In this document: one piece after another, positions 1 to 64,000 of the stretch | Layout of the letters: each line of letters opens with the position of its first letter | Numbering within the stretch: the first letter of the stretch is position 1 | NCBI RefSeq assembly: GCF_900142845.1 | Contig: NZ_FSRU01000002.1 | Coordinates: forward strand, 2,480,001 to 2,544,000 | DNA from: Paraburkholderia phenazinium | GTDB lineage: Bacteria; Pseudomonadota; Gammaproteobacteria; Burkholderiales; Burkholderiaceae | Reading direction: 5' to 3' | DNA length: 64,000 nucleotides | Translations under genes and position numbers: made by a program | Notes under the pieces: generated by a model | Seen by the model: only the letters and a program-made list of their open reading frames with translations | What the model was told of the DNA's origin: nothing | The model's database searches: none

Positions 1-1
1 C

Positions 2-484
2 GAACCGTCCTTCGAGCATCACGCCGCCGCGACGCTGCCCGAAATCGAACGCAACGGCGTCACGCTGCGCGTGATCGCCGGCACCGCGTTCGGTCAGACC
101 GCGCCGGTAACGACGTTCTCAGGCACGCTCTACGTGGCCGCGCATTTCACGCCGGGCGGCGCCTTCGCGCTCGAACCCGAGCACGAGGAACGCGGCGTCT
201 ACCTGGTGGACGGCGATCTGGAGATTGACGGCGCGCCGCTCGAAGCCGGCCAGATGGCCGTTCTGGCGCTCGACGAAACCGTGACGCTCGCCAGCAGCGG
301 CGGCGCCACCGTGATGCTGCTCGGCGGAGAAAAGCTCGATGGCGAGCGCTTCATCGAATGGAATTTCGTTGCCAGCTCGCGCGAGAAAATCGACCAGGCC
401 AAACTCGCCTGGACGAATCAGGAAATGGGCAAAGTCCCGGGCGAAACGGAGTGGATTCCGCTGCCCGAACGCCCAGCGCACTGA
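2..484 (+). CDS. Pirin family protein, C-terminal part (5' end outside window)
   Basis: The reading frame is open from the first bases of the window and ends at a stop at 482-484, so only about the last 160 residues are present. The residues resemble the second cupin barrel of pirins: a P-G-G acid-rich stretch, a V-Y-L-V-D-G-D-L turn and a late L-L-G-G-E segment followed by W-N-F-V-S-S. Pirins are non-haem metal cupins of about 230-300 residues; some act as quercetinases or redox sensors. The metal-binding N-terminal cupin is off the window, so activity cannot be judged. The downstream thioredoxin-like gene starts 164 bases later on the same strand. Confidence 0.8.
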   Translation, partial: EPSFEHHAAATLPEIERNGVTLRVIAGTAFGQTAPVTTFSGTLYVAAHFTPGGAFALEPEHEERGVYLVDGDLEIDGAPLEAGQMAVLALDETVTLASSGGATVMLLGGEKLDGERFIEWNFVASSREKIDQAKLAWTNQEMGKVPGETEWIPLPERPAH

Positions 485-648
485 AGGCACTGGACGCACG
501 CCACACTAAACGCACTGAACGGAAGACGCGCACGGATGCGGCTTAAGCCGGGCTCGCGAGAGTCCCGCCGCAAGGCAGGAGGCGTGCATTGAAGCCGCTG
601 CATTCGCCCCCATCTACACGCTCGACCTGTTATACCGACGAGGATGCA

Positions 649-1497
649 ATGGAAACAACCCTGGCCACTTTCGAAAAAGACGTCATCACCGCCTCGACGC
701 TTGCGCCGGTGCTGGTCGACTTCTGGGCGCCGTGGTGCGGACCGTGCAAGACGCTCGGCCCGATGCTGGAAAAACTCGAAGCCGAATATGCCGGCAAATG
801 GCGCCTCGTCAAAGTGAACGTCGACGAGAATCAGGAACTGGCCGCGCACTTCCAGGTACGCAGCATTCCGCACGTCATGGCCTTTGCTGACGGCCAACCC
901 GTGGACCAGTTTGTCGGCGTGCTGCCGGAAGGCCAGTTGCGCGCCTTCCTCGACCGGCTGGTGCCGCAAGGCGCCGACGCCGCACGCGCCGAAGCCCAGG
1001 CCGCGCTCGCCGAAGGCCGCCGCGAAGACGCTTACGACGCGCTCAAGGCCGGCCTAGCCTACGACCCGGGTTACGACGACGCGCGTCTCGATCTGATCGA
1101 ACTGCTGCTGGAAGACAACCGCATCGACGAAGCGCGCAACGAGGTGGACCTGCTGTCGCCGAAGACCACCCAGGGCATCGACGCACGCTTCAACGCCATC
1201 AAGACGCGCCTCGACGCCGTGGATGCCGCCGCGGACCTGCCGCCCACCGACGCGCTGGAAGCCCGCGTCGCCGCCGAGCCCGCCGATCTCGAAGCCCGCT
1301 TCGACCTCGCCAGCGCGCTGATTGCGCGGCGCAACTATGCCGGCGCGCTCGAGCATCTGCTCGCCATCGTGCAGCGCGACCGCACGTTCCGCGACGACAT
1401 CGGCCGCAAGACCATGCTGTCGGTGTTCGATCTCGCCGCCCATCAGCCGGAAATCGTCTCGCAGTGGCGGCGCAAGCTGAGCGCCGCGCTGTTCTAA
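649..1497 (+). CDS. cnoX: CnoX/YbbN-like thioredoxin with C-terminal TPR domain
   Basis: A 282-residue protein. Residues 1-110 form a thioredoxin domain with an intact W-C-G-P-C active site (Cys30, Cys33). The rest is alpha-helical, alanine/leucine-rich and TPR-like, matching the size and layout of YbbN/CnoX. In E. coli CnoX is a holdase that passes protected substrates to GroEL and DnaK and has lost one active-site cysteine. Here both cysteines are kept, so real thiol-disulfide exchange is plausible (inference). The ATG at 649 was chosen because GAGG lies just upstream and the thioredoxin fold begins there; an upstream TTG at 589 would add an unrelated tail. Its stop overlaps the stop of the convergent tcdA by four bases. 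Confidence 0.85.
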   Translation: METTLATFEKDVITASTLAPVLVDFWAPWCGPCKTLGPMLEKLEAEYAGKWRLVKVNVDENQELAAHFQVRSIPHVMAFADGQPVDQFVGVLPEGQLRAFLDRLVPQGADAARAEAQAALAEGRREDAYDALKAGLAYDPGYDDARLDLIELLLEDNRIDEARNEVDLLSPKTTQGIDARFNAIKTRLDAVDAAADLPPTDALEARVAAEPADLEARFDLASALIARRNYAGALEHLLAIVQRDRTFRDDIGRKTMLSVFDLAAHQPEIVSQWRRKLSAALF

Positions 1498-2348
1498 ACG
1501 GCTGCCAGCGCGCGCAGCACGTGTGCGGCGGCGGCGAACCCGAAGCTCGCCGTCACGCACACGCTTGAACCGAATCCCGCACAGTTCAAGCCGACCGGCC
1601 CGGTATGCCCCGGCGAAGTAGTGACGTGCTCAGCTTCCTCGTCGATGTCGCAAACGGCGGCTTCCGGGTAGATCAACGGTTCGTCCGAATACACCGCGCT
1701 CACCTTGAATCTGGCCTTCGGACCGCGCGGGAAACCATGCAGCTTGCGTAATTGCGCGCGCACCTTCGAGAGCAGCGGATCCTGAATCGTCAACGCCAGA
1801 TCGTCGATGCGGATGCGCGTCGGGTCGAGCTGGCCGCCCGCGCCGCCCACCGTGATCAACGGCTGTTGCTGCTCGACACACCATGCGATCAGCGCGGTCT
1901 TGGTACGCACGCTGTCGATGGCATCGATCACGTAGTCGAAACCGCCGCCCAGCACCTTGGCGAAGTTGTCCGGCTCGATGAAGTCTTCCACCAGCCGCAC
2001 GTCGCACAGCGGATTGATCTGCGCGATCCGTTCGGCCATTGCCTCGACCTTCGGCTTGCCGTAGTTGCCGTCGAGCGCGTGGATCTGCCGGTTCGTGTTG
2101 CTTTCCGCGACGTTGTCGAGATCGATCAGCGTCAGGCTGCCCACCGCACTGCGCGCCAGCGCCTCGGCCACCCACGAGCCGACCCCGCCAATGCCGATCA
2201 CCGCCACGCTGGCACGCTCGAACGCCGCGAGCGCCGGCGCGCCATACAGCCGGGCAATGCCGCCAAACCGCCGCGCATGATCGGCGGCTTCAAAGCCGCC
2301 GGGGCTGGTAGTAAGATCGGAATGCGCGGTAGAACTGAGTGTCGACAT
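1494..2348 (-). CDS. tcdA: tRNA threonylcarbamoyladenosine dehydratase TcdA (CsdL/YgdL)
   Basis: A 284-residue E1-like/ThiF-fold enzyme that makes the cyclic form of t6A37 in tRNAs reading ANN codons. The nucleotide-binding motif V-I-G-I-G-G-V-G-S-W is near residue 50, followed by the L-I-D-L-D acidic loop, the N-T-N-R-Q-I-H segment typical of TcdA, and a C-terminal G-S region. The start at 2348 follows a stretch with no homologous residues; an in-frame longer start would add cysteine-rich non-conserved sequence. It is convergent with cnoX. It does not sit beside csdA/csdE as in E. coli, so it probably uses a generic sulfur-transfer partner or none (inference). Confidence 0.88.
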   Translation of the reverse strand: MSTLSSTAHSDLTTSPGGFEAADHARRFGGIARLYGAPALAAFERASVAVIGIGGVGSWVAEALARSAVGSLTLIDLDNVAESNTNRQIHALDGNYGKPKVEAMAERIAQINPLCDVRLVEDFIEPDNFAKVLGGGFDYVIDAIDSVRTKTALIAWCVEQQQPLITVGGAGGQLDPTRIRIDDLALTIQDPLLSKVRAQLRKLHGFPRGPKARFKVSAVYSDEPLIYPEAAVCDIDEEAEHVTTSPGHTGPVGLNCAGFGSSVCVTASFGFAAAAHVLRALAAV

Positions 2349-2653
2349 GGTCAGGGGCTCGTTGGGATCGGGCAAAAAGCGGGTAAAGCAGCGGATAAAA
2401 GCAACGGGCATAAAACGCAAACCGCAGCACAGTACACAGCAAACTGCGGCCAACCACGAAGCAAACTAAAAAGCAGACAAAACCTGTCAAGGCGCAAACG
2501 AATCGCAGTCGGAAACACCGTTAAGAAACACACGCATGCGCCAATCCGGTATTTTGCCTGATCGCGTCACAACCGACGCTAAAGCCCTGCGTGGGCCTCG
2601 CTCAAGGCGCCGCACACCGTGTCACGCCGCACGCAGGAAATTTGTTCCTTAGC

Positions 2654-2659
2654 TATACT
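2654..2659 (+). promoter_or_regulatory. Possible -10 element for pdxH; 339-base intergenic region 2349-2687
   Basis: The region between the divergent tcdA and pdxH starts is A+T-richer than the genes. TATACT at 2654-2659 is the best -10-like hexamer and lies 28 bases before the pdxH ATG. No good -35 hexamer sits 16-18 bases upstream, so the call is weak. Nothing else in 2349-2653 looks like a gene; reading frames there give lysine- and arginine-rich nonsense. Confidence 0.3.
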
Positions 2660-2687
2660 GGCCGAACTGTAGTGTTCGCATAAGAAG

Positions 2688-3329
2688 ATGACCTCACTCG
2701 CCGAACTTCGGAAAAACTATTCGCTGGGTTCACTGGACGTGGCCGATGCCGACCGCAATCCGTTTCGTCAATTCGACGCATGGTTTGCGCAGGCCATCGA
2801 CGCCAAACTACCCGAGCCGAATACGATGACGCTCGCCACAGTCGATTCGCGCGGCCGTCCGTCGGCCCGAATCGTGCTGATCAAGGCAGTCGACGAACGC
2901 GGGTTTGTGTTCTTCACCAATTACGAAAGCCGCAAGGGCCGCGAACTCGCGGACAACCCGCATGCGAGCCTGTTGTTTTACTGGATCGAACTGGAGCGCC
3001 AGGTGCGCATCGAGGGCCGCGTCGTCAAGGCGAGCGCAGCCGAAAGCGACCAGTACTACGAATCACGGCCGCTCGGTTCGCGCATCGGCGCGTGGGCATC
3101 CGAACAAAGTCAGGTAATTGAAAGCCGCGCGGTACTTGAAGCGCGGGAGAAGGCAATCAGCGCGCAATACGGCGAGCATCCGCCGCGGCCGCCGCATTGG
3201 GGCGGCTATCGCCTGATTCCCGACGCCATGGAATTCTGGCAAGGTAGGCCGTCGCGTCTGCACGACCGTCTACTCTATACACGTGCGGTAGAAGGGGGCG
3301 ACTGGCAGATCGCCCGGCTGTCGCCCTGA
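2688..3329 (+). CDS. pdxH: Pyridoxamine/pyridoxine 5'-phosphate oxidase
   Basis: 213 residues, the usual PdxH length. It oxidises PNP or PMP to pyridoxal 5'-phosphate with FMN and oxygen in the cytoplasm. Seen are the N-terminal L-R-K-N-Y start, the FMN-binding stretch S-A-R-I-V-L-I-K followed by [10 protein letters not shown], the V-R-I-E-G-R-V segment, and the C-terminal signature with W-G-G-Y then F-W-Q-G-R-x-S-R-L-H-D-R. The PLP made here is the cofactor of kynureninase further right, although the genes are not co-transcribed. cfa follows 150 bases downstream on the same strand. Confidence 0.96.
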
Positions 3330-3479
3330 ACTTATATCAACGCCGGCGCGCCCGACTGCCATAGAAGCAGCGCACGCACCGGCCAAGGTCGCGCGGCCAT
3401 CAAGGCCCTGGAGTTACGCCACGGCACGCAGCGACCTGAAAAGCTTTGCTTTGTATTTCATCGGACACGGAGAAATCAC

Positions 3480-4694
3480 ATGTTCTGGGAGAAGAAGCTG
3501 GCGCAGTGGGTGGAAGAAGTGAGAACCAAGGCGAACCTGCCAGCGCGCCTTGTGCTGTGGGATGGTCAGCAACACGACTTTGGGCAGTTTGCCGCGCCCC
3601 AGGTCACGCTACACGTCAAGAGCGCTACGGCGCTGCCTTACCTGCTCGAACCGAGTCTCGACAATCTGGGCGAGGCGTACGTGAAGGGCAAGATCGACAT
3701 CGAAGGCAAGCTGTCGGACATCATCAACGTCGGCTACTCGCTGGCCCGCAACACGGTCACGAACGCCAGCAAGCTTGCGCGCGTGCGACGCTACTTCAAT
3801 CACTCGAAGTCGTCGGACAAGAAGGCCATTCAGTATCACTACGACGTCTCGAACGAGTTCTACCAGCTGTGGCTCGACGAGAACATGGTGTACTCGTGTG
3901 CGTACTTCGAAAACGGCGATGAAGATCTCGCCACCGCGCAGATCAAGAAGATCGACCACATTCTCACCAAGATCCAGTTGCAACCCGGTCAGCGCCTGCT
4001 CGACATCGGCTGCGGCTGGGGCGCGCTCGTGCTGCGGGCGGCGTCGAAATTCGGTGCGCAGTGCCTGGGCATTACGCTGTCGCAGAACCAGTTCGATCTG
4101 GCGACCGCACGCGTGAAAGCCGCCGGGCTGGAAGACAAGATCGAGATCCGCCTGCAGGACTATCGCGATCTCGAAGGCCAGTTCGACCGCATCACCAGTG
4201 TGGGCATGTTCGAGCACGTGGGCCGCAAGAACCTGCCGGGTTACTTCCAGAAGATGCATGACCTGCTGGTGGACGACGGCATCGCGATGAACCACGGCAT
4301 TACCTCGTCGGATGCGGACAGCGGCGAGACGTCGCTCGGCGGCGGCGAGTTCATCGACCGCTACGTGTTCCCGGACGGCGAGCTGCCGCACATCAGTCTC
4401 GCGCTCGAGGCCATGCAGCGCGGCGGGCTCGAAGCAGTTGACGTCGAAAGCCTGCGCCGTCACTATGCGCACACGCTCGATATCTGGGCGGAGAATTTCG
4501 AAGCCCACGCGGAAAAAGCCCGCACGCTGGTCGACGACGAGAAATTCCGCATCTGGCGTGTGTATCTGGCCGGCTGCGCGTATGCGTTCGAGAACGACGA
4601 CGTGTCGATCTACCAGGTGGTGTGCCGCAAGGCCGGCCACAGCGCGAAGACCTTGCCGTGGTCGCGCCGGTACATGTACGACAAACCGCTGTGA
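3480..4694 (+). CDS. cfa: Cyclopropane-fatty-acyl-phospholipid synthase
   Basis: A 404-residue SAM-dependent enzyme that methylenates cis double bonds of membrane phospholipid acyl chains, usually on entry to stationary phase or in acid. An N-terminal lipid-binding region of about 110 residues precedes the methyltransferase domain with SAM motif D-I-G-C-G-W-G and the G-I-T-L-S-Q-N-Q-F post-I motif. The Y-H-Y-D-V-S-N-E-F-Y and C-A-Y-F segments are family hallmarks. The ATG follows GGAGAAA at good spacing. A strong intrinsic terminator sits a few bases after the stop, so it appears to be the last gene of its transcript. Confidence 0.95.
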   Translation: MFWEKKLAQWVEEVRTKANLPARLVLWDGQQHDFGQFAAPQVTLHVKSATALPYLLEPSLDNLGEAYVKGKIDIEGKLSDIINVGYSLARNTVTNASKLARVRRYFNHSKSSDKKAIQYHYDVSNEFYQLWLDENMVYSCAYFENGDEDLATAQIKKIDHILTKIQLQPGQRLLDIGCGWGALVLRAASKFGAQCLGITLSQNQFDLATARVKAAGLEDKIEIRLQDYRDLEGQFDRITSVGMFEHVGRKNLPGYFQKMHDLLVDDGIAMNHGITSSDADSGETSLGGGEFIDRYVFPDGELPHISLALEAMQRGGLEAVDVESLRRHYAHTLDIWAENFEAHAEKARTLVDDEKFRIWRVYLAGCAYAFENDDVSIYQVVCRKAGHSAKTLPWSRRYMYDKPL

Positions 4695-4698
4695 TGCG

Positions 4699-4747
4699 GT
4701 TGCGCCGGAGCACCGCACCGCCGCGCAGCCGCTCCGGCGCAACTTTT
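4699..4747 (+). terminator. Rho-independent terminator of cfa
   Basis: A perfect 13-base inverted repeat, GTTGCGCCGGAGC (4699-4711) and GCTCCGGCGCAAC (4731-4743), encloses a 19-base loop. It is followed directly by TTTT and begins four bases after the cfa stop codon. Confidence 0.8.
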
Positions 4748-4767
4748 GACAGCAAGACCAGAAATCG

Positions 4768-5970
4768 ATGGACGAAGGCGGAGCAAGCGAATTCCCGTTG
4801 CTGAACGACACGGCAGCGGAGCCACCGGAAGTAGATGCCGGGCAACTGGATCTGTTCGGCATGCCGGTTACTGCGCGTGCACGTGACGCGACAAGTGACT
4901 CAACTGCGGCGAAGGTGGGACCTGGGTCCGCGACGGACGTGGCAAGCGGCAACGGCCCGCCGCCCGCCCCTACCGCCGCCAAAAAGCGCCGCACCCGCGA
5001 CGTCCTCGCCGTCGAACCTTCAGCCGAAGTCCTGGAGATCGCCCGCACCCTGCCGCCGCAGATCCATCTGGGCACCTCGACGTGGTCGTTCCCGGGCTGG
5101 AAAGGCATCGTCTACGGCGACGATTACAGCAACAGCAAACTGTCGCGCGACGGCCTTACCGCTTACGGCACGCATCCGCTGCTGCGTACGGTCAGCATCG
5201 ACCGCTCGTTTTATGCGCCGCTCACCGTCACCGACTATCTGCGCTATGCGCAGCAGGTGCCCGACCACTTCCGCTTCATCGTCAAAGCGCCCGCTCTCGT
5301 CACGGATGCCACGGTGCGCGCCGAGCGCGGCGAACCGGTCTCGCTCAATCCGTGTTTTCTGAATGCGCAACTGGCCACCGACGAATTCGTGCGGCCCTGT
5401 CTCGACGGCCTCGGCACGAAAGCCGGCGCGCTGGTGTTCCAGTTTTCGCCGCTACCGGACCAGATGCTGGCCGACCCGGCCGGCTTCATCGAACGTCTCG
5501 CCGAGTTTCTGGGCGCGTTGCCGCGTTTGCCGGAAGGTGCCTGGTATGCAGTCGAGATTCGCGACGCGTGCCTGCTGACGCCGCGCTTCATCCGGACGCT
5601 GAAAGCAGCCGGCGTGCGCTACTGCGTGGGTCTGCATGCGCGCATGCCCGACCCGCTGCGGCAGGCGGCGGCGCTCGCGCTGCTCGACGGTGAACCGGCC
5701 GGGCCGCTGATCGTACGCTGGAGCCTGCACGGCGGCTTCAAATACGAACAGGCGAAGGCGAAGTACGAGCCGTTCGACCGCCTTGTCGACGAGGATCCGG
5801 CCACCTGCATGGCGCTGGCCGAACTGGCCGCGCGCTATGCCATCGCGGGGCAGCCGGTGGTGATTGCCGTCAACAACAAGGCGGAGGGGTCGGCGCCGCT
5901 AAGCTGCATCAAACTGGCGCGGGCGATCGCCGAGGCCTATGCCGCTCTACTCGCCCTCAACCCGCCTTGA
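4768..5970 (+). CDS. DUF72 (YecE family) protein
   Basis: A 400-residue protein. Residues 1-90 are low-complexity (Ala, Thr, Pro, acidic), then a DUF72 TIM-barrel-like domain starts at I-H-L-G-T-S-T-W-S-F-P-G-W-K-G. The family is widespread and lacks an established biochemical role; a barrel related to phosphatase/isomerase folds is suggested from structures. The later motifs (F-R-F-I-V-K-A-P, V-E-I-R-D, I-V-R-W-S-L-H-G) fit the family. Its 3' end overlaps the 3' end of the convergent msrA by 14 bases. The ribosome site before 4768 is weak, so a later start within the low-complexity segment cannot be excluded. Confidence 0.8.
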   Translation: MDEGGASEFPLLNDTAAEPPEVDAGQLDLFGMPVTARARDATSDSTAAKVGPGSATDVASGNGPPPAPTAAKKRRTRDVLAVEPSAEVLEIARTLPPQIHLGTSTWSFPGWKGIVYGDDYSNSKLSRDGLTAYGTHPLLRTVSIDRSFYAPLTVTDYLRYAQQVPDHFRFIVKAPALVTDATVRAERGEPVSLNPCFLNAQLATDEFVRPCLDGLGTKAGALVFQFSPLPDQMLADPAGFIERLAEFLGALPRLPEGAWYAVEIRDACLLTPRFIRTLKAAGVRYCVGLHARMPDPLRQAAALALLDGEPAGPLIVRWSLHGGFKYEQAKAKYEPFDRLVDEDPATCMALAELAARYAIAGQPVVIAVNNKAEGSAPLSCIKLARAIAEAYAALLALNPP

Positions 5971-6505
5971 CCCGATGCGCGAATTTCTGACGAAACTTCG
6001 CGACCTTCGGCGCCACCACGACCGAGCAATAGCCCTGACTCGGGTGCTGCGCAAAATAGTTCTGGTGATAGGCTTCGGCCGGCCAGTAGTTGCCGTCGAG
6101 CGGCAAGACCTGGGTGACGATCTGCCCGTGGTAGATGCCTTCGGCCGCCACCTCGCGGATCGCCTGCAGCGCCGTCTCGCGCTGCGCGTCGGCGTGCGTG
6201 AAGATCACCGAACGGTACTGCGTGCCGACGTCGTTACCCTGCCGGTTGAGCTGGGTCGGATCGTGGATCGCGAAAAAAATGTCGAGAATCTCGCGGTAGC
6301 CGATTCTGGCCGGATCGAATTCGACCTTCACGACTTCCGCGTGGCCGGTGTCGCCGTCGCACACCTGCTCGTAGGTCGGCCGCTGCGTCTTGCCGCCCGC
6401 ATAGCCGGACTCCACCGCGGTGACACCCTCGACGCTGAGAAACACGGCCTCGAGACACCAAAAACATCCGCCCCCGAGGGTGGCGACTTCATTTGTCTGA
6501 GTCAT
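5957..6505 (-). CDS. msrA: Peptide-methionine (S)-S-oxide reductase MsrA
   Basis: 182 residues. It reduces S-epimers of methionine sulfoxide in proteins and free methionine. The catalytic G-C-F-W-C motif is at residues 13-17, with the nucleophile Cys14. The G-Y-A-G-G-K and G-H-A-E-V-V-K-V-E-F-D-P signatures follow, and H-D-P-T-Q-L-N-R-Q-G-N-D-V-G-T-Q-Y-R completes the family pattern. The ATG at 6505 has AGGAG upstream. The gene stands alone; its tail overlaps the DUF72 gene on the other strand. Confidence 0.96.
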   Translation of the reverse strand: MTQTNEVATLGGGCFWCLEAVFLSVEGVTAVESGYAGGKTQRPTYEQVCDGDTGHAEVVKVEFDPARIGYREILDIFFAIHDPTQLNRQGNDVGTQYRSVIFTHADAQRETALQAIREVAAEGIYHGQIVTQVLPLDGNYWPAEAYHQNYFAQHPSQGYCSVVVAPKVAKFRQKFAHRVKAG

Positions 6506-6784
6506 GCTGCCTGCTCCTGATTGATTGCCGCCCGCCGTTGTGCGGTGCCGCCCAGGCCGGGCGACATCGCGCTGCCGCCCTCGCACTCACCCTCTCGCGG
6601 CATCTACCGGTTCGTCGCATGAAGCGGGCCACGTCAATGACGACGGCCTAGGTTCACGGCCAGTCCGCCTGCGATTCCGTTAAAATTGGGACAAATCGCC
6701 GATTTTCTACATGACTTTCGATTCAATTTATTCCATTCGCGCCCGCTATACGGCCACCCGGCCAAACCAGTGGACCCGCCTCCC

Positions 6785-7294
6785 ATGAAGCGCGCCGTTC
6801 CGCCCGACTTCGACCAGCTCGCCTTTAAAAAGGCGCTGGGTCAGTTCGCCACCGGCGTCACGGTGATCACCACGCGTGCGGCGTCGGGCCAGTTGATCGG
6901 CATTACGGCGAGTTCGTTCAATTCGGTGTCGCTCGCGCCGCCGCTCGTGCTGTGGAGCCTCGCCACGCGCTCGGCGTCGATGCCGGCGTTCCAGGCGAAC
7001 AGTCACTATGTGGTCAACGTGCTAGCCGCGTCGCAGCTTGAGCTGTGCAAGCGTTTTGCGACCGTCAAGGGTGACCGCTTCGAGGGTGTCTCGCACGCGG
7101 CGGGCGACTCCGGGATGCCGGTGCTCGACGGTGCGCTAGCGTGGTTTGAATGCCACAACCGCAGCCGCTACGAGGAAGGCGACCACGTCATTTTTGTGGG
7201 CGAGGTGGAACGCTGCGGCGTCCATGAGAATGCCGGCGACCTCGCGCCGCTGGTATTCCAGAGCGGGCAATTCCACGGATTGAAACCGCTGTAG
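6785..7294 (+). CDS. Flavin reductase family protein (FMN-binding split barrel)
   Basis: 169 residues. It begins A-L-G-Q-F-A-T-G-V-T-V-I-T-T, the standard opening of the flavin reductase domain, followed by G-I-T-A-S-S-F-N-S-V-S-L-A-P-P-L-V and the late D-H-x-I-F-V-G-E-V motif. Members supply reduced FMN/FAD to two-component monooxygenases using NAD(P)H. No monooxygenase partner is adjacent, so substrate and partner are unknown. The ATG at 6785 is where homology starts; an upstream TTG at 6686 would add 33 unrelated residues. A TAAAAT -10-like hexamer lies at 6681-6686. Confidence 0.85.
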   Translation: MKRAVPPDFDQLAFKKALGQFATGVTVITTRAASGQLIGITASSFNSVSLAPPLVLWSLATRSASMPAFQANSHYVVNVLAASQLELCKRFATVKGDRFEGVSHAAGDSGMPVLDGALAWFECHNRSRYEEGDHVIFVGEVERCGVHENAGDLAPLVFQSGQFHGLKPL

Positions 7295-7302
7295 AACTCC
7301 AC

Positions 7303-7335
7303 CGGCGGTGCCAGGCGACGATTCCACCGCCGTTT
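7303..7335. terminator. Hairpin between convergent flavin reductase and kynR
   Basis: CGGCGGTG (7303-7310) and CACCGCCG (7325-7332) form a perfect 8-base stem followed by TTT on the plus strand. It lies between two convergent genes and may end one or both transcripts. Confidence 0.45.
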
Positions 7336-7343
7336 CCCGCCAG

Positions 7344-7859
7344 TCAATCGCCCGCGACCACGCTGCCGCGGGCCGCCGCCGCGGCCACCAGCGCCACCGG
7401 CACGCCCGAATCCTCCTTGAGCGTCTGCAGCACGATATTCGAGCGGATATCCATCACGCCGGGCGCCTTGTACAAGCGGTCCAGCACGAAATCCGAATAG
7501 TGTTTGAGGTTGTGCGCGAGCACCCGCAGCAGATAGTGGGTCTCGCCCGTCACCACGAACGCGCCGACCACCTCCGGCCAGTCGCGCAACGCCTCCGCAA
7601 AGCGCTCGTGCCAGTTTTGCTGGTCGTTGCGCATCGACACCTGCACGAACGCCTCCAGCTCGAAGCCCAGCACCTCGCGGTTCAGGCACGCCCGGTAGCG
7701 TTCGATGACACCCTGTTCCTCCAGCAGGCGCAGCCTGCGCAGGCAGGCGGAAGGCGAAAGCGAGATGCGCTCCGCCAGGTCTAGATTGCTGATCCTTCCT
7801 TCTTGCTGAAGCACCGTCAAGATACGGCAATCGGTGGCGTCGAGCGAGATCGCGTTCAC
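7344..7859 (-). CDS. kynR: Lrp/AsnC family regulator, probable KynR
   Basis: 171 residues. An N-terminal AsnC-type winged helix-turn-helix (L-D-A-T-D-C-R-I-L-T-V-L-Q-Q-E-G then S-L-S-P-S-A-C-L-R-R) is followed by the RAM ligand-binding domain with G-A-F-V-V-T-G-E-T-H-Y-L-L-R-V. It is divergently placed next to kynB-kynU-kynA, the arrangement in which Lrp-type KynR activates the pathway in response to kynurenine in Pseudomonas. The role is inferred from position and family. The last 15 residues are alanine-rich and not part of the domain. Confidence 0.88.
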   Translation of the reverse strand: MNAISLDATDCRILTVLQQEGRISNLDLAERISLSPSACLRRLRLLEEQGVIERYRACLNREVLGFELEAFVQVSMRNDQQNWHERFAEALRDWPEVVGAFVVTGETHYLLRVLAHNLKHYSDFVLDRLYKAPGVMDIRSNIVLQTLKEDSGVPVALVAAAAARGSVVAGD

Positions 7860-7908
7860 ATTCGGTCTCCCTTTCCTGTTTGCATCAAATTATGTTCCAA
7901 CGGGGACC

Positions 7909-7925
7909 AAAAAACGAGATTTTTT
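7909..7925. promoter_or_regulatory. A6-N5-T6 dyad, candidate KynR operator
   Basis: In the 131-base divergent kynR/kynB promoter region, AAAAAA (7909-7914), five bases and TTTTTT (7920-7925) form an A/T dyad. Lrp/AsnC proteins favour such A/T-rich symmetric sites. It lies 66 bases before the kynB ATG. Not tested. Confidence 0.35.
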
Positions 7926-7990
7926 CGCAAGCACATTTCCTGGCGGCCCGCCTATCATTCCTTGCATAGACCGCAAGAGACTAGGGAGAC

Positions 7991-8632
7991 ATGAACACAC
8001 TCTGGGACATCACCCCCGCCATCGACACCGCAACGCCCGTCTGGCCGGGCGACACGCCGGTCGGCATTGAACGCGTCTGGCGCATGGAAGCCGGCTCGCC
8101 GGTCAATGTGGCCCGGCTCACGCTGTCGCCGCACACCGGCGCGCATACCGACGCCCCGCTCCACTACGACGCCGAGGGCGCCGCCATCGGCGCGGTGCCG
8201 CTCGACGCCTACCTGGGCCGCTGCCGCGTGATTCACTGCATCGGCGCCTCGCCGGTCGTGACGCCGGAGCAGGTGGCCGGCGCGCTGGACGACCTGCCGC
8301 CGCGCGTGTTGCTGCGCACCTACGAGCGCGCGCCGACCACGGCGTGGGACAGCGCGTTCTGCGCGGTCGCACCGGCGACGATCGACCTGCTCGCGGCGCA
8401 CGGCGTCAAGCTGATCGGCATCGACACGCCGTCGCTGGACCCGCAGGACTCGAAGACGATGGACGCGCATCACCGGATTCGCGCCCACCGGATGGCGATT
8501 CTCGAAGGCATCGTGCTGGACGCCGTCGCCCCCGGCGACTATGAGCTGATCGCCCTGCCGCTGAAGTTCGCCACGCTCGACGCGAGCCCGGTACGCGCCG
8601 TCCTGCGCGCGCTGCCTGCCGCCAACACCTGA
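7991..8632 (+). CDS. kynB: Kynurenine formamidase
   Basis: 213 residues. It hydrolyses N-formyl-L-kynurenine to kynurenine and formate, the second step of tryptophan catabolism. This is the metal-dependent KynB type (cyclase/polyketide-cyclase-like fold). The metal-binding segment [14 protein letters not shown] is at about residues 47-60, and [16 protein letters not shown] is conserved. The start is preceded by AGGGAGAC. First gene of kynB-kynU-kynA, with kynU 25 bases downstream. Confidence 0.96.
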
Positions 8633-8657
8633 TCACCGATTATTTGACTGGACCATC

Positions 8658-9908
8658 ATGAACAACCGTGACGAAGCTGTAGCGCTCGACCGCGCCGACC
8701 CGCTTGGCTCCCTGCGCGACCAGTTCGCGCTGCCGACCACCACCATCTACCTCGACGGCAATTCGCTCGGCGTGCCGCCGGCCGCCGCGGCGCAACGCGC
8801 GCAGACCGTGATCGCCGCCGAATGGGGCGAAGGCCTGATCCGCAGCTGGAATAGCGCGGGCTGGTTCGCGCTGCCCCGGCGCCTGGGCAACAAGCTCGCG
8901 CCGCTGATCGGCGCGGCGCACAACGAAGTGGTCGTCACCGATACCATTTCGATCAACCTGTTCAAGCTGCTTTCCGCTGCCGTGCGGCTCGCGAACCAGC
9001 GCGACCCGAAGCGGCGCGTGATCGTCTCCGAACGCTCGAATTTCCCCTCGGACCTGTACATCGCGCAAGGCCTGATCGAACAGCTCGACCGGGGTTACGA
9101 ACTGCGCCTCGTCGACGACCCGTCGGAACTGCCGGCGGCGATCGGCGACGACACCGCGATTGCGATGATCACTCACGTGAACTACCGCACCGGCTACATG
9201 CACGACATGGCGGCGCTCACGAAGCTGATTCACGATAAAGGCGCGCTCGCGCTGTGGGATCTGGCGCACTCGGCGGGCGCCGTGCCGGTGGATCTGAACG
9301 GCGTGGGCGCGGATTACGCGGTGGGCTGCACGTACAAGTATCTGAATGGCGGGCCGGGCTCGCCGGCGTTCGTGTGGGTTCCGCATCGTCATCAGAATGC
9401 GTTTGCGCAACCGCTGTCGGGATGGTGGGGTCATCGCGCACCGTTCGAGATGAATCCGGTCTACAAGCCCGATGACGGCGTGGGCCGCTTTCTGTGCGGC
9501 ACGCAGCCGATGGTGTCGATGGCGCTGGTCGAATGCGGACTCGATGTGTTCCTGCAAACCGATATGCAGGCGATTCGCCAGAAATCGCTCGCGCTCACCG
9601 ATCTGTTTATCGAGCTGGTCGAATCGCGCTGCGCGGAGTTTCCGCTCAAGCTCGTCACGCCACGCGATCACAAGCAGCGCGGCTCGCATGCGAGCTTTGA
9701 GCATCCGCATGGTTATGAGGTGATGCAGGCGTTGATTGCGCGTGGCGTGATTGGCGATTATCGGGAGCCGCATGTGCTGCGCTTCGGCTTTACGCCGCTG
9801 TATACGCGCTTTGTCGATGTGTGGGACGCCGTCGAGACGCTGCGGGAGGTGCTCGTCAAAGAGACCTGGCGAGCGCCGGAATTTGCCGCGCGCGGTGCGG
9901 TGACCTAA
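8658..9908 (+). CDS. kynU: Kynureninase
   Basis: A 416-residue PLP-dependent aspartate-aminotransferase-fold enzyme that cleaves L-kynurenine to anthranilate and alanine. Seen are the Y-L-D-G-N-S-L-G N-terminal motif, the S-E-R-S-N-F-P-S-D segment, the [11 protein letters not shown] region and the PLP lysine in [18 protein letters not shown] and F-E-H-P-H-G-Y follow. It sits between kynB and kynA, ten bases before kynA, so the three are surely one operon. Anthranilate-degrading genes are not in the window. Confidence 0.97.
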
Positions 9909-9918
9909 GGAGCGCGCG

Positions 9919-10896
9919 ATGACCGATCATATGCAAACGCCGGGCGTTCCTGGTTCGCAAGAAGAGTCCGGTGCTGCGCCGGCGCAGGGGGGGTGTCCTT
10001 TTGGTCACGGCAGCGGTGGCGCGGCGGCACACGCTACGCAGACTGCGCACGCGCCGCACGTTCCGGCAGCCGATGACGACGGCTGGCACAACGCCCAGCT
10101 CGATTTCTCGAAGTCGATGAGCTATGGGGATTACCTGTCGCTCGGCTCCATCTTGTCCGCGCAGCATCCGCTCTCGCCGGATCACAACGAGATGCTGTTC
10201 ATCATCCAGCATCAGACCAGCGAACTGTGGATGAAGCTCGCGTTATATGAGCTACGTGCTGCGCTCGATGCGGTGCATCGCGATGAGTTGCCGCCTGCGT
10301 TCAAGATGCTCGCGCGGGTGTCGCGCATCATGGAGCAACTGGTGCAGGCGTGGAGCGTGCTGTCGACCATGACGCCTTCCGAGTACACCGCGATGCGGCC
10401 TTATCTGGGTAGCTCGTCTGGGTTTCAGTCGCATCAGTATCGGCAGATCGAGTTTCTGCTCGGTAACAAGAATGAGTTGATGCTGAAGCCGCATGCGCAT
10501 CGGCCTGATGTGCTTGCTGAGGTCAAGGCCACGCTCGAAGCGCCTTCGTTTTATGACGAAGTGATCCGGTTACTCGCGCGGCGTGGGTTTGCGATCGCGC
10601 CGGAGCGGTTGGAGCGGGATTGGACCCAGCCGACTACGCACGACGCGTCGGTTGAGGCGGCGTGGCTTGAGGTGTATCGCAATCCTTCGCAATACTGGGA
10701 ACTGTATGAGATGGCCGAGGAGCTGGTCGATCTGGAGGACGCGTTTCGGCAGTGGCGCTTCAGGCATGTGACCACGGTTGAGCGGATTATTGGGTTCAAG
10801 CAGGGCACGGGCGGGACGAGTGGGGCGCTCTATCTGCGCAAGATGCTTGATGTCGTGCTGTTTCCAGAGTTGTGGCATGTTAGGACGATGCTTTAG
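9919..10896 (+). CDS. kynA: Tryptophan 2,3-dioxygenase
   Basis: 325 residues. A haem enzyme that opens the indole ring of L-tryptophan to give N-formylkynurenine. The catalytic domain starts about residue 60 at [11 protein letters not shown] and includes [17 protein letters not shown]-x-Q-Y-R, and the haem-ligand region [11 protein letters not shown]. The C-terminal K-x-G-T-G-G-T-S-G motif binds substrate. Residues 1-58 are a low-complexity Ala/His/Gly extension with one C-P-F-G-H; such extensions occur in Burkholderia orthologues. AAGGAG precedes the ATG. Confidence 0.97.
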
Positions 10897-11014
10897 GCGA
10901 CATTGCTGGTCAACAACAAAACATTTGATGACGGTTCTTGCGGCCGCGAAGGCCTCCTCGGACTCGCAAGAACACGCTCTCTCTTTTCCTATGTCGCTTC
11001 CCGCATATCGCACT

Positions 11015-11386
11015 TTACTTGGCCCCTTGCCTCGTACTGCGATGAGCGATCTCAAGAGTCGACCAGTTCGGCCGCAGCAAAGGGCCGTCTGAGTAACGAA
11101 CAAACTCGAGTTGGTAAAGCCGGTGGGCCGCGTCCGCAAGCAGCGGAACATCCACCACCGCTCCGTCCATATCCCTCATCGTTCCTTCGAACGGATACGT
11201 GTGCTGTCCCCACTCGGCAGGCCGTTGATAGCCATCGAGATGGAGTACGAGCAAGGAATCGTCGTACGCTATGGATTCCACGCGCGCGGTTGTCAAATCA
11301 TGTAGGAGCTTGTCCCGCTCTGCTGGGTCAAGCCGCATTGCCACGCTGCGAATGAAGCCTCGCTCGTTCTCAATCAACTCACGCAC
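11015..11386 (-). CDS. Putative immunity protein, paralogue of the gene at 11636-12016
   Basis: A 123-residue acidic cytoplasmic-looking protein with no signal peptide or membrane segment. It aligns along its whole length with its neighbour: M-R-E-L-x-E-N-E start, R-L-D, H-L-x-G-Y-Q-R, Y-P-x-E-G-x-M-x-D-x-D-G, then R-L-Y-Q-L-E-F-V-R and P-N-W-S-T. The pattern recalls the small DUF6984-type proteins found near Rhs genes (tentative family name). Two divergent copies downstream of an Rhs gene suggest protection against successive toxin variants. Convergent with kynA; 118 bases between them hold nothing recognisable. Confidence 0.6.
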   Translation of the reverse strand: MRELIENERGFIRSVAMRLDPAERDKLLHDLTTARVESIAYDDSLLVLHLDGYQRPAEWGQHTYPFEGTMRDMDGAVVDVPLLADAAHRLYQLEFVRYSDGPLLRPNWSTLEIAHRSTRQGAK

Positions 11387-11635
11387 GATGTCGAGGCTTG
11401 GTCGCTGAGGTTTGCATCAACGCTGGTGGCATCCATACAAATTTATTCGTAGACAAGGCGGATCGGCTCCGGAAGTCGCGACACGTGCTGTCGATGGTCA
11501 GCGCCTCGACGCAGGTCTCACGGAGCCGATACCGCCTCATGACTCCAACTTTGAGCAGCTCTCCGCCTTACCCGTGCAACACTCCGAGAGGCAGGGTTCG
11601 CTCTTTGCCCATCGTGGACTTGAACAGGATGCCGC
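11387..11635. other. Spacer between the two immunity-like genes, probable decayed sequence
   Basis: 249 bases with no convincing gene. Short frames are open on both strands. On the minus strand one frame gives M-S-G-I-L-F-K-S-T before a stop, and another carries M-D-A-T-S-V-D-A-N-L just before the next gene. These could be remnants of an earlier toxin end or of a transposase, but I cannot identify the parent gene. Confidence 0.35.
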
Positions 11636-12016
11636 TCATGCAGTGCCTGTTTTCGTGGGGGGCGAGTCGGGTATAAACCGAACTGTGGACCAGTTCGGTT
11701 TCTGCAAATCCCCACCCCACCAACGCACATATTCAAGCTCGAAGAGTCTGTCAGTTGGGTCAGCGAACAGCAGCAGTGCAATCGGCGAGCCGTCTACATC
11801 ATCCATCAATCCCTCGGCCGGATATAGCCGTTGCCCGGAGTACGGCGCGCGTTGATATCCGGCGAGGTGAAAACGGATTAATGCTCCATCTGGCAATGTG
11901 ACTTCTGCCTGCGCGCTCGCCAGATCACTCATCAGCCTCCTGGAAGCCTCATCGTCTAGTCGGTGAGCTATGCCGGTGATAAAAGCTATTTCATTGTCGG
12001 TTAGTGCGCGAAGCAT
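11636..12016 (-). CDS. Putative cognate immunity protein of the Rhs protein
   Basis: 126 residues from the ATG at 12016, one base after the Rhs stop codon, a spacing that implies translational coupling and fits toxin-immunity pairs. A longer start at 12046 would overlap the Rhs gene; 12016 is preferred because M-L-R-A-L-T-D-N-E aligns with the start of the paralogue at 11015-11386. Shared residues include R-L-D, F-H-L-x-G-Y-Q-R, G-Q-x-x-Y-P-x-E-G-x-M, F-A-D-x-x-x-R-L-F-E-L-E-Y-V-R and P-N-W-S-T. No secretion signal. Function is inferred from position. Confidence 0.65.
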   Translation of the reverse strand: MLRALTDNEIAFITGIAHRLDDEASRRLMSDLASAQAEVTLPDGALIRFHLAGYQRAPYSGQRLYPAEGLMDDVDGSPIALLLFADPTDRLFELEYVRWWGGDLQKPNWSTVRFIPDSPPTKTGTA

Positions 12017-12017
12017 A

Positions 12018-14414
12018 TCAACGTACCGGAAAGATGGTTCCAACACTCACTGTACCGTCTGGCAACATAAACGCCCGCCACTCCACCAAAACTCCGTCGA
12101 CCGTCATTCTTCCTACCGTGTCCGTATTCGGCGTCATGTCTGAGCTGATATTGTTCACTATATCTGCAACCTCACTTTGTGCGTCCGCAACGTTGACCCC
12201 TTCCTGCTCAAGTCGCGATGCATAGTGGGTGGTCTGGAACCTGATATTACCTGCATTGTTCGCCCCGGTCGGCTTACATTGCTTCGCCTCCGTCGCCTGT
12301 CGAATGCCATTCTTGGCCACCCACATGGGGTCTTTTGCAAGCTGGTAAACGAGCCAGGCAAAGCGAGCCCCCGACGCAATGGCGCACTCAGGACACACTG
12401 GCTCCAGCCCCTGCTCCTGAACAAACTGCAGCGCTTTTACCCAACCCAGCAAATTGACCGGCGGCCCTGCGGGTGCGACACCCGATTCGAAATTGTCGAG
12501 CCACTTGTCAATCTCGTCGCTACCGATCGATACGTCAGGCCCGAGATTTGTCGATACCGTCGCCGTCCGACCAACCACCCGGCCATCCGCCGAATACGTA
12601 TAGTTCACCTTGAGGAAACGCTTGACGTTTCCGTTCAGAGGTCCAGGATATTCCTGGTACTGGAAAGTAGTGAGACGGCCACGGATGTCATATGCCGGGT
12701 TGGCAAAGAAGCCTGGCCCCTCGATTGTGATGACTCTGTGAGCCGTATCACGGAGCCTCATGTTGATCGAGGTGCCGGTCTTCCGGTCGAGAATCGAACG
12801 GAGATTCCCAGTCTGGTCTTGCGTGCCCCCCCATTCGCCAGTCAATCGACCGTCTTCGTACATCTGCGCAAACGTCACCTGATTCGCAGAGTTGTACACA
12901 AGCCCATAGCTTCGGCTTATCCCATCACCAAGCCTTGCGTCGAACCCACTCGCGCCGGTTGAATCGGTCGTCGGACGCTCGCTAATGCCGGTCACGTTAC
13001 CGTTGCTATCGTAGACGTACGTTCGGAGCCAACCCGGCGAAGCGACCATATACGGACGCAAACTAACCGAGTCTGCATACCGCACTGTCGTGATACCCAA
13101 GCCCAACTTGTTGTGAACAGTCGCTTGGGTAGGGCGATTGAACTCGTCGTACACGTATTGGACATTCTTGTCATACGGCGCGATATCGGTCGTCAGGTTA
13201 CCGAGGGTATCCCAACCCATGCTGTACCCAGCGTCATTGCCGGTCGGGCGCAACGTACCGCCAAACGGGGAGAAATTCACCGTCGTGGCGCGCTGGCTGC
13301 TGGTGACGGTCGTCGCACCGCTCCCGTAGGCGAACGACGCATTCCGAGTTGTGTCGGGATGACTAACCGCCGTGGCGCGCCCGTTGGCGTCGTATGTCCA
13401 TGTCGAGATACGGGAGCCGGTCTCATCGATCACACCCGTCAGGGCGCTCGCGAAACGCGTGTCCTCATAGACATAGCGGCGCACGTTGCCATCCGGCCAG
13501 GTGACCGACACCAGATTGTTATAAGTGTCATAGCCATACTGCGTGAAGTTCCCCGTCGAATCGCCCATCTGCGTGATGCGCCACTTCGCATCGTAGGTCA
13601 GCCGTATCGCAAGGTCGTAGTACGGATTCGTCCCTGCCGCATGCTCACTGATGCTTACGAGCAAGCCTGGTGCTGGCGCCACGTTTCCAGGGGTATTGCT
13701 ATCGCTATAAGTCAGCGTAGTGATCCGTCCGTCGTGATCGGCGACGGACAACAAGACGCCTTGTGCGGAATAGGTTTCGGCACTTCCATCGGTCAGGTCA
13801 TTTAGCGTCCACGAAGACGAACTTTGCGCGAGCGTCAGCGGCGTTCCGTCAGTTGGGCGCCATGCACCGGATGCCTTGCTGAACGACACAGAGCTCCCGT
13901 TCTCCCTGTAAGCAACAACCCGGGAAGGAGCGCCGTTCACGGCCGTGAGATTTAGCTGGCGCTGCCAGTTGTGAAACCATAGCGAGCCAAAGCCCGAATC
14001 CGGTCGCGTGACGGGTCGGGCCCGATAGGTACGACGGAACACAAACGGCCGGTCGTCACCGCTATGAAAGTCAACTTCAGAGAGAGTGGTTGCGCCGGAG
14101 CTCGCATAGACCGGATCCGCTACCGGGCAGCTTCGATCGTCGCTCGTATCATCAGGCGGAGCGGCGCACCACCGCTTGACGACGGGCAGTTCTGCCGTAC
14201 ATCGGTACGTGGCCATCCCAACTGGGGTATTGCTGGAAGCGATAAGCGGACAAGACGACGTGCCTTGAATCGCCCCAGACTTCGGGTAAAGGCCGAAGCA
14301 AATCCCGTCTCCGTTTTCAGCATTCGCTCCGAATGCCACCAACAGCAAAACGATCGCCGAAAGCAAACGGGCCAACATGAATGCTGGCCCGTGACATGAC
14401 ATTTTATTTTTCAT
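12018..14414 (-). CDS. Secreted short Rhs/YD-repeat protein with unique C-terminal domain
   Basis: 798 residues. Residues 1-32 are a Sec-type signal peptide ending A-N-A. A cysteine-containing region (33-90) and a DUF6531-like segment (C-P-V-A-D-P-V-Y then F-R-R-T-Y-R-A) precede about ten YD repeats (for example L-T-Y-D-A-K-W-R-I, Y-G-Y-D-T-Y-N-N-L-V, Y-V-Y-D-S-N-G-N-V-T). From about residue 650 the sequence is unrelated to YD repeats and ends G-T-I-F-P-V-R. There is no PAAR domain and no usual R-Y-Y-D-P-x-x-G-R-F core end, and the protein is about half the size of typical Rhs toxins. The start at 14414 follows AAGGGA; an in-frame TTG lies one codon upstream. Base composition is less G+C-rich than in neighbours, suggesting transfer. 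Confidence 0.8.
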   Translation of the reverse strand: MKNKMSCHGPAFMLARLLSAIVLLLVAFGANAENGDGICFGLYPKSGAIQGTSSCPLIASSNTPVGMATYRCTAELPVVKRWCAAPPDDTSDDRSCPVADPVYASSGATTLSEVDFHSGDDRPFVFRRTYRARPVTRPDSGFGSLWFHNWQRQLNLTAVNGAPSRVVAYRENGSSVSFSKASGAWRPTDGTPLTLAQSSSSWTLNDLTDGSAETYSAQGVLLSVADHDGRITTLTYSDSNTPGNVAPAPGLLVSISEHAAGTNPYYDLAIRLTYDAKWRITQMGDSTGNFTQYGYDTYNNLVSVTWPDGNVRRYVYEDTRFASALTGVIDETGSRISTWTYDANGRATAVSHPDTTRNASFAYGSGATTVTSSQRATTVNFSPFGGTLRPTGNDAGYSMGWDTLGNLTTDIAPYDKNVQYVYDEFNRPTQATVHNKLGLGITTVRYADSVSLRPYMVASPGWLRTYVYDSNGNVTGISERPTTDSTGASGFDARLGDGISRSYGLVYNSANQVTFAQMYEDGRLTGEWGGTQDQTGNLRSILDRKTGTSINMRLRDTAHRVITIEGPGFFANPAYDIRGRLTTFQYQEYPGPLNGNVKRFLKVNYTYSADGRVVGRTATVSTNLGPDVSIGSDEIDKWLDNFESGVAPAGPPVNLLGWVKALQFVQEQGLEPVCPECAIASGARFAWLVYQLAKDPMWVAKNGIRQATEAKQCKPTGANNAGNIRFQTTHYASRLEQEGVNVADAQSEVADIVNNISSDMTPNTDTVGRMTVDGVLVEWRAFMLPDGTVSVGTIFPVR

Positions 14415-14603
14415 CAACCGTCCCTTTGCAAGGTGTCGTTAGATAAACGTAAAGCACGACACACTGCATGGGAACGTAGCAAAGAGGTATACGAAATTTC
14501 TGAAACTACAACGGCGACTTACCCTCGCCAGAAAAATCGCACGAAACGGCAAGCATTCCTGAATGAAAAATTCTTAAACACTGCAGGCAATATGCCCTTC
14601 CGA

Positions 14604-15341
14604 CTACCTCGCCGTATACCCCCCATCAATCGCCAACGCCACCCCACTAATCATAGAAGCCGCATCACTTAGCAAAAACAAAATCGGCTCCGCCACCTCA
14701 CGCGGCTCAGCGAAGCGTTTCAAGGGAATCCCCTCCAAAGCCGGCCCACGTTTAGCCGGATCGCTCCAGGCCAGCACGGCCATCGGCGTAAGCGTCACGG
14801 TCGGGTTCACGCTATTCACGCGAATCCCGTACGGCCCAAGCTCAATGCATAGCGCGCGCGTGATCGCATCCATCGCAGCTTTAGACGCGGAATAGCTCAA
14901 GTGATCATCCAGCGCCACAAGCCCCGCCTCGCTCGACACATTGACGATACTCCCCTGCCGCTTGCCTTCGATCATCCCCCGCGCCACATGGCGCGCCACC
15001 AGCGCCGCGCCGCGCGCATTCACCGCCATCACGCGATCGAAACTCGCCGCGGTCGTATCGATCGCGCGCTCCAGCAACGCGATGCCCGCACAATTCACGA
15101 GGCCATCGAACGCGTCGAGATCCGCCAGTGCCTCGTCGATGGCGGCCGGATCGCCGACATCGAGCACCAGCGGCTCGCATCCGGTCTCTTCAGCTAGACG
15201 CGCCAGTTCGCTGACGTTACGCGCCGCCGCGACGACACTCGCTCCGCTCGCGCACAACAGCTCGACGGTGGTACGGCCGATGCCGCTCGATGCGCCCGTG
15301 ACGAGAATCGAGCGCCCTGAAAAATCAAAGGTTGTGTTCAT
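14604..15341 (-). CDS. SDR oxidoreductase, L-xylulose reductase-like
   Basis: A 245-residue classical short-chain dehydrogenase. The cofactor motif T-G-A-S-S-G-I-G is at residues 15-22, N-C-A-G near 84, and catalytic Ser and Y-S-A-S-K near 150. The C-terminal part, N-P-T-V-x-x-T-x-M with W-S-D-P and I-P-L-K-R-F-A-E, is characteristic of dicarbonyl/L-xylulose reductases, which interconvert xylitol and L-xylulose with NADP(H). Placement beside arabinitol dehydrogenase and xylulokinase genes supports a pentitol role (inference). It is separated by 30 bases from the AraC regulator on the same strand. The 189-base stretch 14415-14603 upstream of the Rhs gene is A+T-rich and holds no recognisable gene. 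Confidence 0.8.
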   Translation of the reverse strand: MNTTFDFSGRSILVTGASSGIGRTTVELLCASGASVVAAARNVSELARLAEETGCEPLVLDVGDPAAIDEALADLDAFDGLVNCAGIALLERAIDTTAASFDRVMAVNARGAALVARHVARGMIEGKRQGSIVNVSSEAGLVALDDHLSYSASKAAMDAITRALCIELGPYGIRVNSVNPTVTLTPMAVLAWSDPAKRGPALEGIPLKRFAEPREVAEPILFLLSDAASMISGVALAIDGGYTAR

Positions 15342-15371
15342 AGAGGGTTATAGCCGGTGCATGATCGCGGC

Positions 15372-16367
15372 TTAAGCTTGCGGATAAGCAGCGCGTGCGG
15401 TCCGCGTATGAGCATGATCGTGAGCCGGCACAGCCGGCACAATCGACGGCGCATTCTCGCCACCCGCATCGCGAGCAGCCGCTTCGTCGGAGGCGTCACC
15501 GCTTGCATCGTTCAATTGCTGATAGCGACGAAACTTCGACGGCGCCATACCCTTGGCGACCAGAAACTGACGGTTGAAATTGGACAGGTTATTGAAACCC
15601 ACCTTGTAGCAGATGTCCGTAATGCTCAACGCGTCGTCCATCAGCAACTGACACGCAAGATTGATACGCATGCGGTTCACGTACTGCACGAACGGCATGC
15701 CCGTATGGCGGCGAAAATAGCGCGAGAACGCGCTCACGCTCTGACCGGCCAGTTGGGCCAGGTCCGACTCGCGCAACTCCGCCGAAAGATTCTTGCCGAT
15801 ATACGACAGCGCATGATTGATGCGCGTCGCCGCGAACCCGGTGGGATCCGCCTGATACGCAGGACTCGCAAGCAGTTCGCTATCCTCAGCAGTCACCAGC
15901 ATTTCGAGCATCGACATGAACAGCATGAGGCGACGCAAGCCGCGTGCGGCCAGCAACTCCAGAAAGAGCGGCTGGATCGCCGCGCTGGTTTGCGCCCCGA
16001 ACAACACGCCGCGCCGCGAACCCGCCAGCAAGGCTTCCACCTGACGCCACTCCGGAAAGCTCTCCATGCAGTGCGTGACGAACTCCTGACCGAACTGCAG
16101 GATCAGGTTGCGTTGCTCGACGGTTTCGCCTTCGGGCACATCGCTCACCCAGTTGTGCGGCAGGTTCGGTCCCAGCATCACCAGATTGCCCGGCGCAAAA
16201 CTGCCGATGTGATCGCCGACGAACATCTTGCCCGTGGTCGCCACGATCAGATGGATTTCGTATTCGGGGTGAAAATGCCAGCGCACCGTGCGGTACGGGT
16301 AGCCGTGATACCACGCCTTGAACGATTCGTCGCGGCTCACGGCCACGAGTTCGAGATCGGGTTGCAC
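15372..16367 (-). CDS. AraC family regulator of polyol catabolism
   Basis: 331 residues from a GTG at 16367, chosen because GGAGGAAG lies 6 bases upstream and because sequence before it is Arg-rich and unlike the family. A cupin-type sensor domain (W-H-F-H-P-E-Y-E-I-H, F-V-G-D-H-I-G-x-F-x-P-G) is followed by two helix-turn-helix motifs (L-A-Q-L-A-G-Q-S-V-S-A-F-S-R-Y-F and I-T-D-I-C-Y-K-V-G-F-N-N-L-S-N-F-N). It resembles MtlR-type activators of mannitol/arabitol genes. It is divergent from the D-arabinitol dehydrogenase gene, the likely target. The last 40 residues are a non-conserved Ala/His-rich tail. Confidence 0.82.
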   Translation of the reverse strand: MQPDLELVAVSRDESFKAWYHGYPYRTVRWHFHPEYEIHLIVATTGKMFVGDHIGSFAPGNLVMLGPNLPHNWVSDVPEGETVEQRNLILQFGQEFVTHCMESFPEWRQVEALLAGSRRGVLFGAQTSAAIQPLFLELLAARGLRRLMLFMSMLEMLVTAEDSELLASPAYQADPTGFAATRINHALSYIGKNLSAELRESDLAQLAGQSVSAFSRYFRRHTGMPFVQYVNRMRINLACQLLMDDALSITDICYKVGFNNLSNFNRQFLVAKGMAPSKFRRYQQLNDASGDASDEAAARDAGGENAPSIVPAVPAHDHAHTRTARAAYPQA

Positions 16368-16530
16368 GTGTCTTCCTCCATTGAATCGGCCCGGTACGGC
16401 GCGACTGCTTGAGCGCGCCGCCGGTCTTCGGTTTGTATAACGAAAATTAGACCTCAAACCGCTGGCCCGCCACTAAAAACGGCACCGCCGACTAATACTT
16501 TTTTGCGCGGCGTTCGTCCGGGCACTTTGT

Positions 16531-16546
16531 GCATCAAGTTTGATGC
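16531..16546. promoter_or_regulatory. Perfect palindrome in the araC-like/dalD divergent region
   Basis: GCATCAAGTTTGATGC has 7-base arms around GT. It lies in the 451-base region 16368-16818 between the AraC gene and dalD, the only symmetric element I noticed there, and is a candidate operator for the SorC-type or AraC-type regulator. The rest of this region has no credible gene. Confidence 0.35.
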
Positions 16547-16818
16547 AATGCAGCAGCCCCGCAAAGTCGCTCCCTATAACGGCGTGAACGGACTGCCCCT
16601 CTCCAGAAGCGCTCGCCACGCGGCGCTGCGCCACAGATTGACGCGTTTGCCGCCTTGACTTTCGATTCGCCGGGTACGATCATTCGCTCACATACAGAGC
16701 AAATGCTCCAAATCAGAAAATGCACGCCCAGACTGTGCGCGAAGCGCTTTCGCCACCGTATGGCATGGGACCGTCGTCAGCGCTGATGCGCTAACGACGG
16801 TCGACACCGGAGACAGAC

Positions 16819-18225
16819 ATGAATAGCGGCCAAAGCGGCGTCGCGGACGCCCACGTGATCTTGCACATCGGCGCAGGATCGTTTCACCGCGCCCATCAGG
16901 CGTGGTATCTGCACCGCCTGAACGAGTTGCGCAAGGAAGGCGAACCCCGCTGGTCGCTTACCGTCGGCAATATTCGCGGCGACATGAATCCGGTGCTCGA
17001 CGCGCTCGCTGCGCAGGACGGCGTCTATACGCTCGAAACCGTGACGCCCGCCGGCGAGCGCGAGTATGAGACGGTGCGTTCGATCGAACGCGTGGTGTCG
17101 TGGTCCGAAAGCCTCGACGGTCTGATCGAAGCCGGCGCCGATCCAGCGTGCAAGATCATCGCCTTCACGGTCACCGAAGGCGGCTACTACCTCGACGAAC
17201 ACGACCGCCTCGACACCGCCAACCCGGATCTCGCAGCCGACCTGAAGGGCGGCCACACCACCATCTACGGTGCGCTGGCGGCGATACTGGAAGCCCGCGT
17301 GCGACGCAATGCCGGCGCGGTGACGCTGCAAAGCTGCGACAACCTGCGCAGCAACGGCGAGCGATTTCACGCCGGCATGAGCGAATTCCTCGAGCGGCGC
17401 GGCGCCAACGCGCTCGCCGCATGGCTCGACGCCAACACCACCTCGCCGAGTTCGATGGTCGACCGCATCACGCCGCGGCCGACCCCGGACGTGCGCGAGC
17501 GCGTGCTCGCCGCCACCGGTTTCGACGACGCCGTGCCGGTGATGGGCGAGGCGTTCATCCAGTGGGTGATCGAAGACCGTTTCTGCGCGGGACGTCCCGC
17601 TTGGGAGCGCGTCGGCGCGGAGCTGGTCGACTCGGTGGTGCCGTACGAAGAGGCCAAGATCCGCATCCTCAACGCCACCCATAGCTGCATCGCGTGGGCG
17701 GGCACGCTGGTCGGGCTGAACTACATCCACGAAGGCACGCTCGACGCCGGGATCCGCCAGTTCGCCTACGACTACGTGACCGAGGACGTGATCCCCTGCC
17801 TCACGCCGAGCCCGCTCGACCTGGCGCGCTATCGCGATGTCGTGCTGGACCGCTTCAGCAATCCGCACATCCAGGACACCAATCAACGGGTCGCCGCCGA
17901 CGGCTTCTCGAAGATTCCCGGCTTCATTGCGCCGACGCTCGCCGAATGCTTCGCGCGCGGCGTCGAACCGGCGGCCACCGCGGTGTTGCCCGCGTTGTTC
18001 TTCCGCTTTCTCGACCGCTGGCAGGCCGGCAAATTGCCGTACGCGTATCAGGACGGCGTGATGGACGAGCGCGTCGCCCGCGCCTTCTTTGCCGCACCGG
18101 ATCCGCTGCAGGCCTTCTGCGCCGACCGGCTGCTGTGGGGCAGCATGGCGCAGACGCCGCATCTGGAGAAAGCGCTGCGCGGCGCGCTGGCCCGCGTGGA
18201 TGCGTGGCTGGCGAAGCGCACCTGA
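16819..18225 (+). CDS. dalD: D-arabinitol 4-dehydrogenase (mannitol dehydrogenase family)
   Basis: 468 residues. It oxidises D-arabinitol to D-xylulose with NAD. The N-terminal [17 protein letters not shown] motif, the T-V-T-E-G-G-Y-Y segment, the catalytic lysine region [15 protein letters not shown] and [12 protein letters not shown] are all present. Overall it is closer to Klebsiella DalD as I remember it than to longer mannitol 2-dehydrogenases. The product feeds the xylulokinase encoded 155 bases downstream. No dedicated arabitol permease is adjacent; uptake may rely on the polyol ABC transporter at 28-33 kb (inference). Confidence 0.88.
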
Positions 18226-18380
18226 GTTTCAGGAGGTTTGGGGGCGCGCCCACCGCGCCTCCAGGCTTCCGCCCTGCTCCACAACACCCCGTTCCACCCC
18301 AGGCCAGGTCTAACGCCCATGGCATCGCCCGCCGTGTGCGGCTAAAGTAGCGCATCCCCAACGACGAAGGTTCCGCGCCC

Positions 18381-19862
18381 ATGTATCTCGGCATCGACCT
18401 CGGCACGTCCGAAGTGAAAGTCCTGCTGCTTGCGTCCAATGGCCGCGTCGTCGGCACGGCAGGTTCTCCATTCACCGTCTCGCGCCCGCATCAGCGCTGG
18501 GCCGAACAGAATCCCTCCGACTGGTGGGACGGCACGCGTGCCGCCCTGTCCACCTTGCGCGCGAAGCACCCCGACGAGTTCGCCCAGGTGCGCGGCATCG
18601 GGCTGTCCGGCCAGATGCACGGCGCGGTGCTGCTCGATGCGCAAGACCGGGTGCTGCGTCCGGCCATCCTGTGGAACGACATGCGCAGCGTCGAGGAATG
18701 CGCCGAGCTGACCGAGCGGGCGCCGGAGCTGCATGAGATCGCCGGCAATCTGGCGATGCCCGGTTTCACCGCGCCCAAGCTGCTGTGGGTGGCGCGCCAT
18801 GAGCCGGAGATCTTCCGCCAGACCGCCTGCGTGCTGCTGCCCAAGGATTATCTGCGCCTGCAACTGACCGGCGACAAGGTGTCCGATCCCTCGGACGCCG
18901 CCGGCACGCTGTGGCTCGACGTGGCGAAGCGCGACTGGTCCGACACGCTGCTCGCCGCCTGCGACATGACCCGCTCGCAGATGCCGCGCCTGTGCGAAGG
19001 CAGCGAATCGTCCGGCACCTTGCGCGCCGACATCGCGCGCGAGTTTGGTCTGGGCGAAGGTGTCGTCGTCGCGGCGGGCGGCGGCGACAATGCCACCAGC
19101 GCGATCGGCATCGGCGCCACGCAACCGGGCGACGGTTTCGTATCGCTCGGCACCTCGGGCGTGCTGTGCGTCGTCGGCGACAGTTTCCGGCCGAATCCGG
19201 CTTCCGCCGTGCATGCCTTCTGCCACGCGATCCCGGACCGCTGGCATCAGATGAGCGTGGTGCTGTCGGCGGCGAGTTGCCTGCGCTGGGTTTGCAAGCT
19301 CACCTCGACCGACGAACCCACCCTGCTCGCCGAAATCGAAGCGCTCGCGCCCGACGCGCTGGCGAGCGCGCCGTTCTTCCTGCCGTATCTGTCCGGCGAG
19401 CGCACGCCGCATAACGATCCGTATGCGCAAGGCGTGTTCTTCGGCATGAACCACGCCACCGATCGCGCGCTGCTCGGCTACGCCGTGCTCGAAGGCGTGA
19501 CCTTCGCGCTAACCGACGGCCTCGACGCCCTGCGCGCGGCCGGCACCGAAGCGAGCGCGCTGTCGCTGCTGGGCGGCGGAGCGCGCAGCAACTACTGGGC
19601 GCAACTGCTCGCCGATGCGCTCAACACCACCACCCGCAAGCACGGCGGCGGCGAGACCGGCGCTGCGCTCGGCGCAGCCCGCCTCGGCTGGCTGGCCGCC
19701 GGCGGCGATCCGGCGCTGGTGCTGAGCAAGCCGCCAGTGGAAGTGGAATTCACCCCGAACCCGACCCGGCATGCGGCCTTGCGCACGCGGCTGGATGGCT
19801 TCCGGGCGTTGTACCGGCACGTACGGCCGCTGTTCGACCCGTCGCGCGAGCGGCTGGCTTAG
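18381..19862 (+). CDS. xylB: Xylulokinase
   Basis: A 493-residue FGGY carbohydrate kinase that phosphorylates D-xylulose to xylulose 5-phosphate for the pentose phosphate pathway. Seen are the N-terminal phosphate motif G-I-D-L-G-T-S-E-V-K, the substrate region G-L-S-G-Q-M-H-G, L-P-K-D-Y-L, and the ATP-binding G-G-G-A-R-S-N-Y-W-A-Q-L with E-T-G-A-A-L-G-A-A. Position after dalD matches the dal operon of enteric bacteria, where the kinase is DalK. Confidence 0.95.
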   Translation: MYLGIDLGTSEVKVLLLASNGRVVGTAGSPFTVSRPHQRWAEQNPSDWWDGTRAALSTLRAKHPDEFAQVRGIGLSGQMHGAVLLDAQDRVLRPAILWNDMRSVEECAELTERAPELHEIAGNLAMPGFTAPKLLWVARHEPEIFRQTACVLLPKDYLRLQLTGDKVSDPSDAAGTLWLDVAKRDWSDTLLAACDMTRSQMPRLCEGSESSGTLRADIAREFGLGEGVVVAAGGGDNATSAIGIGATQPGDGFVSLGTSGVLCVVGDSFRPNPASAVHAFCHAIPDRWHQMSVVLSAASCLRWVCKLTSTDEPTLLAEIEALAPDALASAPFFLPYLSGERTPHNDPYAQGVFFGMNHATDRALLGYAVLEGVTFALTDGLDALRAAGTEASALSLLGGGARSNYWAQLLADALNTTTRKHGGGETGAALGAARLGWLAAGGDPALVLSKPPVEVEFTPNPTRHAALRTRLDGFRALYRHVRPLFDPSRERLA

Positions 19863-19933
19863 GGATGACATTCATGCCGGAATCGGCAGGCTGAGCGGCT
19901 GCTATCATCGGCGCAAACCACAAGAAGCCCATC

Positions 19934-20881
19934 GTGCCCAAGTCCAACGAAAAACTCGACCTCGCCACGCGCGCCGCCTGGCTCTACTACGTGGCCGGCA
20001 ACACCCAGAACGAAATCGCCGAGAAGCTGCAGGTCTCGCGACCGGTGGCGCAACGGCTGGTCGCGTTCGCCGTCGAGAAGAACCTGATCCGGGTGCGGGT
20101 CGACCATCAACTAGCCGATTGCCTCGCGCTCGCCGAGCAGCTATCGAAGCGCTACGGCCTGTCGATGTGCGAGGTGGTGCCGGTGGACAGCGACACCTCC
20201 GAAGAGATCGACCGCAAGCTGGCGGTCGCCGGCGCGCAGGTGATGGAGCGGTATCTGAACGAAGATAAGCCGATGGTGGTCGCGGTGGGCAGCGGCCGGA
20301 CCCTGAAAGCCGCGGTCGATCAGATCGCCCAGCTGGACCGTCCGCAGCACCGGCTGGTCTCCATGGTCGGGGCGATCGCCCAGGACGGCTCCTCGAACCG
20401 CTATGACGTCGCGCTGCACATCTCCGAGAAGACCGGCGGCAAGCACTTTCTGCTGCCCGCGCCGCTGCTCGCCGATAGCGAGGCCGAACGCGCGCAGTGG
20501 TGCAATCACCGGCTGTACCGGATCGTCGAATCGTTGACGAGCGAGGCGGATGTCGCGTTTGTCGGGATCGGCAATGTTGGGCCGCACTGTCCGCTGCACG
20601 AGGATGGCTTCATTACCGCGGCGGAAGTGAAGGAACTGATGCAGCACAAGGCGGTGGCCGAGATGCTCGGCTTGCCGATCGACGCAACCGGCGCGCATGT
20701 CGAATCGTCGACGGGGCAGCGCGTGACCAGCGTCGCACTGGATTCGCCGCCGCGGCGCCCGACGATCGGCTTCGCCGGCGGCGAACGCAAGCGCGATGCG
20801 GTGATTGCGGTGCTGAAAGGCGGATGGCTGTCGGGGCTGGTGACCGACGAGCGGGTTGCGCGCGCGGCGCTGGAAGCGTGA
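19934..20881 (+). CDS. SorC/DeoR-like sugar-binding transcriptional regulator
   Basis: 315 residues, GTG start. An N-terminal helix-turn-helix (N-T-Q-N-E-I-A-E-K-L-Q-V-S-R-P-V-A-Q-R) is followed by a SorC-type sugar-binding domain with V-A-V-G-S-G-R-T-L and F-V-G-I-G-N-V-G. SorC proteins act as tetramers responding to phosphorylated sugars. It lies 71 bases after xylB, so it likely controls dalD-xylB and corresponds in role to DalR (inference). Confidence 0.85.
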   Translation: MPKSNEKLDLATRAAWLYYVAGNTQNEIAEKLQVSRPVAQRLVAFAVEKNLIRVRVDHQLADCLALAEQLSKRYGLSMCEVVPVDSDTSEEIDRKLAVAGAQVMERYLNEDKPMVVAVGSGRTLKAAVDQIAQLDRPQHRLVSMVGAIAQDGSSNRYDVALHISEKTGGKHFLLPAPLLADSEAERAQWCNHRLYRIVESLTSEADVAFVGIGNVGPHCPLHEDGFITAAEVKELMQHKAVAEMLGLPIDATGAHVESSTGQRVTSVALDSPPRRPTIGFAGGERKRDAVIAVLKGGWLSGLVTDERVARAALEA

Positions 20882-20908
20882 AGTCAAGGCGCGCCGTCCG
20901 TTAAGCCG

Positions 20909-20934
20909 GGGCGGCCCCCTGCTGAGCCGCCCCG
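20909..20934. terminator. Hairpin between convergent sorC-like regulator and NCS1 permease
   Basis: GGGGCGGC (20909-20916) and GCCGCCCC (20927-20934) make a perfect 8-base stem with a 10-base loop, placed exactly between two convergent stop codons. There is no T tract, so it is a weaker intrinsic terminator candidate. Confidence 0.4.
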
Positions 20935-20936
20935 CT

Positions 20937-22289
20937 CTAGCCCCGCACGAACCACGTCCGCTTCGCCGACATCAGCATCCCCCGATAGACGAGCCACGAC
21001 ACGCCAAAGCTCGCCGGTGCGGAGAACGACTGCGCCAACCCCGGCACATTCATCAGCACGAGGCCAGCGAACGCCCCCGCAAACCATGCCGTCAAACCGC
21101 CCGGGTTAAAAGCCGGCACGTGCGAGTCGCGGCACTCGATCTCACCGCCCAGCAGTTCGTCATAGCGGGTCGAGAGGATATGCGCGAGCGCCACGCCGAC
21201 CCACGCAACCACAAAGATCCCCTGATAAGCAAGCGCCTGCAGTATCTTCGAAAACACGTCGGCCATCATCAAGCCGTAGACGACCACCCCGACGACGAGT
21301 GCCCACACGAACTTCGGCGCGCGCAGCCCTGCCGCTTTCTGAAAGAAGGCCTGCATATTGATCGCCGCGAGATAGTAGTTCGCGGTATTGATGCGCGACT
21401 GCGTCACCCACACGAACAGCAAGCCCCAGATGCCCATCAGTTTGAGCAACGCGAGCACGACCGACACTTCGGAGAGCGCACCGAGCGACGGGATCGAGCT
21501 GACCAGATAGATGCCGACCGCGCCGTTCAAAAGGAACGTCACCAGATAGAACGGCATGCCGAAGTTGAAACGGCCGTGGTACGTCGCATCCTGTTTGCGG
21601 CCGAAGCGCGCATAGTCGAACGTGAACATCATCAGCACCCAGACGCCCATGTAGTAGACGAAGCAACTCCACCAGCCGTTGGCCGGCAGCGCGCCCTTGG
21701 GTCCGAAATCGAGCCACGCCGGGTTATAGCCGTATTCGTGCGTGGTCAGCACGACCGCCGCCACCAGCCCAAGCAGATAGAACGGCAGCAGCACGCCGTT
21801 GAACCTGTCGAGCCAGTGCTGCACGCTGCCGAACACGAGCGGCACGCTATAGCACACGACGATCAGCGCGGCCCACCGATAATCGAGCAGCGGAAACAGA
21901 CTGTGTGCCGCGACGGCTATCACCGAGCCTTCGAATACCGCGTAGTAAATCGCCGTGGCGAAAAAAATCAGCGTGGCGAGCGCCGCTCCGGCGCTGCCGA
22001 ACAGCACCCGCGAAAACAGCGCGACAGACAGCCCGGTGCGAATCGCGTAGCGGCTGATGACCGAGTTGACGAGCCCATATGACACCACCGACAACGCCAT
22101 CCCGATCAGCGCGTTGCGCGCACCGTAGGTGAGTGCGAGGGTCGCGCCCACGACGATATAGAACACCGCGCTGCAAACCGCCCACCACGCCATCGTGAGC
22201 GAAAACGCGGGCATCCGGGCGTTCTCCGGAATGGCGAGCGTGGATAGATCCAGCTCTCCTTCGGCTGCTTCCTGTGCCAGGTTGGCCAT
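20937..22289 (-). CDS. NCS1 family (purine-cytosine permease-like) transporter
   Basis: A 450-residue integral membrane protein with about 12 hydrophobic segments. The N-terminal W-W-A-V-C-S-A-V-F-Y region and the Y-G-A-R-N-A-L-I-G motif match cytosine/allantoin/hydantoin-type NCS1 permeases, which are sodium or proton symporters of nucleobase-related rings. The start follows a strong GAGGAG. It is the last gene of the pxpA-to-pxpC operon, 121 bases after pxpC. It may bring in the substrate of the biotin-dependent enzyme encoded upstream; the substrate cannot be read from sequence. Confidence 0.82.
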   Translation of the reverse strand: MANLAQEAAEGELDLSTLAIPENARMPAFSLTMAWWAVCSAVFYIVVGATLALTYGARNALIGMALSVVSYGLVNSVISRYAIRTGLSVALFSRVLFGSAGAALATLIFFATAIYYAVFEGSVIAVAAHSLFPLLDYRWAALIVVCYSVPLVFGSVQHWLDRFNGVLLPFYLLGLVAAVVLTTHEYGYNPAWLDFGPKGALPANGWWSCFVYYMGVWVLMMFTFDYARFGRKQDATYHGRFNFGMPFYLVTFLLNGAVGIYLVSSIPSLGALSEVSVVLALLKLMGIWGLLFVWVTQSRINTANYYLAAINMQAFFQKAAGLRAPKFVWALVVGVVVYGLMMADVFSKILQALAYQGIFVVAWVGVALAHILSTRYDELLGGEIECRDSHVPAFNPGGLTAWFAGAFAGLVLMNVPGLAQSFSAPASFGVSWLVYRGMLMSAKRTWFVRG

Positions 22290-22410
22290 GATCGTACTCC
22301 TCAGTACACCTATGAATTAGGAAATGGCGCCACCACACCGCATGCGGCACAGTGGCGACACGTGAATGACAACCGGTATTGCGAGAAACGGCGAACGTAC
22401 GACTCGCGCG

Positions 22411-23406
22411 CTAGCGCAGCAGCACCTCGCGCAGACGCGCAAGCCGCAATTGCGCGTCGCGTCGCGCGGCGAGCGCCTGCGCCATCGTGACCGGTACGAA
22501 GCGAGCCAGATGGTTGGGCTGCATTTGACCGATCACATCCATGTCGGCGCTGATCACCGTGCCGATGGTCGCGTAGCCGCCACCCGACACCGCATCCCGA
22601 TGCAGGATGATCGGCTCGAGGCCAGCCGGCACCTGGATGGACCCGATCGGATAGCAGGCGTCGACAATGTTCGAGGGATCCGCGCCGGCACCGAACGGCT
22701 GCTCGCGTTCGCGGAATGTGAGGGGACGTCCCTGCTTGTAGCGGTAGCCGATGCGATCTGCTTCGGGCGCAACCGCCCACGTGTCTTCAAAGAACGTACG
22801 GGCCGATTCGTCCGTCAGACGATGATGGTAGAGCCCCGGCAGCACGCGCAATTCCACCTCCCGCGCGAGCGGCACGCGCAAGGCATCGGGAAGTACCGCG
22901 CCTTCGCGTACCGGACCTCGTACACTGCCGACGCTCAGGCTGTCGCCCTTCTGCAGACGCCGTCCCTCAAGGCCGCCAATCGCACCCAGTGTGTACGTCG
23001 AGCGACTGCCCAGCACGACCGGCACATCGATCCCGCCCGCCACCGCAAGGTACGCTCGGGCACCGCCTTTCACGTAGTCGAACGTCAGCGTGCTGCCCGC
23101 CTTGATACGCAACGCCACATTGCATGCCTGCACCGCGCCGTCGATCTTCGGCGTCATCTCGGCGCCGGTCACCGCGATTAACGTCTCCACGTTGAACAGC
23201 AGTTGCGGTCCGAGCAGCGTGCACTCCAGCACCGCCGTCTCCTCGGCATTGCCGACCAGCAGATTGGCCGCCCGCAGCGCGTATTGATCGAGCGCGCCTG
23301 AGGGAGGAATGCCGACGTGGTAATACCCTTGCCGGCCGGTATCCTGCACCGAGGTAGCCAGACCGGGCTTGACCACCTCGATCGCCTTGAGCAAGTCAGT
23401 TAGCAT
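22411..23406 (-). CDS. pxpC: KipA/PxpC-type biotin-dependent carboxyltransferase subunit
   Basis: 331 residues, the AHS2/KipA domain. Signature V-Q-D-T-G-R-Q-G-Y-Y-H-V-G-I-P-x-S-G-A-L-D-Q-Y-A near residues 20-43, then L-V-G-N-x-E-x-x-A-V-L-E-C-T and G-G-I-D-V-P-V-V-L-G-S-R-S-T-Y. The C-terminal G-G-Y-A-T-I-G-T-V-I-S-A-D segment is also typical. In urea carboxylase this domain with the KipI domain forms the carboxyltransferase; in PxpABC it is part of ATP-dependent 5-oxoprolinase. The start at 23406 overlaps pxpB by 11 bases and has GGAGG upstream. The adjacent biotin carboxylase and carrier genes favour a biotin-dependent role. Confidence 0.87.
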   Translation of the reverse strand: MLTDLLKAIEVVKPGLATSVQDTGRQGYYHVGIPPSGALDQYALRAANLLVGNAEETAVLECTLLGPQLLFNVETLIAVTGAEMTPKIDGAVQACNVALRIKAGSTLTFDYVKGGARAYLAVAGGIDVPVVLGSRSTYTLGAIGGLEGRRLQKGDSLSVGSVRGPVREGAVLPDALRVPLAREVELRVLPGLYHHRLTDESARTFFEDTWAVAPEADRIGYRYKQGRPLTFREREQPFGAGADPSNIVDACYPIGSIQVPAGLEPIILHRDAVSGGGYATIGTVISADMDVIGQMQPNHLARFVPVTMAQALAARRDAQLRLARLREVLLR

Positions 23407-24271
23407 CGAGCACCTCCACCAGTGAGCGGTTGTACGCGTCAGGATCACGCATGAAAGCGTCTAGCGAAAAATTCACGGGCCGCACGCGCAACGAAAACGT
23501 GCCGGCCTCGACTTCGGCGAGCGCCTTGTCGTAGGTGTCGCGGTCGATCGGCTTGAACTTCACGATATCGCCGGGCCTGAAAAACACCATGAAGTCACGC
23601 AGATAGTCGAGACGCTGTGCCGGATCGAAGATCGGCGCAGGCGTCACGCCGAACATCTGATAGCCGCCCGCACCCCGCACCGAGTAGATACAGCCGAAGC
23701 AGCCGCCGTGACCGACCGTCAGCTTCGGCGTATCGGTGCGCGGCCGCAGGTACTTGGGCACCTGCAAGTGCCGCTTGCGTTCGACCATCTGGAACATGAA
23801 CGGCAGACCCGCCACGAAGCCGACCATCGAGACAAACCACGGCGACCCGGCGTGCGCAGCGATGAAGGCATCCACGTCACCGTATCCGTTGATACGGGCG
23901 GCGTATTGCAGATCGGTCGAGTCGGGATCCTGGTGGCGTTCGCGAAAGCGCATCAGCGTTTCGTGGGTCCACGGGTCGTTGTAGAGCACCGGCACTTCGA
24001 CGATGCGCGTCGCGATGTTCAGATCGGCGGCGCCGACCTCCGCCTCGATCGTCTGGAGCAGCGCAAGCAGTACATCAGGCGCGATGATGTCCGGGTTGTA
24101 GCGCACCTGATATGACGCGTTCGCCGGACAGATCTCGGTGACGCCCGCCACTTTGCGGCGTTGCAGTTCGCGCGTGATCGCCGTCCCCTTGAAGAACGCA
24201 TCGAGCGACATGTCCTCGCTGATCTCGACGAAGATGAATTCATCGCCACCGAACGTGTACCGAATCGTCAT
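23396..24271 (-). CDS. pxpB: KipI/PxpB-type carboxyltransferase subunit (long form)
   Basis: 291 residues, longer than typical PxpB/KipI proteins (about 220-240). The AHS1 signature F-V-A-G-L-P-F-M-F and P-R-x-x-T-P-K-x-x-V-G-H-G-G-x-F-G-C-I-Y-S is in the middle, followed by G-G-Y-Q-M-F-G-V-T-P-A-P-I-F-D. The extra length sits mainly after the F-R-P-G-D-I-V-K-F segment, as in the urea-carboxylase version of the domain. The ATG overlaps the biotin carboxylase stop in an ATGA, so the two are coupled. Product unknown; see the operon finding. Confidence 0.85.
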   Translation of the reverse strand: MTIRYTFGGDEFIFVEISEDMSLDAFFKGTAITRELQRRKVAGVTEICPANASYQVRYNPDIIAPDVLLALLQTIEAEVGAADLNIATRIVEVPVLYNDPWTHETLMRFRERHQDPDSTDLQYAARINGYGDVDAFIAAHAGSPWFVSMVGFVAGLPFMFQMVERKRHLQVPKYLRPRTDTPKLTVGHGGCFGCIYSVRGAGGYQMFGVTPAPIFDPAQRLDYLRDFMVFFRPGDIVKFKPIDRDTYDKALAEVEAGTFSLRVRPVNFSLDAFMRDPDAYNRSLVEVLDAN

Positions 24272-25704
24272 GCTGCCTCCGCGGATAGTTGGGCGCGCCA
24301 GCCGGTCATCCACGCCTCGAGATAGTTGGTGTGATAGCGGCCGGCGCGCACGTCCTCATCGGACAGCAGCGCGCGGTGTAGCAATGCCGTCGTTTTCACG
24401 CCGCCAATGCGCAACTCGCCCAACGCCCGCTCGAGTCGCGCCAGCGCCGCGGGCCGGCTCTCGTCGGACACGATCAGTTTGGCAAGCAGGGAATCGTAGA
24501 ACGGCGGCACGGCGTACCCCTGATACAGCATCGAATCGATGCGCACACCTGGGCCGGTCGGCCACACGAGTTCGTCGATCCGCCCGGGATTCGGGCGGAA
24601 ATCCTGCTCGGGATCTTCCGCGTTGATCCGGCATTCGAGCGCGGCACCCCGCATCGTGATGTCACCCTGACGGAAACGCAACGGCTCCCCATCGGCAATG
24701 CGCAGCGTTTCCCGTACCAGGTCGACGCCTGTGATCGCCTCGGTGACCGGATGCTCGACCTGAATGCGCGTGTTCATTTCGATGAAATAAAACTCGCCGC
24801 GCGTATCGTCGAACAGGTATTCCAGCGTCCCCGCACTGCGATAGCCGACTTGCCGTGCCAGCCGCGTGGCGGATGCGCACAGCACCTCGCGCAATGCCGG
24901 GGTGAGCGACGGCGAAGGCGCTTCCTCGAGGATCTTCTGGCGGCGCCGCTGCAGCGAGCACTCGCGCTCGAACAGGTGAACCACGTCTTTGCCGTCGCCT
25001 AGCACCTGTACTTCGATATGCCGCGCACAGGCAATGAAGCGTTCCAGATACACGCCGCCATCGCCGAATGCGGCCTGCGCTTCGCGTTGCGCAAGCGGCA
25101 ACTCGGCGTCGAGCTGCGCGGCGTCGTGGGCGACGCGAATGCCCCGTCCACCGCCCCCGGCGGCCGCCTTGATCATCACCGGATAACCGATGCGAGCGGC
25201 AATCTCGCGTGCTTCACCGAGCGACAAAACAATGCCGTTACTGCCTGGCACGGTCGGCACATCGGCGCGCTGCGCCGTTTCGCGAGCGCGGGCCTTGTCG
25301 CCCATGGTCGCTATCACGGTTGACGAGGGTCCGACGAAGATCAGCCCTGACGCTTCGACCTGCGCCGCAAAGGCGGCGTTCTCCGACAGGAAGCCGTAGC
25401 CGGGGTGAATAGCGTCCGCGCCGCATTGCTTCGCTGCGGCCAGAATCGCCGCCGGATTCAGATAGCTCTTCACCGCGTGCGCCGGACCGATAGGCACGGC
25501 TTCGTCCGCCATGCGCGCCGCCAGACTGTCGCGGTCGGCATCGCTGACGGCGGCGACCGCGCGCATGCCCAACTCGTGCGCCGCGCGAATCACCCGCACT
25601 GCGATCTCGCCGCGGTTCGCCACCAGCACGGTGCGAATACGCTGCGGCCGATAGAAGCTTGTCGTGGAAGCGTTCGTGTCCAGCGGATTGCTTGCATTTG
25701 TCAC
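24268..25704 (-). CDS. Biotin carboxylase (AccC-like), dedicated to the PxpBC-type enzyme
   Basis: A 478-residue ATP-grasp enzyme that carboxylates biotin on a carrier protein using ATP and bicarbonate. N-terminal V-L-V-A-N-R-G-E-I-A-V-R, the H-P-G-Y-G-F-L-S-E-N motif, the glycine-rich A-A-A-G-G-G-G-R-G-I-R loop, E-C-S-L-Q-R-R-x-Q-K and the catalytic E-M-N-T-R-I-Q-V-E-H-P-V-T-E are all intact. About 20 non-conserved residues precede the domain. The GTG start lies one base after the BCCP stop. Housekeeping accBC genes are normally elsewhere, so this is a second, pathway-specific copy (inference). Confidence 0.92.
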   Translation of the reverse strand: MTNASNPLDTNASTTSFYRPQRIRTVLVANRGEIAVRVIRAAHELGMRAVAAVSDADRDSLAARMADEAVPIGPAHAVKSYLNPAAILAAAKQCGADAIHPGYGFLSENAAFAAQVEASGLIFVGPSSTVIATMGDKARARETAQRADVPTVPGSNGIVLSLGEAREIAARIGYPVMIKAAAGGGGRGIRVAHDAAQLDAELPLAQREAQAAFGDGGVYLERFIACARHIEVQVLGDGKDVVHLFERECSLQRRRQKILEEAPSPSLTPALREVLCASATRLARQVGYRSAGTLEYLFDDTRGEFYFIEMNTRIQVEHPVTEAITGVDLVRETLRIADGEPLRFRQGDITMRGAALECRINAEDPEQDFRPNPGRIDELVWPTGPGVRIDSMLYQGYAVPPFYDSLLAKLIVSDESRPAALARLERALGELRIGGVKTTALLHRALLSDEDVRAGRYHTNYLEAWMTGWRAQLSAEAA

Positions 25705-25705
25705 G

Positions 25706-25948
25706 TTAGGCCTCGACTCGCATCAGAACCTGCCCGGCATCCACCGGCTCGCCGTCTTCGACGAGAATCTCGGTGACTTGTCCGCTCACAGTCGTTTCGA
25801 CGTCGCTGAACTGCTTCATCACCTCCACCAGTCCTACCACGGTGCCGTCTGTAACCGACGCGCCTACTTCGACGTACGGTGCCGCATCCGGCGATGCCCG
25901 CCGGTAAAAGGTGCCCGGCAAGGGACTGACGATGTCGTGTTGTGCCAT
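25706..25948 (-). CDS. Free-standing biotin carboxyl carrier protein (short)
   Basis: 80 residues: only the biotinyl domain, without the proline/alanine-rich N-terminal arm of acetyl-CoA carboxylase AccB (about 150 residues). The biotin site is V-E-V-M-K with Lys45, where M-K is kept but the first residues differ from the common A-M-K-M. S-P-L-P-G-T-F-Y and E-x-G-x-x-V are also typical. The start follows GAGGAG. It lies between pxpA and the biotin carboxylase, so it is the likely carrier for this enzyme complex. Confidence 0.9.
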   Translation of the reverse strand: MAQHDIVSPLPGTFYRRASPDAAPYVEVGASVTDGTVVGLVEVMKQFSDVETTVSGQVTEILVEDGEPVDAGQVLMRVEA

Positions 25949-26000
25949 CTGTGTGCTCCTCAAGTCTGATTTGATGCTGATACGGCTCTGATGATGGGTG

Positions 26001-26780
26001 TCAGTGGACCCGTGCAGGCAGCGGCGCGGCGACGCGGATGTCGTGGCGCGTCAGCAGCGCCCGCGTGGACTCGACCAGCTTGAGCGCACCGGGCGTATCG
26101 CTGTGGATGCATACCGAGTCGAAGTCGATCGCGATGTCGTCGCCGTCGACCGTCGCGACCCGTCCTTCGACACAGGCGCGCAGCACCTTCGCCGCGACCT
26201 GGTCCGCGTCGAGCCGTCCGACCCGCCGCGTAAAAACGATCGAGCCGCTGCGGTCGTAATCGCGGTCGGCGTAGAACTCGCGAATCACCGGCTGGCCGAG
26301 TTCGCGCGCGATCCGGTAGGTGACCGACGCTTCCATGCAATACAGGAGAAGCGTCGGATCGAGCCTCTGCAGCGTTTCGATCAGCAGGCGCGACAGGTCT
26401 TCGTCCCGCGCGGCCAGCATGTAGAGCGCGCCGTGCGGCTTCACATGCTGCACGCTGACGTTGTAGAGCCGCGCGAATTCCCGCAACGCGCCAAGCTGGA
26501 AAATGATGTCGTTGACGAGCGCCTGCGGCGACTCGGTGATCGTGCGGCGCCCGAACCCCACCAGATCGCGAAACCCCGGATGCGCGCCGACCCCGACGCC
26601 CGCCTGCTTCGCGAGCTGCACGGTGCGCGCCATGATGTTGGGGTCACCCGCGTGAAAGCCGGTCGCAATGTTCGCCGAACTGATGAACGGCATGATGTCT
26701 TCATCGACGCCGTCGCCGATCTGCCATGCGCCAAAGCCTTCGCCCATGTCGGAATTCAAATCGACGCTGTGCTTCTTCAT
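26001..26780 (-). CDS. pxpA: LamB/YcsF family protein, PxpA-like
   Basis: 259 residues. Motifs [41 protein letters not shown] and [10 protein letters not shown] define the family. In PxpABC this subunit hydrolyses the ring of phosphorylated 5-oxoproline. Two positions differ from the pattern I know: A-T-G-F-H rather than A-C-G-F-H, and R-V-G-R-L-D in place of the usual P-G-A-x-I segment. It is the first gene of the operon, 52 bases before the carrier gene and divergent from the LysR gene. Confidence 0.87.
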
Positions 26781-26898
26781 GCTGAATGTCTCCGTGGATC
26801 AGCCGCCTCAGTGCGTGAGAGATGCACATCCGGCCGGGTGAGGGAAACATTAACTGCCCGTCGCTCGCCAAAATAGTTCTATTTTTATATGGCACGTT

Positions 26899-26913
26899 AT
26901 CTGTTTTTCAGAT
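26899..26913. promoter_or_regulatory. T-N11-A dyad, candidate LysR operator
   Basis: ATCTG-TTTTT-CAGAT is a perfect dyad containing T-N11-A, the core pattern bound by LysR-type regulators. It sits in the 268-base divergent region 26781-27048 between pxpA and the LysR gene, 119 bases from the pxpA start. Confidence 0.45.
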
Positions 26914-27048
26914 GTCCTCGCGATCGGGCCGATTCGCCCAGGCCTGTTCGTCAGGACATTCAGCCCGACACGATAATCGGAACCGGCGCCGGTTTTTGGC
27001 GAAGATAAGATACTGCTTGATGCAATATCCTTTTTTCAGGCGGACGGT

Positions 27049-27969
27049 ATGGCCTTGACCCTACGGCAACTCAAATATTTCGTGGCTACTGCCGAACTCG
27101 GCCAGATCTCGCAAGCCGCCATTCAACTGACTATTTCGCAGTCCGCCGTCACTAACGCGATCAAGGAACTCGAAGACAGCCTGGGCACGCAGTTGTTCTT
27201 GCGCACCGCCGCCGGCGTCACCTTGACCACCACCGGCCGGCGCTTCCTCAACCAGGCGTATACGATCCTGTCGTCGGTCGATGAAGCAATGCGCATTCCG
27301 AACCTCGAGAGCACGCTCACCGGGACCCTCGCCATCGCCGCGAGCTATACCGTACTGGGCTATTTCTTGCCGCATCATCTGCAGCGCCTGAATACGCTGT
27401 ATCCGCGCCTGACGATTCAACTGCACGAATTGAACCGCGAATCGATCGAGGAGGGTTTGATCGCCGGTCGCTACGACATGGCGGTACTGCTCACGTCGAA
27501 CGTCGCGAACCCGGAGTTGATGCTGGAACCGGTCATCCATTCGGTTCGCAGGCTCTGGCTGTGCGCGCAACATCCTTTACTGAAGCGCGAGGTTGTCACG
27601 CTCGCCGATGTCGCCGCCGAACCCTTCGTCATGCTAACGGTTGACGAAGCGGCCTATACCGCGCTGCGCTACTGGAACGAGACGCCCTACCGGCCGAACG
27701 TGAAACTGCGCACCTCGTCTGTGGAAGCGGTGCGCAGCATGGTGGCGAACGGCAGCGGTGTGGCGATTCTGTCCGACATGGTGTATCGCCCCTGGTCGCT
27801 CGAAGGACGGCGGATCGAGACCATGCAGTTGCGCGATGCGGTGCCGCCGATGAGCGTCGGTCTGGCCTGGCGCAGAAACACAGAGTTGAGCCCCGGGATG
27901 CATGCCGTGCGTGAATACTTCCGGCACACTTTCATGGAACCACGGGCATTGAGTGCCGGCAACCTGTGA
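27049..27969 (+). CDS. LysR family regulator of the pxp/biotin carboxylase operon
   Basis: 306 residues. A classic N-terminal winged helix-turn-helix (L-R-Q-L-K-Y-F-V-A-T-A-E-L-G-Q-I-S-Q-A-A then S-Q-S-A-V-T-N-A-I-K-E-L-E) precedes the LysR substrate-binding domain with L-I-A-G-R-Y-D-M-A-V-L-L and M-V-A-N-G-S-G-V-A-I-L-S. It is divergent from pxpA, the usual layout for a LysR protein and its target, so I infer it controls the six-gene operon with its substrate or product as co-inducer. Confidence 0.9.
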   Translation: MALTLRQLKYFVATAELGQISQAAIQLTISQSAVTNAIKELEDSLGTQLFLRTAAGVTLTTTGRRFLNQAYTILSSVDEAMRIPNLESTLTGTLAIAASYTVLGYFLPHHLQRLNTLYPRLTIQLHELNRESIEEGLIAGRYDMAVLLTSNVANPELMLEPVIHSVRRLWLCAQHPLLKREVVTLADVAAEPFVMLTVDEAAYTALRYWNETPYRPNVKLRTSSVEAVRSMVANGSGVAILSDMVYRPWSLEGRRIETMQLRDAVPPMSVGLAWRRNTELSPGMHAVREYFRHTFMEPRALSAGNL

Positions 27970-27987
27970 GCGCCGCGTACCCGAACA

Positions 27988-28010
27988 GGACGCGGCGTTG
28001 CGCCGCGTCC
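27988..28010. terminator. Hairpin between convergent lysR and polyol ABC ATPase gene
   Basis: GGACGCGGCG (27988-27997), loop TTG, CGCCGCGTCC (28001-28010): a perfect 10-base stem in the 49-base gap between two convergent stops. No T tract follows, so factor-assisted or partial termination is possible. Confidence 0.5.
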
Positions 28011-28018
28011 GTCGCATC

Positions 28019-29128
28019 TCAAGCCGCCAGCACCTCAACGATCTTGCGCTGGAAGGCCTTCCCTTCGGCATCGAACAGATGGCAATGCTCAGGCGTCGCG
28101 CCCAGCTTCTGCGTCTCGCCCTTCGTATGCCGGTCAAGCGGCGGAATGCGCGCAATGATCCCCTCCGGCGACACGCTCGACTCCGCGTACAGATAAGCCG
28201 CGTCACCCAGCGACTCGACCGCCATCGTGCGGGCCGAGATGCCGTCGTCGGTCATGCCGACGTGCAGATGCTCGGGGCGAATCCCAACCGTCACCTTGTC
28301 GCCCTGCTTCACCGCGCCCGGCTCCACCGCCACACGCTGGGTCTCGCCGGTTTCGTAGCGCACCGTGACGCCGTCGTGGGTGACCGACTGCACCACGCCT
28401 TCCATGAAGTTCATCTTCGGCGAACCGATAAAGCCTGCCACGAACTTGTTGGCCGGCGCGTGATACAGCATCGTCGGACTGCCGACCTGTTCCACGTTAC
28501 CCGCCGACAGCACCACGATCTTGTCGGCCAGCGTCATGGCTTCGACCTGATCGTGCGTGACGTAAATCATCGTGGTCTTCAGTTCGTCGTGCAGACGGGC
28601 GAACTCGAGGCGCATCTTCACGCGCAGCGCGGCGTCGAGGTTCGACAGCGGTTCGTCGAACAGGAACACCTTCGGCTTGCGCGTAATCGCGCGGCCGATC
28701 GCCACCCGTTGCCGCTGCCCGCCGGACAACTGCTTCGGCTTGCGATCGAGCAGGTGGTCGATGTGCAGAATCTTCGCCGCGTTGCGCACCGCCGCGTCGA
28801 TCTCCGGCTTCTTGGTGCCGGCAAGCTTGAGGCCGAACGCCATGTTGTCGTACAGCGTCATGTGCGGATAAAGCGCGTACGACTGGAACACCATCGCAAT
28901 GCCGCGCTTGGCCGGCGGCACATCGTTCATGCGCGTGCCGTCGATGTTCAGGTCGCCGCTGGTGATGTCCTCGAGGCCGGCGATCATGCGCATCAGCGTC
29001 GACTTCCCGCAGCCGCTCGGACCGACGAACACGACGAACTCACCGTCCGCGATGTCGAGATTGATGTCGCGCATCACTTCGTTGTCGTCGTAGGCTTTTC
29101 TGATGTTACGCAGCGTTAAGCTTGCCAT
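28019..29128 (-). CDS. smoK: Polyol ABC transporter ATPase (SmoK/MtlK, UgpC-like)
   Basis: 369 residues of the MalK/UgpC type. Walker [10 protein letters not shown] is near residues 36-44, Q-loop F-Q-S-Y-A-L-Y-P-H, signature L-S-G-G-Q-R-Q-R, Walker [13 protein letters not shown] and switch T-H-D. The C-terminal part is the TOBE regulatory domain. It energises import by the two permeases encoded upstream. It is the last gene of the operon, 93 bases after the HAD gene. Assignment to sorbitol/mannitol rests on the neighbours. Confidence 0.87.
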
Positions 29129-29221
29129 GATGTGTCTCCGTGTGTTGCTCGTACTACGTTAATCCAGTTTGAAAGCGTCTGCTCGTCGCGCCGTCCTGCT
29201 GCGTCGCGATTGCAGCGCGTC

Positions 29222-29917
29222 TCAATGCGATTCCGCCGTCACGCGCTGGGTCCATTGGTCCACCAGCATCGGCAATTGCGTCATATCGTCGAATACGTGG
29301 GCCGCGCCGGCCGCGCGCAACGCACCAATCTGCGACTCGCTCGCATGCCCGCCGCCAATGAAGGCCAGCACCGTCATGCCCGCCGCGCTCGCGGCCGTCA
29401 CACCCGTCACGCTGTCCTCCACCACCAGGCAGGCGCTGCTCGCAAGACCAAAGCCGCTCGCCGCCGCCAGGTACACATCGGGGGCAGGCTTCGGCATCGC
29501 AACAGCATCCGCGCAGTAGAGCCGGTCGCCGAAAAACGCGTCGAGGCCCGTGCGCGCCAGCACCGTCTGCACATAGGCCCTGAAGCTGTTGCTCGCGCAC
29601 GCCTTGGGCAGCGCAATCTGCGCGAGCGCCTCCGCGATGCCGGCCACGGCGGGCGCCTGCATCGCAGCGACTTCAACGGCATGGCGAATCGCCGTGATGT
29701 CGTCCGCGCTCAAACTGCGGCCGAGTTGCGCGGCGGCGTTTTCGAGCACCCGCTCGATACGCAATCCGAGCAGCGGCAACACCACCGGTTCGACATCGCA
29801 ATCCGGCCAGCGCGCTTCGAGTTCGTGCACCAGCATGCGCGCCGCCACGGCTTCGCTGTCGATCAGCACGCCGTCGCAATCGCAGAGCAACGCCAGCCTT
29901 GTTTCGATCACGGTCAT
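29222..29917 (-). CDS. HAD-IA family phosphatase in polyol operon
   Basis: 231 residues. HAD motif I is C-D-C-D-G-V-L-I-D-S-E, with D-x-D nucleophile pattern; motif II is in A-S-N-S-F, and motif III/IV is K-P-A-P-D-V-Y followed by V-V-E-D-S-V-T-G-V. It resembles small-sugar-phosphate phosphatases or beta-phosphoglucomutases. The start codon overlaps the stop of the preceding permease gene in ATGA, so it is translationally coupled to transport. A role in removing inhibitory sugar or polyol phosphates is a guess from context. Confidence 0.82.
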   Translation of the reverse strand: MTVIETRLALLCDCDGVLIDSEAVAARMLVHELEARWPDCDVEPVVLPLLGLRIERVLENAAAQLGRSLSADDITAIRHAVEVAAMQAPAVAGIAEALAQIALPKACASNSFRAYVQTVLARTGLDAFFGDRLYCADAVAMPKPAPDVYLAAASGFGLASSACLVVEDSVTGVTAASAAGMTVLAFIGGGHASESQIGALRAAGAAHVFDDMTQLPMLVDQWTQRVTAESH

Positions 29918-30783
29918 TTAACCGCCCCGAACGTAAGACCCCGCACCAGTTGCTTCTGCGACAGCCAGCCGACGATCAGGATCGGCGCCACCGCCAGCAG
30001 CGAAGCGGCCGAGAGCTTGGCCCAGAACAGCCCCTCGGGACTCGAATACGACGCGATGAACACGGTCAGCGGCGCGGCGTTCGAACTGGACAGGTTGATG
30101 CTCCAGAACGCTTCGTTCCACGAAAGAATCACCAGCAGCAGTGCGGTCGATGCGAGGCCCGGCAAGGACATCGGCATCAGCAGGTAGACGATTTCCTGCC
30201 AGGTCGCCGCCCCGTCGATCCGTCCGGCTTCGAGAATGTCGCGTGGAATCTCGGCGAAGTAGGTGAAGGTCATCCACACTGCAATCGGCAGATTGATCAG
30301 CGTGTAGACGATCACCAGACCCGAGACGCTATCGAGCAGCCCGGTGTTCTTCCACAACAGGTAGATCGGCACCAGCACACCCACCGACGGCATCATCTTG
30401 GTGGACAGCATCCACAGCAGCAGTTTCTGCGTACGGCGGGTCGGGAAGAACGCCATCGCGTAAGCGCACGGCACGGCCAGCAGCAGACACAGCACCGTGA
30501 CGCCCGCCGAGATCAGCACCGAATTCCACGCGAACGAGAAATAGTTGCTACGGGCGAACACCTCGCGAAAACTGTCGAGCGTCGGGATGAAGAACAGCGA
30601 CGACGCGTAAGCCTGCTGCTCGGTCTTGAATGCCGTGATGGTCATCCAGAAGATCGGGAAAAACAGCAGCAGCGCGATCGCCCATGCGAGCACACCGGGA
30701 ATGGCGCGCTTGAAGACAGCCCATGGCGCGTTCTTCGACGAAGTGGTCGTCGTTGAAACAGGTGAAGCGGCAACGTGGCTCAT
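29914..30783 (-). CDS. smoG: Polyol ABC transporter permease (SmoG/MtlG-like, MalG type)
   Basis: 289 residues with six predicted membrane segments and the EAA loop E-A-G-R-I-D-G-A-A near residue 200. ATG at 30783 overlaps the previous permease stop (ATGA), which fixes the start; a much longer upstream frame is only antisense-free overlap with that gene. F-F-P-I-F-W-M-T-I-T-A-F-K at the N-terminus is typical of MalG-type permeases. Its last codons overlap the HAD gene. Confidence 0.88.
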   Translation of the reverse strand: MSHVAASPVSTTTTSSKNAPWAVFKRAIPGVLAWAIALLLFFPIFWMTITAFKTEQQAYASSLFFIPTLDSFREVFARSNYFSFAWNSVLISAGVTVLCLLLAVPCAYAMAFFPTRRTQKLLLWMLSTKMMPSVGVLVPIYLLWKNTGLLDSVSGLVIVYTLINLPIAVWMTFTYFAEIPRDILEAGRIDGAATWQEIVYLLMPMSLPGLASTALLLVILSWNEAFWSINLSSSNAAPLTVFIASYSSPEGLFWAKLSAASLLAVAPILIVGWLSQKQLVRGLTFGAVK

Positions 30784-31715
30784 TTTTCGTACTCCCCTTT
30801 CAGGTTCTTCGCGAGCATCCGGACCAGGAAGAACGACACGATGTTCGCCAGCACGACGGCGAGAATCCCGCCCGCCGAGGCCAGCCCGACGTCGAACTGC
30901 TGCAGGCCGAGCGAATAGATCAGGTACGACAGGTTGGTGGTCGCCGTGCCTGGGCCGCCGCCGGTGGTCGTGTAGATTTCGGCGAAGATCGACAGCAGGA
31001 AAATGGTTTCCATCATCACCACCACCGCAATGGCCCGTTTCAGGTGCGGCAGCGTGATGTAGAAGAACATCGAGAAGGCGCCCGCGCCGTCGATCTTGGC
31101 CGCTTCCTTCTGCTCCTGGTCGAGCGACTGGATGGCGGTGAACAGGATCAGGAATGCGAACGGCAGCCACTGCCACGCGACGATCATGATGATCGCGGTG
31201 AGCGGATAGTCGGCGAACCAGTCGATCGGCTGCAGGCCGATCGCCCGCATGCCCTGGGCAATGAGGCCGTACACCGGGTGCAGGATCATGTTCTTCCAGA
31301 TCAGCGCACTGACGGTCGGCATCACGAAGAACGGTGCGATGGCGAGCAGCCGCGCGACACCCTGGCCGTAGAACTTGCGGTCGAACAGCACCGACATCAG
31401 CACCCCGCCCACCACCGTAATCACCAGCACGGAGATGATCAATTCGAGGGTGTGGCCGATCGAAGGCAGGAACGACGGATCGGTCGCGAGGTACTTATAG
31501 TTGTCGAACCCGGCAAAACCCTTCTCATCGGGATTGAGCAGGTTGTAGTGCGTGAACGAAAACCAGATCGTCATCGCCAGAGGAATCGCCATCCACAGCA
31601 CCAGCACGGCGGTGGACGGCGCCGCTAGCCAGCGAGCGGAATTGGCCTTGCGCGTTTCGCGCTCTTTTTCGGTCTGGGGATGGGCATGCATGAGAGGAAG
31701 GCGCAGAGGACGCAT
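30780..31715 (-). CDS. smoF: Polyol ABC transporter permease (SmoF/MtlF-like, MalF type)
   Basis: 311 residues with six membrane segments and the EAA loop E-A-A-K-I-D-G-A-G. It pairs with the MalG-type permease encoded immediately downstream. The ATG at 31715 is preferred because a GGTGG lies upstream; an internal ATG at 31691 has no such site. P-F-F-V-M-P-T-V-S-A-L and T-T-G-G-G-P segments match polyol ABC permeases. Confidence 0.87.
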   Translation of the reverse strand: MRPLRLPLMHAHPQTEKERETRKANSARWLAAPSTAVLVLWMAIPLAMTIWFSFTHYNLLNPDEKGFAGFDNYKYLATDPSFLPSIGHTLELIISVLVITVVGGVLMSVLFDRKFYGQGVARLLAIAPFFVMPTVSALIWKNMILHPVYGLIAQGMRAIGLQPIDWFADYPLTAIIMIVAWQWLPFAFLILFTAIQSLDQEQKEAAKIDGAGAFSMFFYITLPHLKRAIAVVVMMETIFLLSIFAEIYTTTGGGPGTATTNLSYLIYSLGLQQFDVGLASAGGILAVVLANIVSFFLVRMLAKNLKGEYEK

Positions 31716-31881
31716 GATGTGACCACCTGTACGGTAAAGCGCGGGATAGCGCGGCGAATCCGGAGTGAGCCGGCACCGGCCCATGCAGTATGGACGCGGT
31801 GAGCAGGCTCGCCCAGAGAGCCGCGACGGCCCACTGTGCTGCCAAGGGCCGGCTGACTGGCGTCAGCCGGCGTGTTTCACG

Positions 31882-33204
31882 TCACTTCAGGTAGCCAGCC
31901 TGGCGCACTGCGCGCTCGGCTGTGGCCTGGCCAGCGGCCAGTGCCTGATCGACCGTCATCTGACCGGCAACCGCGCCGGAGATGCTCTGACCCACTACCG
32001 TACCGAACGACTGGAACTCAGGAATGCCGACGAACTGCACACCGGTGTACGGCACCGGCTTAAGCGTCGGATGATTCGGGTCCGCCGTTTCGATCGCCTT
32101 CAGCACGAAGTCGGCAAACGGAGCCGCCGCCTTGTACTCAGGACGGGCGTACGTCGACTGACGCGTTCCCGGAGGCGCCGAAGCCCAACCTTCGTCCTTC
32201 GCGACCATCTCGATGTATTCCTTCGAGGTCGCCCAGGCGATGAACTTCTTCGCCGCGTCGGCCTGCTTCGACGACTTCGGAATCGCCAGCGCCCATGCCC
32301 ACAGCCAGTGCGCGCCGTGCGGCGTGACTTCGATCGGCGCCGCAGCAAAGCCCACCTTGTCGGCGATCTGCGACTGCTGCTTGTTGTACAGCATGCCGGC
32401 AGCCACCGTCGCATCGATCCACATCGCGCACTTGCCCGATGACATCAGCGTCAGGTTTTCGTTGAAACCGTTCGAGCTCGCTCCCGGAGGGCCGTCCTTC
32501 TGCAGCAGGTTCACGTAGAACGTGATGGCCTTCTTCCATTCCGGCGAGGTGAGCTGCGGGTTCCACTTCTCGTCGAACCAGCGGCCGCCGAAGGTGTTCA
32601 CGACCGTCGTCGCGTACGCCATGTTTTCGCCCCAGCCCGCCTTGCCGCGCAGACAGATGCCGTAGATGCCGTTGGCCTTGTCGGTGAGCTTGTCGGCGAA
32701 CTGCTGGATCTGGTCATAGGTCGGCTGGTCGGGCATGGTCAGCCCCTTCGCCGCGAACAGGTCCTTGCGGTAGTACGTCATCGAGCTTTCGACGTAGAAC
32801 GGCAGCGCGTACAGCGAGCCGTTGTACGAGAGCCCTTCGCGCGCCGTCTTCACAACGTCGTTGAGGTCATAGGCGGCGGGCAGGTTCGTGATCGGGGTGA
32901 GCCAGCCGCGCTTGCCCCATTGCGGCGTCTCGTAGGCGCCGATCGTCATCACGTCGAACTGGCCGCTGCCGGTCGTGATGTCGGTGGTGGCGCGCTGACG
33001 CAGCACGTTCTCTTCAAGAATGACCCAGTTGAGCTTGATGTCCGGATTGGCCTGCTCGAACGCCGGCGACAGCTTCTTCAGCTCGATCATGTCCGGATTG
33101 TTCAAGGTCGCAATCGTCACCGTCGCGGCCGAGGCATTCAGTGCTGCGCACGCGACTGCTGCGGCGCCGACCGCCTTGAGCGCGGGTTTCATGGCTGCTT
33201 TCAT
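31882..33204 (-). CDS. smoE: Periplasmic polyol-binding protein (SmoE/MtlE-like)
   Basis: 440 residues with a Sec signal peptide of about 26 residues ending N-A-S-A-A. The mature domain is an ABC-type family 1 solute-binding protein (T-I-A-T-L-N-N-P-D-M-I, G-S-G-Q-F-D-V-M-T-I-G-A-Y-E). The sequence T-Y-Y-R-K-D-L-F and the W-L-W-A-W-A-L-A-I-P segment are characteristic of mannitol/sorbitol binders. ATG at 33204 follows AAGGAGA. It is the transport operon's first transport gene, 79 bases after the dehydrogenase gene. Confidence 0.88.
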   Translation of the reverse strand: MKAAMKPALKAVGAAAVACAALNASAATVTIATLNNPDMIELKKLSPAFEQANPDIKLNWVILEENVLRQRATTDITTGSGQFDVMTIGAYETPQWGKRGWLTPITNLPAAYDLNDVVKTAREGLSYNGSLYALPFYVESSMTYYRKDLFAAKGLTMPDQPTYDQIQQFADKLTDKANGIYGICLRGKAGWGENMAYATTVVNTFGGRWFDEKWNPQLTSPEWKKAITFYVNLLQKDGPPGASSNGFNENLTLMSSGKCAMWIDATVAAGMLYNKQQSQIADKVGFAAAPIEVTPHGAHWLWAWALAIPKSSKQADAAKKFIAWATSKEYIEMVAKDEGWASAPPGTRQSTYARPEYKAAAPFADFVLKAIETADPNHPTLKPVPYTGVQFVGIPEFQSFGTVVGQSISGAVAGQMTVDQALAAGQATAERAVRQAGYLK

Positions 33205-33283
33205 CACTTGTCTCCTTTCTGGTACGTTATGTTTTACTGCGTTGTTATGCAAATTGGGAGGCGAGCCGGTCAGCTTCATGGCC

Positions 33284-34066
33284 TTAGCTCATCCAGTTGC
33301 CGCCGTCTACGTTCAGGGTTTGCGCGGTGATGTAATCGGCATCGGCGGAAGCGAGGAACAGCGCCGCACCGGTCAGGTCTTCGGGCACGCCCATGCGGCC
33401 GAGCGGCACCGCCTCGCCGACCAGACGCTTCTTCTCGCCGGGCTTGCGATTCTCATAGCGGGCGAACAGCGCGTCGACCTGTTCCCACATCGGCGTATCC
33501 ACGACACCCGGTGCGATGCCGTTGACGTTGATCTTGTGCGGCGCGAGTGCCAACGCCGCGGACTGCGTATAGCTTAGTACGGCGGCCTTGGTTGCGCAGT
33601 AGTGCGAAACCAGCGCTTCACCGCGCCGGCCGGCCTGCGACGACATATTGACGATCTTGCCGCCATGGCCCTGCTCGACCATCCGCTGCGCGACCGCCTG
33701 CATCAGGAAGAACATGCCCTTCACGTTGACGGCGAAGAGCCGGTCGAACACGTCCCAGGATTCGTCGAGCAGCGGGCGCATGTCGAACAGCGCGGCATTA
33801 TTGAAGAGAATATCGATCTGGCCGAAACGCTCCACGGTGCTCGCGACAATCCGCTGGATGTCGTCGCGGCGCGTGACGTCGGCGCTGAGTGTCAGCACGC
33901 GCTCGCCGTCGGTTTCGCGCAAGGCGTGCGCGAAGGTGTCGGCCGGCTTGACGTCGACCAGCACACAGCGCGCGCCCTCGTCGAGATAACGCCGGGCCAC
34001 GGCTTCGCCGATTCCGCTTGCCGCACCTGTGAGGATCGCCACCTTCCCTTGCAATCGCGCTGCCAC
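33284..34066 (-). CDS. smoS: SDR sorbitol (L-iditol 2-) dehydrogenase SmoS
   Basis: 260 residues. T-G-A-A-S-G-I-G-E-A cofactor motif, N-N-A-A-L-F-D, catalytic S-S-Q-A-G-R-R-G-E-A with Y-C-A-T-K, and a C-terminal Y-I-x-A-Q-T-x-N-V-D-G-G-N-W-M-S that closely matches Rhodobacter SmoS as I remember it. It oxidises sorbitol to fructose and galactitol to tagatose with NAD. It leads the polyol ABC operon, so import and oxidation are co-expressed. The promoter is presumably in the 271-base region shared with znuA. Confidence 0.92.
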   Translation of the reverse strand: MAARLQGKVAILTGAASGIGEAVARRYLDEGARCVLVDVKPADTFAHALRETDGERVLTLSADVTRRDDIQRIVASTVERFGQIDILFNNAALFDMRPLLDESWDVFDRLFAVNVKGMFFLMQAVAQRMVEQGHGGKIVNMSSQAGRRGEALVSHYCATKAAVLSYTQSAALALAPHKINVNGIAPGVVDTPMWEQVDALFARYENRKPGEKKRLVGEAVPLGRMGVPEDLTGAALFLASADADYITAQTLNVDGGNWMS

Positions 34067-34233
34067 TGCGTGTCTCCAGTTCGTTTCGAGTTTGACTGCG
34101 CAGCGAGCGAACGCTCATTGCGCGAACAATTGCTCTGTTAGTGATCGAATGATCGGATACGCGTTCGGTCATGTCAAGGCGCGAAACAAGATTTCGATGG
34201 TGCAGCGCGGCAGGATTGGCGACAAATCTGTGA

Positions 34234-34246
34234 GATACGTTATATC
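34234..34246. promoter_or_regulatory. GATA-N5-TATC dyad, candidate Zur box upstream of znuA
   Basis: GATACGTTATATC lies 91 bases before the znuA start in the 271-base divergent region 34067-34337. It has GATA/TATC arms around GTTA-like core bases, recalling Zur operators (GTTATA dyads). The match is partial. The rest of the region shows no gene. Confidence 0.4.
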
Positions 34247-34337
34247 ATTGCATCCCCGCCTCACCTCGAAGCACACCCGGGTCGACAGAAGCCCTCGCAT
34301 TCAACTCGCACCTTACTTTTACGCAGCAGGGAAACCG

Positions 34338-35279
34338 ATGAAAAAACTCAGCTTGAAGTGGCATGACGCACGCCGTGCGCTCAGTCTGTCGAAGTATCTC
34401 GTAGCCGGCGCGGCCGTGCTGGCGCTTGGCCAGACCGCTTTCGCGCAGACTGCGAAGATCCAGGTGGTGGCTGCGGAAAACTTCTATGGCGATGTGGCGC
34501 ATCAGTTGGGCGGCGATCGCGTGGACGTCACCAGCATCCTGAGCAACCCGGACGAAGACCCGCATCTGTTCGAAGCCAGCCCGAAAACCGCCCGCGCGCT
34601 GCAGCACGCGAGCCTTGTGGTCTACAACGGCGCCGATTACGATCCGTGGATGGCGAAGTTGCTGAACGCCTCGAAGAACAACGCGAAGCGCACGATCATC
34701 GTCGCAGCCGACCTGATCGGCAAGAAGAGCGGCGATAATCCACACCTCTGGTACGACCCGGCTACGATGCCGGCCGTGGCTCGCGCTGTCGCCACCGCGC
34801 TCGAAACGGCTGACCCGGCGAACAAGACGGCGTACGATGCGAACCTCGCGAAGTTTCTCGATTCGTTGAAGCCGATCGACGCCAAGGTCGCCGAGCTGCA
34901 CGGCCGCTATGCGGGCGTGCCGGTGACGGCGACGGAACCGGTGTTCGGTTATATGTCGGACGCGATCGGCCTGGCGATGCGCAATATGCGCTTCCAGCTG
35001 GCGACGATGAACGACACGGAAGCGAGCGCGTCGGATATCGCCGCGTTCGAAAAGGACCTGCGCGAAAAGCGCGTGCACGTTCTGATCTATAACAGCCAGG
35101 CAACCGAAGCCCTGACCAAACGCATGTTGAAACTCGCGCAGCAGTCGCACGTACCGACCATGAGCGTCACCGAGACCGAACCGGCCGGCAAGAACTACCA
35201 GGTGTGGATGTTGTCGCAACTGGACGCGCTCAGTGCGGCGCTGGCAGCGGGCCAGGCAAACACAGGAACCACTCAATGA
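34338..35279 (+). CDS. znuA: Zinc ABC transporter substrate-binding protein (ZnuA-like)
   Basis: 313 residues; residues 1-36 are a signal peptide ending A-F-A. Cluster A-I metal-binding protein with V-V-A-A-E-N-F-Y-G-D-V-A, D-P-H-L-F-E, N-P-H-L-W-Y-D-P and T-E-P-V-F-G-Y. Metal ligands are probably the two histidines of D-P-H and N-P-H-L-W plus a late acidic residue. It lacks the long His/Asp-rich loop of many zinc binders, so manganese cannot be excluded, but the partner ATPase carries a His-rich tail. ATG is preceded by AGGGAAA; its stop overlaps znuC in ATGA. Confidence 0.85.
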   Translation: MKKLSLKWHDARRALSLSKYLVAGAAVLALGQTAFAQTAKIQVVAAENFYGDVAHQLGGDRVDVTSILSNPDEDPHLFEASPKTARALQHASLVVYNGADYDPWMAKLLNASKNNAKRTIIVAADLIGKKSGDNPHLWYDPATMPAVARAVATALETADPANKTAYDANLAKFLDSLKPIDAKVAELHGRYAGVPVTATEPVFGYMSDAIGLAMRNMRFQLATMNDTEASASDIAAFEKDLREKRVHVLIYNSQATEALTKRMLKLAQQSHVPTMSVTETEPAGKNYQVWMLSQLDALSAALAAGQANTGTTQ

Positions 35280-36202
35280 ATCTGACTGGCCGCACGCCGC
35301 AAGGAACCGCGCCCGTTCTCGAACTCGAGGACGTGACGCTGGAACTGGGCGGCCGCGCGATCCTGCGCAATACGAGTCTGCAGGTGAATCAAGGTGAATT
35401 CATCGGCGTACTCGGACCGAACGGCGCAGGCAAGACCACGCTGATGCGCGCGGTGCTCGGCCTCGTGCCGGCGGCGAGCGGCACGATCCGCGTCCACGGC
35501 CAGCCCGTGGTGCGCGGCAATGCATCGATCGGCTATATGCCGCAGACGCGCAGCGCGCTCGCCGGCCGGCGGGTGCGCGGCCGCGATTTCGTCGCGATGG
35601 CGGCCGACGGCCACCGCTGGGGCCTGCCGCACGCCGATGCCAAGACCCGCGCGGACGTCGAACGCGTGCTGGACCTGGTAGGCGGCCGCGCGCTCGCGGC
35701 GCGGCCTTTGTCGGAGCTGTCGGGCGGCGAGCGGCAGCGTCTGCTGCTCGCGCAGTGCCTGCTCGGCAACCCGAAACTGCTGCTGCTCGACGAGCCGCTC
35801 ATCAGCCTCGACCCGCATCATCAGAAGAGCGTGGTCGAACTGGTGCGCAATGTGCAGCAGGAACTCGGCATCGCGGTGCTGTTTTCCGCGCATGAACTCA
35901 ATCCGCTGCTGCACGCGCTCGACCGGGTGCTGTACCTCGGCAGCGGCGTGGCGGCGCTCGGCACCGTCGATGAAGTCATCACGAAGCCGGTGCTGTCGCG
36001 GCTCTACGGGTCGCCCATCGACGTGATGCGCGTGAACGGCCGCATCTTCGTGATGTCAGGCGACGTCGAAGTCGAAAAGCACGATCACGAACACGAAGAC
36101 GACGCCCACGATCACGGCGGCGCGTCGGGCCATGCGCACTCGCATGGCCACAGCCACGGCCACCATCACGCCTCACGCGACGGACACACGAACGATGTTT
36201 GA
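35276..36202 (+). CDS. znuC: Zinc ABC transporter ATPase with histidine-rich tail (ZnuC-like)
   Basis: 308 residues. Walker A G-P-N-G-A-G-K-T-T at about 47-55, signature L-S-G-G-E-R-Q, Walker B L-L-L-L-D-E-P and H-switch S-A-H-E. Residues from about 265 to the end form an extra tail with 14 histidines mixed with Asp, Glu and Gly; standard ZnuC ends near residue 250. The tail probably binds zinc in the cytoplasm as a sensor or reserve (inference). Starts inside the znuA stop and overlaps znuB by 8 bases. Confidence 0.88.
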   Translation: MNLTGRTPQGTAPVLELEDVTLELGGRAILRNTSLQVNQGEFIGVLGPNGAGKTTLMRAVLGLVPAASGTIRVHGQPVVRGNASIGYMPQTRSALAGRRVRGRDFVAMAADGHRWGLPHADAKTRADVERVLDLVGGRALAARPLSELSGGERQRLLLAQCLLGNPKLLLLDEPLISLDPHHQKSVVELVRNVQQELGIAVLFSAHELNPLLHALDRVLYLGSGVAALGTVDEVITKPVLSRLYGSPIDVMRVNGRIFVMSGDVEVEKHDHEHEDDAHDHGGASGHAHSHGHSHGHHHASRDGHTNDV

Positions 36203-36977
36203 ATACGATTTCATGGTCAACGCCTTCGCGGCGTCGGGGATCGTCGCGGTGCTGGCGGGGATTGTCGGTTATTTTCTGGTGATGCGCGGTCAAACCTTCG
36301 CCGGCCATGCGCTCTCGCACGTCGGCTTCACCGGCGCGACCGGCGCGGTGCTGATCGGCATTTCGCCGATCTGGGGGATGATCGGTTTTACGCTGGCTGC
36401 AGGTGTCGGCATGGGCGCGCTCGGCGAGAAGCTCGCGGGACGCGATGTGGCGATTGGCGTGATCCTCTCGCTCGCACTCGGCTTCGGGCTGCTGTTCCTG
36501 CACTTCTTCACCGCTTACGCGACCCAGATCACCGCGCTGCTGTTCGGCAATGTGCTGGGCGTGAATGCGTCCACGTTAGGTGTGCTGGCGGCGCTGGGCG
36601 TTGTGAGCCTGGCCGCGCTCGCGGCGATCATGCGGCCGTTGCTGTTCGCTTCGCTGCAGCCGGAGCTGGCCGAGGCCAAGGGCGTGTCGCTGCGGCTCGT
36701 GTCGGTGCTGTTTCTGGCGATTGCCGCACTGGCGGTGGCTGCGTGCACGCAGATCGTCGGCGTGCTGCTGGTGTTCACGTTGATGGTGGGGCCGGCGGCG
36801 GCCGCGCAAAACCTCACGACGCGGCTCTCCATCGGGCTGGTGCTCGCGGCGCTGCTGGCGCTTGCGCAGGCATGGCTTGGGTTGACGCTGGCCTTCTATA
36901 CGGACTGGCCGACCAGCTTCTGGATCACTGCGCTAGCTGCGCTGGTGTATGCCGGGAGTTTGTTGGGACGGCGGTAA
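36195..36977 (+). CDS. znuB: Zinc ABC transporter permease (ZnuB-like)
   Basis: A 260-residue integral membrane protein with about eight hydrophobic segments. G-Q-T-F-A-G-H-A-L-S-H-V-G-F-T-G-A is the conserved ABC-3 permease motif near residues 33-49, and G-V-L-L-V-F-T-L-M-V-G-P-A-A-A-A is the later one. The start at 36195 lies within the znuC end, confirming one operon. It forms the membrane channel for the metal delivered by ZnuA. Confidence 0.93.
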   Translation: MFEYDFMVNAFAASGIVAVLAGIVGYFLVMRGQTFAGHALSHVGFTGATGAVLIGISPIWGMIGFTLAAGVGMGALGEKLAGRDVAIGVILSLALGFGLLFLHFFTAYATQITALLFGNVLGVNASTLGVLAALGVVSLAALAAIMRPLLFASLQPELAEAKGVSLRLVSVLFLAIAALAVAACTQIVGVLLVFTLMVGPAAAAQNLTTRLSIGLVLAALLALAQAWLGLTLAFYTDWPTSFWITALAALVYAGSLLGRR

Positions 36978-36989
36978 AGGCGCGAAGGC

Positions 36990-37017
36990 GGCGCACCGCG
37001 ATGACCGCGGATGCGCC
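36990..37017. terminator. Hairpin between convergent znuB and fghA
   Basis: GGCGCA (36990-36995) and TGCGCC (37012-37017) with an internal CGCG/CGCG pairing form a stem in the 56-base gap between the convergent genes. No T tract; weak candidate. Confidence 0.35.
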
Positions 37018-37033
37018 GTGTCTACTCTGCGCT

Positions 37034-37897
37034 TCAGGCAAGCAACACCTTCGCATGATGCGCGAGGTGATCCTCGATGAAGGTGGAGATGAAGTAGTAG
37101 CCGTGGTCGTAGCCTTCATGACGACGCAAGGTCACAGGCTGCCCTGCCGCACGGCACGCCGCTTCGAACACGTCGGGATAGAGTTGCTCGGCGAGATACT
37201 GATCGGAGAGTCCCTGATCGATCAGTATCCCCTGCGCGAACTTGTGCGACACGCTCGCCACCAGCTCGCTCGAGTCATACGCCTTCCACGCGGCACGGTC
37301 TTCACCGAGATAACCCGTGAAGGCCTTCTCACCCCAAGGACAACGCGACGGCGCCGCGATCGGCGCGAACGCCGACACCGAGCGGTAGATCTGCGGATTG
37401 CGCAGCGCCAGCATCAGCGCGCCGTGGCCGCCCATCGAGTGTCCGAAGATGCCGAGGCGCTCGCCGTCGACCGGCAGGTTGGCAAGCACGGTCTCACGCA
37501 GTTCGTCGCGCACGTAGGAGTACATCCGGAAGTGCCTCGACCACGGTTCTTCGGTGGCATCGACATAGAAGCCCGCTCCCACGCCGAAGTCCCACGCTGC
37601 GCTTTCGCCGGGGATGCCCGCACCGCGCGGACTGGTGTCCGGCGCGATCAGGGCGATGCCGTGGCGCGCGGCGAAGCGCTGCGCGCCCGCCTTGATCGGG
37701 AAAGTCTCCTCGGTACAGGTGAGCCCGGCGAGATAGAACAGCGCCGGCACGCGCACCGCAGCCGCTTCGCCGCCGTGCAAGGCCTGCGGCGGCAAATACA
37801 CCGAAAAGCGCATGGGCAATCCGGTGACCTTCGAGTCATGCCTGTAGAAGCGTTGCACGCCGCCGTGGCAAGCGTGCGCAGCTAGCAGTTCGAGCAT
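37034..37897 (-). CDS. fghA: S-formylglutathione hydrolase
   Basis: A 287-residue alpha/beta-hydrolase (esterase D) that cleaves S-formylglutathione to formate and glutathione, the second step of glutathione-dependent formaldehyde oxidation. The nucleophile is Ser154 in G-H-S-M-G-G-H-G-A-L; the late histidine is in E-G-Y-D-H-G-Y-Y. F-Y-L-A-G-L-T-C-T-E-E and D-T-S-P-R-G are typical. It lies 34 bases after the dehydrogenase gene, so the pathway is one operon. Confidence 0.96.
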   Translation of the reverse strand: MLELLAAHACHGGVQRFYRHDSKVTGLPMRFSVYLPPQALHGGEAAAVRVPALFYLAGLTCTEETFPIKAGAQRFAARHGIALIAPDTSPRGAGIPGESAAWDFGVGAGFYVDATEEPWSRHFRMYSYVRDELRETVLANLPVDGERLGIFGHSMGGHGALMLALRNPQIYRSVSAFAPIAAPSRCPWGEKAFTGYLGEDRAAWKAYDSSELVASVSHKFAQGILIDQGLSDQYLAEQLYPDVFEAACRAAGQPVTLRRHEGYDHGYYFISTFIEDHLAHHAKVLLA

Positions 37898-37931
37898 CGC
37901 GCGCTCCCTTGGTTGCTCAGTGAGTCCGGCG

Positions 37932-39038
37932 TCAGTACAGCACGACCGAGCGGATCGACTCGCCCTTCTTCATCAGGTCGAAGCCTTCGTTGATGCGTTC
38001 GAGCGGCAGGCGGTGCGTGATCAGATCGTCGATGTTGATCTTGCCTTCCATGTACCAGTCGACGATCTTCGGCACGTCGGTGCGGCCGCGAGCGCCGCCG
38101 AACGCCGAGCCCTTCCATTCGCGGCCCGTCACGAGCTGGAACGGACGCGTGCTGATTTCTTCTCCGGCCGCCGCCACGCCGATGATGAACGACTGCCCCC
38201 AGCCCTTGTGCGTGCACTCCAAAGCCTGGCGCATCACCTTGGTGTTGCCGATGCATTCGAACGAGTAATCGGCGCCGCCGTCGGTCAACTGCACGATATG
38301 GTCGACGACGTTCTCGACTTCATTGGGGTTGATGAAGTGCGTCATGCCGAACTTCTTCGCCAGTTCGACGCGGCCCGGGTTGATGTCGACACCGATGATC
38401 TTGTCCGCACCCACCATCTTCGCGCCCTGGATCACGTTCAGGCCAATGCCGCCCAGGCCGAACACCACCACATTCGCGCCCGCCTCGACCTTGGCCGAAT
38501 ACACGACCGCGCCGACGCCCGTCGTCACGCCGCAGCCGATGTAGCAGATCTTGTCGAACGGCGCGTCTTCACGCACCTTCGCCACGGCAATTTCCGGCAC
38601 GACGATGTAGTTCGAAAACGTGGACGTGCCCATGTAGTGAAACAGCGGCTTGCCGTCCAGCGAGAAACGCGAGGTGGCATCGGGCATCAGGCCCTTGCCT
38701 TGGGTGGAGCGAATCGCCTGGCACAGGTTGGTCTTGCGCGACAGGCAGAACTTGCACTGGCGGCACTCGGGCGTGTAGAGCGGAATCACGTGATCGCCCT
38801 TCTTGAGCGTGCCGACACCAGGCCCGACGTCGACGATCACGCCCGCGCCTTCATGGCCGAGAATCGCAGGGAAGAGGCCTTCCGGGTCCGCGCCCGACAG
38901 CGTGTAGTAGTCGGTGTGGCAGATGCCCGTCGCCTTCACTTCGATCAGCACTTCGCCTGCGCGCGGCCCTTCGAGATCGACCTCTTCGATCGTCAGCGGT
39001 GCGCCGGCTTTCCATGCGATGGCGGCTTTCGTCTTCAT
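37932..39038 (-). CDS. frmA: S-(hydroxymethyl)glutathione dehydrogenase / class III ADH
   Basis: A 368-residue zinc-containing MDR enzyme that oxidises the formaldehyde-glutathione adduct to S-formylglutathione with NAD; it also reduces S-nitrosoglutathione. Catalytic zinc ligands in G-I-C-H-T-D and G-H-E-G-A-G-V; structural zinc cysteines in E-C-R-Q-C-K-F-C; nucleotide motif G-L-G-G-I-G-L. The start at 39038 follows AGGAGC; a start further up would add a non-conserved segment. No FrmR-type repressor is adjacent. Confidence 0.96.
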
Positions 39039-39592
39039 GATGAATGCTCCTGTAGTTCCCTGAATCGTTCTCTGAATGCAAGGCATGCAGCCGCGCCGTG
39101 GCGCCGGCAGGCATGCCGTGACTTGCGTCCGGTCGTCATGCCCGCTTGCGCGGGTTGTCGAACGGAGCGTGTTCCGTGGCCGGCGCCTATGATCGCCGAA
39201 AACGCCGTCATGCGTATTCCAGCACTCGCCGCGTCATTGCTCATACACGACATCGCGTCACACCACGCGAGCGCCTCCGCAAAGCGCCACTCGCGGGTTA
39301 ACCCCGCCATCCGGGAAGCGGCGTCAAAACAGCACTATGCGTCGCTTCGAATACACCTCATGGATTTTCACACATATCGCTTTTGCCCGACCCGCTGGCG
39401 CCCCTACGAATTCGCACCGCAGCAAGGGGCTCACAGCCGGTTTGCGCAGCATAGGCATTTCGATTGCCTTTCAAACCGCCCTCACCCATATGATCATCGC
39501 GAAGCCGGGAATAGGCCCCAGTGGTCTTGTTGCGCCTTTTCTCTCCGCATACCTTGGAGCCATCCCAAAACGAGATGGTGGAGAGAGACAAG
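39039..39592. other. 554-base intergenic region between frmA and the permease; short REP-like palindrome
   Basis: This stretch separates divergent frmA and the xanthine-type permease. Frames within it encode Arg/Ala/His-rich nonsense. At 39141-39154 the sequence CCCGC-TTGC-GCGGG preceded by GTCATG resembles the core of the REP-like elements (GTCATGCCCGC...) that occur in many proteobacteria; only one copy was noticed here. The last part contains A/T-rich bases near 39350-39380 that may hold promoters for either gene. Confidence 0.4.
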
Positions 39593-41008
39593 ATGCAATC
39601 GAACACGGTTCACCCGTGCGACGAGCGACTGCCCGCAGGCCAGTTGCTCACGCTCGGCATTCAGCACGTCCTCGTGATGTACGCGGGTGCAGTGGCGGTG
39701 CCGCTCATCATCGGCAGCGCGCTCAAACTGCCCAAGGATCAGATTGCGTTTCTGATCAGCGCCGACCTCTTCTCGTGCGGTATCGCGACGCTGATCCAGA
39801 CGCTCGGCCTGTGGATCTTCGGCATTCGCCTGCCCGTCATCATGGGCTGCACGTTCGCGGCCGTCGGCCCGATGGTGGCGATCGGCACCAACCCGAGCCT
39901 GGGCATCCTCGATATCTTCGGCTCCACCATCGCGGCGGGGGTCATAGGCATCCTGCTCGCGCCCGCCGTCGGCAAGTTGTTGCGCTTTTTCCCGCCGGTG
40001 GTGATCGGCGTGGTGATTTCCGTGATCGGGCTCTCGCTGATGGAAGTCGGCATCAACTGGGCGGCCGGCGGCGTCGGGAACCCCGACTACGGCAACCCGG
40101 TCTATCTGGGCCTGTCGCTGGTCGTGCTGACGCTGATCCTGATGATCAACAAGTTCGGCAAGGGCTTCATCGCCAACATCTCGGTGCTGCTCGGCATCGT
40201 CGCCGGCTTCGTGATCGCGGCGCTGCTCGGGCGCGTCAACATGGCAGGCGTGACGGCCGCCCCGTGGGTCGGCATCGTGATGCCGTTCCACTTCGGCTTG
40301 CCGCACTTCGATCCGCTCGCCATCGCGACGATGGTCACTGTGATGTTCGTCACCTTCATCGAATCGACCGGCATGTTCCTCGCGGTCGGCGATATGGTGG
40401 ATCGTCCGGTGGATCAGAAGACACTGGTGCGCGGCCTGCGCGTCGACGGTCTGGGTACGCTGATCGGCGGCATCTTCAACTCGTTCCCGCATACGTCGTT
40501 CTCGCAGAACGTCGGGCTGATCGGCGTGACGGGTGTGAAAAGCCGCTTTGTCTGCGCGATGGGCGGCGTGATTCTCGTGCTGCTCGGTCTGTTTCCGAAG
40601 ATGGCCCAGGTGGTCGCCTCGGTGCCGGCATTCGTGCTCGGCGGCGCGGGGATCGTGATGTTCGGGATGGTGGCCGCGAACGGCATCAAGGTGCTGTCGA
40701 AGGTGGACTTCGTGAAGAACCACCACAACCTGTTTATCGTCGCGGTCAGTATCGGCCTCGGGCTCGTGCCGGTGGTCTCGCCGCATTTCTTCGAGAAGCT
40801 GCCGCCGGCGCTCTCGCCGCTGCTGCATAGCGGGATTCTGCTTGCTTCGGTGTCCGCGGTGGTGCTGAACCTGGTGTTCAACGGCGTCAAAGGGGAACGT
40901 GCGGCGAAGCGTGAGATCCGCCGCGCCGGACATGATTTCGACGGGCGTGGCGGGAATGACGACGCGGCGGCTGGCGATGAGATGTTGCGGGCGGTGGATC
41001 TGCATTGA
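39593..41008 (+). CDS. Uracil-xanthine/urate permease (NCS2/NAT family)
   Basis: 471 residues with about 12-14 membrane segments. The NAT signature Q-N-V-G-L-I-G-V-T-G-V-K-S-R-F-V is present; the Q-N-x-G...T pattern fits xanthine or uric acid transporters (XanQ/PbuX/PucJK) more than uracil permeases. G-C-T-F-A-A-V-G-P and I-E-S-T-G form the substrate site region. The ATG at 39593 is preferred because GGAGAGAG lies upstream; 39575 is possible. It is single, ended by a strong terminator shared with oprM. Confidence 0.88.
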   Translation: MQSNTVHPCDERLPAGQLLTLGIQHVLVMYAGAVAVPLIIGSALKLPKDQIAFLISADLFSCGIATLIQTLGLWIFGIRLPVIMGCTFAAVGPMVAIGTNPSLGILDIFGSTIAAGVIGILLAPAVGKLLRFFPPVVIGVVISVIGLSLMEVGINWAAGGVGNPDYGNPVYLGLSLVVLTLILMINKFGKGFIANISVLLGIVAGFVIAALLGRVNMAGVTAAPWVGIVMPFHFGLPHFDPLAIATMVTVMFVTFIESTGMFLAVGDMVDRPVDQKTLVRGLRVDGLGTLIGGIFNSFPHTSFSQNVGLIGVTGVKSRFVCAMGGVILVLLGLFPKMAQVVASVPAFVLGGAGIVMFGMVAANGIKVLSKVDFVKNHHNLFIVAVSIGLGLVPVVSPHFFEKLPPALSPLLHSGILLASVSAVVLNLVFNGVKGERAAKREIRRAGHDFDGRGGNDDAAAGDEMLRAVDLH

Positions 41009-41081
41009 GGTGAGACTGAGGGATAACTGAGGTACAACCTCAGGACAGTGAGCGATAAGGCATCTACCCTGCGCTCCAAAC

Positions 41082-41113
41082 AAAAAAACGCCACGGCAAG
41101 CCGTGGCGTTTTT
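41082..41113. terminator. Bidirectional intrinsic terminator, permease / oprM
   Basis: ACGCCACGG (41088-41096), loop CAAG, CCGTGGCGT (41101-41109), flanked by a run of A on the left and T on the right. It therefore serves both the permease (plus) and the efflux operon (minus). Confidence 0.9.
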
Positions 41114-41172
41114 CTTTGCTGCACGCGAAGCGGATTCCGCAAAAGAACCCGCCCGCGCCTGCTGCCTTAGGC

Positions 41173-42693
41173 TTAGTTCACCGAAGCCGCGGAAGCCACC
41201 GCCGGCGTACTGGCCGCGCTATAGTCGACCGGCGCATCGGCCGGGCGCGGTTGTTCGCCGCTGCGCTCGATCCAGCCGCCACCCAGGTACTGGTACAGAT
41301 CGACCAGGTTCGTGAGACGGTTCAGACGCGCCGCAATCAGCGACTGCTGCGCCGAGTACAGGTTGGTCTGCGCAGTCAGCACAGACAGGTAGCTGTCCAC
41401 GCCGTTCTTGTAGCGCAACTCCGACAGAGTCAGCGCGCGCTGTTCAGCAAACGTATTGCGCTCGAGTGCCTGGATCTGCTGATCGTACGTGCCGCGTGCC
41501 GCGAGACCGTCCGCCACTTCCCGGAAGGCCGTCTGGATCGCCTTTTCGTACTGCGCGATCTGGATGTTCTTCTGGATGTGGGCGAGATCGAGATTCGCCT
41601 TGTTCTCGCCACCGGTGAAGATCGGCAACGTGATCTGCGGCGCAAACGACCACGCCGCGGAACCCGGCTTGAACAGCCCACCCAGCGACGGGCTCAGCGT
41701 GCCGAAATTGCCGGTCAGCGAGACCTTCGGGAAGAACGCAGCGCGCGCCGCCCCAATGTTCGCGTTCGCAGCAAGCAGGCTCTCTTCAGCCTCGACGATG
41801 TCCGGACGACGCGTCAGCAGATCGGACGGCAAGCCGGCCGGGATGTCCGTGAGGAGATCCTGATCGCCAAGCTGCTTGCCCACCGGCAGATCGTCCGGCA
41901 ACGGCTCACCCACCAGCAGCACAAGGGCGTTTTCCGCCTGCGCCCGCAGACGCGCCTGCGCCTGCTGGTTCGCCAGCGCCTGCTGGACCACCGTCTCGGC
42001 CTGACGCAGATCGAGCTCGGAACCCGTACCCGTCTCGAACTGCAGCTTCGTGATGTTGTACGAGGCCTGCGCCGTGTTCAACGTATCCTGGGTGACCCTC
42101 AGCAGATCGTCATCCGAGAGCAAGGTCAGATACTGGTCCGCCACCGACGACACCAGCGCGATTTCCGCCGCCTTGCGAGCCTGGGCCGTGGACAGGTATT
42201 GGTCCAGGGCCTGGTCCTTCAGGCTGCGAATCCGGCCGAAGAAGTCGAGCTCCCACGACGCGTTGAGCCCCACCGAATATTCGGTCGTGAGCTCCTGACC
42301 CGGTAGCGAAAGATCCGTCGGCGTACGCGTCTTGGTCTCCGAACCTGCCGCGTTGATGGTCGGGAACAGGCTCGAGCGCGCCACCCGGTACTGCGCCTGC
42401 GCCTGCTGGATATTCAGCACCGACACGCGCAGATCGCGGTTGTTCTTCAGCGCAAGCTCGATCAGCCGCTGCAGACGCGCGTCGGCGAAGAAGTCGCGCC
42501 AGCCGATGTCCACCGCGGCCTGGCCGTTGGCGCTACGCGCGCCCCCGCCCGCCGCGCCCGGCTGCGTCGCGTACACGCCGCTCGCCGGGAACGCGCCGGA
42601 GACCGGCGCGGCCGGCCGCTCGTATTTCGGCTCCATCGTGCAAGCCGTTGCGAGGAGCGCGACCGCCACTGCAATCAAAGAGTGTTTTTGCAT
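41173..42693 (-). CDS. oprM: Outer membrane efflux lipoprotein (OprM/NodT family)
   Basis: 506 residues. Start at 42693 gives a lipoprotein signal peptide with lipobox A-T-A-C near residue 18, then the TolC-type repeat domain (A-Q-A-Q-Y-R-V-A-R-S-S-L-F-P-T, W-E-L-D-F-F-G-R, L-T-R-R-P-D-I). It forms the outer membrane channel of the tripartite pump. One base separates it from the acrB-type gene. The C-terminal 30 residues after Y-L-G-G-G-W are non-conserved. Confidence 0.9.
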   Translation of the reverse strand: MQKHSLIAVAVALLATACTMEPKYERPAAPVSGAFPASGVYATQPGAAGGGARSANGQAAVDIGWRDFFADARLQRLIELALKNNRDLRVSVLNIQQAQAQYRVARSSLFPTINAAGSETKTRTPTDLSLPGQELTTEYSVGLNASWELDFFGRIRSLKDQALDQYLSTAQARKAAEIALVSSVADQYLTLLSDDDLLRVTQDTLNTAQASYNITKLQFETGTGSELDLRQAETVVQQALANQQAQARLRAQAENALVLLVGEPLPDDLPVGKQLGDQDLLTDIPAGLPSDLLTRRPDIVEAEESLLAANANIGAARAAFFPKVSLTGNFGTLSPSLGGLFKPGSAAWSFAPQITLPIFTGGENKANLDLAHIQKNIQIAQYEKAIQTAFREVADGLAARGTYDQQIQALERNTFAEQRALTLSELRYKNGVDSYLSVLTAQTNLYSAQQSLIAARLNRLTNLVDLYQYLGGGWIERSGEQPRPADAPVDYSAASTPAVASAASVN

Positions 42694-42694
42694 C

Positions 42695-45600
42695 TCAATG
42701 TCCTTCCTTGCCCGAGCCGTTGCCGCCCTGCGGGTCATGAGGATGGTGCTGGTTATAGTGTTCGAGCGCCTCATCCGGGTCTTCTTTCTCGCCGCCGAAC
42801 TTCGCACGAACCACGACGAAGAACATCGGGATCATGAAAATCGCGAGGAAGGTGGCGGTCAACATCCCGCCGATCACGCCGGTACCAATTGCGTGCTGGC
42901 TCGCCGAGCCCGCGCCGTTACTGATAGCCAGCGGCATCACGCCGAGAATGAACGCGAGCGAGGTCATCAGGATCGGCCGCAACCGCAGACGCGCCGCTTC
43001 CAGCGCGGCCTCGATCGGCCCCATGCCTTCACCCTGCTGCAGCTCGCGGGCGAATTCCACGATCAGAATCGCGTTCTTCGCCGACAGCCCCACCGTGGTC
43101 AACAGACCCACCTGGAAGAACACGTCGTTCTCGAGGCCACGCAGCGTGGCAGCCAGCAGTGCGCCCAACACGCCGAGCGGCACCACCATGATCACCGAGA
43201 ACGGGATCGACCAGCTTTCATACAGTGCCGCGAGACACAGGAACACGACGAGGATCGAGATGCCGTACAGAATCGGCGCTTGCGAACCGGACTGGATTTC
43301 CTGGAACGACAGACCCGTCCATTCGTAACCGATACCGGCCGGCAGCTTCGCCGCAATCGCTTCGATGGCCGCGTTCGCCTGACCCGTACTCTTGCCCGGC
43401 GCCGCCGCACCCTGGATTTCCACTGCGGAAATACCGTTGTAGCGCTCCAGCTTCGGCGAGCCATACGTCCACGCGCCGCTGGCGAATGCCGAGAACGGCA
43501 CCATGGTGCCCGCACCGTTACGCACATACCACGCGTTCAGGTCTTCCGGGTTCATCCGGAACGGCGAATCGCCCTGCAGATACACCTTCTTGATCCGGCT
43601 GTCCGTATCGAGGAAGTTGTTCACGTAGGAGGACGCCCAGGCGATCGAGAACGTCTGGTCGATCGTGGCGAGCGAAACACCCAGCGCCGACGCCTTCTCG
43701 TGGTCGATCGTCACCTTGAACTGCGGCGTGTCGTTCAGGCCGTTCGGACGCACCTGCGCCAGCATCGGGTCCTTCGCCGCCATGCCGAGCAGCATGTTAC
43801 GCGCTTCCATCAGCTTCTCGTGACCCACCCCGGCACGGTCTTCCAGTTCGAAGTCGAAGCCGGCTGCGGTGCCGAGTTCAGGAATCGACGGCGGGTTGAC
43901 CGGATACACCAGCGCGTTCTTGTAGCCCGCGAAGTGCATGAACAGACGCCCCACCAGAGCCTGGACCTTTTCGTCCGCATGTTGGCGCTGCGAGTAGTCC
44001 TTCATCCGCACGAACACCAGACCCGCGTTCTGGCCACGACCCGCGAAGCTGAAGCCGTTCACCGTAAACACGGATTCGACGATGCCCTTCTCGGTGGTGA
44101 GCAGGTAGTCCGAGATGTCCTTCAGCGCGTGCGCCGTGGTTTCCTGGGTCGAGCCCGACGGGGTCTGCACCAGCACGAACATCGTGCCCTGGTCTTCATC
44201 CGGCAGGAACGACTTCGGCAGACGCACGAACAGCATCCCCACCGCCACGATCACCACCAGGTAGATGATGAGCCAGCGGCCCGAGCGCTTGATCACGTGG
44301 TGCACGCCGCTGTGGTACTTGTCGCGGCTCTTCTCGAAGGTCCGGTTGAACCAGCCGAAGAAGCCTTTCTTCTCTTCGTGATGGCCCTGCGGAATCGGCT
44401 TGAGAATCGTCGCGCAAAGTGCCGGCGTCAGCACCAGCGCCACCATCACGGACAGCACCATCGCCGACACGATGGTCAGCGAGAACTGCCGGTAAATTGC
44501 GCCCACCGAACCGCCCGAGAACGCCACCGGCACGAACACCGCCGACAGCACGAGCGCCACGCCGACCAGCGCGCCGGTGATCTGGTCCATGGCCTTGCGG
44601 GTCGCGTCGCGTGGCGACAAGCCCTCTTCGGCCATCACCCGCTCGACGTTCTCCACCACCACGATCGCATCGTCCACCAGCAAGCCGATGGCGAGCACCA
44701 GGCCGAACATGGACAGCACGTTGATCGAGAAGCCCACCGCACTCATGATCGCAAACGTACCCAGCAGCACCACCGGCACCGCGATCGTCGGAATCAACGT
44801 CGCGCGCAGGTTCTGCAGGAACAGGTACATCACGAGGAACACCAGCACGATCCCTTCGAGCAGCGTCTTGACCACTTCCTCGATCGACAGGCGCACGAAC
44901 GGCGTCGTGTCATACGGGTACTTCACGACGAGACCGTGCGGGAAGTACTTCGACAACTGCTCGATCTTCGCACGCACCGCGTTGGCCGTAGCCAGCGCGT
45001 TGGCGCCCGTGGCAAGCTGAATACCGAAGCCTGCCGTCGGCACGCCGTTGTACTTCGTGTCGAAGTTGTAGTTTTCGCCGCCCAGCTCGATACGCGCCAC
45101 GTCCTTCAGCAGCACGCGCGAGCCGTCCTGGTTCACCTTCAGCAGAATGTTGCCGAACTGCTCCGGCGTCTGCAGCAAGGTGGCTTCGCTGATGGTCGCC
45201 TGCAGCAGTTGCCCCGGTACCGCAGGCGTGCCGCCGAGCGAGCCGCCCGACACCTGGACGTTCTGGTTCGTGATGGCCGTCTGCACATCAACCGGCGTCA
45301 GGCCGAAGTTGTTGAGCTTGTTGGCGTCGAGCCAGATCCGCATGGCGTACTGCGAGCCGAACAGCGTGACCGTACCCACACCGTCGATCCGGCTGATCGG
45401 ATCTTCGATGTTCGAGGCGACGTAGTTCGCCAGGTCATACTTGTTCATGCTGCCGTCTTCGGAGTTGAAGGCCATGACGAGCAGGAAGCTGCTGCTCGAC
45501 TTGGTGACCTTCGTCCCCTGCTGCTGCACTTCCTGCGGCAGAAGCGGCGTGGCGAGCTGCAGCTTGTTCTGCACCTGCACCTGCGCAATGTCAGGATTGG

Positions 45601-45892
45601 TGCCGGCCGCGAACGTCAGCGTGATGGTCGCCGTGCCCGAGTCGTCCGAGGTGGACGACAGGTACAGCAAGTGGTCGAGACCACTCATCTGCTGCTCGAT
45701 CACCTGCGTGACGGTGTTTTCAACCGTCTTCGCCGACGCGCCCGGATAGGTTGCGCTGATCTGGATAGCCGGCGGTGCAATGGTCGGGTATTGCGCGATC
45801 GGTAGCGTAAAGATCGACGCGATGCCCGCGAGCATCAGGATGATGGCGATCACCCATGCAAAAATCGGGCGATCGATAAAGAACTTTGCCAT
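42695..45892 (-). CDS. acrB: RND multidrug efflux transporter (HAE1, AcrB/MexB type)
   Basis: 1065 residues, the usual HAE1 length, with 12 membrane segments and two large periplasmic loops. It begins [14 protein letters not shown], and the proton-relay aspartate pair is in [21 protein letters not shown] and the C-terminal P-M-F-F-V-V are typical. It exports diverse drugs by proton antiport with the adaptor upstream and the channel downstream. In Burkholderia the closest systems are AmrAB-OprA/BpeAB-OprB types; I cannot tell which. 18 bases after the adaptor gene. Confidence 0.96.
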
Positions 45893-45910
45893 GAAACAGG
45901 CTCCCTGTTA

Positions 45911-47140
45911 TTACGCGCCCGATGCAGCAGAGGCAGCTTGTGCCGACTGCGCACCGCTGGCGGCCGGCGCACCTTGAGCAGTGGCGTCGGAAGCGGGTGT
46001 GGCAGGCAGTTGCGCGGGGACGGTCTTGACTTCCATGCCCGGGCGAACCTTGTCGGTGCCTTGCACGATCACGCGGTCGCCGGCGTTCAGGCCGCTATCG
46101 ACGACCCAGTTCGAACCGTACGTGGCCGACGTGACGAGCTGGCGCAACGCAACCTTGTTGTCCGCACCGACGACCAGCGCCGTGGGCGTACCCTTCTGGT
46201 CATGCGTAATGCCGATCTGCGGCACGACGATCGCCTTGTCGTTCAGGCCTTCCTCGATCCGCGCACGCACGAACATGCCCGGCAGCAGCACGCCGTCCTT
46301 GTTCTGGAACAGCGCGCGAACCGTGACCGAACCCGTGCTCTGGTCGACCGTGACGTCGCTGAACTGCAGCTTGCCGGTTTCCGAATAGGTGCGGCCGTCT
46401 TCGAGAATCAGCGCGACCTTGGCGGCATCCGGGCCGGTCGTCTTCAGACGCCCTTCCTGCACTTCGCGGCGCAGCTTCAGGCCGTCGAGGCTCGATTGCG
46501 TCAGGTCGACGTACATCGGGTCGAGCTGCTGCACGGTGGACATCAGCGTGGCCGCGCTCGCCTGCACATAGGCGCCCGGCGTCACCTGCGAAATGCCGAC
46601 CTGGCCGCTCACCGGCGACACCACGTCCGTGTAGCCGAGGTTGATCTGCGCCGTATCGACCGCCGCCTTGCCCGACGCGACGTCTGCTGCCGCCTGGCCT
46701 TCCGAGGCCACGGCGTTGTCGTAGTCCTGCTTGCTGACCGCATTGGCCGCGACCAGCACCTTGTAGCGGTTGGCCTGGGCGGTGACCGACACCAGATTCG
46801 CCTGGGCCTTGGCCAGCGTCGCCTTGGCGCTATTCAAGGCGGCGATATACGGCGCCGGGTCGATCTTGTAGAGACGCTGGCCGGCCTTCACCTGGCTGCC
46901 TTCGGTGAATTCGCGGCGCAGCACGATGCCGTCCACCCGCGCGCGCACTTGCGCCACGAGAAACGCATTGGTACGGCCCGGCAGTTCGGTGACGACAGGC
47001 ACGGCCGTCGGTTCGACGGTCACGATGCCGACTTCCGGCGTTTGTTGTGGCGGGGCCGATTGTTTTGGTCCGCACGCTGCCAGCAAGATGGCAGCCGTCG
47101 CGGCACTGATTAAGCGAAATGGAACCCGTTCGACGCGCAT
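45911..47140 (-). CDS. acrA: RND efflux periplasmic adaptor (AcrA/MexA type)
   Basis: 409 residues from the ATG at 47140. Signal peptide with lipobox L-A-A-C near residue 21. The barrel-sandwich/lipoyl segment (R-A-R-V-D-G-I-V-L-R-R-E-F-T-E-G-S-Q-V) and helical hairpin match the HlyD/AcrA family, and the last 35 residues are Ala/Gln-rich and dispensable-looking. It bridges the inner membrane pump and the outer channel. First gene of the operon; the divergent TetR regulator lies 427 bases away. Confidence 0.93.
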   Translation of the reverse strand: MRVERVPFRLISAATAAILLAACGPKQSAPPQQTPEVGIVTVEPTAVPVVTELPGRTNAFLVAQVRARVDGIVLRREFTEGSQVKAGQRLYKIDPAPYIAALNSAKATLAKAQANLVSVTAQANRYKVLVAANAVSKQDYDNAVASEGQAAADVASGKAAVDTAQINLGYTDVVSPVSGQVGISQVTPGAYVQASAATLMSTVQQLDPMYVDLTQSSLDGLKLRREVQEGRLKTTGPDAAKVALILEDGRTYSETGKLQFSDVTVDQSTGSVTVRALFQNKDGVLLPGMFVRARIEEGLNDKAIVVPQIGITHDQKGTPTALVVGADNKVALRQLVTSATYGSNWVVDSGLNAGDRVIVQGTDKVRPGMEVKTVPAQLPATPASDATAQGAPAASGAQSAQAASAASGA

Positions 47141-47413
47141 GGAGCGACCTCTGTCAAGGCTGAGAGAATGAAAAAGTGCGCGCATCCCTACCCCGGGGAC
47201 AACAGCGCACACATGCGTCTCGCGACGCGTGACCGGAAGCCCAGTGCTGCGAACCTCGCTGGACATCCATTGGTGAATGGCACCAAACCCGGAAATGCCG
47301 CACGGCGCCGACCTTTCCGGTTCGGCGCATTAGCGTTTTGAAAGACAACAGTGACGGATATTAACCGGTCGTCACCGCTTGGGCTATCCGATCGATGGGG
47401 TGCTATTATATAT

Positions 47414-47431
47414 ACATTCGCGTATGGATGT
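47414..47431. promoter_or_regulatory. AcrR-like operator in the divergent acrA/tetR region
   Basis: ACATTCGCGTATGGATGT is an imperfect 18-base dyad with ACAT/ATGT ends, close in pattern to the enteric AcrR box (ACATACATTTGTGAATGTATGT). It lies in the 427-base region 47141-47567, within a TATATATA-rich stretch suited to promoters. The remaining region holds no credible gene. Confidence 0.55.
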
Positions 47432-47567
47432 TAAAGTGTGTTTCACTAACCTTACGGGCTTCGTGCGGCAATAATTGTTCGCAAAAGTCACAACAATCGG
47501 ATGTATTGTGACGGGCCGCGTTTAAAAGTGCCCGGGAAATCCCGCAAAACAGGCAGGTCAGACGAAC

Positions 47568-48215
47568 ATGGTCAGAAGGACCAAGGAAGAAGCGCTGGAG
47601 ACGCGCGCCGGCATCCTCGATGCCGCCGAACAGGTCTTTTTTGAGAAAGGCGTGTCGCGCACGTCGCTGGCCGACATCGCCCAGGCCGCGGGCGTCACCC
47701 GCGGCGCGATCTATTGGCACTTCGCCAACAAGGGCGATCTGTTCAACGAGATGTTCGACCGCGTGCTGCTGCCGCTCGACGAACTCAAGGCCGCCTCGGT
47801 CAACCCGGAAGAAGCTGACCCGCTCGGGCGGCTGATCGAAATTTGCACCGTGTGCCTGCGCGACACCGCGGCGGACCCGCGGCGGCGGCGCGTGTTCGAC
47901 ATCCTGTTTCTGAAGTGCGAATTCGTCGAAGAGATGGGGCCGGTGATGGCCCGCTATCAGAGCAATATGCGCGAGGGGCTCCGCAAGCTCGAAGTCGGCT
48001 TGCGCAATGCGATCTCCAAAGGACAGATGCCCGCCGATCTGAACACGAGGCTCGCGGCGACCATGCTGCACGCGTTCGTCGGCGGGTCGCTGCGCGACAT
48101 GCTGCTCCTGCCCGAGTCCGACGATTTCGACGTGCACGCGCAGCAGATGGTCGAAGCGATGTTCGACGCGCTGAGGCTCAGTCCCGCGTTGCGCACGGCG
48201 GGCGGTGCGGCTTAG
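47568..48215 (+). CDS. acrR: TetR family repressor of the efflux operon (AcrR-like)
   Basis: 215 residues. The N-terminal TetR helix-turn-helix is R-A-G-I-L-D-A-A-E-Q-V-F-F-E-K-G then T-S-L-A-D-I-A-Q-A-A-G-V-T-R-G-A-I-Y-W-H-F; the remainder is the ligand-binding AcrR/TtgR-type C-terminal domain. Divergent from the acrA operon, which it presumably represses until a drug binds (family knowledge plus position). The 3' end carries a short tandem duplication. Confidence 0.93.
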   Translation: MVRRTKEEALETRAGILDAAEQVFFEKGVSRTSLADIAQAAGVTRGAIYWHFANKGDLFNEMFDRVLLPLDELKAASVNPEEADPLGRLIEICTVCLRDTAADPRRRRVFDILFLKCEFVEEMGPVMARYQSNMREGLRKLEVGLRNAISKGQMPADLNTRLAATMLHAFVGGSLRDMLLLPESDDFDVHAQQMVEAMFDALRLSPALRTAGGAA

Positions 48216-48276
48216 GCGGTACGGCTTAGGCGTTTGGGCGCCTGCCCGCGCGCGGGTCTTCAGGCCTCTTCAGGCC
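48201..48276. repeat. Two short tandem duplications at the acrR/isochorismatase junction
   Basis: GGCGGTGCGGCTTA (48201-48214) is followed at once by GGCGGTACGGCTTA (48215-48228), straddling the acrR stop codon. TCTTCAGGCC is then repeated exactly at 48257-48266 and 48267-48276. Both look like replication-slippage products in a convergent gap. Confidence 0.8.
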
Positions 48277-48294
48277 TTTAGCCATTCACCCCCT

Positions 48295-48930
48295 TCACGC
48301 CTTTGCCAGCCTCGCGCGGGCCTGCTGATTCGACACGTAGATATTGCCGCGCTCGAGCGCCACACCCGCCTCTACCGCCGCGATCCACTGCTGCGTGCTC
48401 GCCACCGCCGCGAAGCGCGAATGCAGCACCACGCTGAACACCCGGTGAATCTCCTCTGCGCTGGCAAACCCCGCCTGGTTCTCGTACGACAACGACCCCG
48501 TCGCATCCTCCAGAAACTCGACCGTCAATCCGGCGTGCACCGCATGATTGATGGTCGACGCGTCGCAGTTGTGCGTCATGTAGCCGACCACCGTCAAGGT
48601 ATCGATCTGCCGCGCGGCCAGCCAGTCGGCCAGATCGGTGCCGGTGAACGCGCTCGGCAGATCCTTGACGATCAGGTGATCGCGCTCGCGCGAGGCCACC
48701 ACCGGATGCAACTCCGCCCCCGGCGTGCCGCGAGCGAAGATCGGCGAGCCGGCCGGCGAGTAGTTCTGCACCACCGCCACCGGCACGCCGGCAGCGCGCG
48801 CCGCGTCCATCGCCCGGCCGATATTGGCGAGCGAAGTCTGCACGTCCGGGTATTCGATCGGCAGATCGCCGGTGACATATTCGTTCTGTACGTCGATGAC
48901 CAGCAGGGCGCGGCGCGGCGTTGTTGACAT
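48295..48930 (-). CDS. Isochorismatase family cysteine hydrolase
   Basis: 211 residues. Catalytic triad region: Asp in L-L-V-I-D-V-Q-N-E-Y, Lys in V-K-D-L-P-S-A-F, and Cys in G-Y-M-T-H-N-C-D-A-S-T. Members cleave amides, nicotinamide or isochorismate, so substrate is unknown. It is divergent from a GlxA-type regulator that likely controls it. The start at 48930 is where the fold begins; a long upstream frame is antisense to the neighbour. Confidence 0.88.
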   Translation of the reverse strand: MSTTPRRALLVIDVQNEYVTGDLPIEYPDVQTSLANIGRAMDAARAAGVPVAVVQNYSPAGSPIFARGTPGAELHPVVASRERDHLIVKDLPSAFTGTDLADWLAARQIDTLTVVGYMTHNCDASTINHAVHAGLTVEFLEDATGSLSYENQAGFASAEEIHRVFSVVLHSRFAAVASTQQWIAAVEAGVALERGNIYVSNQQARARLAKA

Positions 48931-49113
48931 GGCAAGGCTCCTTCGTTGATTGGGTGGACTCGCCGTGCGTCTGCTGTATTGAGTCGGTGTTCGAGTCTGT
49001 GCGGCGCAGCGGCATTGACGGCATTGTTCGCTTTCGCGCGCGCCGCCGACAGTGACCCACATGACAAGCTTCGCTAGAATCGGGCCATTGTGAATTTTCC
49101 GGGAAGGTCTGCC

Positions 49114-50073
49114 GTGGCCCAGCCGCACATCGTCGCCGTCATCGCCTTCGACGGCATCAGTCCGTTCCACTTGTCCGTGCCATGCGTGGTGTTCGGGGAG
49201 AACCGCGACGATGGCGGCGTGCCGCTGTTCGACTTCCGCGTGTGCGCCGTCGAACCCGGCGTGCTTTCGACCACCGCGGGGTTTTCGATTGCCGCGACGC
49301 ACGGGCTTGAAGCCCTCGACGACGCCGACACGATCATTGTGCCCACCTGGCGCGATCCCGATGAGACGCCGCCTGCCGCGCTGCTCGACGCGCTGCGCCG
49401 CGCCCATGCACGCGGCGCGCAACTGGTCGGCCTGTGCCTGGGCGCCTTCGTGCTGGCGGCCGCGGGGATACTCGACGGGCGTCCGGCCAGCACGCACTGG
49501 GCATGGGCCGACGACTTCGCGCGCCGCTACCCGCGCGTGCGGCTCGACCCCGACGTGCTCTATATCGACGACGGCGATGTCCTGACCTCGGCCGGCACGG
49601 CCGCCGGACTCGACTGCTGTCTGCATGTGCTGCGGCGCCTGTGCGGCGCGCAGGCTGCCAACTACGTCGCGCGCCGGCTGGTCGTCTCGCCGCATCGGCA
49701 AGGCGGCCAGGCTCAATACATCCAGCAACCGGTGCCGCCGAACCTGCGCGGCGACCGGCTTTCGGGCCTGCTCGACTGGGTCGCGGCGAACCTCGATGCG
49801 CCGCACACGCTCGACACGCTGGCAGAGCGGGCCCTGATGAGCCGTCGCACCTTCACGCGGCGCTTCAGGCTCGCGACCGGTTCGACGGTGGGCGCATGGC
49901 TGCTCGCGCAGCGTCTCAGCCGCGCGCAGCAGTTGCTTGAAAGCAGCGATCAGTCAGTTGAAGCGATTGCCGGCATGGTGGGCTTCGGCTCGACGGCCTC
50001 GCTGCGGCAACATTTCCAGGAGACGTTTCGCACCTCGCCGTCGGCGTGGCGACGGGAGTTTCGCGGCGTCTGA
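49114..50073 (+). CDS. GlxA family regulator (DJ-1/PfpI domain plus AraC HTH)
   Basis: 319 residues from a GTG at 49114, chosen for GGGAAGG six bases upstream; another GTG at 49090 is possible. An N-terminal DJ-1/PfpI-like domain with the elbow segment G-L-C-L-G-A-F-V-L-A-A-A-G (Cys near residue 109) is followed by two AraC-type helix-turn-helix motifs (L-A-E-R-A-L-M-S-R-R-T-F-T-R-R-F; I-A-G-M-V-G-F-G-S-T-A-S-L-R-Q-H-F). Related proteins control glycine-betaine, carnitine or amide catabolism. Divergent from the isochorismatase gene. Confidence 0.88.
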   Translation: MAQPHIVAVIAFDGISPFHLSVPCVVFGENRDDGGVPLFDFRVCAVEPGVLSTTAGFSIAATHGLEALDDADTIIVPTWRDPDETPPAALLDALRRAHARGAQLVGLCLGAFVLAAAGILDGRPASTHWAWADDFARRYPRVRLDPDVLYIDDGDVLTSAGTAAGLDCCLHVLRRLCGAQAANYVARRLVVSPHRQGGQAQYIQQPVPPNLRGDRLSGLLDWVAANLDAPHTLDTLAERALMSRRTFTRRFRLATGSTVGAWLLAQRLSRAQQLLESSDQSVEAIAGMVGFGSTASLRQHFQETFRTSPSAWRREFRGV

Positions 50074-50077
50074 CACG

Positions 50078-50102
50078 GCGAGGGGGTGGGCCCCGCCCTC
50101 GC
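50078..50102. terminator. Hairpin between convergent glxA-like and coxG-like genes
   Basis: GCGAGGG (50078-50084) and CCCTCGC (50096-50102) pair in the 29-base gap between the convergent genes, with a G/C-rich loop and no T tract. Weak candidate. Confidence 0.35.
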
Positions 50103-50855
50103 TCAGCTCTGGCTGAACCAGTGCGCCGCGTACATCAGCACGGCCACCAGCAGAATCATGACGGCCCAGAGCCACTGCGGCATGGCATGCGGAGTGGGCT
50201 CCCGATGCGACACGCTATGCGAAGCGCGCGCCCCGAACAGCGTGCTGGTCGCGCGCCCGCTCAGGCTGCCGCTGTGATCGTGCGGCCGCACGCGCCGCGC
50301 CATTCCGCCCAGGTTGATCGGCCGCAGAAACACGTGCTGGCGGCGGCTGTGCGCGCCGCGTGCGCGGTTCGGTCCCTGGCCGTGCTTGGCCTGCACGACC
50401 GCGCAGAATTCGGCGAAGAAATCGTCGGCCAGCTCGTGCAGCGCGTTCTCGATCTGACGCGTCGGCAATTCCGCGAGCGGTCCGGTCAAGGTGGCCCACA
50501 CCGAATAGTCGATCCGCGTGCTGGGCGCCCGGTTCGGGGCCATTTCGTCCGCGCGCAGCGTGACGTCGATCTGTCCGCGCAGCGACCCCACACCCTCGGC
50601 GCGCGCCTTGAAGTTGAGCGCGCGATGCGGCGCGTCGGGCTCGGCGGCATTTTTGCTGGCGACATGGGCCCGCACTTCGTAGCGGGCGCGCAACGGTCCG
50701 AGCGGCACGGTCAGCGTCAGGGCGTACTCGCCGCCCGCCAGACGGGTGAACGATTCGCAATTGTCGAGGCTGGCGCGCAGCAACGCGAGATCCTGCAGCG
50801 CGTCCCAGACATCGGACGGTGCAAGTGCAATCCGTAACGCGTTGTTCAGTTCCAT
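50103..50855 (-). CDS. CoxG/SRPBCC family protein with C-terminal membrane anchor
   Basis: 250 residues. Residues 1-150 are a CoxG-type START/SRPBCC fold (P-S-D-V-W-D-A-L-Q-D-L, G-x-Y-A-L-T-L-T-V-P-L-G, Y-S-V-W-A-T-L-T-G-P-L-A). A basic linker follows, then one hydrophobic segment at about residues 228-246 with few residues beyond. CoxG anchors CO dehydrogenase maturation to the membrane in Oligotropha; no coxSML genes are present here, so the real partner is unknown. It is followed by nothing on its strand. Confidence 0.75.
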   Translation of the reverse strand: MELNNALRIALAPSDVWDALQDLALLRASLDNCESFTRLAGGEYALTLTVPLGPLRARYEVRAHVASKNAAEPDAPHRALNFKARAEGVGSLRGQIDVTLRADEMAPNRAPSTRIDYSVWATLTGPLAELPTRQIENALHELADDFFAEFCAVVQAKHGQGPNRARGAHSRRQHVFLRPINLGGMARRVRPHDHSGSLSGRATSTLFGARASHSVSHREPTPHAMPQWLWAVMILLVAVLMYAAHWFSQS

Positions 50856-50888
50856 GGCAGCCTCCCCGATGAACGCGCGCCCGCGAGA

Positions 50889-51341
50889 TCAGGACGTCTG
50901 ATCGATGCGGTCAACGCGCGATGCATAAAACGCCAGATATCCCTTGATCTGCTGGACCCCGTCAAGCGGGCTTTCATAACACCAGACGGCATTCTCGACC
51001 AGGCCGTCTTCGGTGCGCAGATGGAAATACGACGCCTCGCCCTTGAACGGGCAATGCGACGTATGGTTGGAGCGTTCGAGCCGCGCCATATTGACATCGC
51101 TGCGCGGAAAATAAAACACCTCGGGAAGGCCGGTTTCGGCCAGCGTGAGGGCGGCCTGGGTGTCGGCCATCGTGACGCCCTGGTGAATCACCCGCACCCG
51201 GCGCCCGTTGACGGCAATTTCGATGCGATGAGCGCTGTTCGATGCAGCGGACGCCTGAGCGCCATGGGCGGCATCACCTCCGGCGGGGTTTCCTTTGGGC
51301 GCCCCACAGGGACTTCCGTTGGTCGTCGAAGCGTCGCTCAT
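50889..51341 (-). CDS. DUF427 domain protein
   Basis: 150 residues. The first 40 are low-complexity; the DUF427 domain contains V-F-Y-F-P-R-S-D-V-N-M, S-H-C-P-F-K-G-E-A-S-Y-F and W-C-Y-E-S-P. The family is common and uncharacterised, possibly binding small ligands in a compact beta fold. 33 bases separate its stop from the coxG-like start, so they may be co-transcribed. Upstream lies a terminator of the next gene. Confidence 0.78.
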   Translation of the reverse strand: MSDASTTNGSPCGAPKGNPAGGDAAHGAQASAASNSAHRIEIAVNGRRVRVIHQGVTMADTQAALTLAETGLPEVFYFPRSDVNMARLERSNHTSHCPFKGEASYFHLRTEDGLVENAVWCYESPLDGVQQIKGYLAFYASRVDRIDQTS

Positions 51342-51357
51342 GTCACGGCTCCGTATG

Positions 51358-51389
51358 CGAAAAAAAAGCCACGGGAGACCCCGTGGCTT
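51358..51389 (-). terminator. Intrinsic terminator of the small exported protein gene
   Basis: On the minus strand GCCACGGG (51368-51375) pairs with CCCGTGGC (51380-51387) around AGAC, followed by a run of T (A run at 51358-51367 on the plus strand). It lies just after the gene at 51440-51937. Confidence 0.88.
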
Positions 51390-51439
51390 CATTATCGGCC
51401 AATCTTCGGCCGATTGCGCGACCTTCGCGCAGGCGCCCG

Positions 51440-51937
51440 TTACTGCGTGTTCCAGTAGAACGCCGACTTCGCGCTGCCCGTGGCCGGAATCGTCACCGCC
51501 TTCTGCTGATCGTCGCTCTTGTAGCGTGCATGCACCGTGTAGCGGCCCGGACGCAGCTTCACCAGCATGTACGGTCCGCGCGAGGTCGCCTGCAGCACGT
51601 CCGCGCCGTGCGCGTCGACGATCTGCACATGCACGTCCGCAAGGAAGTCCGACCCGGGGCCGGTAAAGCGCAACGCCAGCGGCCAGCGCCGCTCCGCGCC
51701 CTGCAGGGCCTTCGACTCGTCGCTGCCGACGCCGCCCGACACGAAGGCCACGTCACCCTGATGCTGGATCTGCGGCATGCCGCCGCCGTTGTCGTTGCCG
51801 GCGCTCGTGTTGTCGGAGGTACTGCCGCCCGTGGTGTCGCTGGGCTGCTGCGCCCAGGCGCCGCCCGCGAGACCTAGCGTCAGCGCCGCGGTTGCCACAG
51901 CCGCAACGAGCCATCGCTGATTGCCTTGAAGTTTCAT
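51440..51937 (-). CDS. Small exported protein with carboxypeptidase-regulatory-like fold
   Basis: 165 residues. Residues 1-29 form a signal peptide ending A-W-A; residues 30-55 are Ser/Thr/Gly/Asn-rich; the rest has a beta-sandwich pattern (V-H-V-Q-I-V-D, G-P-Y-M-L-V-K-L-R-P-G-R-Y-T-V-H-A-R-Y) typical of carboxypeptidase-regulatory-like domains. I do not recognise a specific function. It is monocistronic: a terminator follows and the 215-base region upstream (51938-52152) separates it from degP. Confidence 0.65.
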   Translation of the reverse strand: MKLQGNQRWLVAAVATAALTLGLAGGAWAQQPSDTTGGSTSDNTSAGNDNGGGMPQIQHQGDVAFVSGGVGSDESKALQGAERRWPLALRFTGPGSDFLADVHVQIVDAHGADVLQATSRGPYMLVKLRPGRYTVHARYKSDDQQKAVTIPATGSAKSAFYWNTQ

Positions 51938-52152
51938 TGCATCGCTCCTTTTGAGTCCTGGTAGGTCTGCCCGACTGATAGCTGCAACAGTCGTGCCCGC
52001 CTACCCTCCGGCGCCCGCCGCAATCCCGCGTGCCGCCCGGAGCCTGATCGAGCGCCGGGCGGACCTCGTACTCCCGCGAGAAAACGGGCGCAATGCATGA
52101 GCAAGACGCCGGTCCGTCGGCAGTTTATGCAAATGGACCGGCAACTTTTACG

Positions 52153-53679
52153 TCAGCCCAGATCGACCGGCACAAAAATCTGTGCGTTGTCGCGCTGGAT
52201 CAGCAAGGCGATGCTGTTGCCCGCCTGAGCGATCATCTGCTTGAGCTGATCGACCGTCGTCACCGGACGGCCGTTGACCGCCAGAATGACGTCGCCCGGT
52301 TGAATGCCGGCGTTCTCAGCCGCACCGCCCGACTGTTGCACCAGCAGACCGTGCGACACGGAGGCGCTGTTCTTTTCGTCCGGCGTGAGCGGCCGAACCG
52401 CCACACCGAGACGTCCCTGGACCTGCTCGGGCGCATTGTCGTTCTTCGCGACCTTGGCATCCGACATGGAACCGATGGTCACCTTGATGTCCTTGCTTGC
52501 CTTGTCGCGCCACACGGTCACGGTCGCCGTGCTGCCGGGCGCGAGGCTCGCCACCTGCGAAGGCAGGTCAGTCGAATCCGCCACCGGCGAACCGTTCACC
52601 GCGGTGATCACGTCGCCGGGCTGCAGACCCGCCTTGGCGGCCGGCCCGCCCGCATCCACCGAGCTGACCAGTGCGCCGTTCGGCGTCTTGAGGCCGAACG
52701 AGTTGGCCAGCGTCTGGTTCAAGCCCTGCACCGCGACACCCAGGCGCCCGCGGCTCACATGGCCGGTCTTGACGAGGTCGTCCTTGACCTTGATCGCCTC
52801 GTTGATCGGAATCGCGAACGACAGGCCCTGGAAGCCGCCGGTCTGCGAGTAGATCATCGAATTGATGCCAATCACCTCACCCTGCAGGTTGAACAGCGGG
52901 CCACCCGAGTTGCCGGGATTGACCGGCACGTCGGTCTGGATGAACGGCGTGTAGTTTTCGTTCGGCAGCGAGCGCGATTTCGCGCTGATGATGCCCGAGG
53001 TGACCGTGTTGTCGAAGCCGTACGGCGAGCCGATTGCCACGACCCACTGGCCGACCTTGCTCTGGTTCGGATCGCCGATCTTGACGGTAGGCAGGTTGCT
53101 CGCGTCGATCTTCAACACGGCGACGTCCGACTGCTTGTCCGCGCCGACCACCTTCGCCCGGAATTCGCGCTTGTCGGTCAGCTTGACCGTGACGACGTTG
53201 GCGCCGTCGACAACGTGCGCGTTGGTCAGGATGTAGCCGTCGCTGCTGACGATGAAGCCCGAGCCGAGACTCGCGCTCGGCTGGTCGGACTGATCGCCGC
53301 CGTCGCCACCGCCGCCCTGCATGCCGGGCATGCCGCCGAAGAAGTGCTTGTAGAACTGGTAAAACGGATCGCTCGGATCGATCGGCAGTTGCTGCGCATT
53401 GCCGGCATTGCCGGCATTGTCGCCGCCGCTGCGCACCGCGGTCTGCTTCACCACGTGCTTGGCGCTGATGTTGACGACGGCCGGGCCATACGTTTCAACC
53501 AGGCCGGAGAAATCGGGGATGCCGGTTTTTGCTGCGGCCTCGGCAGGCATCATCGCGGCCTGCGCCTGGGTGATGACCTGAGGCGCGGGGACATCGCGAT
53601 GGCCCGCCACATAGCCGGCGGACAACGCCACGGCAACTGCAACGGCAACAGCGCTGCGGGACAGGGTTTTCGCATTCAT
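52153..53679 (-). CDS. degP: Do-like periplasmic serine protease (DegP/MucD)
   Basis: 508 residues: N-terminal signal/anchor (1-25), trypsin-like domain with His155 (T-N-A-H-V-V), Asp185 (S-D-V-A-V-L-K) and Ser258 (G-N-S-G-G-P-L), then two PDZ domains (G-R-L-G-V-A-V repeats). It degrades and refolds misfolded envelope proteins. A Gly/Asp-rich insert at about 115-135 is typical for Burkholderiales. The two-component system lies 160 bases upstream on the same strand, so envelope stress control is plausible. Confidence 0.95.
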   Translation of the reverse strand: MNAKTLSRSAVAVAVAVALSAGYVAGHRDVPAPQVITQAQAAMMPAEAAAKTGIPDFSGLVETYGPAVVNISAKHVVKQTAVRSGGDNAGNAGNAQQLPIDPSDPFYQFYKHFFGGMPGMQGGGGDGGDQSDQPSASLGSGFIVSSDGYILTNAHVVDGANVVTVKLTDKREFRAKVVGADKQSDVAVLKIDASNLPTVKIGDPNQSKVGQWVVAIGSPYGFDNTVTSGIISAKSRSLPNENYTPFIQTDVPVNPGNSGGPLFNLQGEVIGINSMIYSQTGGFQGLSFAIPINEAIKVKDDLVKTGHVSRGRLGVAVQGLNQTLANSFGLKTPNGALVSSVDAGGPAAKAGLQPGDVITAVNGSPVADSTDLPSQVASLAPGSTATVTVWRDKASKDIKVTIGSMSDAKVAKNDNAPEQVQGRLGVAVRPLTPDEKNSASVSHGLLVQQSGGAAENAGIQPGDVILAVNGRPVTTVDQLKQMIAQAGNSIALLIQRDNAQIFVPVDLG

Positions 53680-53839
53680 CGTGTACTCCTGACAGGGAGA
53701 AAGGCTTTGGGGATGGGATGAAGCGTACGTGCTATCGCTTAAAGGAGTCTTAAACAGTGGAACTCCCGCAGATCTGCTCGCTTTTCCTTACCGCGCGCCG
53801 CAAATTTTCTTCGGCGCATAGCCCTGAGATCGAAGGCGA

Positions 53840-55141
53840 TCAGAACCGCACGCTGACCTCGAGACCGCCCGCGGGCGAGTCGCCCAACATGACGCTCGCG
53901 CCATGTTGAAGCGCAATCCGGCGCACGATGGCGAGTCCCAGGCCGCTGCCCGAGACATCGGTACGCGCGCGGTCGGCGCTCTCCCCGGCGCGATAGAAAC
54001 GATCGAATACGCGCTCGCGTTCGGCAGGCGGAATGCCCGGTCCGTTATCGGCGATGCGCACCACCGGATGGCCCGCGTCGACCAGCAGGCTCACGTCCAC
54101 ACGACCGCCGCGCGGCGTATATTTGGTTGCGTTGTCCACCAGATTGTTGAGCATCACGCGCAGCGCATCGGGGTCGCCGATCACAGTGGCGGCCTCGTTC
54201 GCCTCGACGCCCAGATCGACGCCACGCTGCTGCGCAAGCGGCGTGTAGGCCAGCACGCAATCCGCGAGCAGCGCGTGCAGATCGATCGCCTTGGTTTGCG
54301 TGTGGCCGTCCGGTTCCGAGCGCGCCAGCGCCAGCAACTGTTCGGCGAGCCGCGTGGCGCGCGTGACGCCGGCTTGCAGATCCGTCAGCGCTTCGCGGCG
54401 GGTGGCGTCGTCGGTGGCGCGCGCCACCAGTTGGGTCTGGATCTGCACGGCGGCGAGCGGCGTGCGCAGTTCGTGCGCGGCATCGGCGACGAAGGCTTTC
54501 TGCGTATCGAGTGCCGTGGCGAGCCGCTGCAGCAGACCGTTGAGCGCGCGCACCAGCGGCTGCACTTCGAGCGGCAGACGGCTGTCAGGCAAAGGATCGA
54601 GCGCTTCGGGATGCCGTGTTTCGAGCGCGCCGGTCACCCGGCGCAGCGGCCTGAGCCCGCGACCGACCACCACCCACACCGCCAGCCCGAGCAGCGGCAG
54701 CAACACGATCAGCGGCCACAGCGTGCGTAACGCGACGTTGGCGGCAAGCCGGTTGCGCACCGACACAGGCTGCGCCAGTTGCACGACGTTGTCGCCGACG
54801 ATCGCGCCGTAGACGCGCCAGTCGCCACGATCGGTGCGCTCCGTCGAAAAGCCGAGTTCCGCGCGCGGCGCGAGCGGCGCGCGCGGCCGCGAGTAGTACA
54901 TCAACGCGCCGTTGCGATTCCAGATCTGCAGCACGATGCCCTCGTCGCCGGTATCGCGCGAGCCGAGCACCTGCGAGAACGGCTCGGACGGCAACGCTTC
55001 CGCGATCTCCTGCAACTGGTAATCGAACAGCTCGTTGGCTTCGGCGAGCGCCTGGCGGTAGATCAGCCAGCCGGCAATACCGACGCCCAGCAACACGATG
55101 GCGAGCAGCCAGAACAGCAATTGACGGCGAATGGAACGCAT
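53840..55141 (-). CDS. Sensor histidine kinase (QseC/TctE-like)
   Basis: 433 residues. Two membrane segments (about 8-28 and 142-160) enclose a periplasmic sensor of about 110 residues; HAMP follows; the H-box is A-D-A-A-H-E-L-R-T-P-L with phospho-accepting His223; N-, G1- and G2-boxes (N-L-V-D-N-A-T-K-Y, D-N-G-P-G-I, G-S-G-L-G-L-A-I-V) are intact. It phosphorylates the regulator encoded four bases upstream in the transcript. Signal unknown. Confidence 0.9.
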   Translation of the reverse strand: MRSIRRQLLFWLLAIVLLGVGIAGWLIYRQALAEANELFDYQLQEIAEALPSEPFSQVLGSRDTGDEGIVLQIWNRNGALMYYSRPRAPLAPRAELGFSTERTDRGDWRVYGAIVGDNVVQLAQPVSVRNRLAANVALRTLWPLIVLLPLLGLAVWVVVGRGLRPLRRVTGALETRHPEALDPLPDSRLPLEVQPLVRALNGLLQRLATALDTQKAFVADAAHELRTPLAAVQIQTQLVARATDDATRREALTDLQAGVTRATRLAEQLLALARSEPDGHTQTKAIDLHALLADCVLAYTPLAQQRGVDLGVEANEAATVIGDPDALRVMLNNLVDNATKYTPRGGRVDVSLLVDAGHPVVRIADNGPGIPPAERERVFDRFYRAGESADRARTDVSGSGLGLAIVRRIALQHGASVMLGDSPAGGLEVSVRF

Positions 55142-55145
55142 CGGC

Positions 55146-55808
55146 TCAGGCGTCCTTCGCGATCATGTAGCCGAGACCTCGCACGTTGCGGATCAGGTCG
55201 GCGCCGAGCTTCTTGCGCAGCGCGTGGATATACACCTCGACGGTATTGCTGCCGATTTCCTCGCCCCAGCCGTACATCTTTTCTTCGAGCTGGCTCTTCG
55301 ACAACACGGCGCCCGGCCGCGCAATCAGCGCCTCGAGCAGCGCGAATTCGCGCGCCGACAGCGCCACCGGCGCGCCCGCGAGCGTGACCTGGTGCGACGC
55401 GGGGTCGAGCGTGAGGGTGCCGTGGCGGATGGTCGAATCGCTGCGGCCCGACTGGCGGCGAATCAGCGCGCGCATGCGGGCGCCGAGTTCGTCGAGATCG
55501 AACGGTTTGACGAGGTAATCGTCGGCGCCGGCGTCGAGTCCTTTGACGCGATCGGCCACGGCATCGCGCGCCGTGACGATCAGCACGGGCAGCGTGTGGC
55601 CGCGGGCGCGCAGCGCGCGCAGCACATCGAGGCCGTCGCGCTTGGGCAGGCCCAGGTCGAGCAGAACCAGATCGTAAGGTTCGCCGCCGGCCGCGCTGAG
55701 CGCCGCCTCGCCGTCCTCCACCCAGTCGACGGCAAAGCCTTCGCCGCGCAGCGCCTTGCGCACGCCCTCGGCAATCATCCGGTCGTCTTCGACTAGCAAT
55801 ATGCGCAT
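55146..55808 (-). CDS. OmpR-family response regulator (QseB/TctD-like)
   Basis: 220 residues. Receiver domain with acidic pocket E-D-D, phospho-accepting Asp51 in L-L-D-L-G-L-P and Lys in L-V-K-P-F; C-terminal winged helix (L-S-A-R-E-F-A-L-L-E-A-L-I, V-E-V-Y-I-H-A-L-R-K-K). Start at 55808 where the fold begins. First gene of the pair, divergent from dacB; a 17-base inverted repeat lies between. Confidence 0.93.
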   Translation of the reverse strand: MRILLVEDDRMIAEGVRKALRGEGFAVDWVEDGEAALSAAGGEPYDLVLLDLGLPKRDGLDVLRALRARGHTLPVLIVTARDAVADRVKGLDAGADDYLVKPFDLDELGARMRALIRRQSGRSDSTIRHGTLTLDPASHQVTLAGAPVALSAREFALLEALIARPGAVLSKSQLEEKMYGWGEEIGSNTVEVYIHALRKKLGADLIRNVRGLGYMIAKDA

Positions 55809-55997
55809 GGCTCTACGATTCCGAAACATTCATGATGCCGCATTCTAGCGCCCGGCCCGGGCTCGTGCGATTGGACCCCCGTCGATTGCTGCAGGTGCGA
55901 TGCAATTTCACCGCATGGCCGCGGCATGTCTCTACAATGAGCGCTTTTGCGTAACGCGCCATGCGGCTCCGGCTCAGTGACCCCATGGCGGCACGCA

Positions 55998-56062
55998 CAA
56001 GTAATGTAACGGCCTCGCATATGGCGATGAAGATTTGCTGCGCGCGGCCGTTACACCACTTG
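55998..56062. repeat. 17-base inverted repeat with 31-base spacer
   Basis: Arms CAAGTAATGTAACGGCC (55998-56014) and GGCCGTTACACCACTTG (56046-56062) match as an inverted repeat with two mismatches; the inner ten bases pair perfectly. It lies in the 325-base divergent region 55809-56133 between the response regulator and dacB, the only conspicuous element there. It could be a regulator site, a cruciform or a mobile-element trace. Confidence 0.75.
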
Positions 56063-56133
56063 CATGCCCTACATGAGCGCAGCGCTTGGCGCGCCGCGCT
56101 TCAGCCGTGACTCTTTGGTTTTTTCGCCCGTTC

Positions 56134-57765
56134 ATGACGCACGCCTTTCTGTCTTTTCTCGTCCGCCGCCTCGCGCCGTCCGCCCCGCCGTACGCCCCTT
56201 CATCCGTCCCATTTGCCGCCGCTGCGCGGCGCGCTCCGCTGGGCGCCGCCGCCCTGCTGCTCGCGTGCGCCGCGCTCGCATGCGCCACGCCGGCGCAGGC
56301 CCGCATCAAGGCCAAGCATCCTTCGGTCAACGTCAGCACTGTGCTGCCGGCCACCGTCATGGCCGGCCTCGCGCACGCCCACGTGCCGCTGTCCGCGATC
56401 AGCGTGGTGATCGAGAAAGTCGGCGACCGCACGCCGATCGTCGCACTCAACGCCGGCAAGCCGATGATGCCCGCCTCGACGATGAAGCTCGTCACCACCT
56501 ACTCGGGCCTGTCGATCCTCGGGCCCGACTATCGCTGGCGCACCAGCGCCTATGCGGACGGCAATCTCGACGCCAGCGGCATCCTGCACGGCAATCTGTA
56601 TATCCAGGGCACCGGCGACCCGAAGCTCGTGCCCGAAGAACTGATCGATCTCGTGCAGAAGATCCGCAAGGCCGGCATCAACGGCATCGACGGCGCGCTG
56701 GTGCTCGACAAGCGCTATTTCGACCCGTCGACGCGCGACCTGCCGCCGTTCGACGACGACGCGACCGCGCCCTACAACGTGGGCCCCGATCCGCTGCTCT
56801 ACGCCTTCAAGTCGCTCTCGTTCACGCTCACGCCGTCGCCCGACGGCAGCGTCGCGATCGACGTGATCCCCGCGCTCGCGCAACTGCAGATCGACAACCA
56901 GTTGCACGCCACGGGTGGACCCTGCCGCGGCGAACTACCTACTCCGGCTGTGACGCCGCAACCGAACGGCACGGTGATCGCATCGTTTGCCGGCGACTAC
57001 GCCGAGCGCTGCGGGCCGCGCACCCTCAACGTGGCGGTGCTCGATCACTCGGCCTTTTTTGCGGGCGGTTTCCTCGCGCTATGGCAGCAGACCGGCGGCA
57101 CCTTCACCGGTGCGACCCGCGAAGGTCCGGTGCCGGCCGAGGCGCGCCTGATCGCCACGCATGAGGGGCCGGTGCTCTCCGACATCGTTCGCGACATCAA
57201 CAAGTTCAGCAACAACACGATGGCGCGCAACCTGTTCCTGACGATCGGCGCAGTCACCAGCAAGCCGCCCGCGACACCGGAAAAATCCGCGCACGCGATC
57301 GAAGCGTTCCTGCAGAAGAGCGGCCTGAACATGGAGTACCTGTCGCTCGACAACGGCTCGGGCCTGTCGCGCGACGAGCACATCACGGCGCTCTCGCTGG
57401 CGGATCTGTTGCAGGCGGCCAACGCGAGCCCGGTCGCGCAGGTGTTCGTCGATTCACTGCCGGTGGCGGGCGTCGACGGCACGATGCGCAACCGTTTGAC
57501 CTCGCAACCCGTGGGCGGCAATGCGCACATCAAGACCGGCACGTTGCGCGACGTGCGCGCGATCGCCGGCTACGTGGCATCCGCAGACGGCGTGAGCTAC
57601 ATCGTGGTCAGCATCATCAACGATCCACACTCCGAGGCCGCGCGCGCGGCCCACGACGCGCTGCTCGAATGGGTCTATCAGGGACCCTCGCAACCGATGC
57701 AGGACGTGGCCGAGGAACCGCACAGCAAGCCCAGGAAAAACCCGCACAAGCGCACCCAGCATTGA
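56134..57765 (+). CDS. dacB: D-alanyl-D-alanine carboxypeptidase/endopeptidase (PBP4)
   Basis: 543 residues. Signal sequence of about 57 residues ending A-Q-A is longer than usual, so the true start may be later. SxxK is S-T-M-K (Ser115-Lys118), SxN is S-N-N in K-F-S-N-N-T-M-A-R, and KTG is in H-I-K-T-G-T-L. The large insert between SxxK and SxN is the PBP4/DacB type. It cleaves D-Ala and crosslinks of peptidoglycan. The C-terminal 30 residues are basic and non-conserved. Confidence 0.93.
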   Translation: MTHAFLSFLVRRLAPSAPPYAPSSVPFAAAARRAPLGAAALLLACAALACATPAQARIKAKHPSVNVSTVLPATVMAGLAHAHVPLSAISVVIEKVGDRTPIVALNAGKPMMPASTMKLVTTYSGLSILGPDYRWRTSAYADGNLDASGILHGNLYIQGTGDPKLVPEELIDLVQKIRKAGINGIDGALVLDKRYFDPSTRDLPPFDDDATAPYNVGPDPLLYAFKSLSFTLTPSPDGSVAIDVIPALAQLQIDNQLHATGGPCRGELPTPAVTPQPNGTVIASFAGDYAERCGPRTLNVAVLDHSAFFAGGFLALWQQTGGTFTGATREGPVPAEARLIATHEGPVLSDIVRDINKFSNNTMARNLFLTIGAVTSKPPATPEKSAHAIEAFLQKSGLNMEYLSLDNGSGLSRDEHITALSLADLLQAANASPVAQVFVDSLPVAGVDGTMRNRLTSQPVGGNAHIKTGTLRDVRAIAGYVASADGVSYIVVSIINDPHSEAARAAHDALLEWVYQGPSQPMQDVAEEPHSKPRKNPHKRTQH

Positions 57766-57959
57766 GGATTCCTTCTAGCGAAGCCATGCGCGACAAGCCG
57801 CAGAGCGTGTACGCTTGCGGCAGTGTTTGAAGCGCGCGTGAAACGCACCATGGCGCGCGCCGGTCGCGCGCCGCCTGCGGCAGCGTTGCCGGTTCAAACG
57901 ATAACGACAACGCCCGCTGCGGCATTCGCAGCGGTCAGGGACCACGGAGGAAGACGTCC

Positions 57960-58919
57960 ATGCAATTCGATGCCGAATTGCTGCTGCTCGCCATGGCGCC
58001 CGTCTTCCTTGCATGTATCGGCTGGGAGGCGTGGCACCTGCATCGCACGCGTCCCGAGGCGCGCCTTTACAGTTGGCGCGACACGCTGTGCAACGCCGCG
58101 CTCGCGCTGCTGCAGCAGGCCGCCGACAAAGTCGCGTGGCTCGCGATCATCCCCGTCTATGCGTATTGCTTCGACCACTTCCGCGTCTACACGTGGCAGC
58201 CGAGCTGGGTATCGTTCGTTGTGCTGTTCGTCGCGCAGGACCTGCTCTATTACGTGTTTCACCGCTGCAGTCACCGGGTCCGGTGGCTGTGGGCCGCGCA
58301 TGTGGTGCATCACTCGTCGGAGCGGATGAATTTTTCGACCGCCTTCCGCCAGAGCCTGATGTACCCGATCGCCGGCATGTGGCTGTTCTGGATCCCGCTC
58401 GCCGTCATGGGCTTTCCGCCCAGGCAGATTGTCGCCATCGTGCTGATCAATCTCGGCTTTCAGTTTTTCGTGCATACGCAGGCGATCGGCAAGCTCGGCT
58501 GGCTCGAATACGTGCTGAACACGCCGTCGATCCACCGCGTTCACCACGCCCGCAACGACCGCTATATCGATCGCAATTACGCCGGCGTGCTGGTGATCTG
58601 GGACCGGTTGTTCGGCAGCTACGTGGACGAGGATGCGCACGACGCGCCGGTGTACGGCATCGTCGAACCGCTGCACACCTACAACCCGCTGAAGGCGACG
58701 TTTCACGAATGGGCCTCGATGGGCGCCGACGTGCTGCGCGTTCAGGGCTGGCGCAACAAGCTGAGCGCGTTATTCGGGCCGCCCGCGTGGGCCGCTGCGT
58801 ATCACGCGTCGCTTGGCGCGCAGAACAGCGAGATCGCCGCGAACGCATCGGACAACCACGCATCTGCAAGCAACCGGTCAGCGTTTCAAACGCCCCGCAG
58901 ACCGGGGAAGATTCTGTAA
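57960..58919 (+). CDS. Membrane fatty acid hydroxylase/sterol desaturase family protein
   Basis: A 319-residue membrane protein with four or more hydrophobic segments. Histidine boxes H-R-C-S-H, H-V-V-H-H-S and H-R-V-H-H-A form the di-iron site of the family, which hydroxylates or desaturates lipids. The last 40 residues are hydrophilic. Start ATG follows GGAGGA. Substrate cannot be inferred; bacterial members act on fatty acids, carotenoids or hopanoid-related lipids. Confidence 0.88.
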   Translation: MQFDAELLLLAMAPVFLACIGWEAWHLHRTRPEARLYSWRDTLCNAALALLQQAADKVAWLAIIPVYAYCFDHFRVYTWQPSWVSFVVLFVAQDLLYYVFHRCSHRVRWLWAAHVVHHSSERMNFSTAFRQSLMYPIAGMWLFWIPLAVMGFPPRQIVAIVLINLGFQFFVHTQAIGKLGWLEYVLNTPSIHRVHHARNDRYIDRNYAGVLVIWDRLFGSYVDEDAHDAPVYGIVEPLHTYNPLKATFHEWASMGADVLRVQGWRNKLSALFGPPAWAAAYHASLGAQNSEIAANASDNHASASNRSAFQTPRRPGKIL

Positions 58920-58998
58920 GCTGTCGTCACGCCGCCGACGCGGTGGACGCCGCCTGCATCACATGGCAAAAGGCCACATACGAGGAGATGAAGTCAAC

Positions 58999-60243
58999 AT
59001 GAAACAACAGGGAATGAAACAACGGGGGCTGGTGCGCCTGACTCAGGTCGCGATCGCCAGCGCAGCCTTCGCCATGATTGCAGCCTGCGGCGGCGGCAGC
59101 AGCAACAACAGCAGCTCCAGCAGCGCCACGCCGGCGGGCGGTGTGAACCTGCAGGTCGTGTCGTTCGGCGACAGCCTCTCGGATGTGGGCACCTATTCGC
59201 CGGTCATTACGGCGGACTTCGGTGGCGGCCGCTTCACGACCAACCCGGGTGAAATCTGGACGCAAAAGGTCGCGGAATACTACGGCGGCACCTTGACGCC
59301 GGCCTACCTGGGCGGCTTCGGCCAGCCGTTGGCGGCAGCGGGCGGCTACGGCTACGCGCAGGGCGGCTCGGACGTCGTCAACGCAGAAGGCGAAGGCTGG
59401 GCGCCGAACAACCTGGCGGCAACGACGGTGCCGGTGCAGACCCAGGTGTCGGAATACCTGAGCGCGCATGGCAGCTTCAACGCGAACCAGCTTGTGTTGA
59501 TCAATGGCGGTGCGAACGACATCTTCCAGTACGCGACCACAGCCAATCTGACGGCACTCGCCACCGCGTTGCAGACGACCTATCCGCAACTCGTCGCGAA
59601 CGGGACGTTCCCGAACACCCAGGCCGGCCAGGTGGAGTTCATCGCTTACTACCTGCAGCAGAACAACACCCAGGTGGCGCAGGCCGCCGCCGCGCTTGCG
59701 ACGCAAATCCAGACCATCGTCAACTCGGGCGCGAAGCACGTGGTCCTGATGACCATACCCGACATCGGCCAGACCCCGCTCGGCGTCGCCGCGAACGCCC
59801 AGACGGCCGGCTCGGCCGCGCTGCTGACCGGCATCACCGCCGCCTATAACGGGGCGCTCGAGCAAGCTGTCGCGCCGCTGATCAAGTCCGGCACCGTGGT
59901 CCTCGCCGATGCGTTCACGTGGTTCGACACCGTCTTGCTGCCGAACTACCAGTCGCTCGGTTTCACGGTGTCGAACACGGGTACGGCGTGTAACCTGACG
60001 GCGATGGCCGCCAACGCCACCGCCTACGCCACGGCGAATCCCGCTGTGCTGAACGGCCTGACGCCGGCCGAGTACGGCTCGCAGTTCGCCTCGTCGCTGT
60101 TCTGCTCGCCGCAGAACTACACGGTGTCCGGTGCCGACCAGACCTACGTGTTCGCCGACACGGTTCACCCGACGACGCACACGCACGCGCTGTTCGCGCA
60201 GTACGTCGAACAGCAGATCGCTGCGACAGGCCTGGGCAAGTAA
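58999..60243 (+). CDS. GDSL/SGNH family lipoprotein esterase
   Basis: 414 residues. Signal peptide with lipobox I-A-A-C near residue 30, then a Ser/Asn/Gly-rich linker. GDSL block I is S-F-G-D-S-L-S-D-V-G, block III N-G-G-A-N-D-I, and the catalytic Asp/His block is D-T-V-H-P-T-T-H-T-H. The protein is probably anchored in the outer membrane or released, and hydrolyses esters (thermolabile-haemolysin/EstA-like). Start at 58999 preceded by GAGGAG. A terminator follows. Confidence 0.88.
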   Translation: MKQQGMKQRGLVRLTQVAIASAAFAMIAACGGGSSNNSSSSSATPAGGVNLQVVSFGDSLSDVGTYSPVITADFGGGRFTTNPGEIWTQKVAEYYGGTLTPAYLGGFGQPLAAAGGYGYAQGGSDVVNAEGEGWAPNNLAATTVPVQTQVSEYLSAHGSFNANQLVLINGGANDIFQYATTANLTALATALQTTYPQLVANGTFPNTQAGQVEFIAYYLQQNNTQVAQAAAALATQIQTIVNSGAKHVVLMTIPDIGQTPLGVAANAQTAGSAALLTGITAAYNGALEQAVAPLIKSGTVVLADAFTWFDTVLLPNYQSLGFTVSNTGTACNLTAMAANATAYATANPAVLNGLTPAEYGSQFASSLFCSPQNYTVSGADQTYVFADTVHPTTHTHALFAQYVEQQIAATGLGK

Positions 60244-60253
60244 GTCATGAGGG

Positions 60254-60286
60254 AAGCGGCGGGTCTGGGTGATCCGCTGCTTTTTT
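60254..60286 (+). terminator. Rho-independent terminator after the GDSL esterase gene
   Basis: AAGCGGCGG (60254-60262) pairs with CCGCTGCTT (60274-60282) with one G-T wobble, loop of 11 bases, followed by more T residues to 60286. Confidence 0.8.
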
Positions 60287-60474
60287 CACAGGCCGAGCAA
60301 GGCCTTCGCTTTCGGCATGGCCATCAGGATGATGTCCACCATTCCGTCCGCTTCTGCTTGCGTGATTGGAGGCAGTGGCTGGAGGCAGTGGCGCGGTGCA
60401 GGTGGTCTGGTTGCGCCGCGTGAGGGCGTCGCTGATCGGTTTGAGCGCGCCGGGTCCGAGACCGAGGCTGCCAC
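60286..60474 (-). other. Short open frame, possible gene remnant downstream of sua5
   Basis: 62 codons between sua5 and the esterase terminator. The first half is low-complexity, while the last 25 residues (T-Q-A-E-A-D-G-M-V-D-I-I-L-M-A-M) look protein-like. I recognise no family; it may be chance or a leftover C-terminus. Confidence 0.2.
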
Positions 60475-60489
60475 TGCTTTCGTGGGAAT

Positions 60490-61611
60490 CTACCCCTGTG
60501 CCTCGAATGCCGCCGCGGCCCGGCCGAGCCGGTCGTTCACCGCGATCCATTCGATCGTATCGGGCAGCTTTTCGATCAGGATGCGCGCGACGTTCGCGCG
60601 GTCGAGTGCCCGCAGCAAGCTGTACAGCTCGCGCGCATAGACATGAGGATCCTCGGGTGCCGCCATGAAGTGCACGCCGTCGGCGTCCGCCCAATGACCC
60701 GCGCGCGACACCCGTGCGACCAGGGCGACCCGCTCGCCCGCCTCGCGCGCCGCCAGCAAGGGCTCCAACGCTTCGAAAGGCAATAGTGCAAGCGGCGTGC
60801 GCGGCGCGTAGTGCGCCTTGAGCGTGCCGGAGGCACGCGGCGCCGTCGCATCCGAACCATCCGGCAGACGCGGCGCTTCGCCCAGCACCTCGGCAATATC
60901 CTGCGGCGTGACATGTCCCGGGCGCAGCAGCGCCGGAAAACCGCGCGACAGATCGAGGATGGTCGACTCGATGCCGACATCCGACGAGCCGCCATCGAGC
61001 ACGTGAATCGTGCCGCCGAACTCTTCGCGCACGTGTTGCGCCGTGGTCGGGCTGACATGCCCGAAGCGGTTCGCCGACGGCGCAGCCACGCCGCCATGAC
61101 CGCCGCGCAGCGCGCTGAACGCTTCGAGCAACGCTTGCGCCACCGGATGCGACGGACAGCGCAAACCCACCGAGTCCTGCCCACCGCTCACAGCCGCGGG
61201 AATATGCGCGGCACGTTTGAGGATCAGCGTGAGCGGCCCCGGCCAGAACGCATCGATCAAACGCAGCGCTTCGGGCGGCAGATGCTCGGCCCAATAACCC
61301 GGGTCGCCGTGCGGTGCGAGATGCACGATCACCGGATGATTCGCCGGCCGCCCCTTCGCCGCGTAGATGCGCGCCACCGCGTCCGGGCTTTGCGCGTCGC
61401 CGCCCAGTCCATAAACGGTTTCGGTGGGAAACGCGACGAGTTCGCCCGCGTCGAGCAACGCCGCGGCGTGCTCGATTTGCGCGGCGCTGACCGCCGGTTC
61501 TCCCGGCGTAGCGCCAGCGGGTTGGGTTGCTTCGGCGGCGCTCGCCGCCTGAGCAGCCGCCGCAGTCGCAGTCGTGTTCGCACGATCAGCAGGTTTGGCT
61601 TGATCCGGCAT
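60490..61611 (-). CDS. sua5: L-threonylcarbamoyladenylate synthase (Sua5/TsaC)
   Basis: 373 residues. It makes threonylcarbamoyl-AMP from threonine, bicarbonate and ATP for the t6A modification of tRNA, the substrate later cyclised by TcdA. After an Ala/Thr-rich lead of 40 residues, the YrdC domain has F-P-T-E-T-V-Y-G-L-G, K-G-R-P-A-N-H-P, and S-A-N-R-F-G-H-V-S-P; a Sua5 C-terminal domain follows (H-Y-A-P-R-T-P). It lies 13 bases after purK on the same strand, so it is co-transcribed. Confidence 0.93.
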   Translation of the reverse strand: MPDQAKPADRANTTATAAAAQAASAAEATQPAGATPGEPAVSAAQIEHAAALLDAGELVAFPTETVYGLGGDAQSPDAVARIYAAKGRPANHPVIVHLAPHGDPGYWAEHLPPEALRLIDAFWPGPLTLILKRAAHIPAAVSGGQDSVGLRCPSHPVAQALLEAFSALRGGHGGVAAPSANRFGHVSPTTAQHVREEFGGTIHVLDGGSSDVGIESTILDLSRGFPALLRPGHVTPQDIAEVLGEAPRLPDGSDATAPRASGTLKAHYAPRTPLALLPFEALEPLLAAREAGERVALVARVSRAGHWADADGVHFMAAPEDPHVYARELYSLLRALDRANVARILIEKLPDTIEWIAVNDRLGRAAAAFEAQG

Positions 61612-61624
61612 GATGGCGAGCGCG

Positions 61625-62833
<1,209 letters not shown>

Positions 62834-62902
62834 TCACGGGCGGCGCGTAGGGATACGCGCCGCACCGGGGGTCAGGCTAGGGACATCGGGATATCGTGGC
62901 GC

Positions 62903-63439
62903 TTACAGCGCCGGCAATACCATGGCGTGTGCCGCTTCGTTCTGGCGCACGCGGAATGCTGCGAGCGCGTTCGCGTATTCGGTCGACGTGACGCTCAGGA
63001 TCGACACCGCGAACAGCGCCGCATTGGCCGCGCCCGCTTCGCCGATGGCAAACGTCGCGACCGGCACGCCCTTGGGCATCTGCACGATCGAATGCAGCGA
63101 GTCGACGCCCTTCAGGTACTTGCTCGCCACCGGCACGCCGAGCACCGGCACCGTAGTCTTGGCGGCCAGCATGCCGGGCAGGTGCGCGGCGCCGCCGGCG
63201 CCCGCGATGATCGCGCGCAGGCCGCGCTCGCGCGCGCCTTCCGCATACGCGAACATTTCGTCGGGCATCCGGTGCGCGGATACGACCTTCGCTTCATACG
63301 GTACGCCGAATTCCTGCAGGATCGCAACGGCGTGCTTCATGACTTCCCAGTCGGAACTGGACCCCATCAGCACGCCGACGAGCGGCGCCGCATGCGTGTG
63401 GGCTGTCTGTGCCGCGTGGGCAGTCTGGACTTGGCTCAT
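62903..63439 (-). CDS. purE: N5-carboxyaminoimidazole ribonucleotide mutase
   Basis: 178 residues. It converts N5-CAIR to [14 protein letters not shown] is near residue 21, S-A-H-R-M-P-D and [12 protein letters not shown] follow; [14 protein letters not shown] and [11 protein letters not shown] complete the family pattern. About 18 low-complexity residues precede the domain. 40 bases after purC. Confidence 0.97.
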
Positions 63440-63479
63440 CTGTGAGACTTCCTCATCTTCCTAATCTGCGCTCGCGCCG

Positions 63480-64000
63480 TTAAGCGAGCTTCTGCCCGGT
63501 CAGGCGCTCGAGCGCTTCCTGGTACTTCGCGGCCGTCTTCGCGACCACTTCATCGGGCAGCTTCGGCGCCGGCGGCTCTTTCTTCCACGATTGCGTTTCG
63601 AGCCAGTCGCGCACGAACTGCTTGTCGAACGACGGCGGATTGGTGCCCACCTGGTACTCGTCCGCCGGCCAGAAGCGCGACGAATCGGCAGTCAGCGCTT
63701 CGTCCATCAGGTACAGCTTGCCGTGGTTATCCAGGCCGAATTCGAATTTCGTGTCCGCAATGATGATGCCGCGCGTAGCCGCGTAATCCGCCGCTTCCTT
63801 GTACAGCTTGATCGAGATCTCGCGGATCGTGGCCGACAGTTCGGTGCCGATGCGGCGCTCCATGTCGTCGTACGTGATGTTCTCGTCGTGGTGACCCATT
63901 TCGGCCTTGGCGGCCGGCGTGAAGATCGGCTCGGGCAGCTTCTGCGCGTTTTGCAGACCCGGCGGCAGTTCCACGCCGCACACCGAACCGGTAGCCTGGT
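63480..64000 (-). CDS. purC: SAICAR synthetase, C-terminal part (5' end outside window)
   Basis: The frame stays open to the window edge, so at least 170 residues of PurC are present. It condenses CAIR and aspartate with ATP. Visible: V-C-G-V-x-[30 protein letters not shown] and [10 protein letters not shown]. Only the N-terminal nucleotide-binding part is missing. First of purC-purE-purK-sua5 in this window. Confidence 0.96.

Follow-up and report, generated by a model that had tools for sequence, protein, structure and literature searches.

A urea-carboxylase-like biotin operon with PxpA in Paraburkholderia phenazinium and its possible role in cyclic-amide hydrolysis

Introduction

Urea carboxylase (TIGR02712; K. 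lactis, 3VA7, 5I8I) carries biotin carboxylase (BC), biotin carrier and carboxyltransferase (CT) A/B and C/D parts on one chain and is partnered by allophanate hydrolase. Lys1605 of KlUA is most likely the essential general base, and its replacement by Ala severely inhibited the enzyme (PMC5770610; papers are cited by PMC number and, throughout, from passages of their text). Two-gene homologues of the urea-carboxylase CT were reported from bacteria and archaea in 2011, with the suggestion that they might partner other biotin carboxylases; their function was left unknown there, and neither PxpA nor a lactam substrate appears in the passages available (PMC3199775). Escherichia coli PxpABC (ybgJKL) resembles the operon described here in having PxpA and adjacent CT-fold subunits PxpB and PxpC, but E. 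coli PxpB has an arginine at the lysine position and the genes have no adjoining BC or carrier; PxpBC has been assumed to phosphorylate 5-oxoproline (PMC13274462).

Other systems come close by description, gene names or chemistry. The mum operon of A. baumannii, as described, likewise encodes a member of the biotin carboxylase family and a homologue called "allophanate hydrolase" next to a transporter, although this transporter is of the NRAMP type and the mutant study interprets mum as a urea carboxylase (PMC5050338). By its gene names, the six-gene pxpB operon of S. aureus, which includes pxpA, pxpB, pxpC, accB and accC, is also similar, its genes being named as 5-oxoprolinase and acetyl-CoA carboxylase (PMC11315280). 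The caprolactamase CapAB/HyuAB family opens lactams with ATP and bicarbonate and has a separate hydrolytic subunit, lactam carboxylation being one of three mechanisms proposed by the authors; unlike the present operon, it has an actin-like ATPase fold and is biotin-free, and the authors state that it has no similarity to PxpABC (PMC8453981). In the literature surveyed, mostly titles and abstract openings with thin coverage of subscription journals, we recognized no paper that credits these genes with a biotin-dependent reaction on lactams.

Results

The sequence analyzed (the window) is a 64,000-nt stretch of Paraburkholderia phenazinium (GCF_900142845.1, contig NZ_FSRU01000002.1, positions 2,480,001–2,544,000, forward). 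Open-reading-frame and profile searches recovered the seven genes of the first-pass annotation on the strands it had given, with LysR divergent from the remaining six (Table 1), and its junctions were also reproduced: the BC stop overlaps the PxpB ATG at 24268–24271, PxpB and PxpC overlap at 23396–23406, and the single base 25705 separates carrier and BC. Judged from the sequence, the most likely starts are ATG 25948 for the carrier (80 aa; GAGGAG 7 bases upstream), ATG 24271 for PxpB and ATG 23406 for PxpC, the longer open frames of these genes being in-frame upstream extensions. The permease gene begins 121 bp past PxpC with its own Shine-Dalgarno-like GAGGAG.

Table 1. Features of the presumed operon and its divergent promoter region (window coordinates)
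Feature	Position	Strand	Details
NCS1-like permease	20937..22289	-	450 aa; PF02133 23.0 bits; last gene of presumed operon
CT subunit A/B, PxpC/KipA-like, urea-carboxylase-type	22411..23406	-	331 aa; PF02626 296.8 bits
CT subunit C/D, PxpB/KipI-like, urea-carboxylase-type	23396..24271	-	291 aa; general-base Lys codon 23753-23755
BC subunit, PRK12833 family	24268..25704	-	478 aa, GTG start; NF009471 885.5 bits, cut-off 686
Biotin carboxyl carrier	25706..25948	-	80 aa; EVMKQF; biotinyl Lys codon 25814-25816; NF005457 135.5 bits, cut-off 87
PxpA (LamB/YcsF) hydrolase subunit	26001..26780	-	259 aa; NF003814 294.1 bits, cut-off 226
Second palindrome AAAATAGTTCTATTTT, divergent promoter region	26870..26885	.	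Similar stretch in aligned close relatives
Probable LysR operator ATCTGTTTTTCAGAT, T-N11-A palindrome	26899..26913	.	ATC-N9-GA[TA] pattern, 72/81 intergenic regions
Divergent LysR-type regulator	27049..27969	+	306 aa; homologue in 89/96 loci examined

We examined 96 related loci, comprising the best 80 among the matches listed and 16 stretches from sampled genomes, two sets that may overlap. All five core genes lie within 6 kb, with order and strand kept, in 76 of the 96, and the arrangement is therefore not due to chance. Carrier and BC are both missing from 16 loci (14 of these in Pseudomonas), PxpA and carrier from three at contig ends, and one locus has a differing order. PxpA was detected in 93 of the 96, the remaining three being cut by contig ends, and is the operon's first gene in 76. 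Relatives of the operon occur in Pseudomonadota, Actinomycetota and haloarchaea, and the PxpB-like subunit was matched at E ≤ 0.001 by 7650 of 7999 scored candidates, of which the best 120 were listed; this total is for PxpB-like matches of any type. The database names of the operon genes are those of 5-oxoprolinase and acetyl-CoA carboxylase.

The CT-C/D subunit scored 110.3 bits against urea_carbox and 68.2 against PxpB TIGR00370, whose cut-off of 145.55 it missed; CT-A/B similarly scored 252.6 bits against urea_carbox and 220.9 against PxpC_5OPro (NF045499), missing the cut-off of 500. In a tree of 49 rows, CT-C/D clustered with urea carboxylases, apart from classical PxpB, with a support of 100/100, and a long branch separated the split-type subunits from the urea carboxylases (the tree omits L204 as well as L011–L014, which duplicate reference rows or our own; L190, L197 and L198 were entered as blast segments). 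The operon shares with urea carboxylase the BC, carrier, both CT parts, side of the CT-C/D tree and general-base lysine, but differs from it in comprising four chains instead of one, in having PxpA in place of allophanate hydrolase as partner, and in a CT-C/D identity to the full-length enzymes of 28–29%, with a wide gap between.

CT-C/D keeps a lysine aligned to KlUA Lys1605, where classical PxpB has an arginine. Among the best 80 loci of the matches listed, this position is lysine in all 14 that are BC-less and in 64 of the 66 that are BC-linked; misread frames are suspected in the two exceptions (one gap, one Leu). Of 26 sampled CT places, arginine stands in 14 and, read from blast segments, in two more; the other 10 have lysine and are eight urea carboxylases and two of the split kind. 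Because a BC also lies within ~1.5 kb of five of the 16 Arg-type PxpB places, one of which is the second cluster of the same genome, BC linkage is not specific to the Lys-type. An AlphaFold model of CT-C/D was not used as evidence, since its mean pLDDT is 72.6 and falls below 50 over residues 191–218 adjoining the lysine. Several Variovorax loci have open frames long enough to suggest a BC–PxpB gene fusion, a possibility that was rejected when the 806-aa L057 frame, the sole one tested, gave only CT_C_D in Pfam.

The window BC keeps 12 of 13 checked E. coli positions (K116, K159, H209, Q233, K238, E276, E288, N290, R292, Q294, E296 and R338), and the same 12 are kept across readable relative loci; the thirteenth, H236, is Arg in the operon's BC family. 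The 13 positions were taken as those with catalytic roles in the E. coli enzyme. All 77 carrier-bearing loci have the biotinyl lysine, which in the window stands in an (A/V)MK context (EVMKQF). The retained active-site residues and the family to which the protein belongs point to BC activity. PxpA shares conserved residues with E. coli PxpA in an alignment from which 5 of 82 frames, of >420 aa, were excluded, and it exceeds the cut-off of the subfamily model NF003814 while missing those of the PxpA equivalog models. No PRK12833-type BC over the cut-off was found anywhere in the 12 BC-less genomes searched (genome completeness unstated), which represent 12 of the 14 BC-less loci from the best 80 listed; the remaining BC-less loci are L087 and L089 of those 14 and L154 and L155 of the sampled genomes. 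Given the 16 loci missing both genes and this result for 12 genomes, the CT may work biotin-free there or borrow AccB/AccC.

The first-pass annotation had argued against urea on the ground that no allophanate hydrolase is present. This is true of the 64-kb window, yet the argument is weak because the genome encodes one on a different contig (761.6 bits, cut-off 511), the sole one over the cut-off. Urea carboxylase (TIGR02712) was absent over its cut-off from the whole genome, the window pieces scoring 527.1, 251.9, 108.5 and 29.9 bits against a cut-off of 1303.85 for one ~1200-aa chain. The same genome holds a second biotin-linked PxpABC cluster (Arg-type PxpB), a classical PxpABC and a separate accBC; neither the first two of these nor the relatives without BC and carrier had been foreseen.

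The window permease scored 23.0 bits against PF02133, for which the Pfam gathering cut-off is 23.5; 14 of 19 aligned homologues matched this family at E ≤ 0.01 (best 3.9e-8), and no meaningful match to the permease was found among solved structures. An NCS1-like permease homologue is present in 44 of the 96 loci examined, a TorT-like ABC importer in 26, neither in 26 and both in none. We infer that the permease imports the operon's substrate. The pattern ATC-N9-GA[TA], chosen after alignment, recurs in 72 of the 81 intergenic regions between the divergent genes, against a mean of 7.0 after letter shuffling; these regions come from loci with a LysR–PxpA spacing of 60–400 bases, which are 81 of 97 including the window. 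Since the NCS1, ABC-importer and BC-less variants have this putative LysR operator in common, one inducer is suggested for all of them.

Neighbouring genes differ among relatives. A GABA transaminase >50% identical to that of locus L054 occurs in 8 of the 96 loci examined and a succinate-semialdehyde dehydrogenase (SSADH) in 6, while a ninth transaminase (L167) was found with a different query; the two L054 proteins pass the models TIGR00700 and TIGR01780, and aminotransferase matches of 32–33% in Burkholderia loci and L049 were excluded from the transaminase count. Apart from single loci elsewhere, these two genes were seen only in Variovorax and Rhodoferax, and they do not adjoin the window operon. 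Four loci have a HyuA-like gene, three of them with HyuB. Biotin synthase adjoins the cluster in 15 of the 96 loci, one copy being a 240-base fragment; two arrangements occur, and the gene also lies beside the cluster on an Acidiphilium plasmid. Diaphorobacter and Rubrobacter have molybdenum-hydroxylase-type genes close to the cluster, Haladaptatus and Rubrobacter loci carry amidase genes, and rhizobial loci have different neighbours, including SDRs and a deacetylase-family protein.

Discussion

We consider it somewhat probable that the operon encodes a split, biotin-dependent, N-carboxylating cyclic-amide hydrolase, acting through N-carboxylation, ring opening by PxpA and CO2 loss. The importer would take up a small lactam-type compound, and BC, to judge from its family and retained residues, would use ATP and bicarbonate to carboxylate the biotin of the 80-aa carrier. 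The CT pair, given its lysine and kinship, would then move the carboxyl onto the substrate's ring nitrogen, the lysine serving as general base, in the way urea carboxylase carboxylates urea, and PxpA would hydrolyse the activated ring amide of the N-carboxy-lactam to an N-carboxy-amino acid that would lose CO2. The net reaction would be lactam + ATP + H2O -> amino acid + ADP + Pi, and the LysR protein would sense substrate or product. Because GABA transaminase and SSADH in some relatives suggest GABA or a near homologue as product, 2-pyrrolidinone or a similar GABA-type lactam is the favoured substrate.

In favour of this lactam reading we counted the CT kinship and lysine, the model scores, BC and carrier residues, gene order, PxpA, biotin synthase, GABA transaminase/SSADH, HyuA, the operator and the precedent of caprolactamase; against it, the loci lacking BC and carrier, BC beside Arg-type PxpB, the patchy occurrence of GABA transaminase/SSADH, the different neighbours in rhizobia, Arg at H236 and the mum urea study. 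Of the initial interpretation, a multi-subunit urea-carboxylase-like biotin enzyme is supported by the CT-C/D grouping, the catalytic lysine, 12 of 13 BC positions and the carrier lysine. A cyclic or amide substrate fits neighbours in some relatives (GABA transaminase/SSADH, HyuAB, the molybdenum-hydroxylase set) and PxpA is still the likely hydrolase, but the allophanate-hydrolase argument is weak.

A true split urea carboxylase, forming allophanate from urea for degradation by the unlinked allophanate hydrolase, with PxpA incidental or acting elsewhere, would accord with the CT kinship, the lysine of urea-carboxylase kind, and a genome that has allophanate hydrolase without a urea carboxylase over the cut-off. 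The mum operon bears on it in both directions, as mumC was reported necessary for urea use but a mumH mutant still grew with urea as sole nitrogen source (PMC5050338). We consider this unlikely, since PxpA is found in 93 of 96 examined loci and leads the operon in 76, allophanate hydrolase is unlinked here, identity to full urea carboxylases is just 28–29%, with a wide gap and a long separating branch, and neighbours in some relatives indicate amino-acid-yielding amides. Equally improbable, in our estimate, is that a different acceptor is carboxylated, be it an N-heterocycle, an imide, an acyclic amide or a carbon acid, and that PxpA opens or deacylates the product: the molybdenum-hydroxylase-type genes of Diaphorobacter and Rubrobacter, the amidase genes of Haladaptatus and Rubrobacter, the rhizobial SDRs and deacetylase-family protein, and the several transporter types would suit it, but the sharing of one LysR operator by loci with different transporters suggests a single ligand, and GABA transaminase/SSADH indicate an omega-amino acid.

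Slightly less likely again is that the Pxp proteins form a 5-oxoprolinase (PxpABC) that needs no biotin, while the co-transcribed BC and carrier, of acetyl-CoA-carboxylase type, serve another purpose. All three Pxp domains are found, database naming agrees, and PxpABC is retained in 16 of 96 examined loci without BC and carrier; nonetheless, PxpB and PxpC score below the curated cut-offs, lysine replaces arginine in a CT of urea-carboxylase kinship, biotin synthase is a neighbour in some loci, and a classical PxpABC is already encoded in the genome, as is a separate accBC.

Beyond this operon, the N-carboxylating lactam hydrolase may represent a widespread new ATP-dependent class, a proposal to which we give somewhat less than an even chance. 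Biotin N-carboxylation would supply a removable handle and PxpA would be a dedicated N-carboxy-lactam hydrolase, the class lying hidden under unrelated database names (5-oxoprolinase, acetyl-CoA carboxylase, allophanate hydrolase, urea carboxylase), with BC-less Pseudomonas borrowing fatty-acid AccB/AccC. If true, biotin carboxylation would transiently activate an amide so that it can be hydrolysed; biotin would gain a new use, one that, to our knowledge, is otherwise known only for urea and guanidine. It would also give a function to many genes currently carrying other names, account for PxpA, BC and carrier travelling together, offer possible enzymes for lactam solvents and nylon monomers, and make testable the shift of the CT fold between carboxyl transfer (Lys) and presumed 5-oxoproline phosphorylation (Arg).

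The rhizobial neighbour annotated as a "polysaccharide deacetylase" (293 aa) was matched in NCBIfam only by allantoinase PuuE, under its cut-off, and its best solved match is 3qbu/4ly4 (uncharacterized protein/peptidoglycan deacetylase, 526 bits); it had been considered as a candidate cyclic-imide hydrolase.

Organization and spread of the operon

The window corresponds to positions 2480001–2544000 of contig C2 in its genome (G000; 8.5 Mb, 3 contigs), with a LysR gene divergent from the gene run that leads from PxpA to the permease. Overlaps and gaps between the operon genes, as described by the first-pass annotation, were borne out when the coordinates were re-read.

Coordinates of the operon and of individual loci compared with it (BC, biotin carboxylase; CT, carboxyltransferase)
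Feature	Position	Strand	Content
Operon in the window	26780 down to 20937	minus	PxpA, short biotin carrier, BC, PxpB-like CT, PxpC-like CT, NCS1-like permease
BC gene of the operon	24268–25704	minus	
Second biotin-linked PxpABC cluster, same genome (L009)	7575–12600 = G000:C1:3228574–3233599		Long AccB-like carrier (EAMKMF), AccC-like BC, Arg-type PxpB, PxpC, PxpA; neighbors: NAC-like LysR gene, GlnP-type ABC permease
Gene pair in the same genome (L010)	G000:C1:3541911–3543502		Arg-type PxpB/PxpC-like pair; neither PxpA match nor BC nearby
Rhodococcus jostii RHA1 pRHL2 (L187)	1–6716		Microcompartment gene set, partly tandem-repeated, near CT genes; accompanied by aminotransferase and aldehyde dehydrogenase

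A species-genome scan with the PxpB subunit yielded at least 574 relatives, of which the best 80 were taken; the closest named relative among these was a Paraburkholderia MAG (PxpB 93%). Sampling of 398 Pseudomonadota genomes yielded 16 PxpB relatives with at least 60% identity, the window's own included, followed by one at 37% and four at 28%–29%; these last four lie inside frames of 1194–1416 aa, as long as complete urea carboxylases. Across the 96 loci examined (80 from the scan, 16 from the sampled genomes), PxpA-carrier-BC-PxpB-PxpC was unchanged in order and strand in 76, carrier and BC were absent from 16, PxpA and carrier were missing at contig ends in three, and gene order differed in one, the 37% relative. 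Plasmid-borne relatives amounted to 89 records (E ≤ 1e-40), with host organisms including rhizobia, Shinella, the haloarchaea Haladaptatus and Natribaculum, Rubrobacter, and Rhodococcus RHA1.

A probable carboxylase of the urea-carboxylase kind

Judged from sequence, the enzyme is a predicted carboxylase of the urea-carboxylase kind, based on model scores, the CT lysine, a tree, and BC and carrier residues. The PxpB-like subunit scored 110 bits with the urea-carboxylase model versus 68 with the PxpB model (cut-off 145.55), and the PxpC-like subunit 253 versus 221 with the PxpC model (cut-off 500). According to a published study of Kluyveromyces lactis urea amidolyase, the CT's essential general base is most likely Lys1605 (PMC5770610). 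The equivalent position is Lys in the window, 64/66 BC-linked loci, 14/14 BC-less loci, and four bacterial urea carboxylases; E. coli PxpB and this genome's three other PxpB-like genes have Arg there. Sixteen of 60 sampled genomes had any CT, giving 26 CT places: 10 Lys (eight urea carboxylases, two split), 14 Arg, and two with misread frames showing RR in blast segments. In a 49-row CT-C/D tree, which has several long branches flagged by the tool's own warning, 17 Arg-type rows split from 32 Lys-type rows at 100/100, and the split Lys-type enzymes (21 rows) and the urea carboxylases (10 rows) each made up one side of a branch supported at 100/99.

Checked at 13 positions, the BC conserves 12, both in the window and in every locus that could be read there. 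At the remaining one, H236 (E. coli numbering), the window and 79/79 readable loci carry Arg, unlike the genome's second biotin-linked cluster, which has His. The carrier Lys is kept in 77/77 loci, 62 of 80 rows show the motif EVMKQF, and PxpA keeps Asp, His, Lys, and Glu positions also present in E. coli PxpA. Biotin synthase adjoins the cluster in 15/96 loci, and in Acidiphilium too, consistent with a biotin demand; ten Burkholderia loci have it upstream, and the other five, of which L026 has a fragment, have it downstream of the permease.

From these parts and residues we infer the likely reactions and their order: BC would charge biotin on the carrier, the CT would transfer the carboxyl group to a lactam nitrogen, PxpA would hydrolyze the activated ring, and the N-carboxy product would then release CO2. 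Caprolactamase, unrelated in sequence, is reported to require ATP and bicarbonate, with lactam carboxylation one of three mechanisms its authors proposed (PMC8453981). For classical PxpBC, the assumed reaction is phosphorylation of 5-oxoproline (PMC13274462).

A 2011 paper described the two CT halves as products of separate genes of unknown function and suggested that they might partner other BCs (PMC3199775). In published mixed pxp and acc operons, the genes have been assigned to 5-oxoprolinase and acetyl-CoA carboxylase (PMC11315280). Our literature search, mostly by title and abstract start, found no biotin-dependent lactam reaction assigned to such operons. We file the window operon as a urea-carboxylase relative that is split and coupled to PxpA.

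Results against the proposed reading: BC-less loci and urea as a possible substrate

Sixteen Pseudomonas-type loci (L082–L089, L091, L092, L094–L097, L154, L155) retain LysR, operator, PxpA, PxpB, and PxpC without BC, carrier, or NCS1 match, with the CT Lys in all 14 read. No BC of the window family exceeded the cut-off in 12/12 BC-less Pseudomonas genomes searched (best 600–621 bits, cut-off 686); two BC-linked Pseudomonas genomes scored 834–838 bits. Since the two BC-less tree rows cluster with one BC-linked Pseudomonas inside an otherwise BC-linked set, BC and carrier were probably lost, after which either AccB/AccC would substitute or biotin would be dispensable. BC also lies within about 1.5 kb of 5/16 Arg-type CT places; L193, L200, L202, and L207, which form a clade of Arg-type PxpB and have BC nearby, would represent a separate biotin-linked kind.

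An allophanate hydrolase is encoded in the genome, unlinked to the operon, which by gene content keeps urea among the possible substrates. A mixed-type operon, mum of Acinetobacter baumannii, was published as urea carboxylase; mumC was reported as required for urea use, and a mumH mutant still grew with urea as sole nitrogen source (PMC5050338). Because the urea-carboxylase reading rests on mumC while the mumH mutant uses urea, this operon may merit a second look as a candidate for the window-operon kind of enzyme.

Regulation and candidate substrate

A predicted LysR operator, ATCTGTTTTTCAGAT (ATC-N9-GA[TA]), was present in 72/81 LysR-PxpA intergenic regions against a letter-shuffle expectation of 7.0/81; sequence kinship inflates the observed count, and the pattern was picked after an alignment had been viewed. 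By locus type, it occurred in 39/42 NCS1, 15/18 TorT-type, 15/15 BC-less, and 3/6 other regions; that loci with different transporters share a single regulator and operator points to a single inducer. Counting against the proposed reading, neither an NCS1-like nor a TorT-like importer lay within the stretch examined in 26/96 loci.

Neighboring genes lead us to favor a cyclic amide yielding an omega-amino acid as substrate. Downstream of the cluster in Variovorax and Rhodoferax loci come a TorT-like ABC importer and, after it, GABA transaminase and succinate-semialdehyde dehydrogenase, the last two separated by a transposase in L068. The transaminase occurs in 8/96 loci (one a deltaproteobacterial MAG; a ninth, L167, was found with another query), and the dehydrogenase in 6/96. 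HyuA-like genes, of a lactam/hydantoin-opening family, lie near the cluster in four loci, HyuB being shown in three. The Diaphorobacter cluster has an extra xanthine-dehydrogenase-type gene set, and that of Haladaptatus an extra amidase and aminotransferase. Other neighbors stand on rhizobial plasmids (L179, L180, L181, L189), where a conserved block adjoins the cluster, encoding GntR, an ABC importer, two SDRs, a 293-aa deacetylase-family protein, a small unknown protein, and a CobW-like GTPase.
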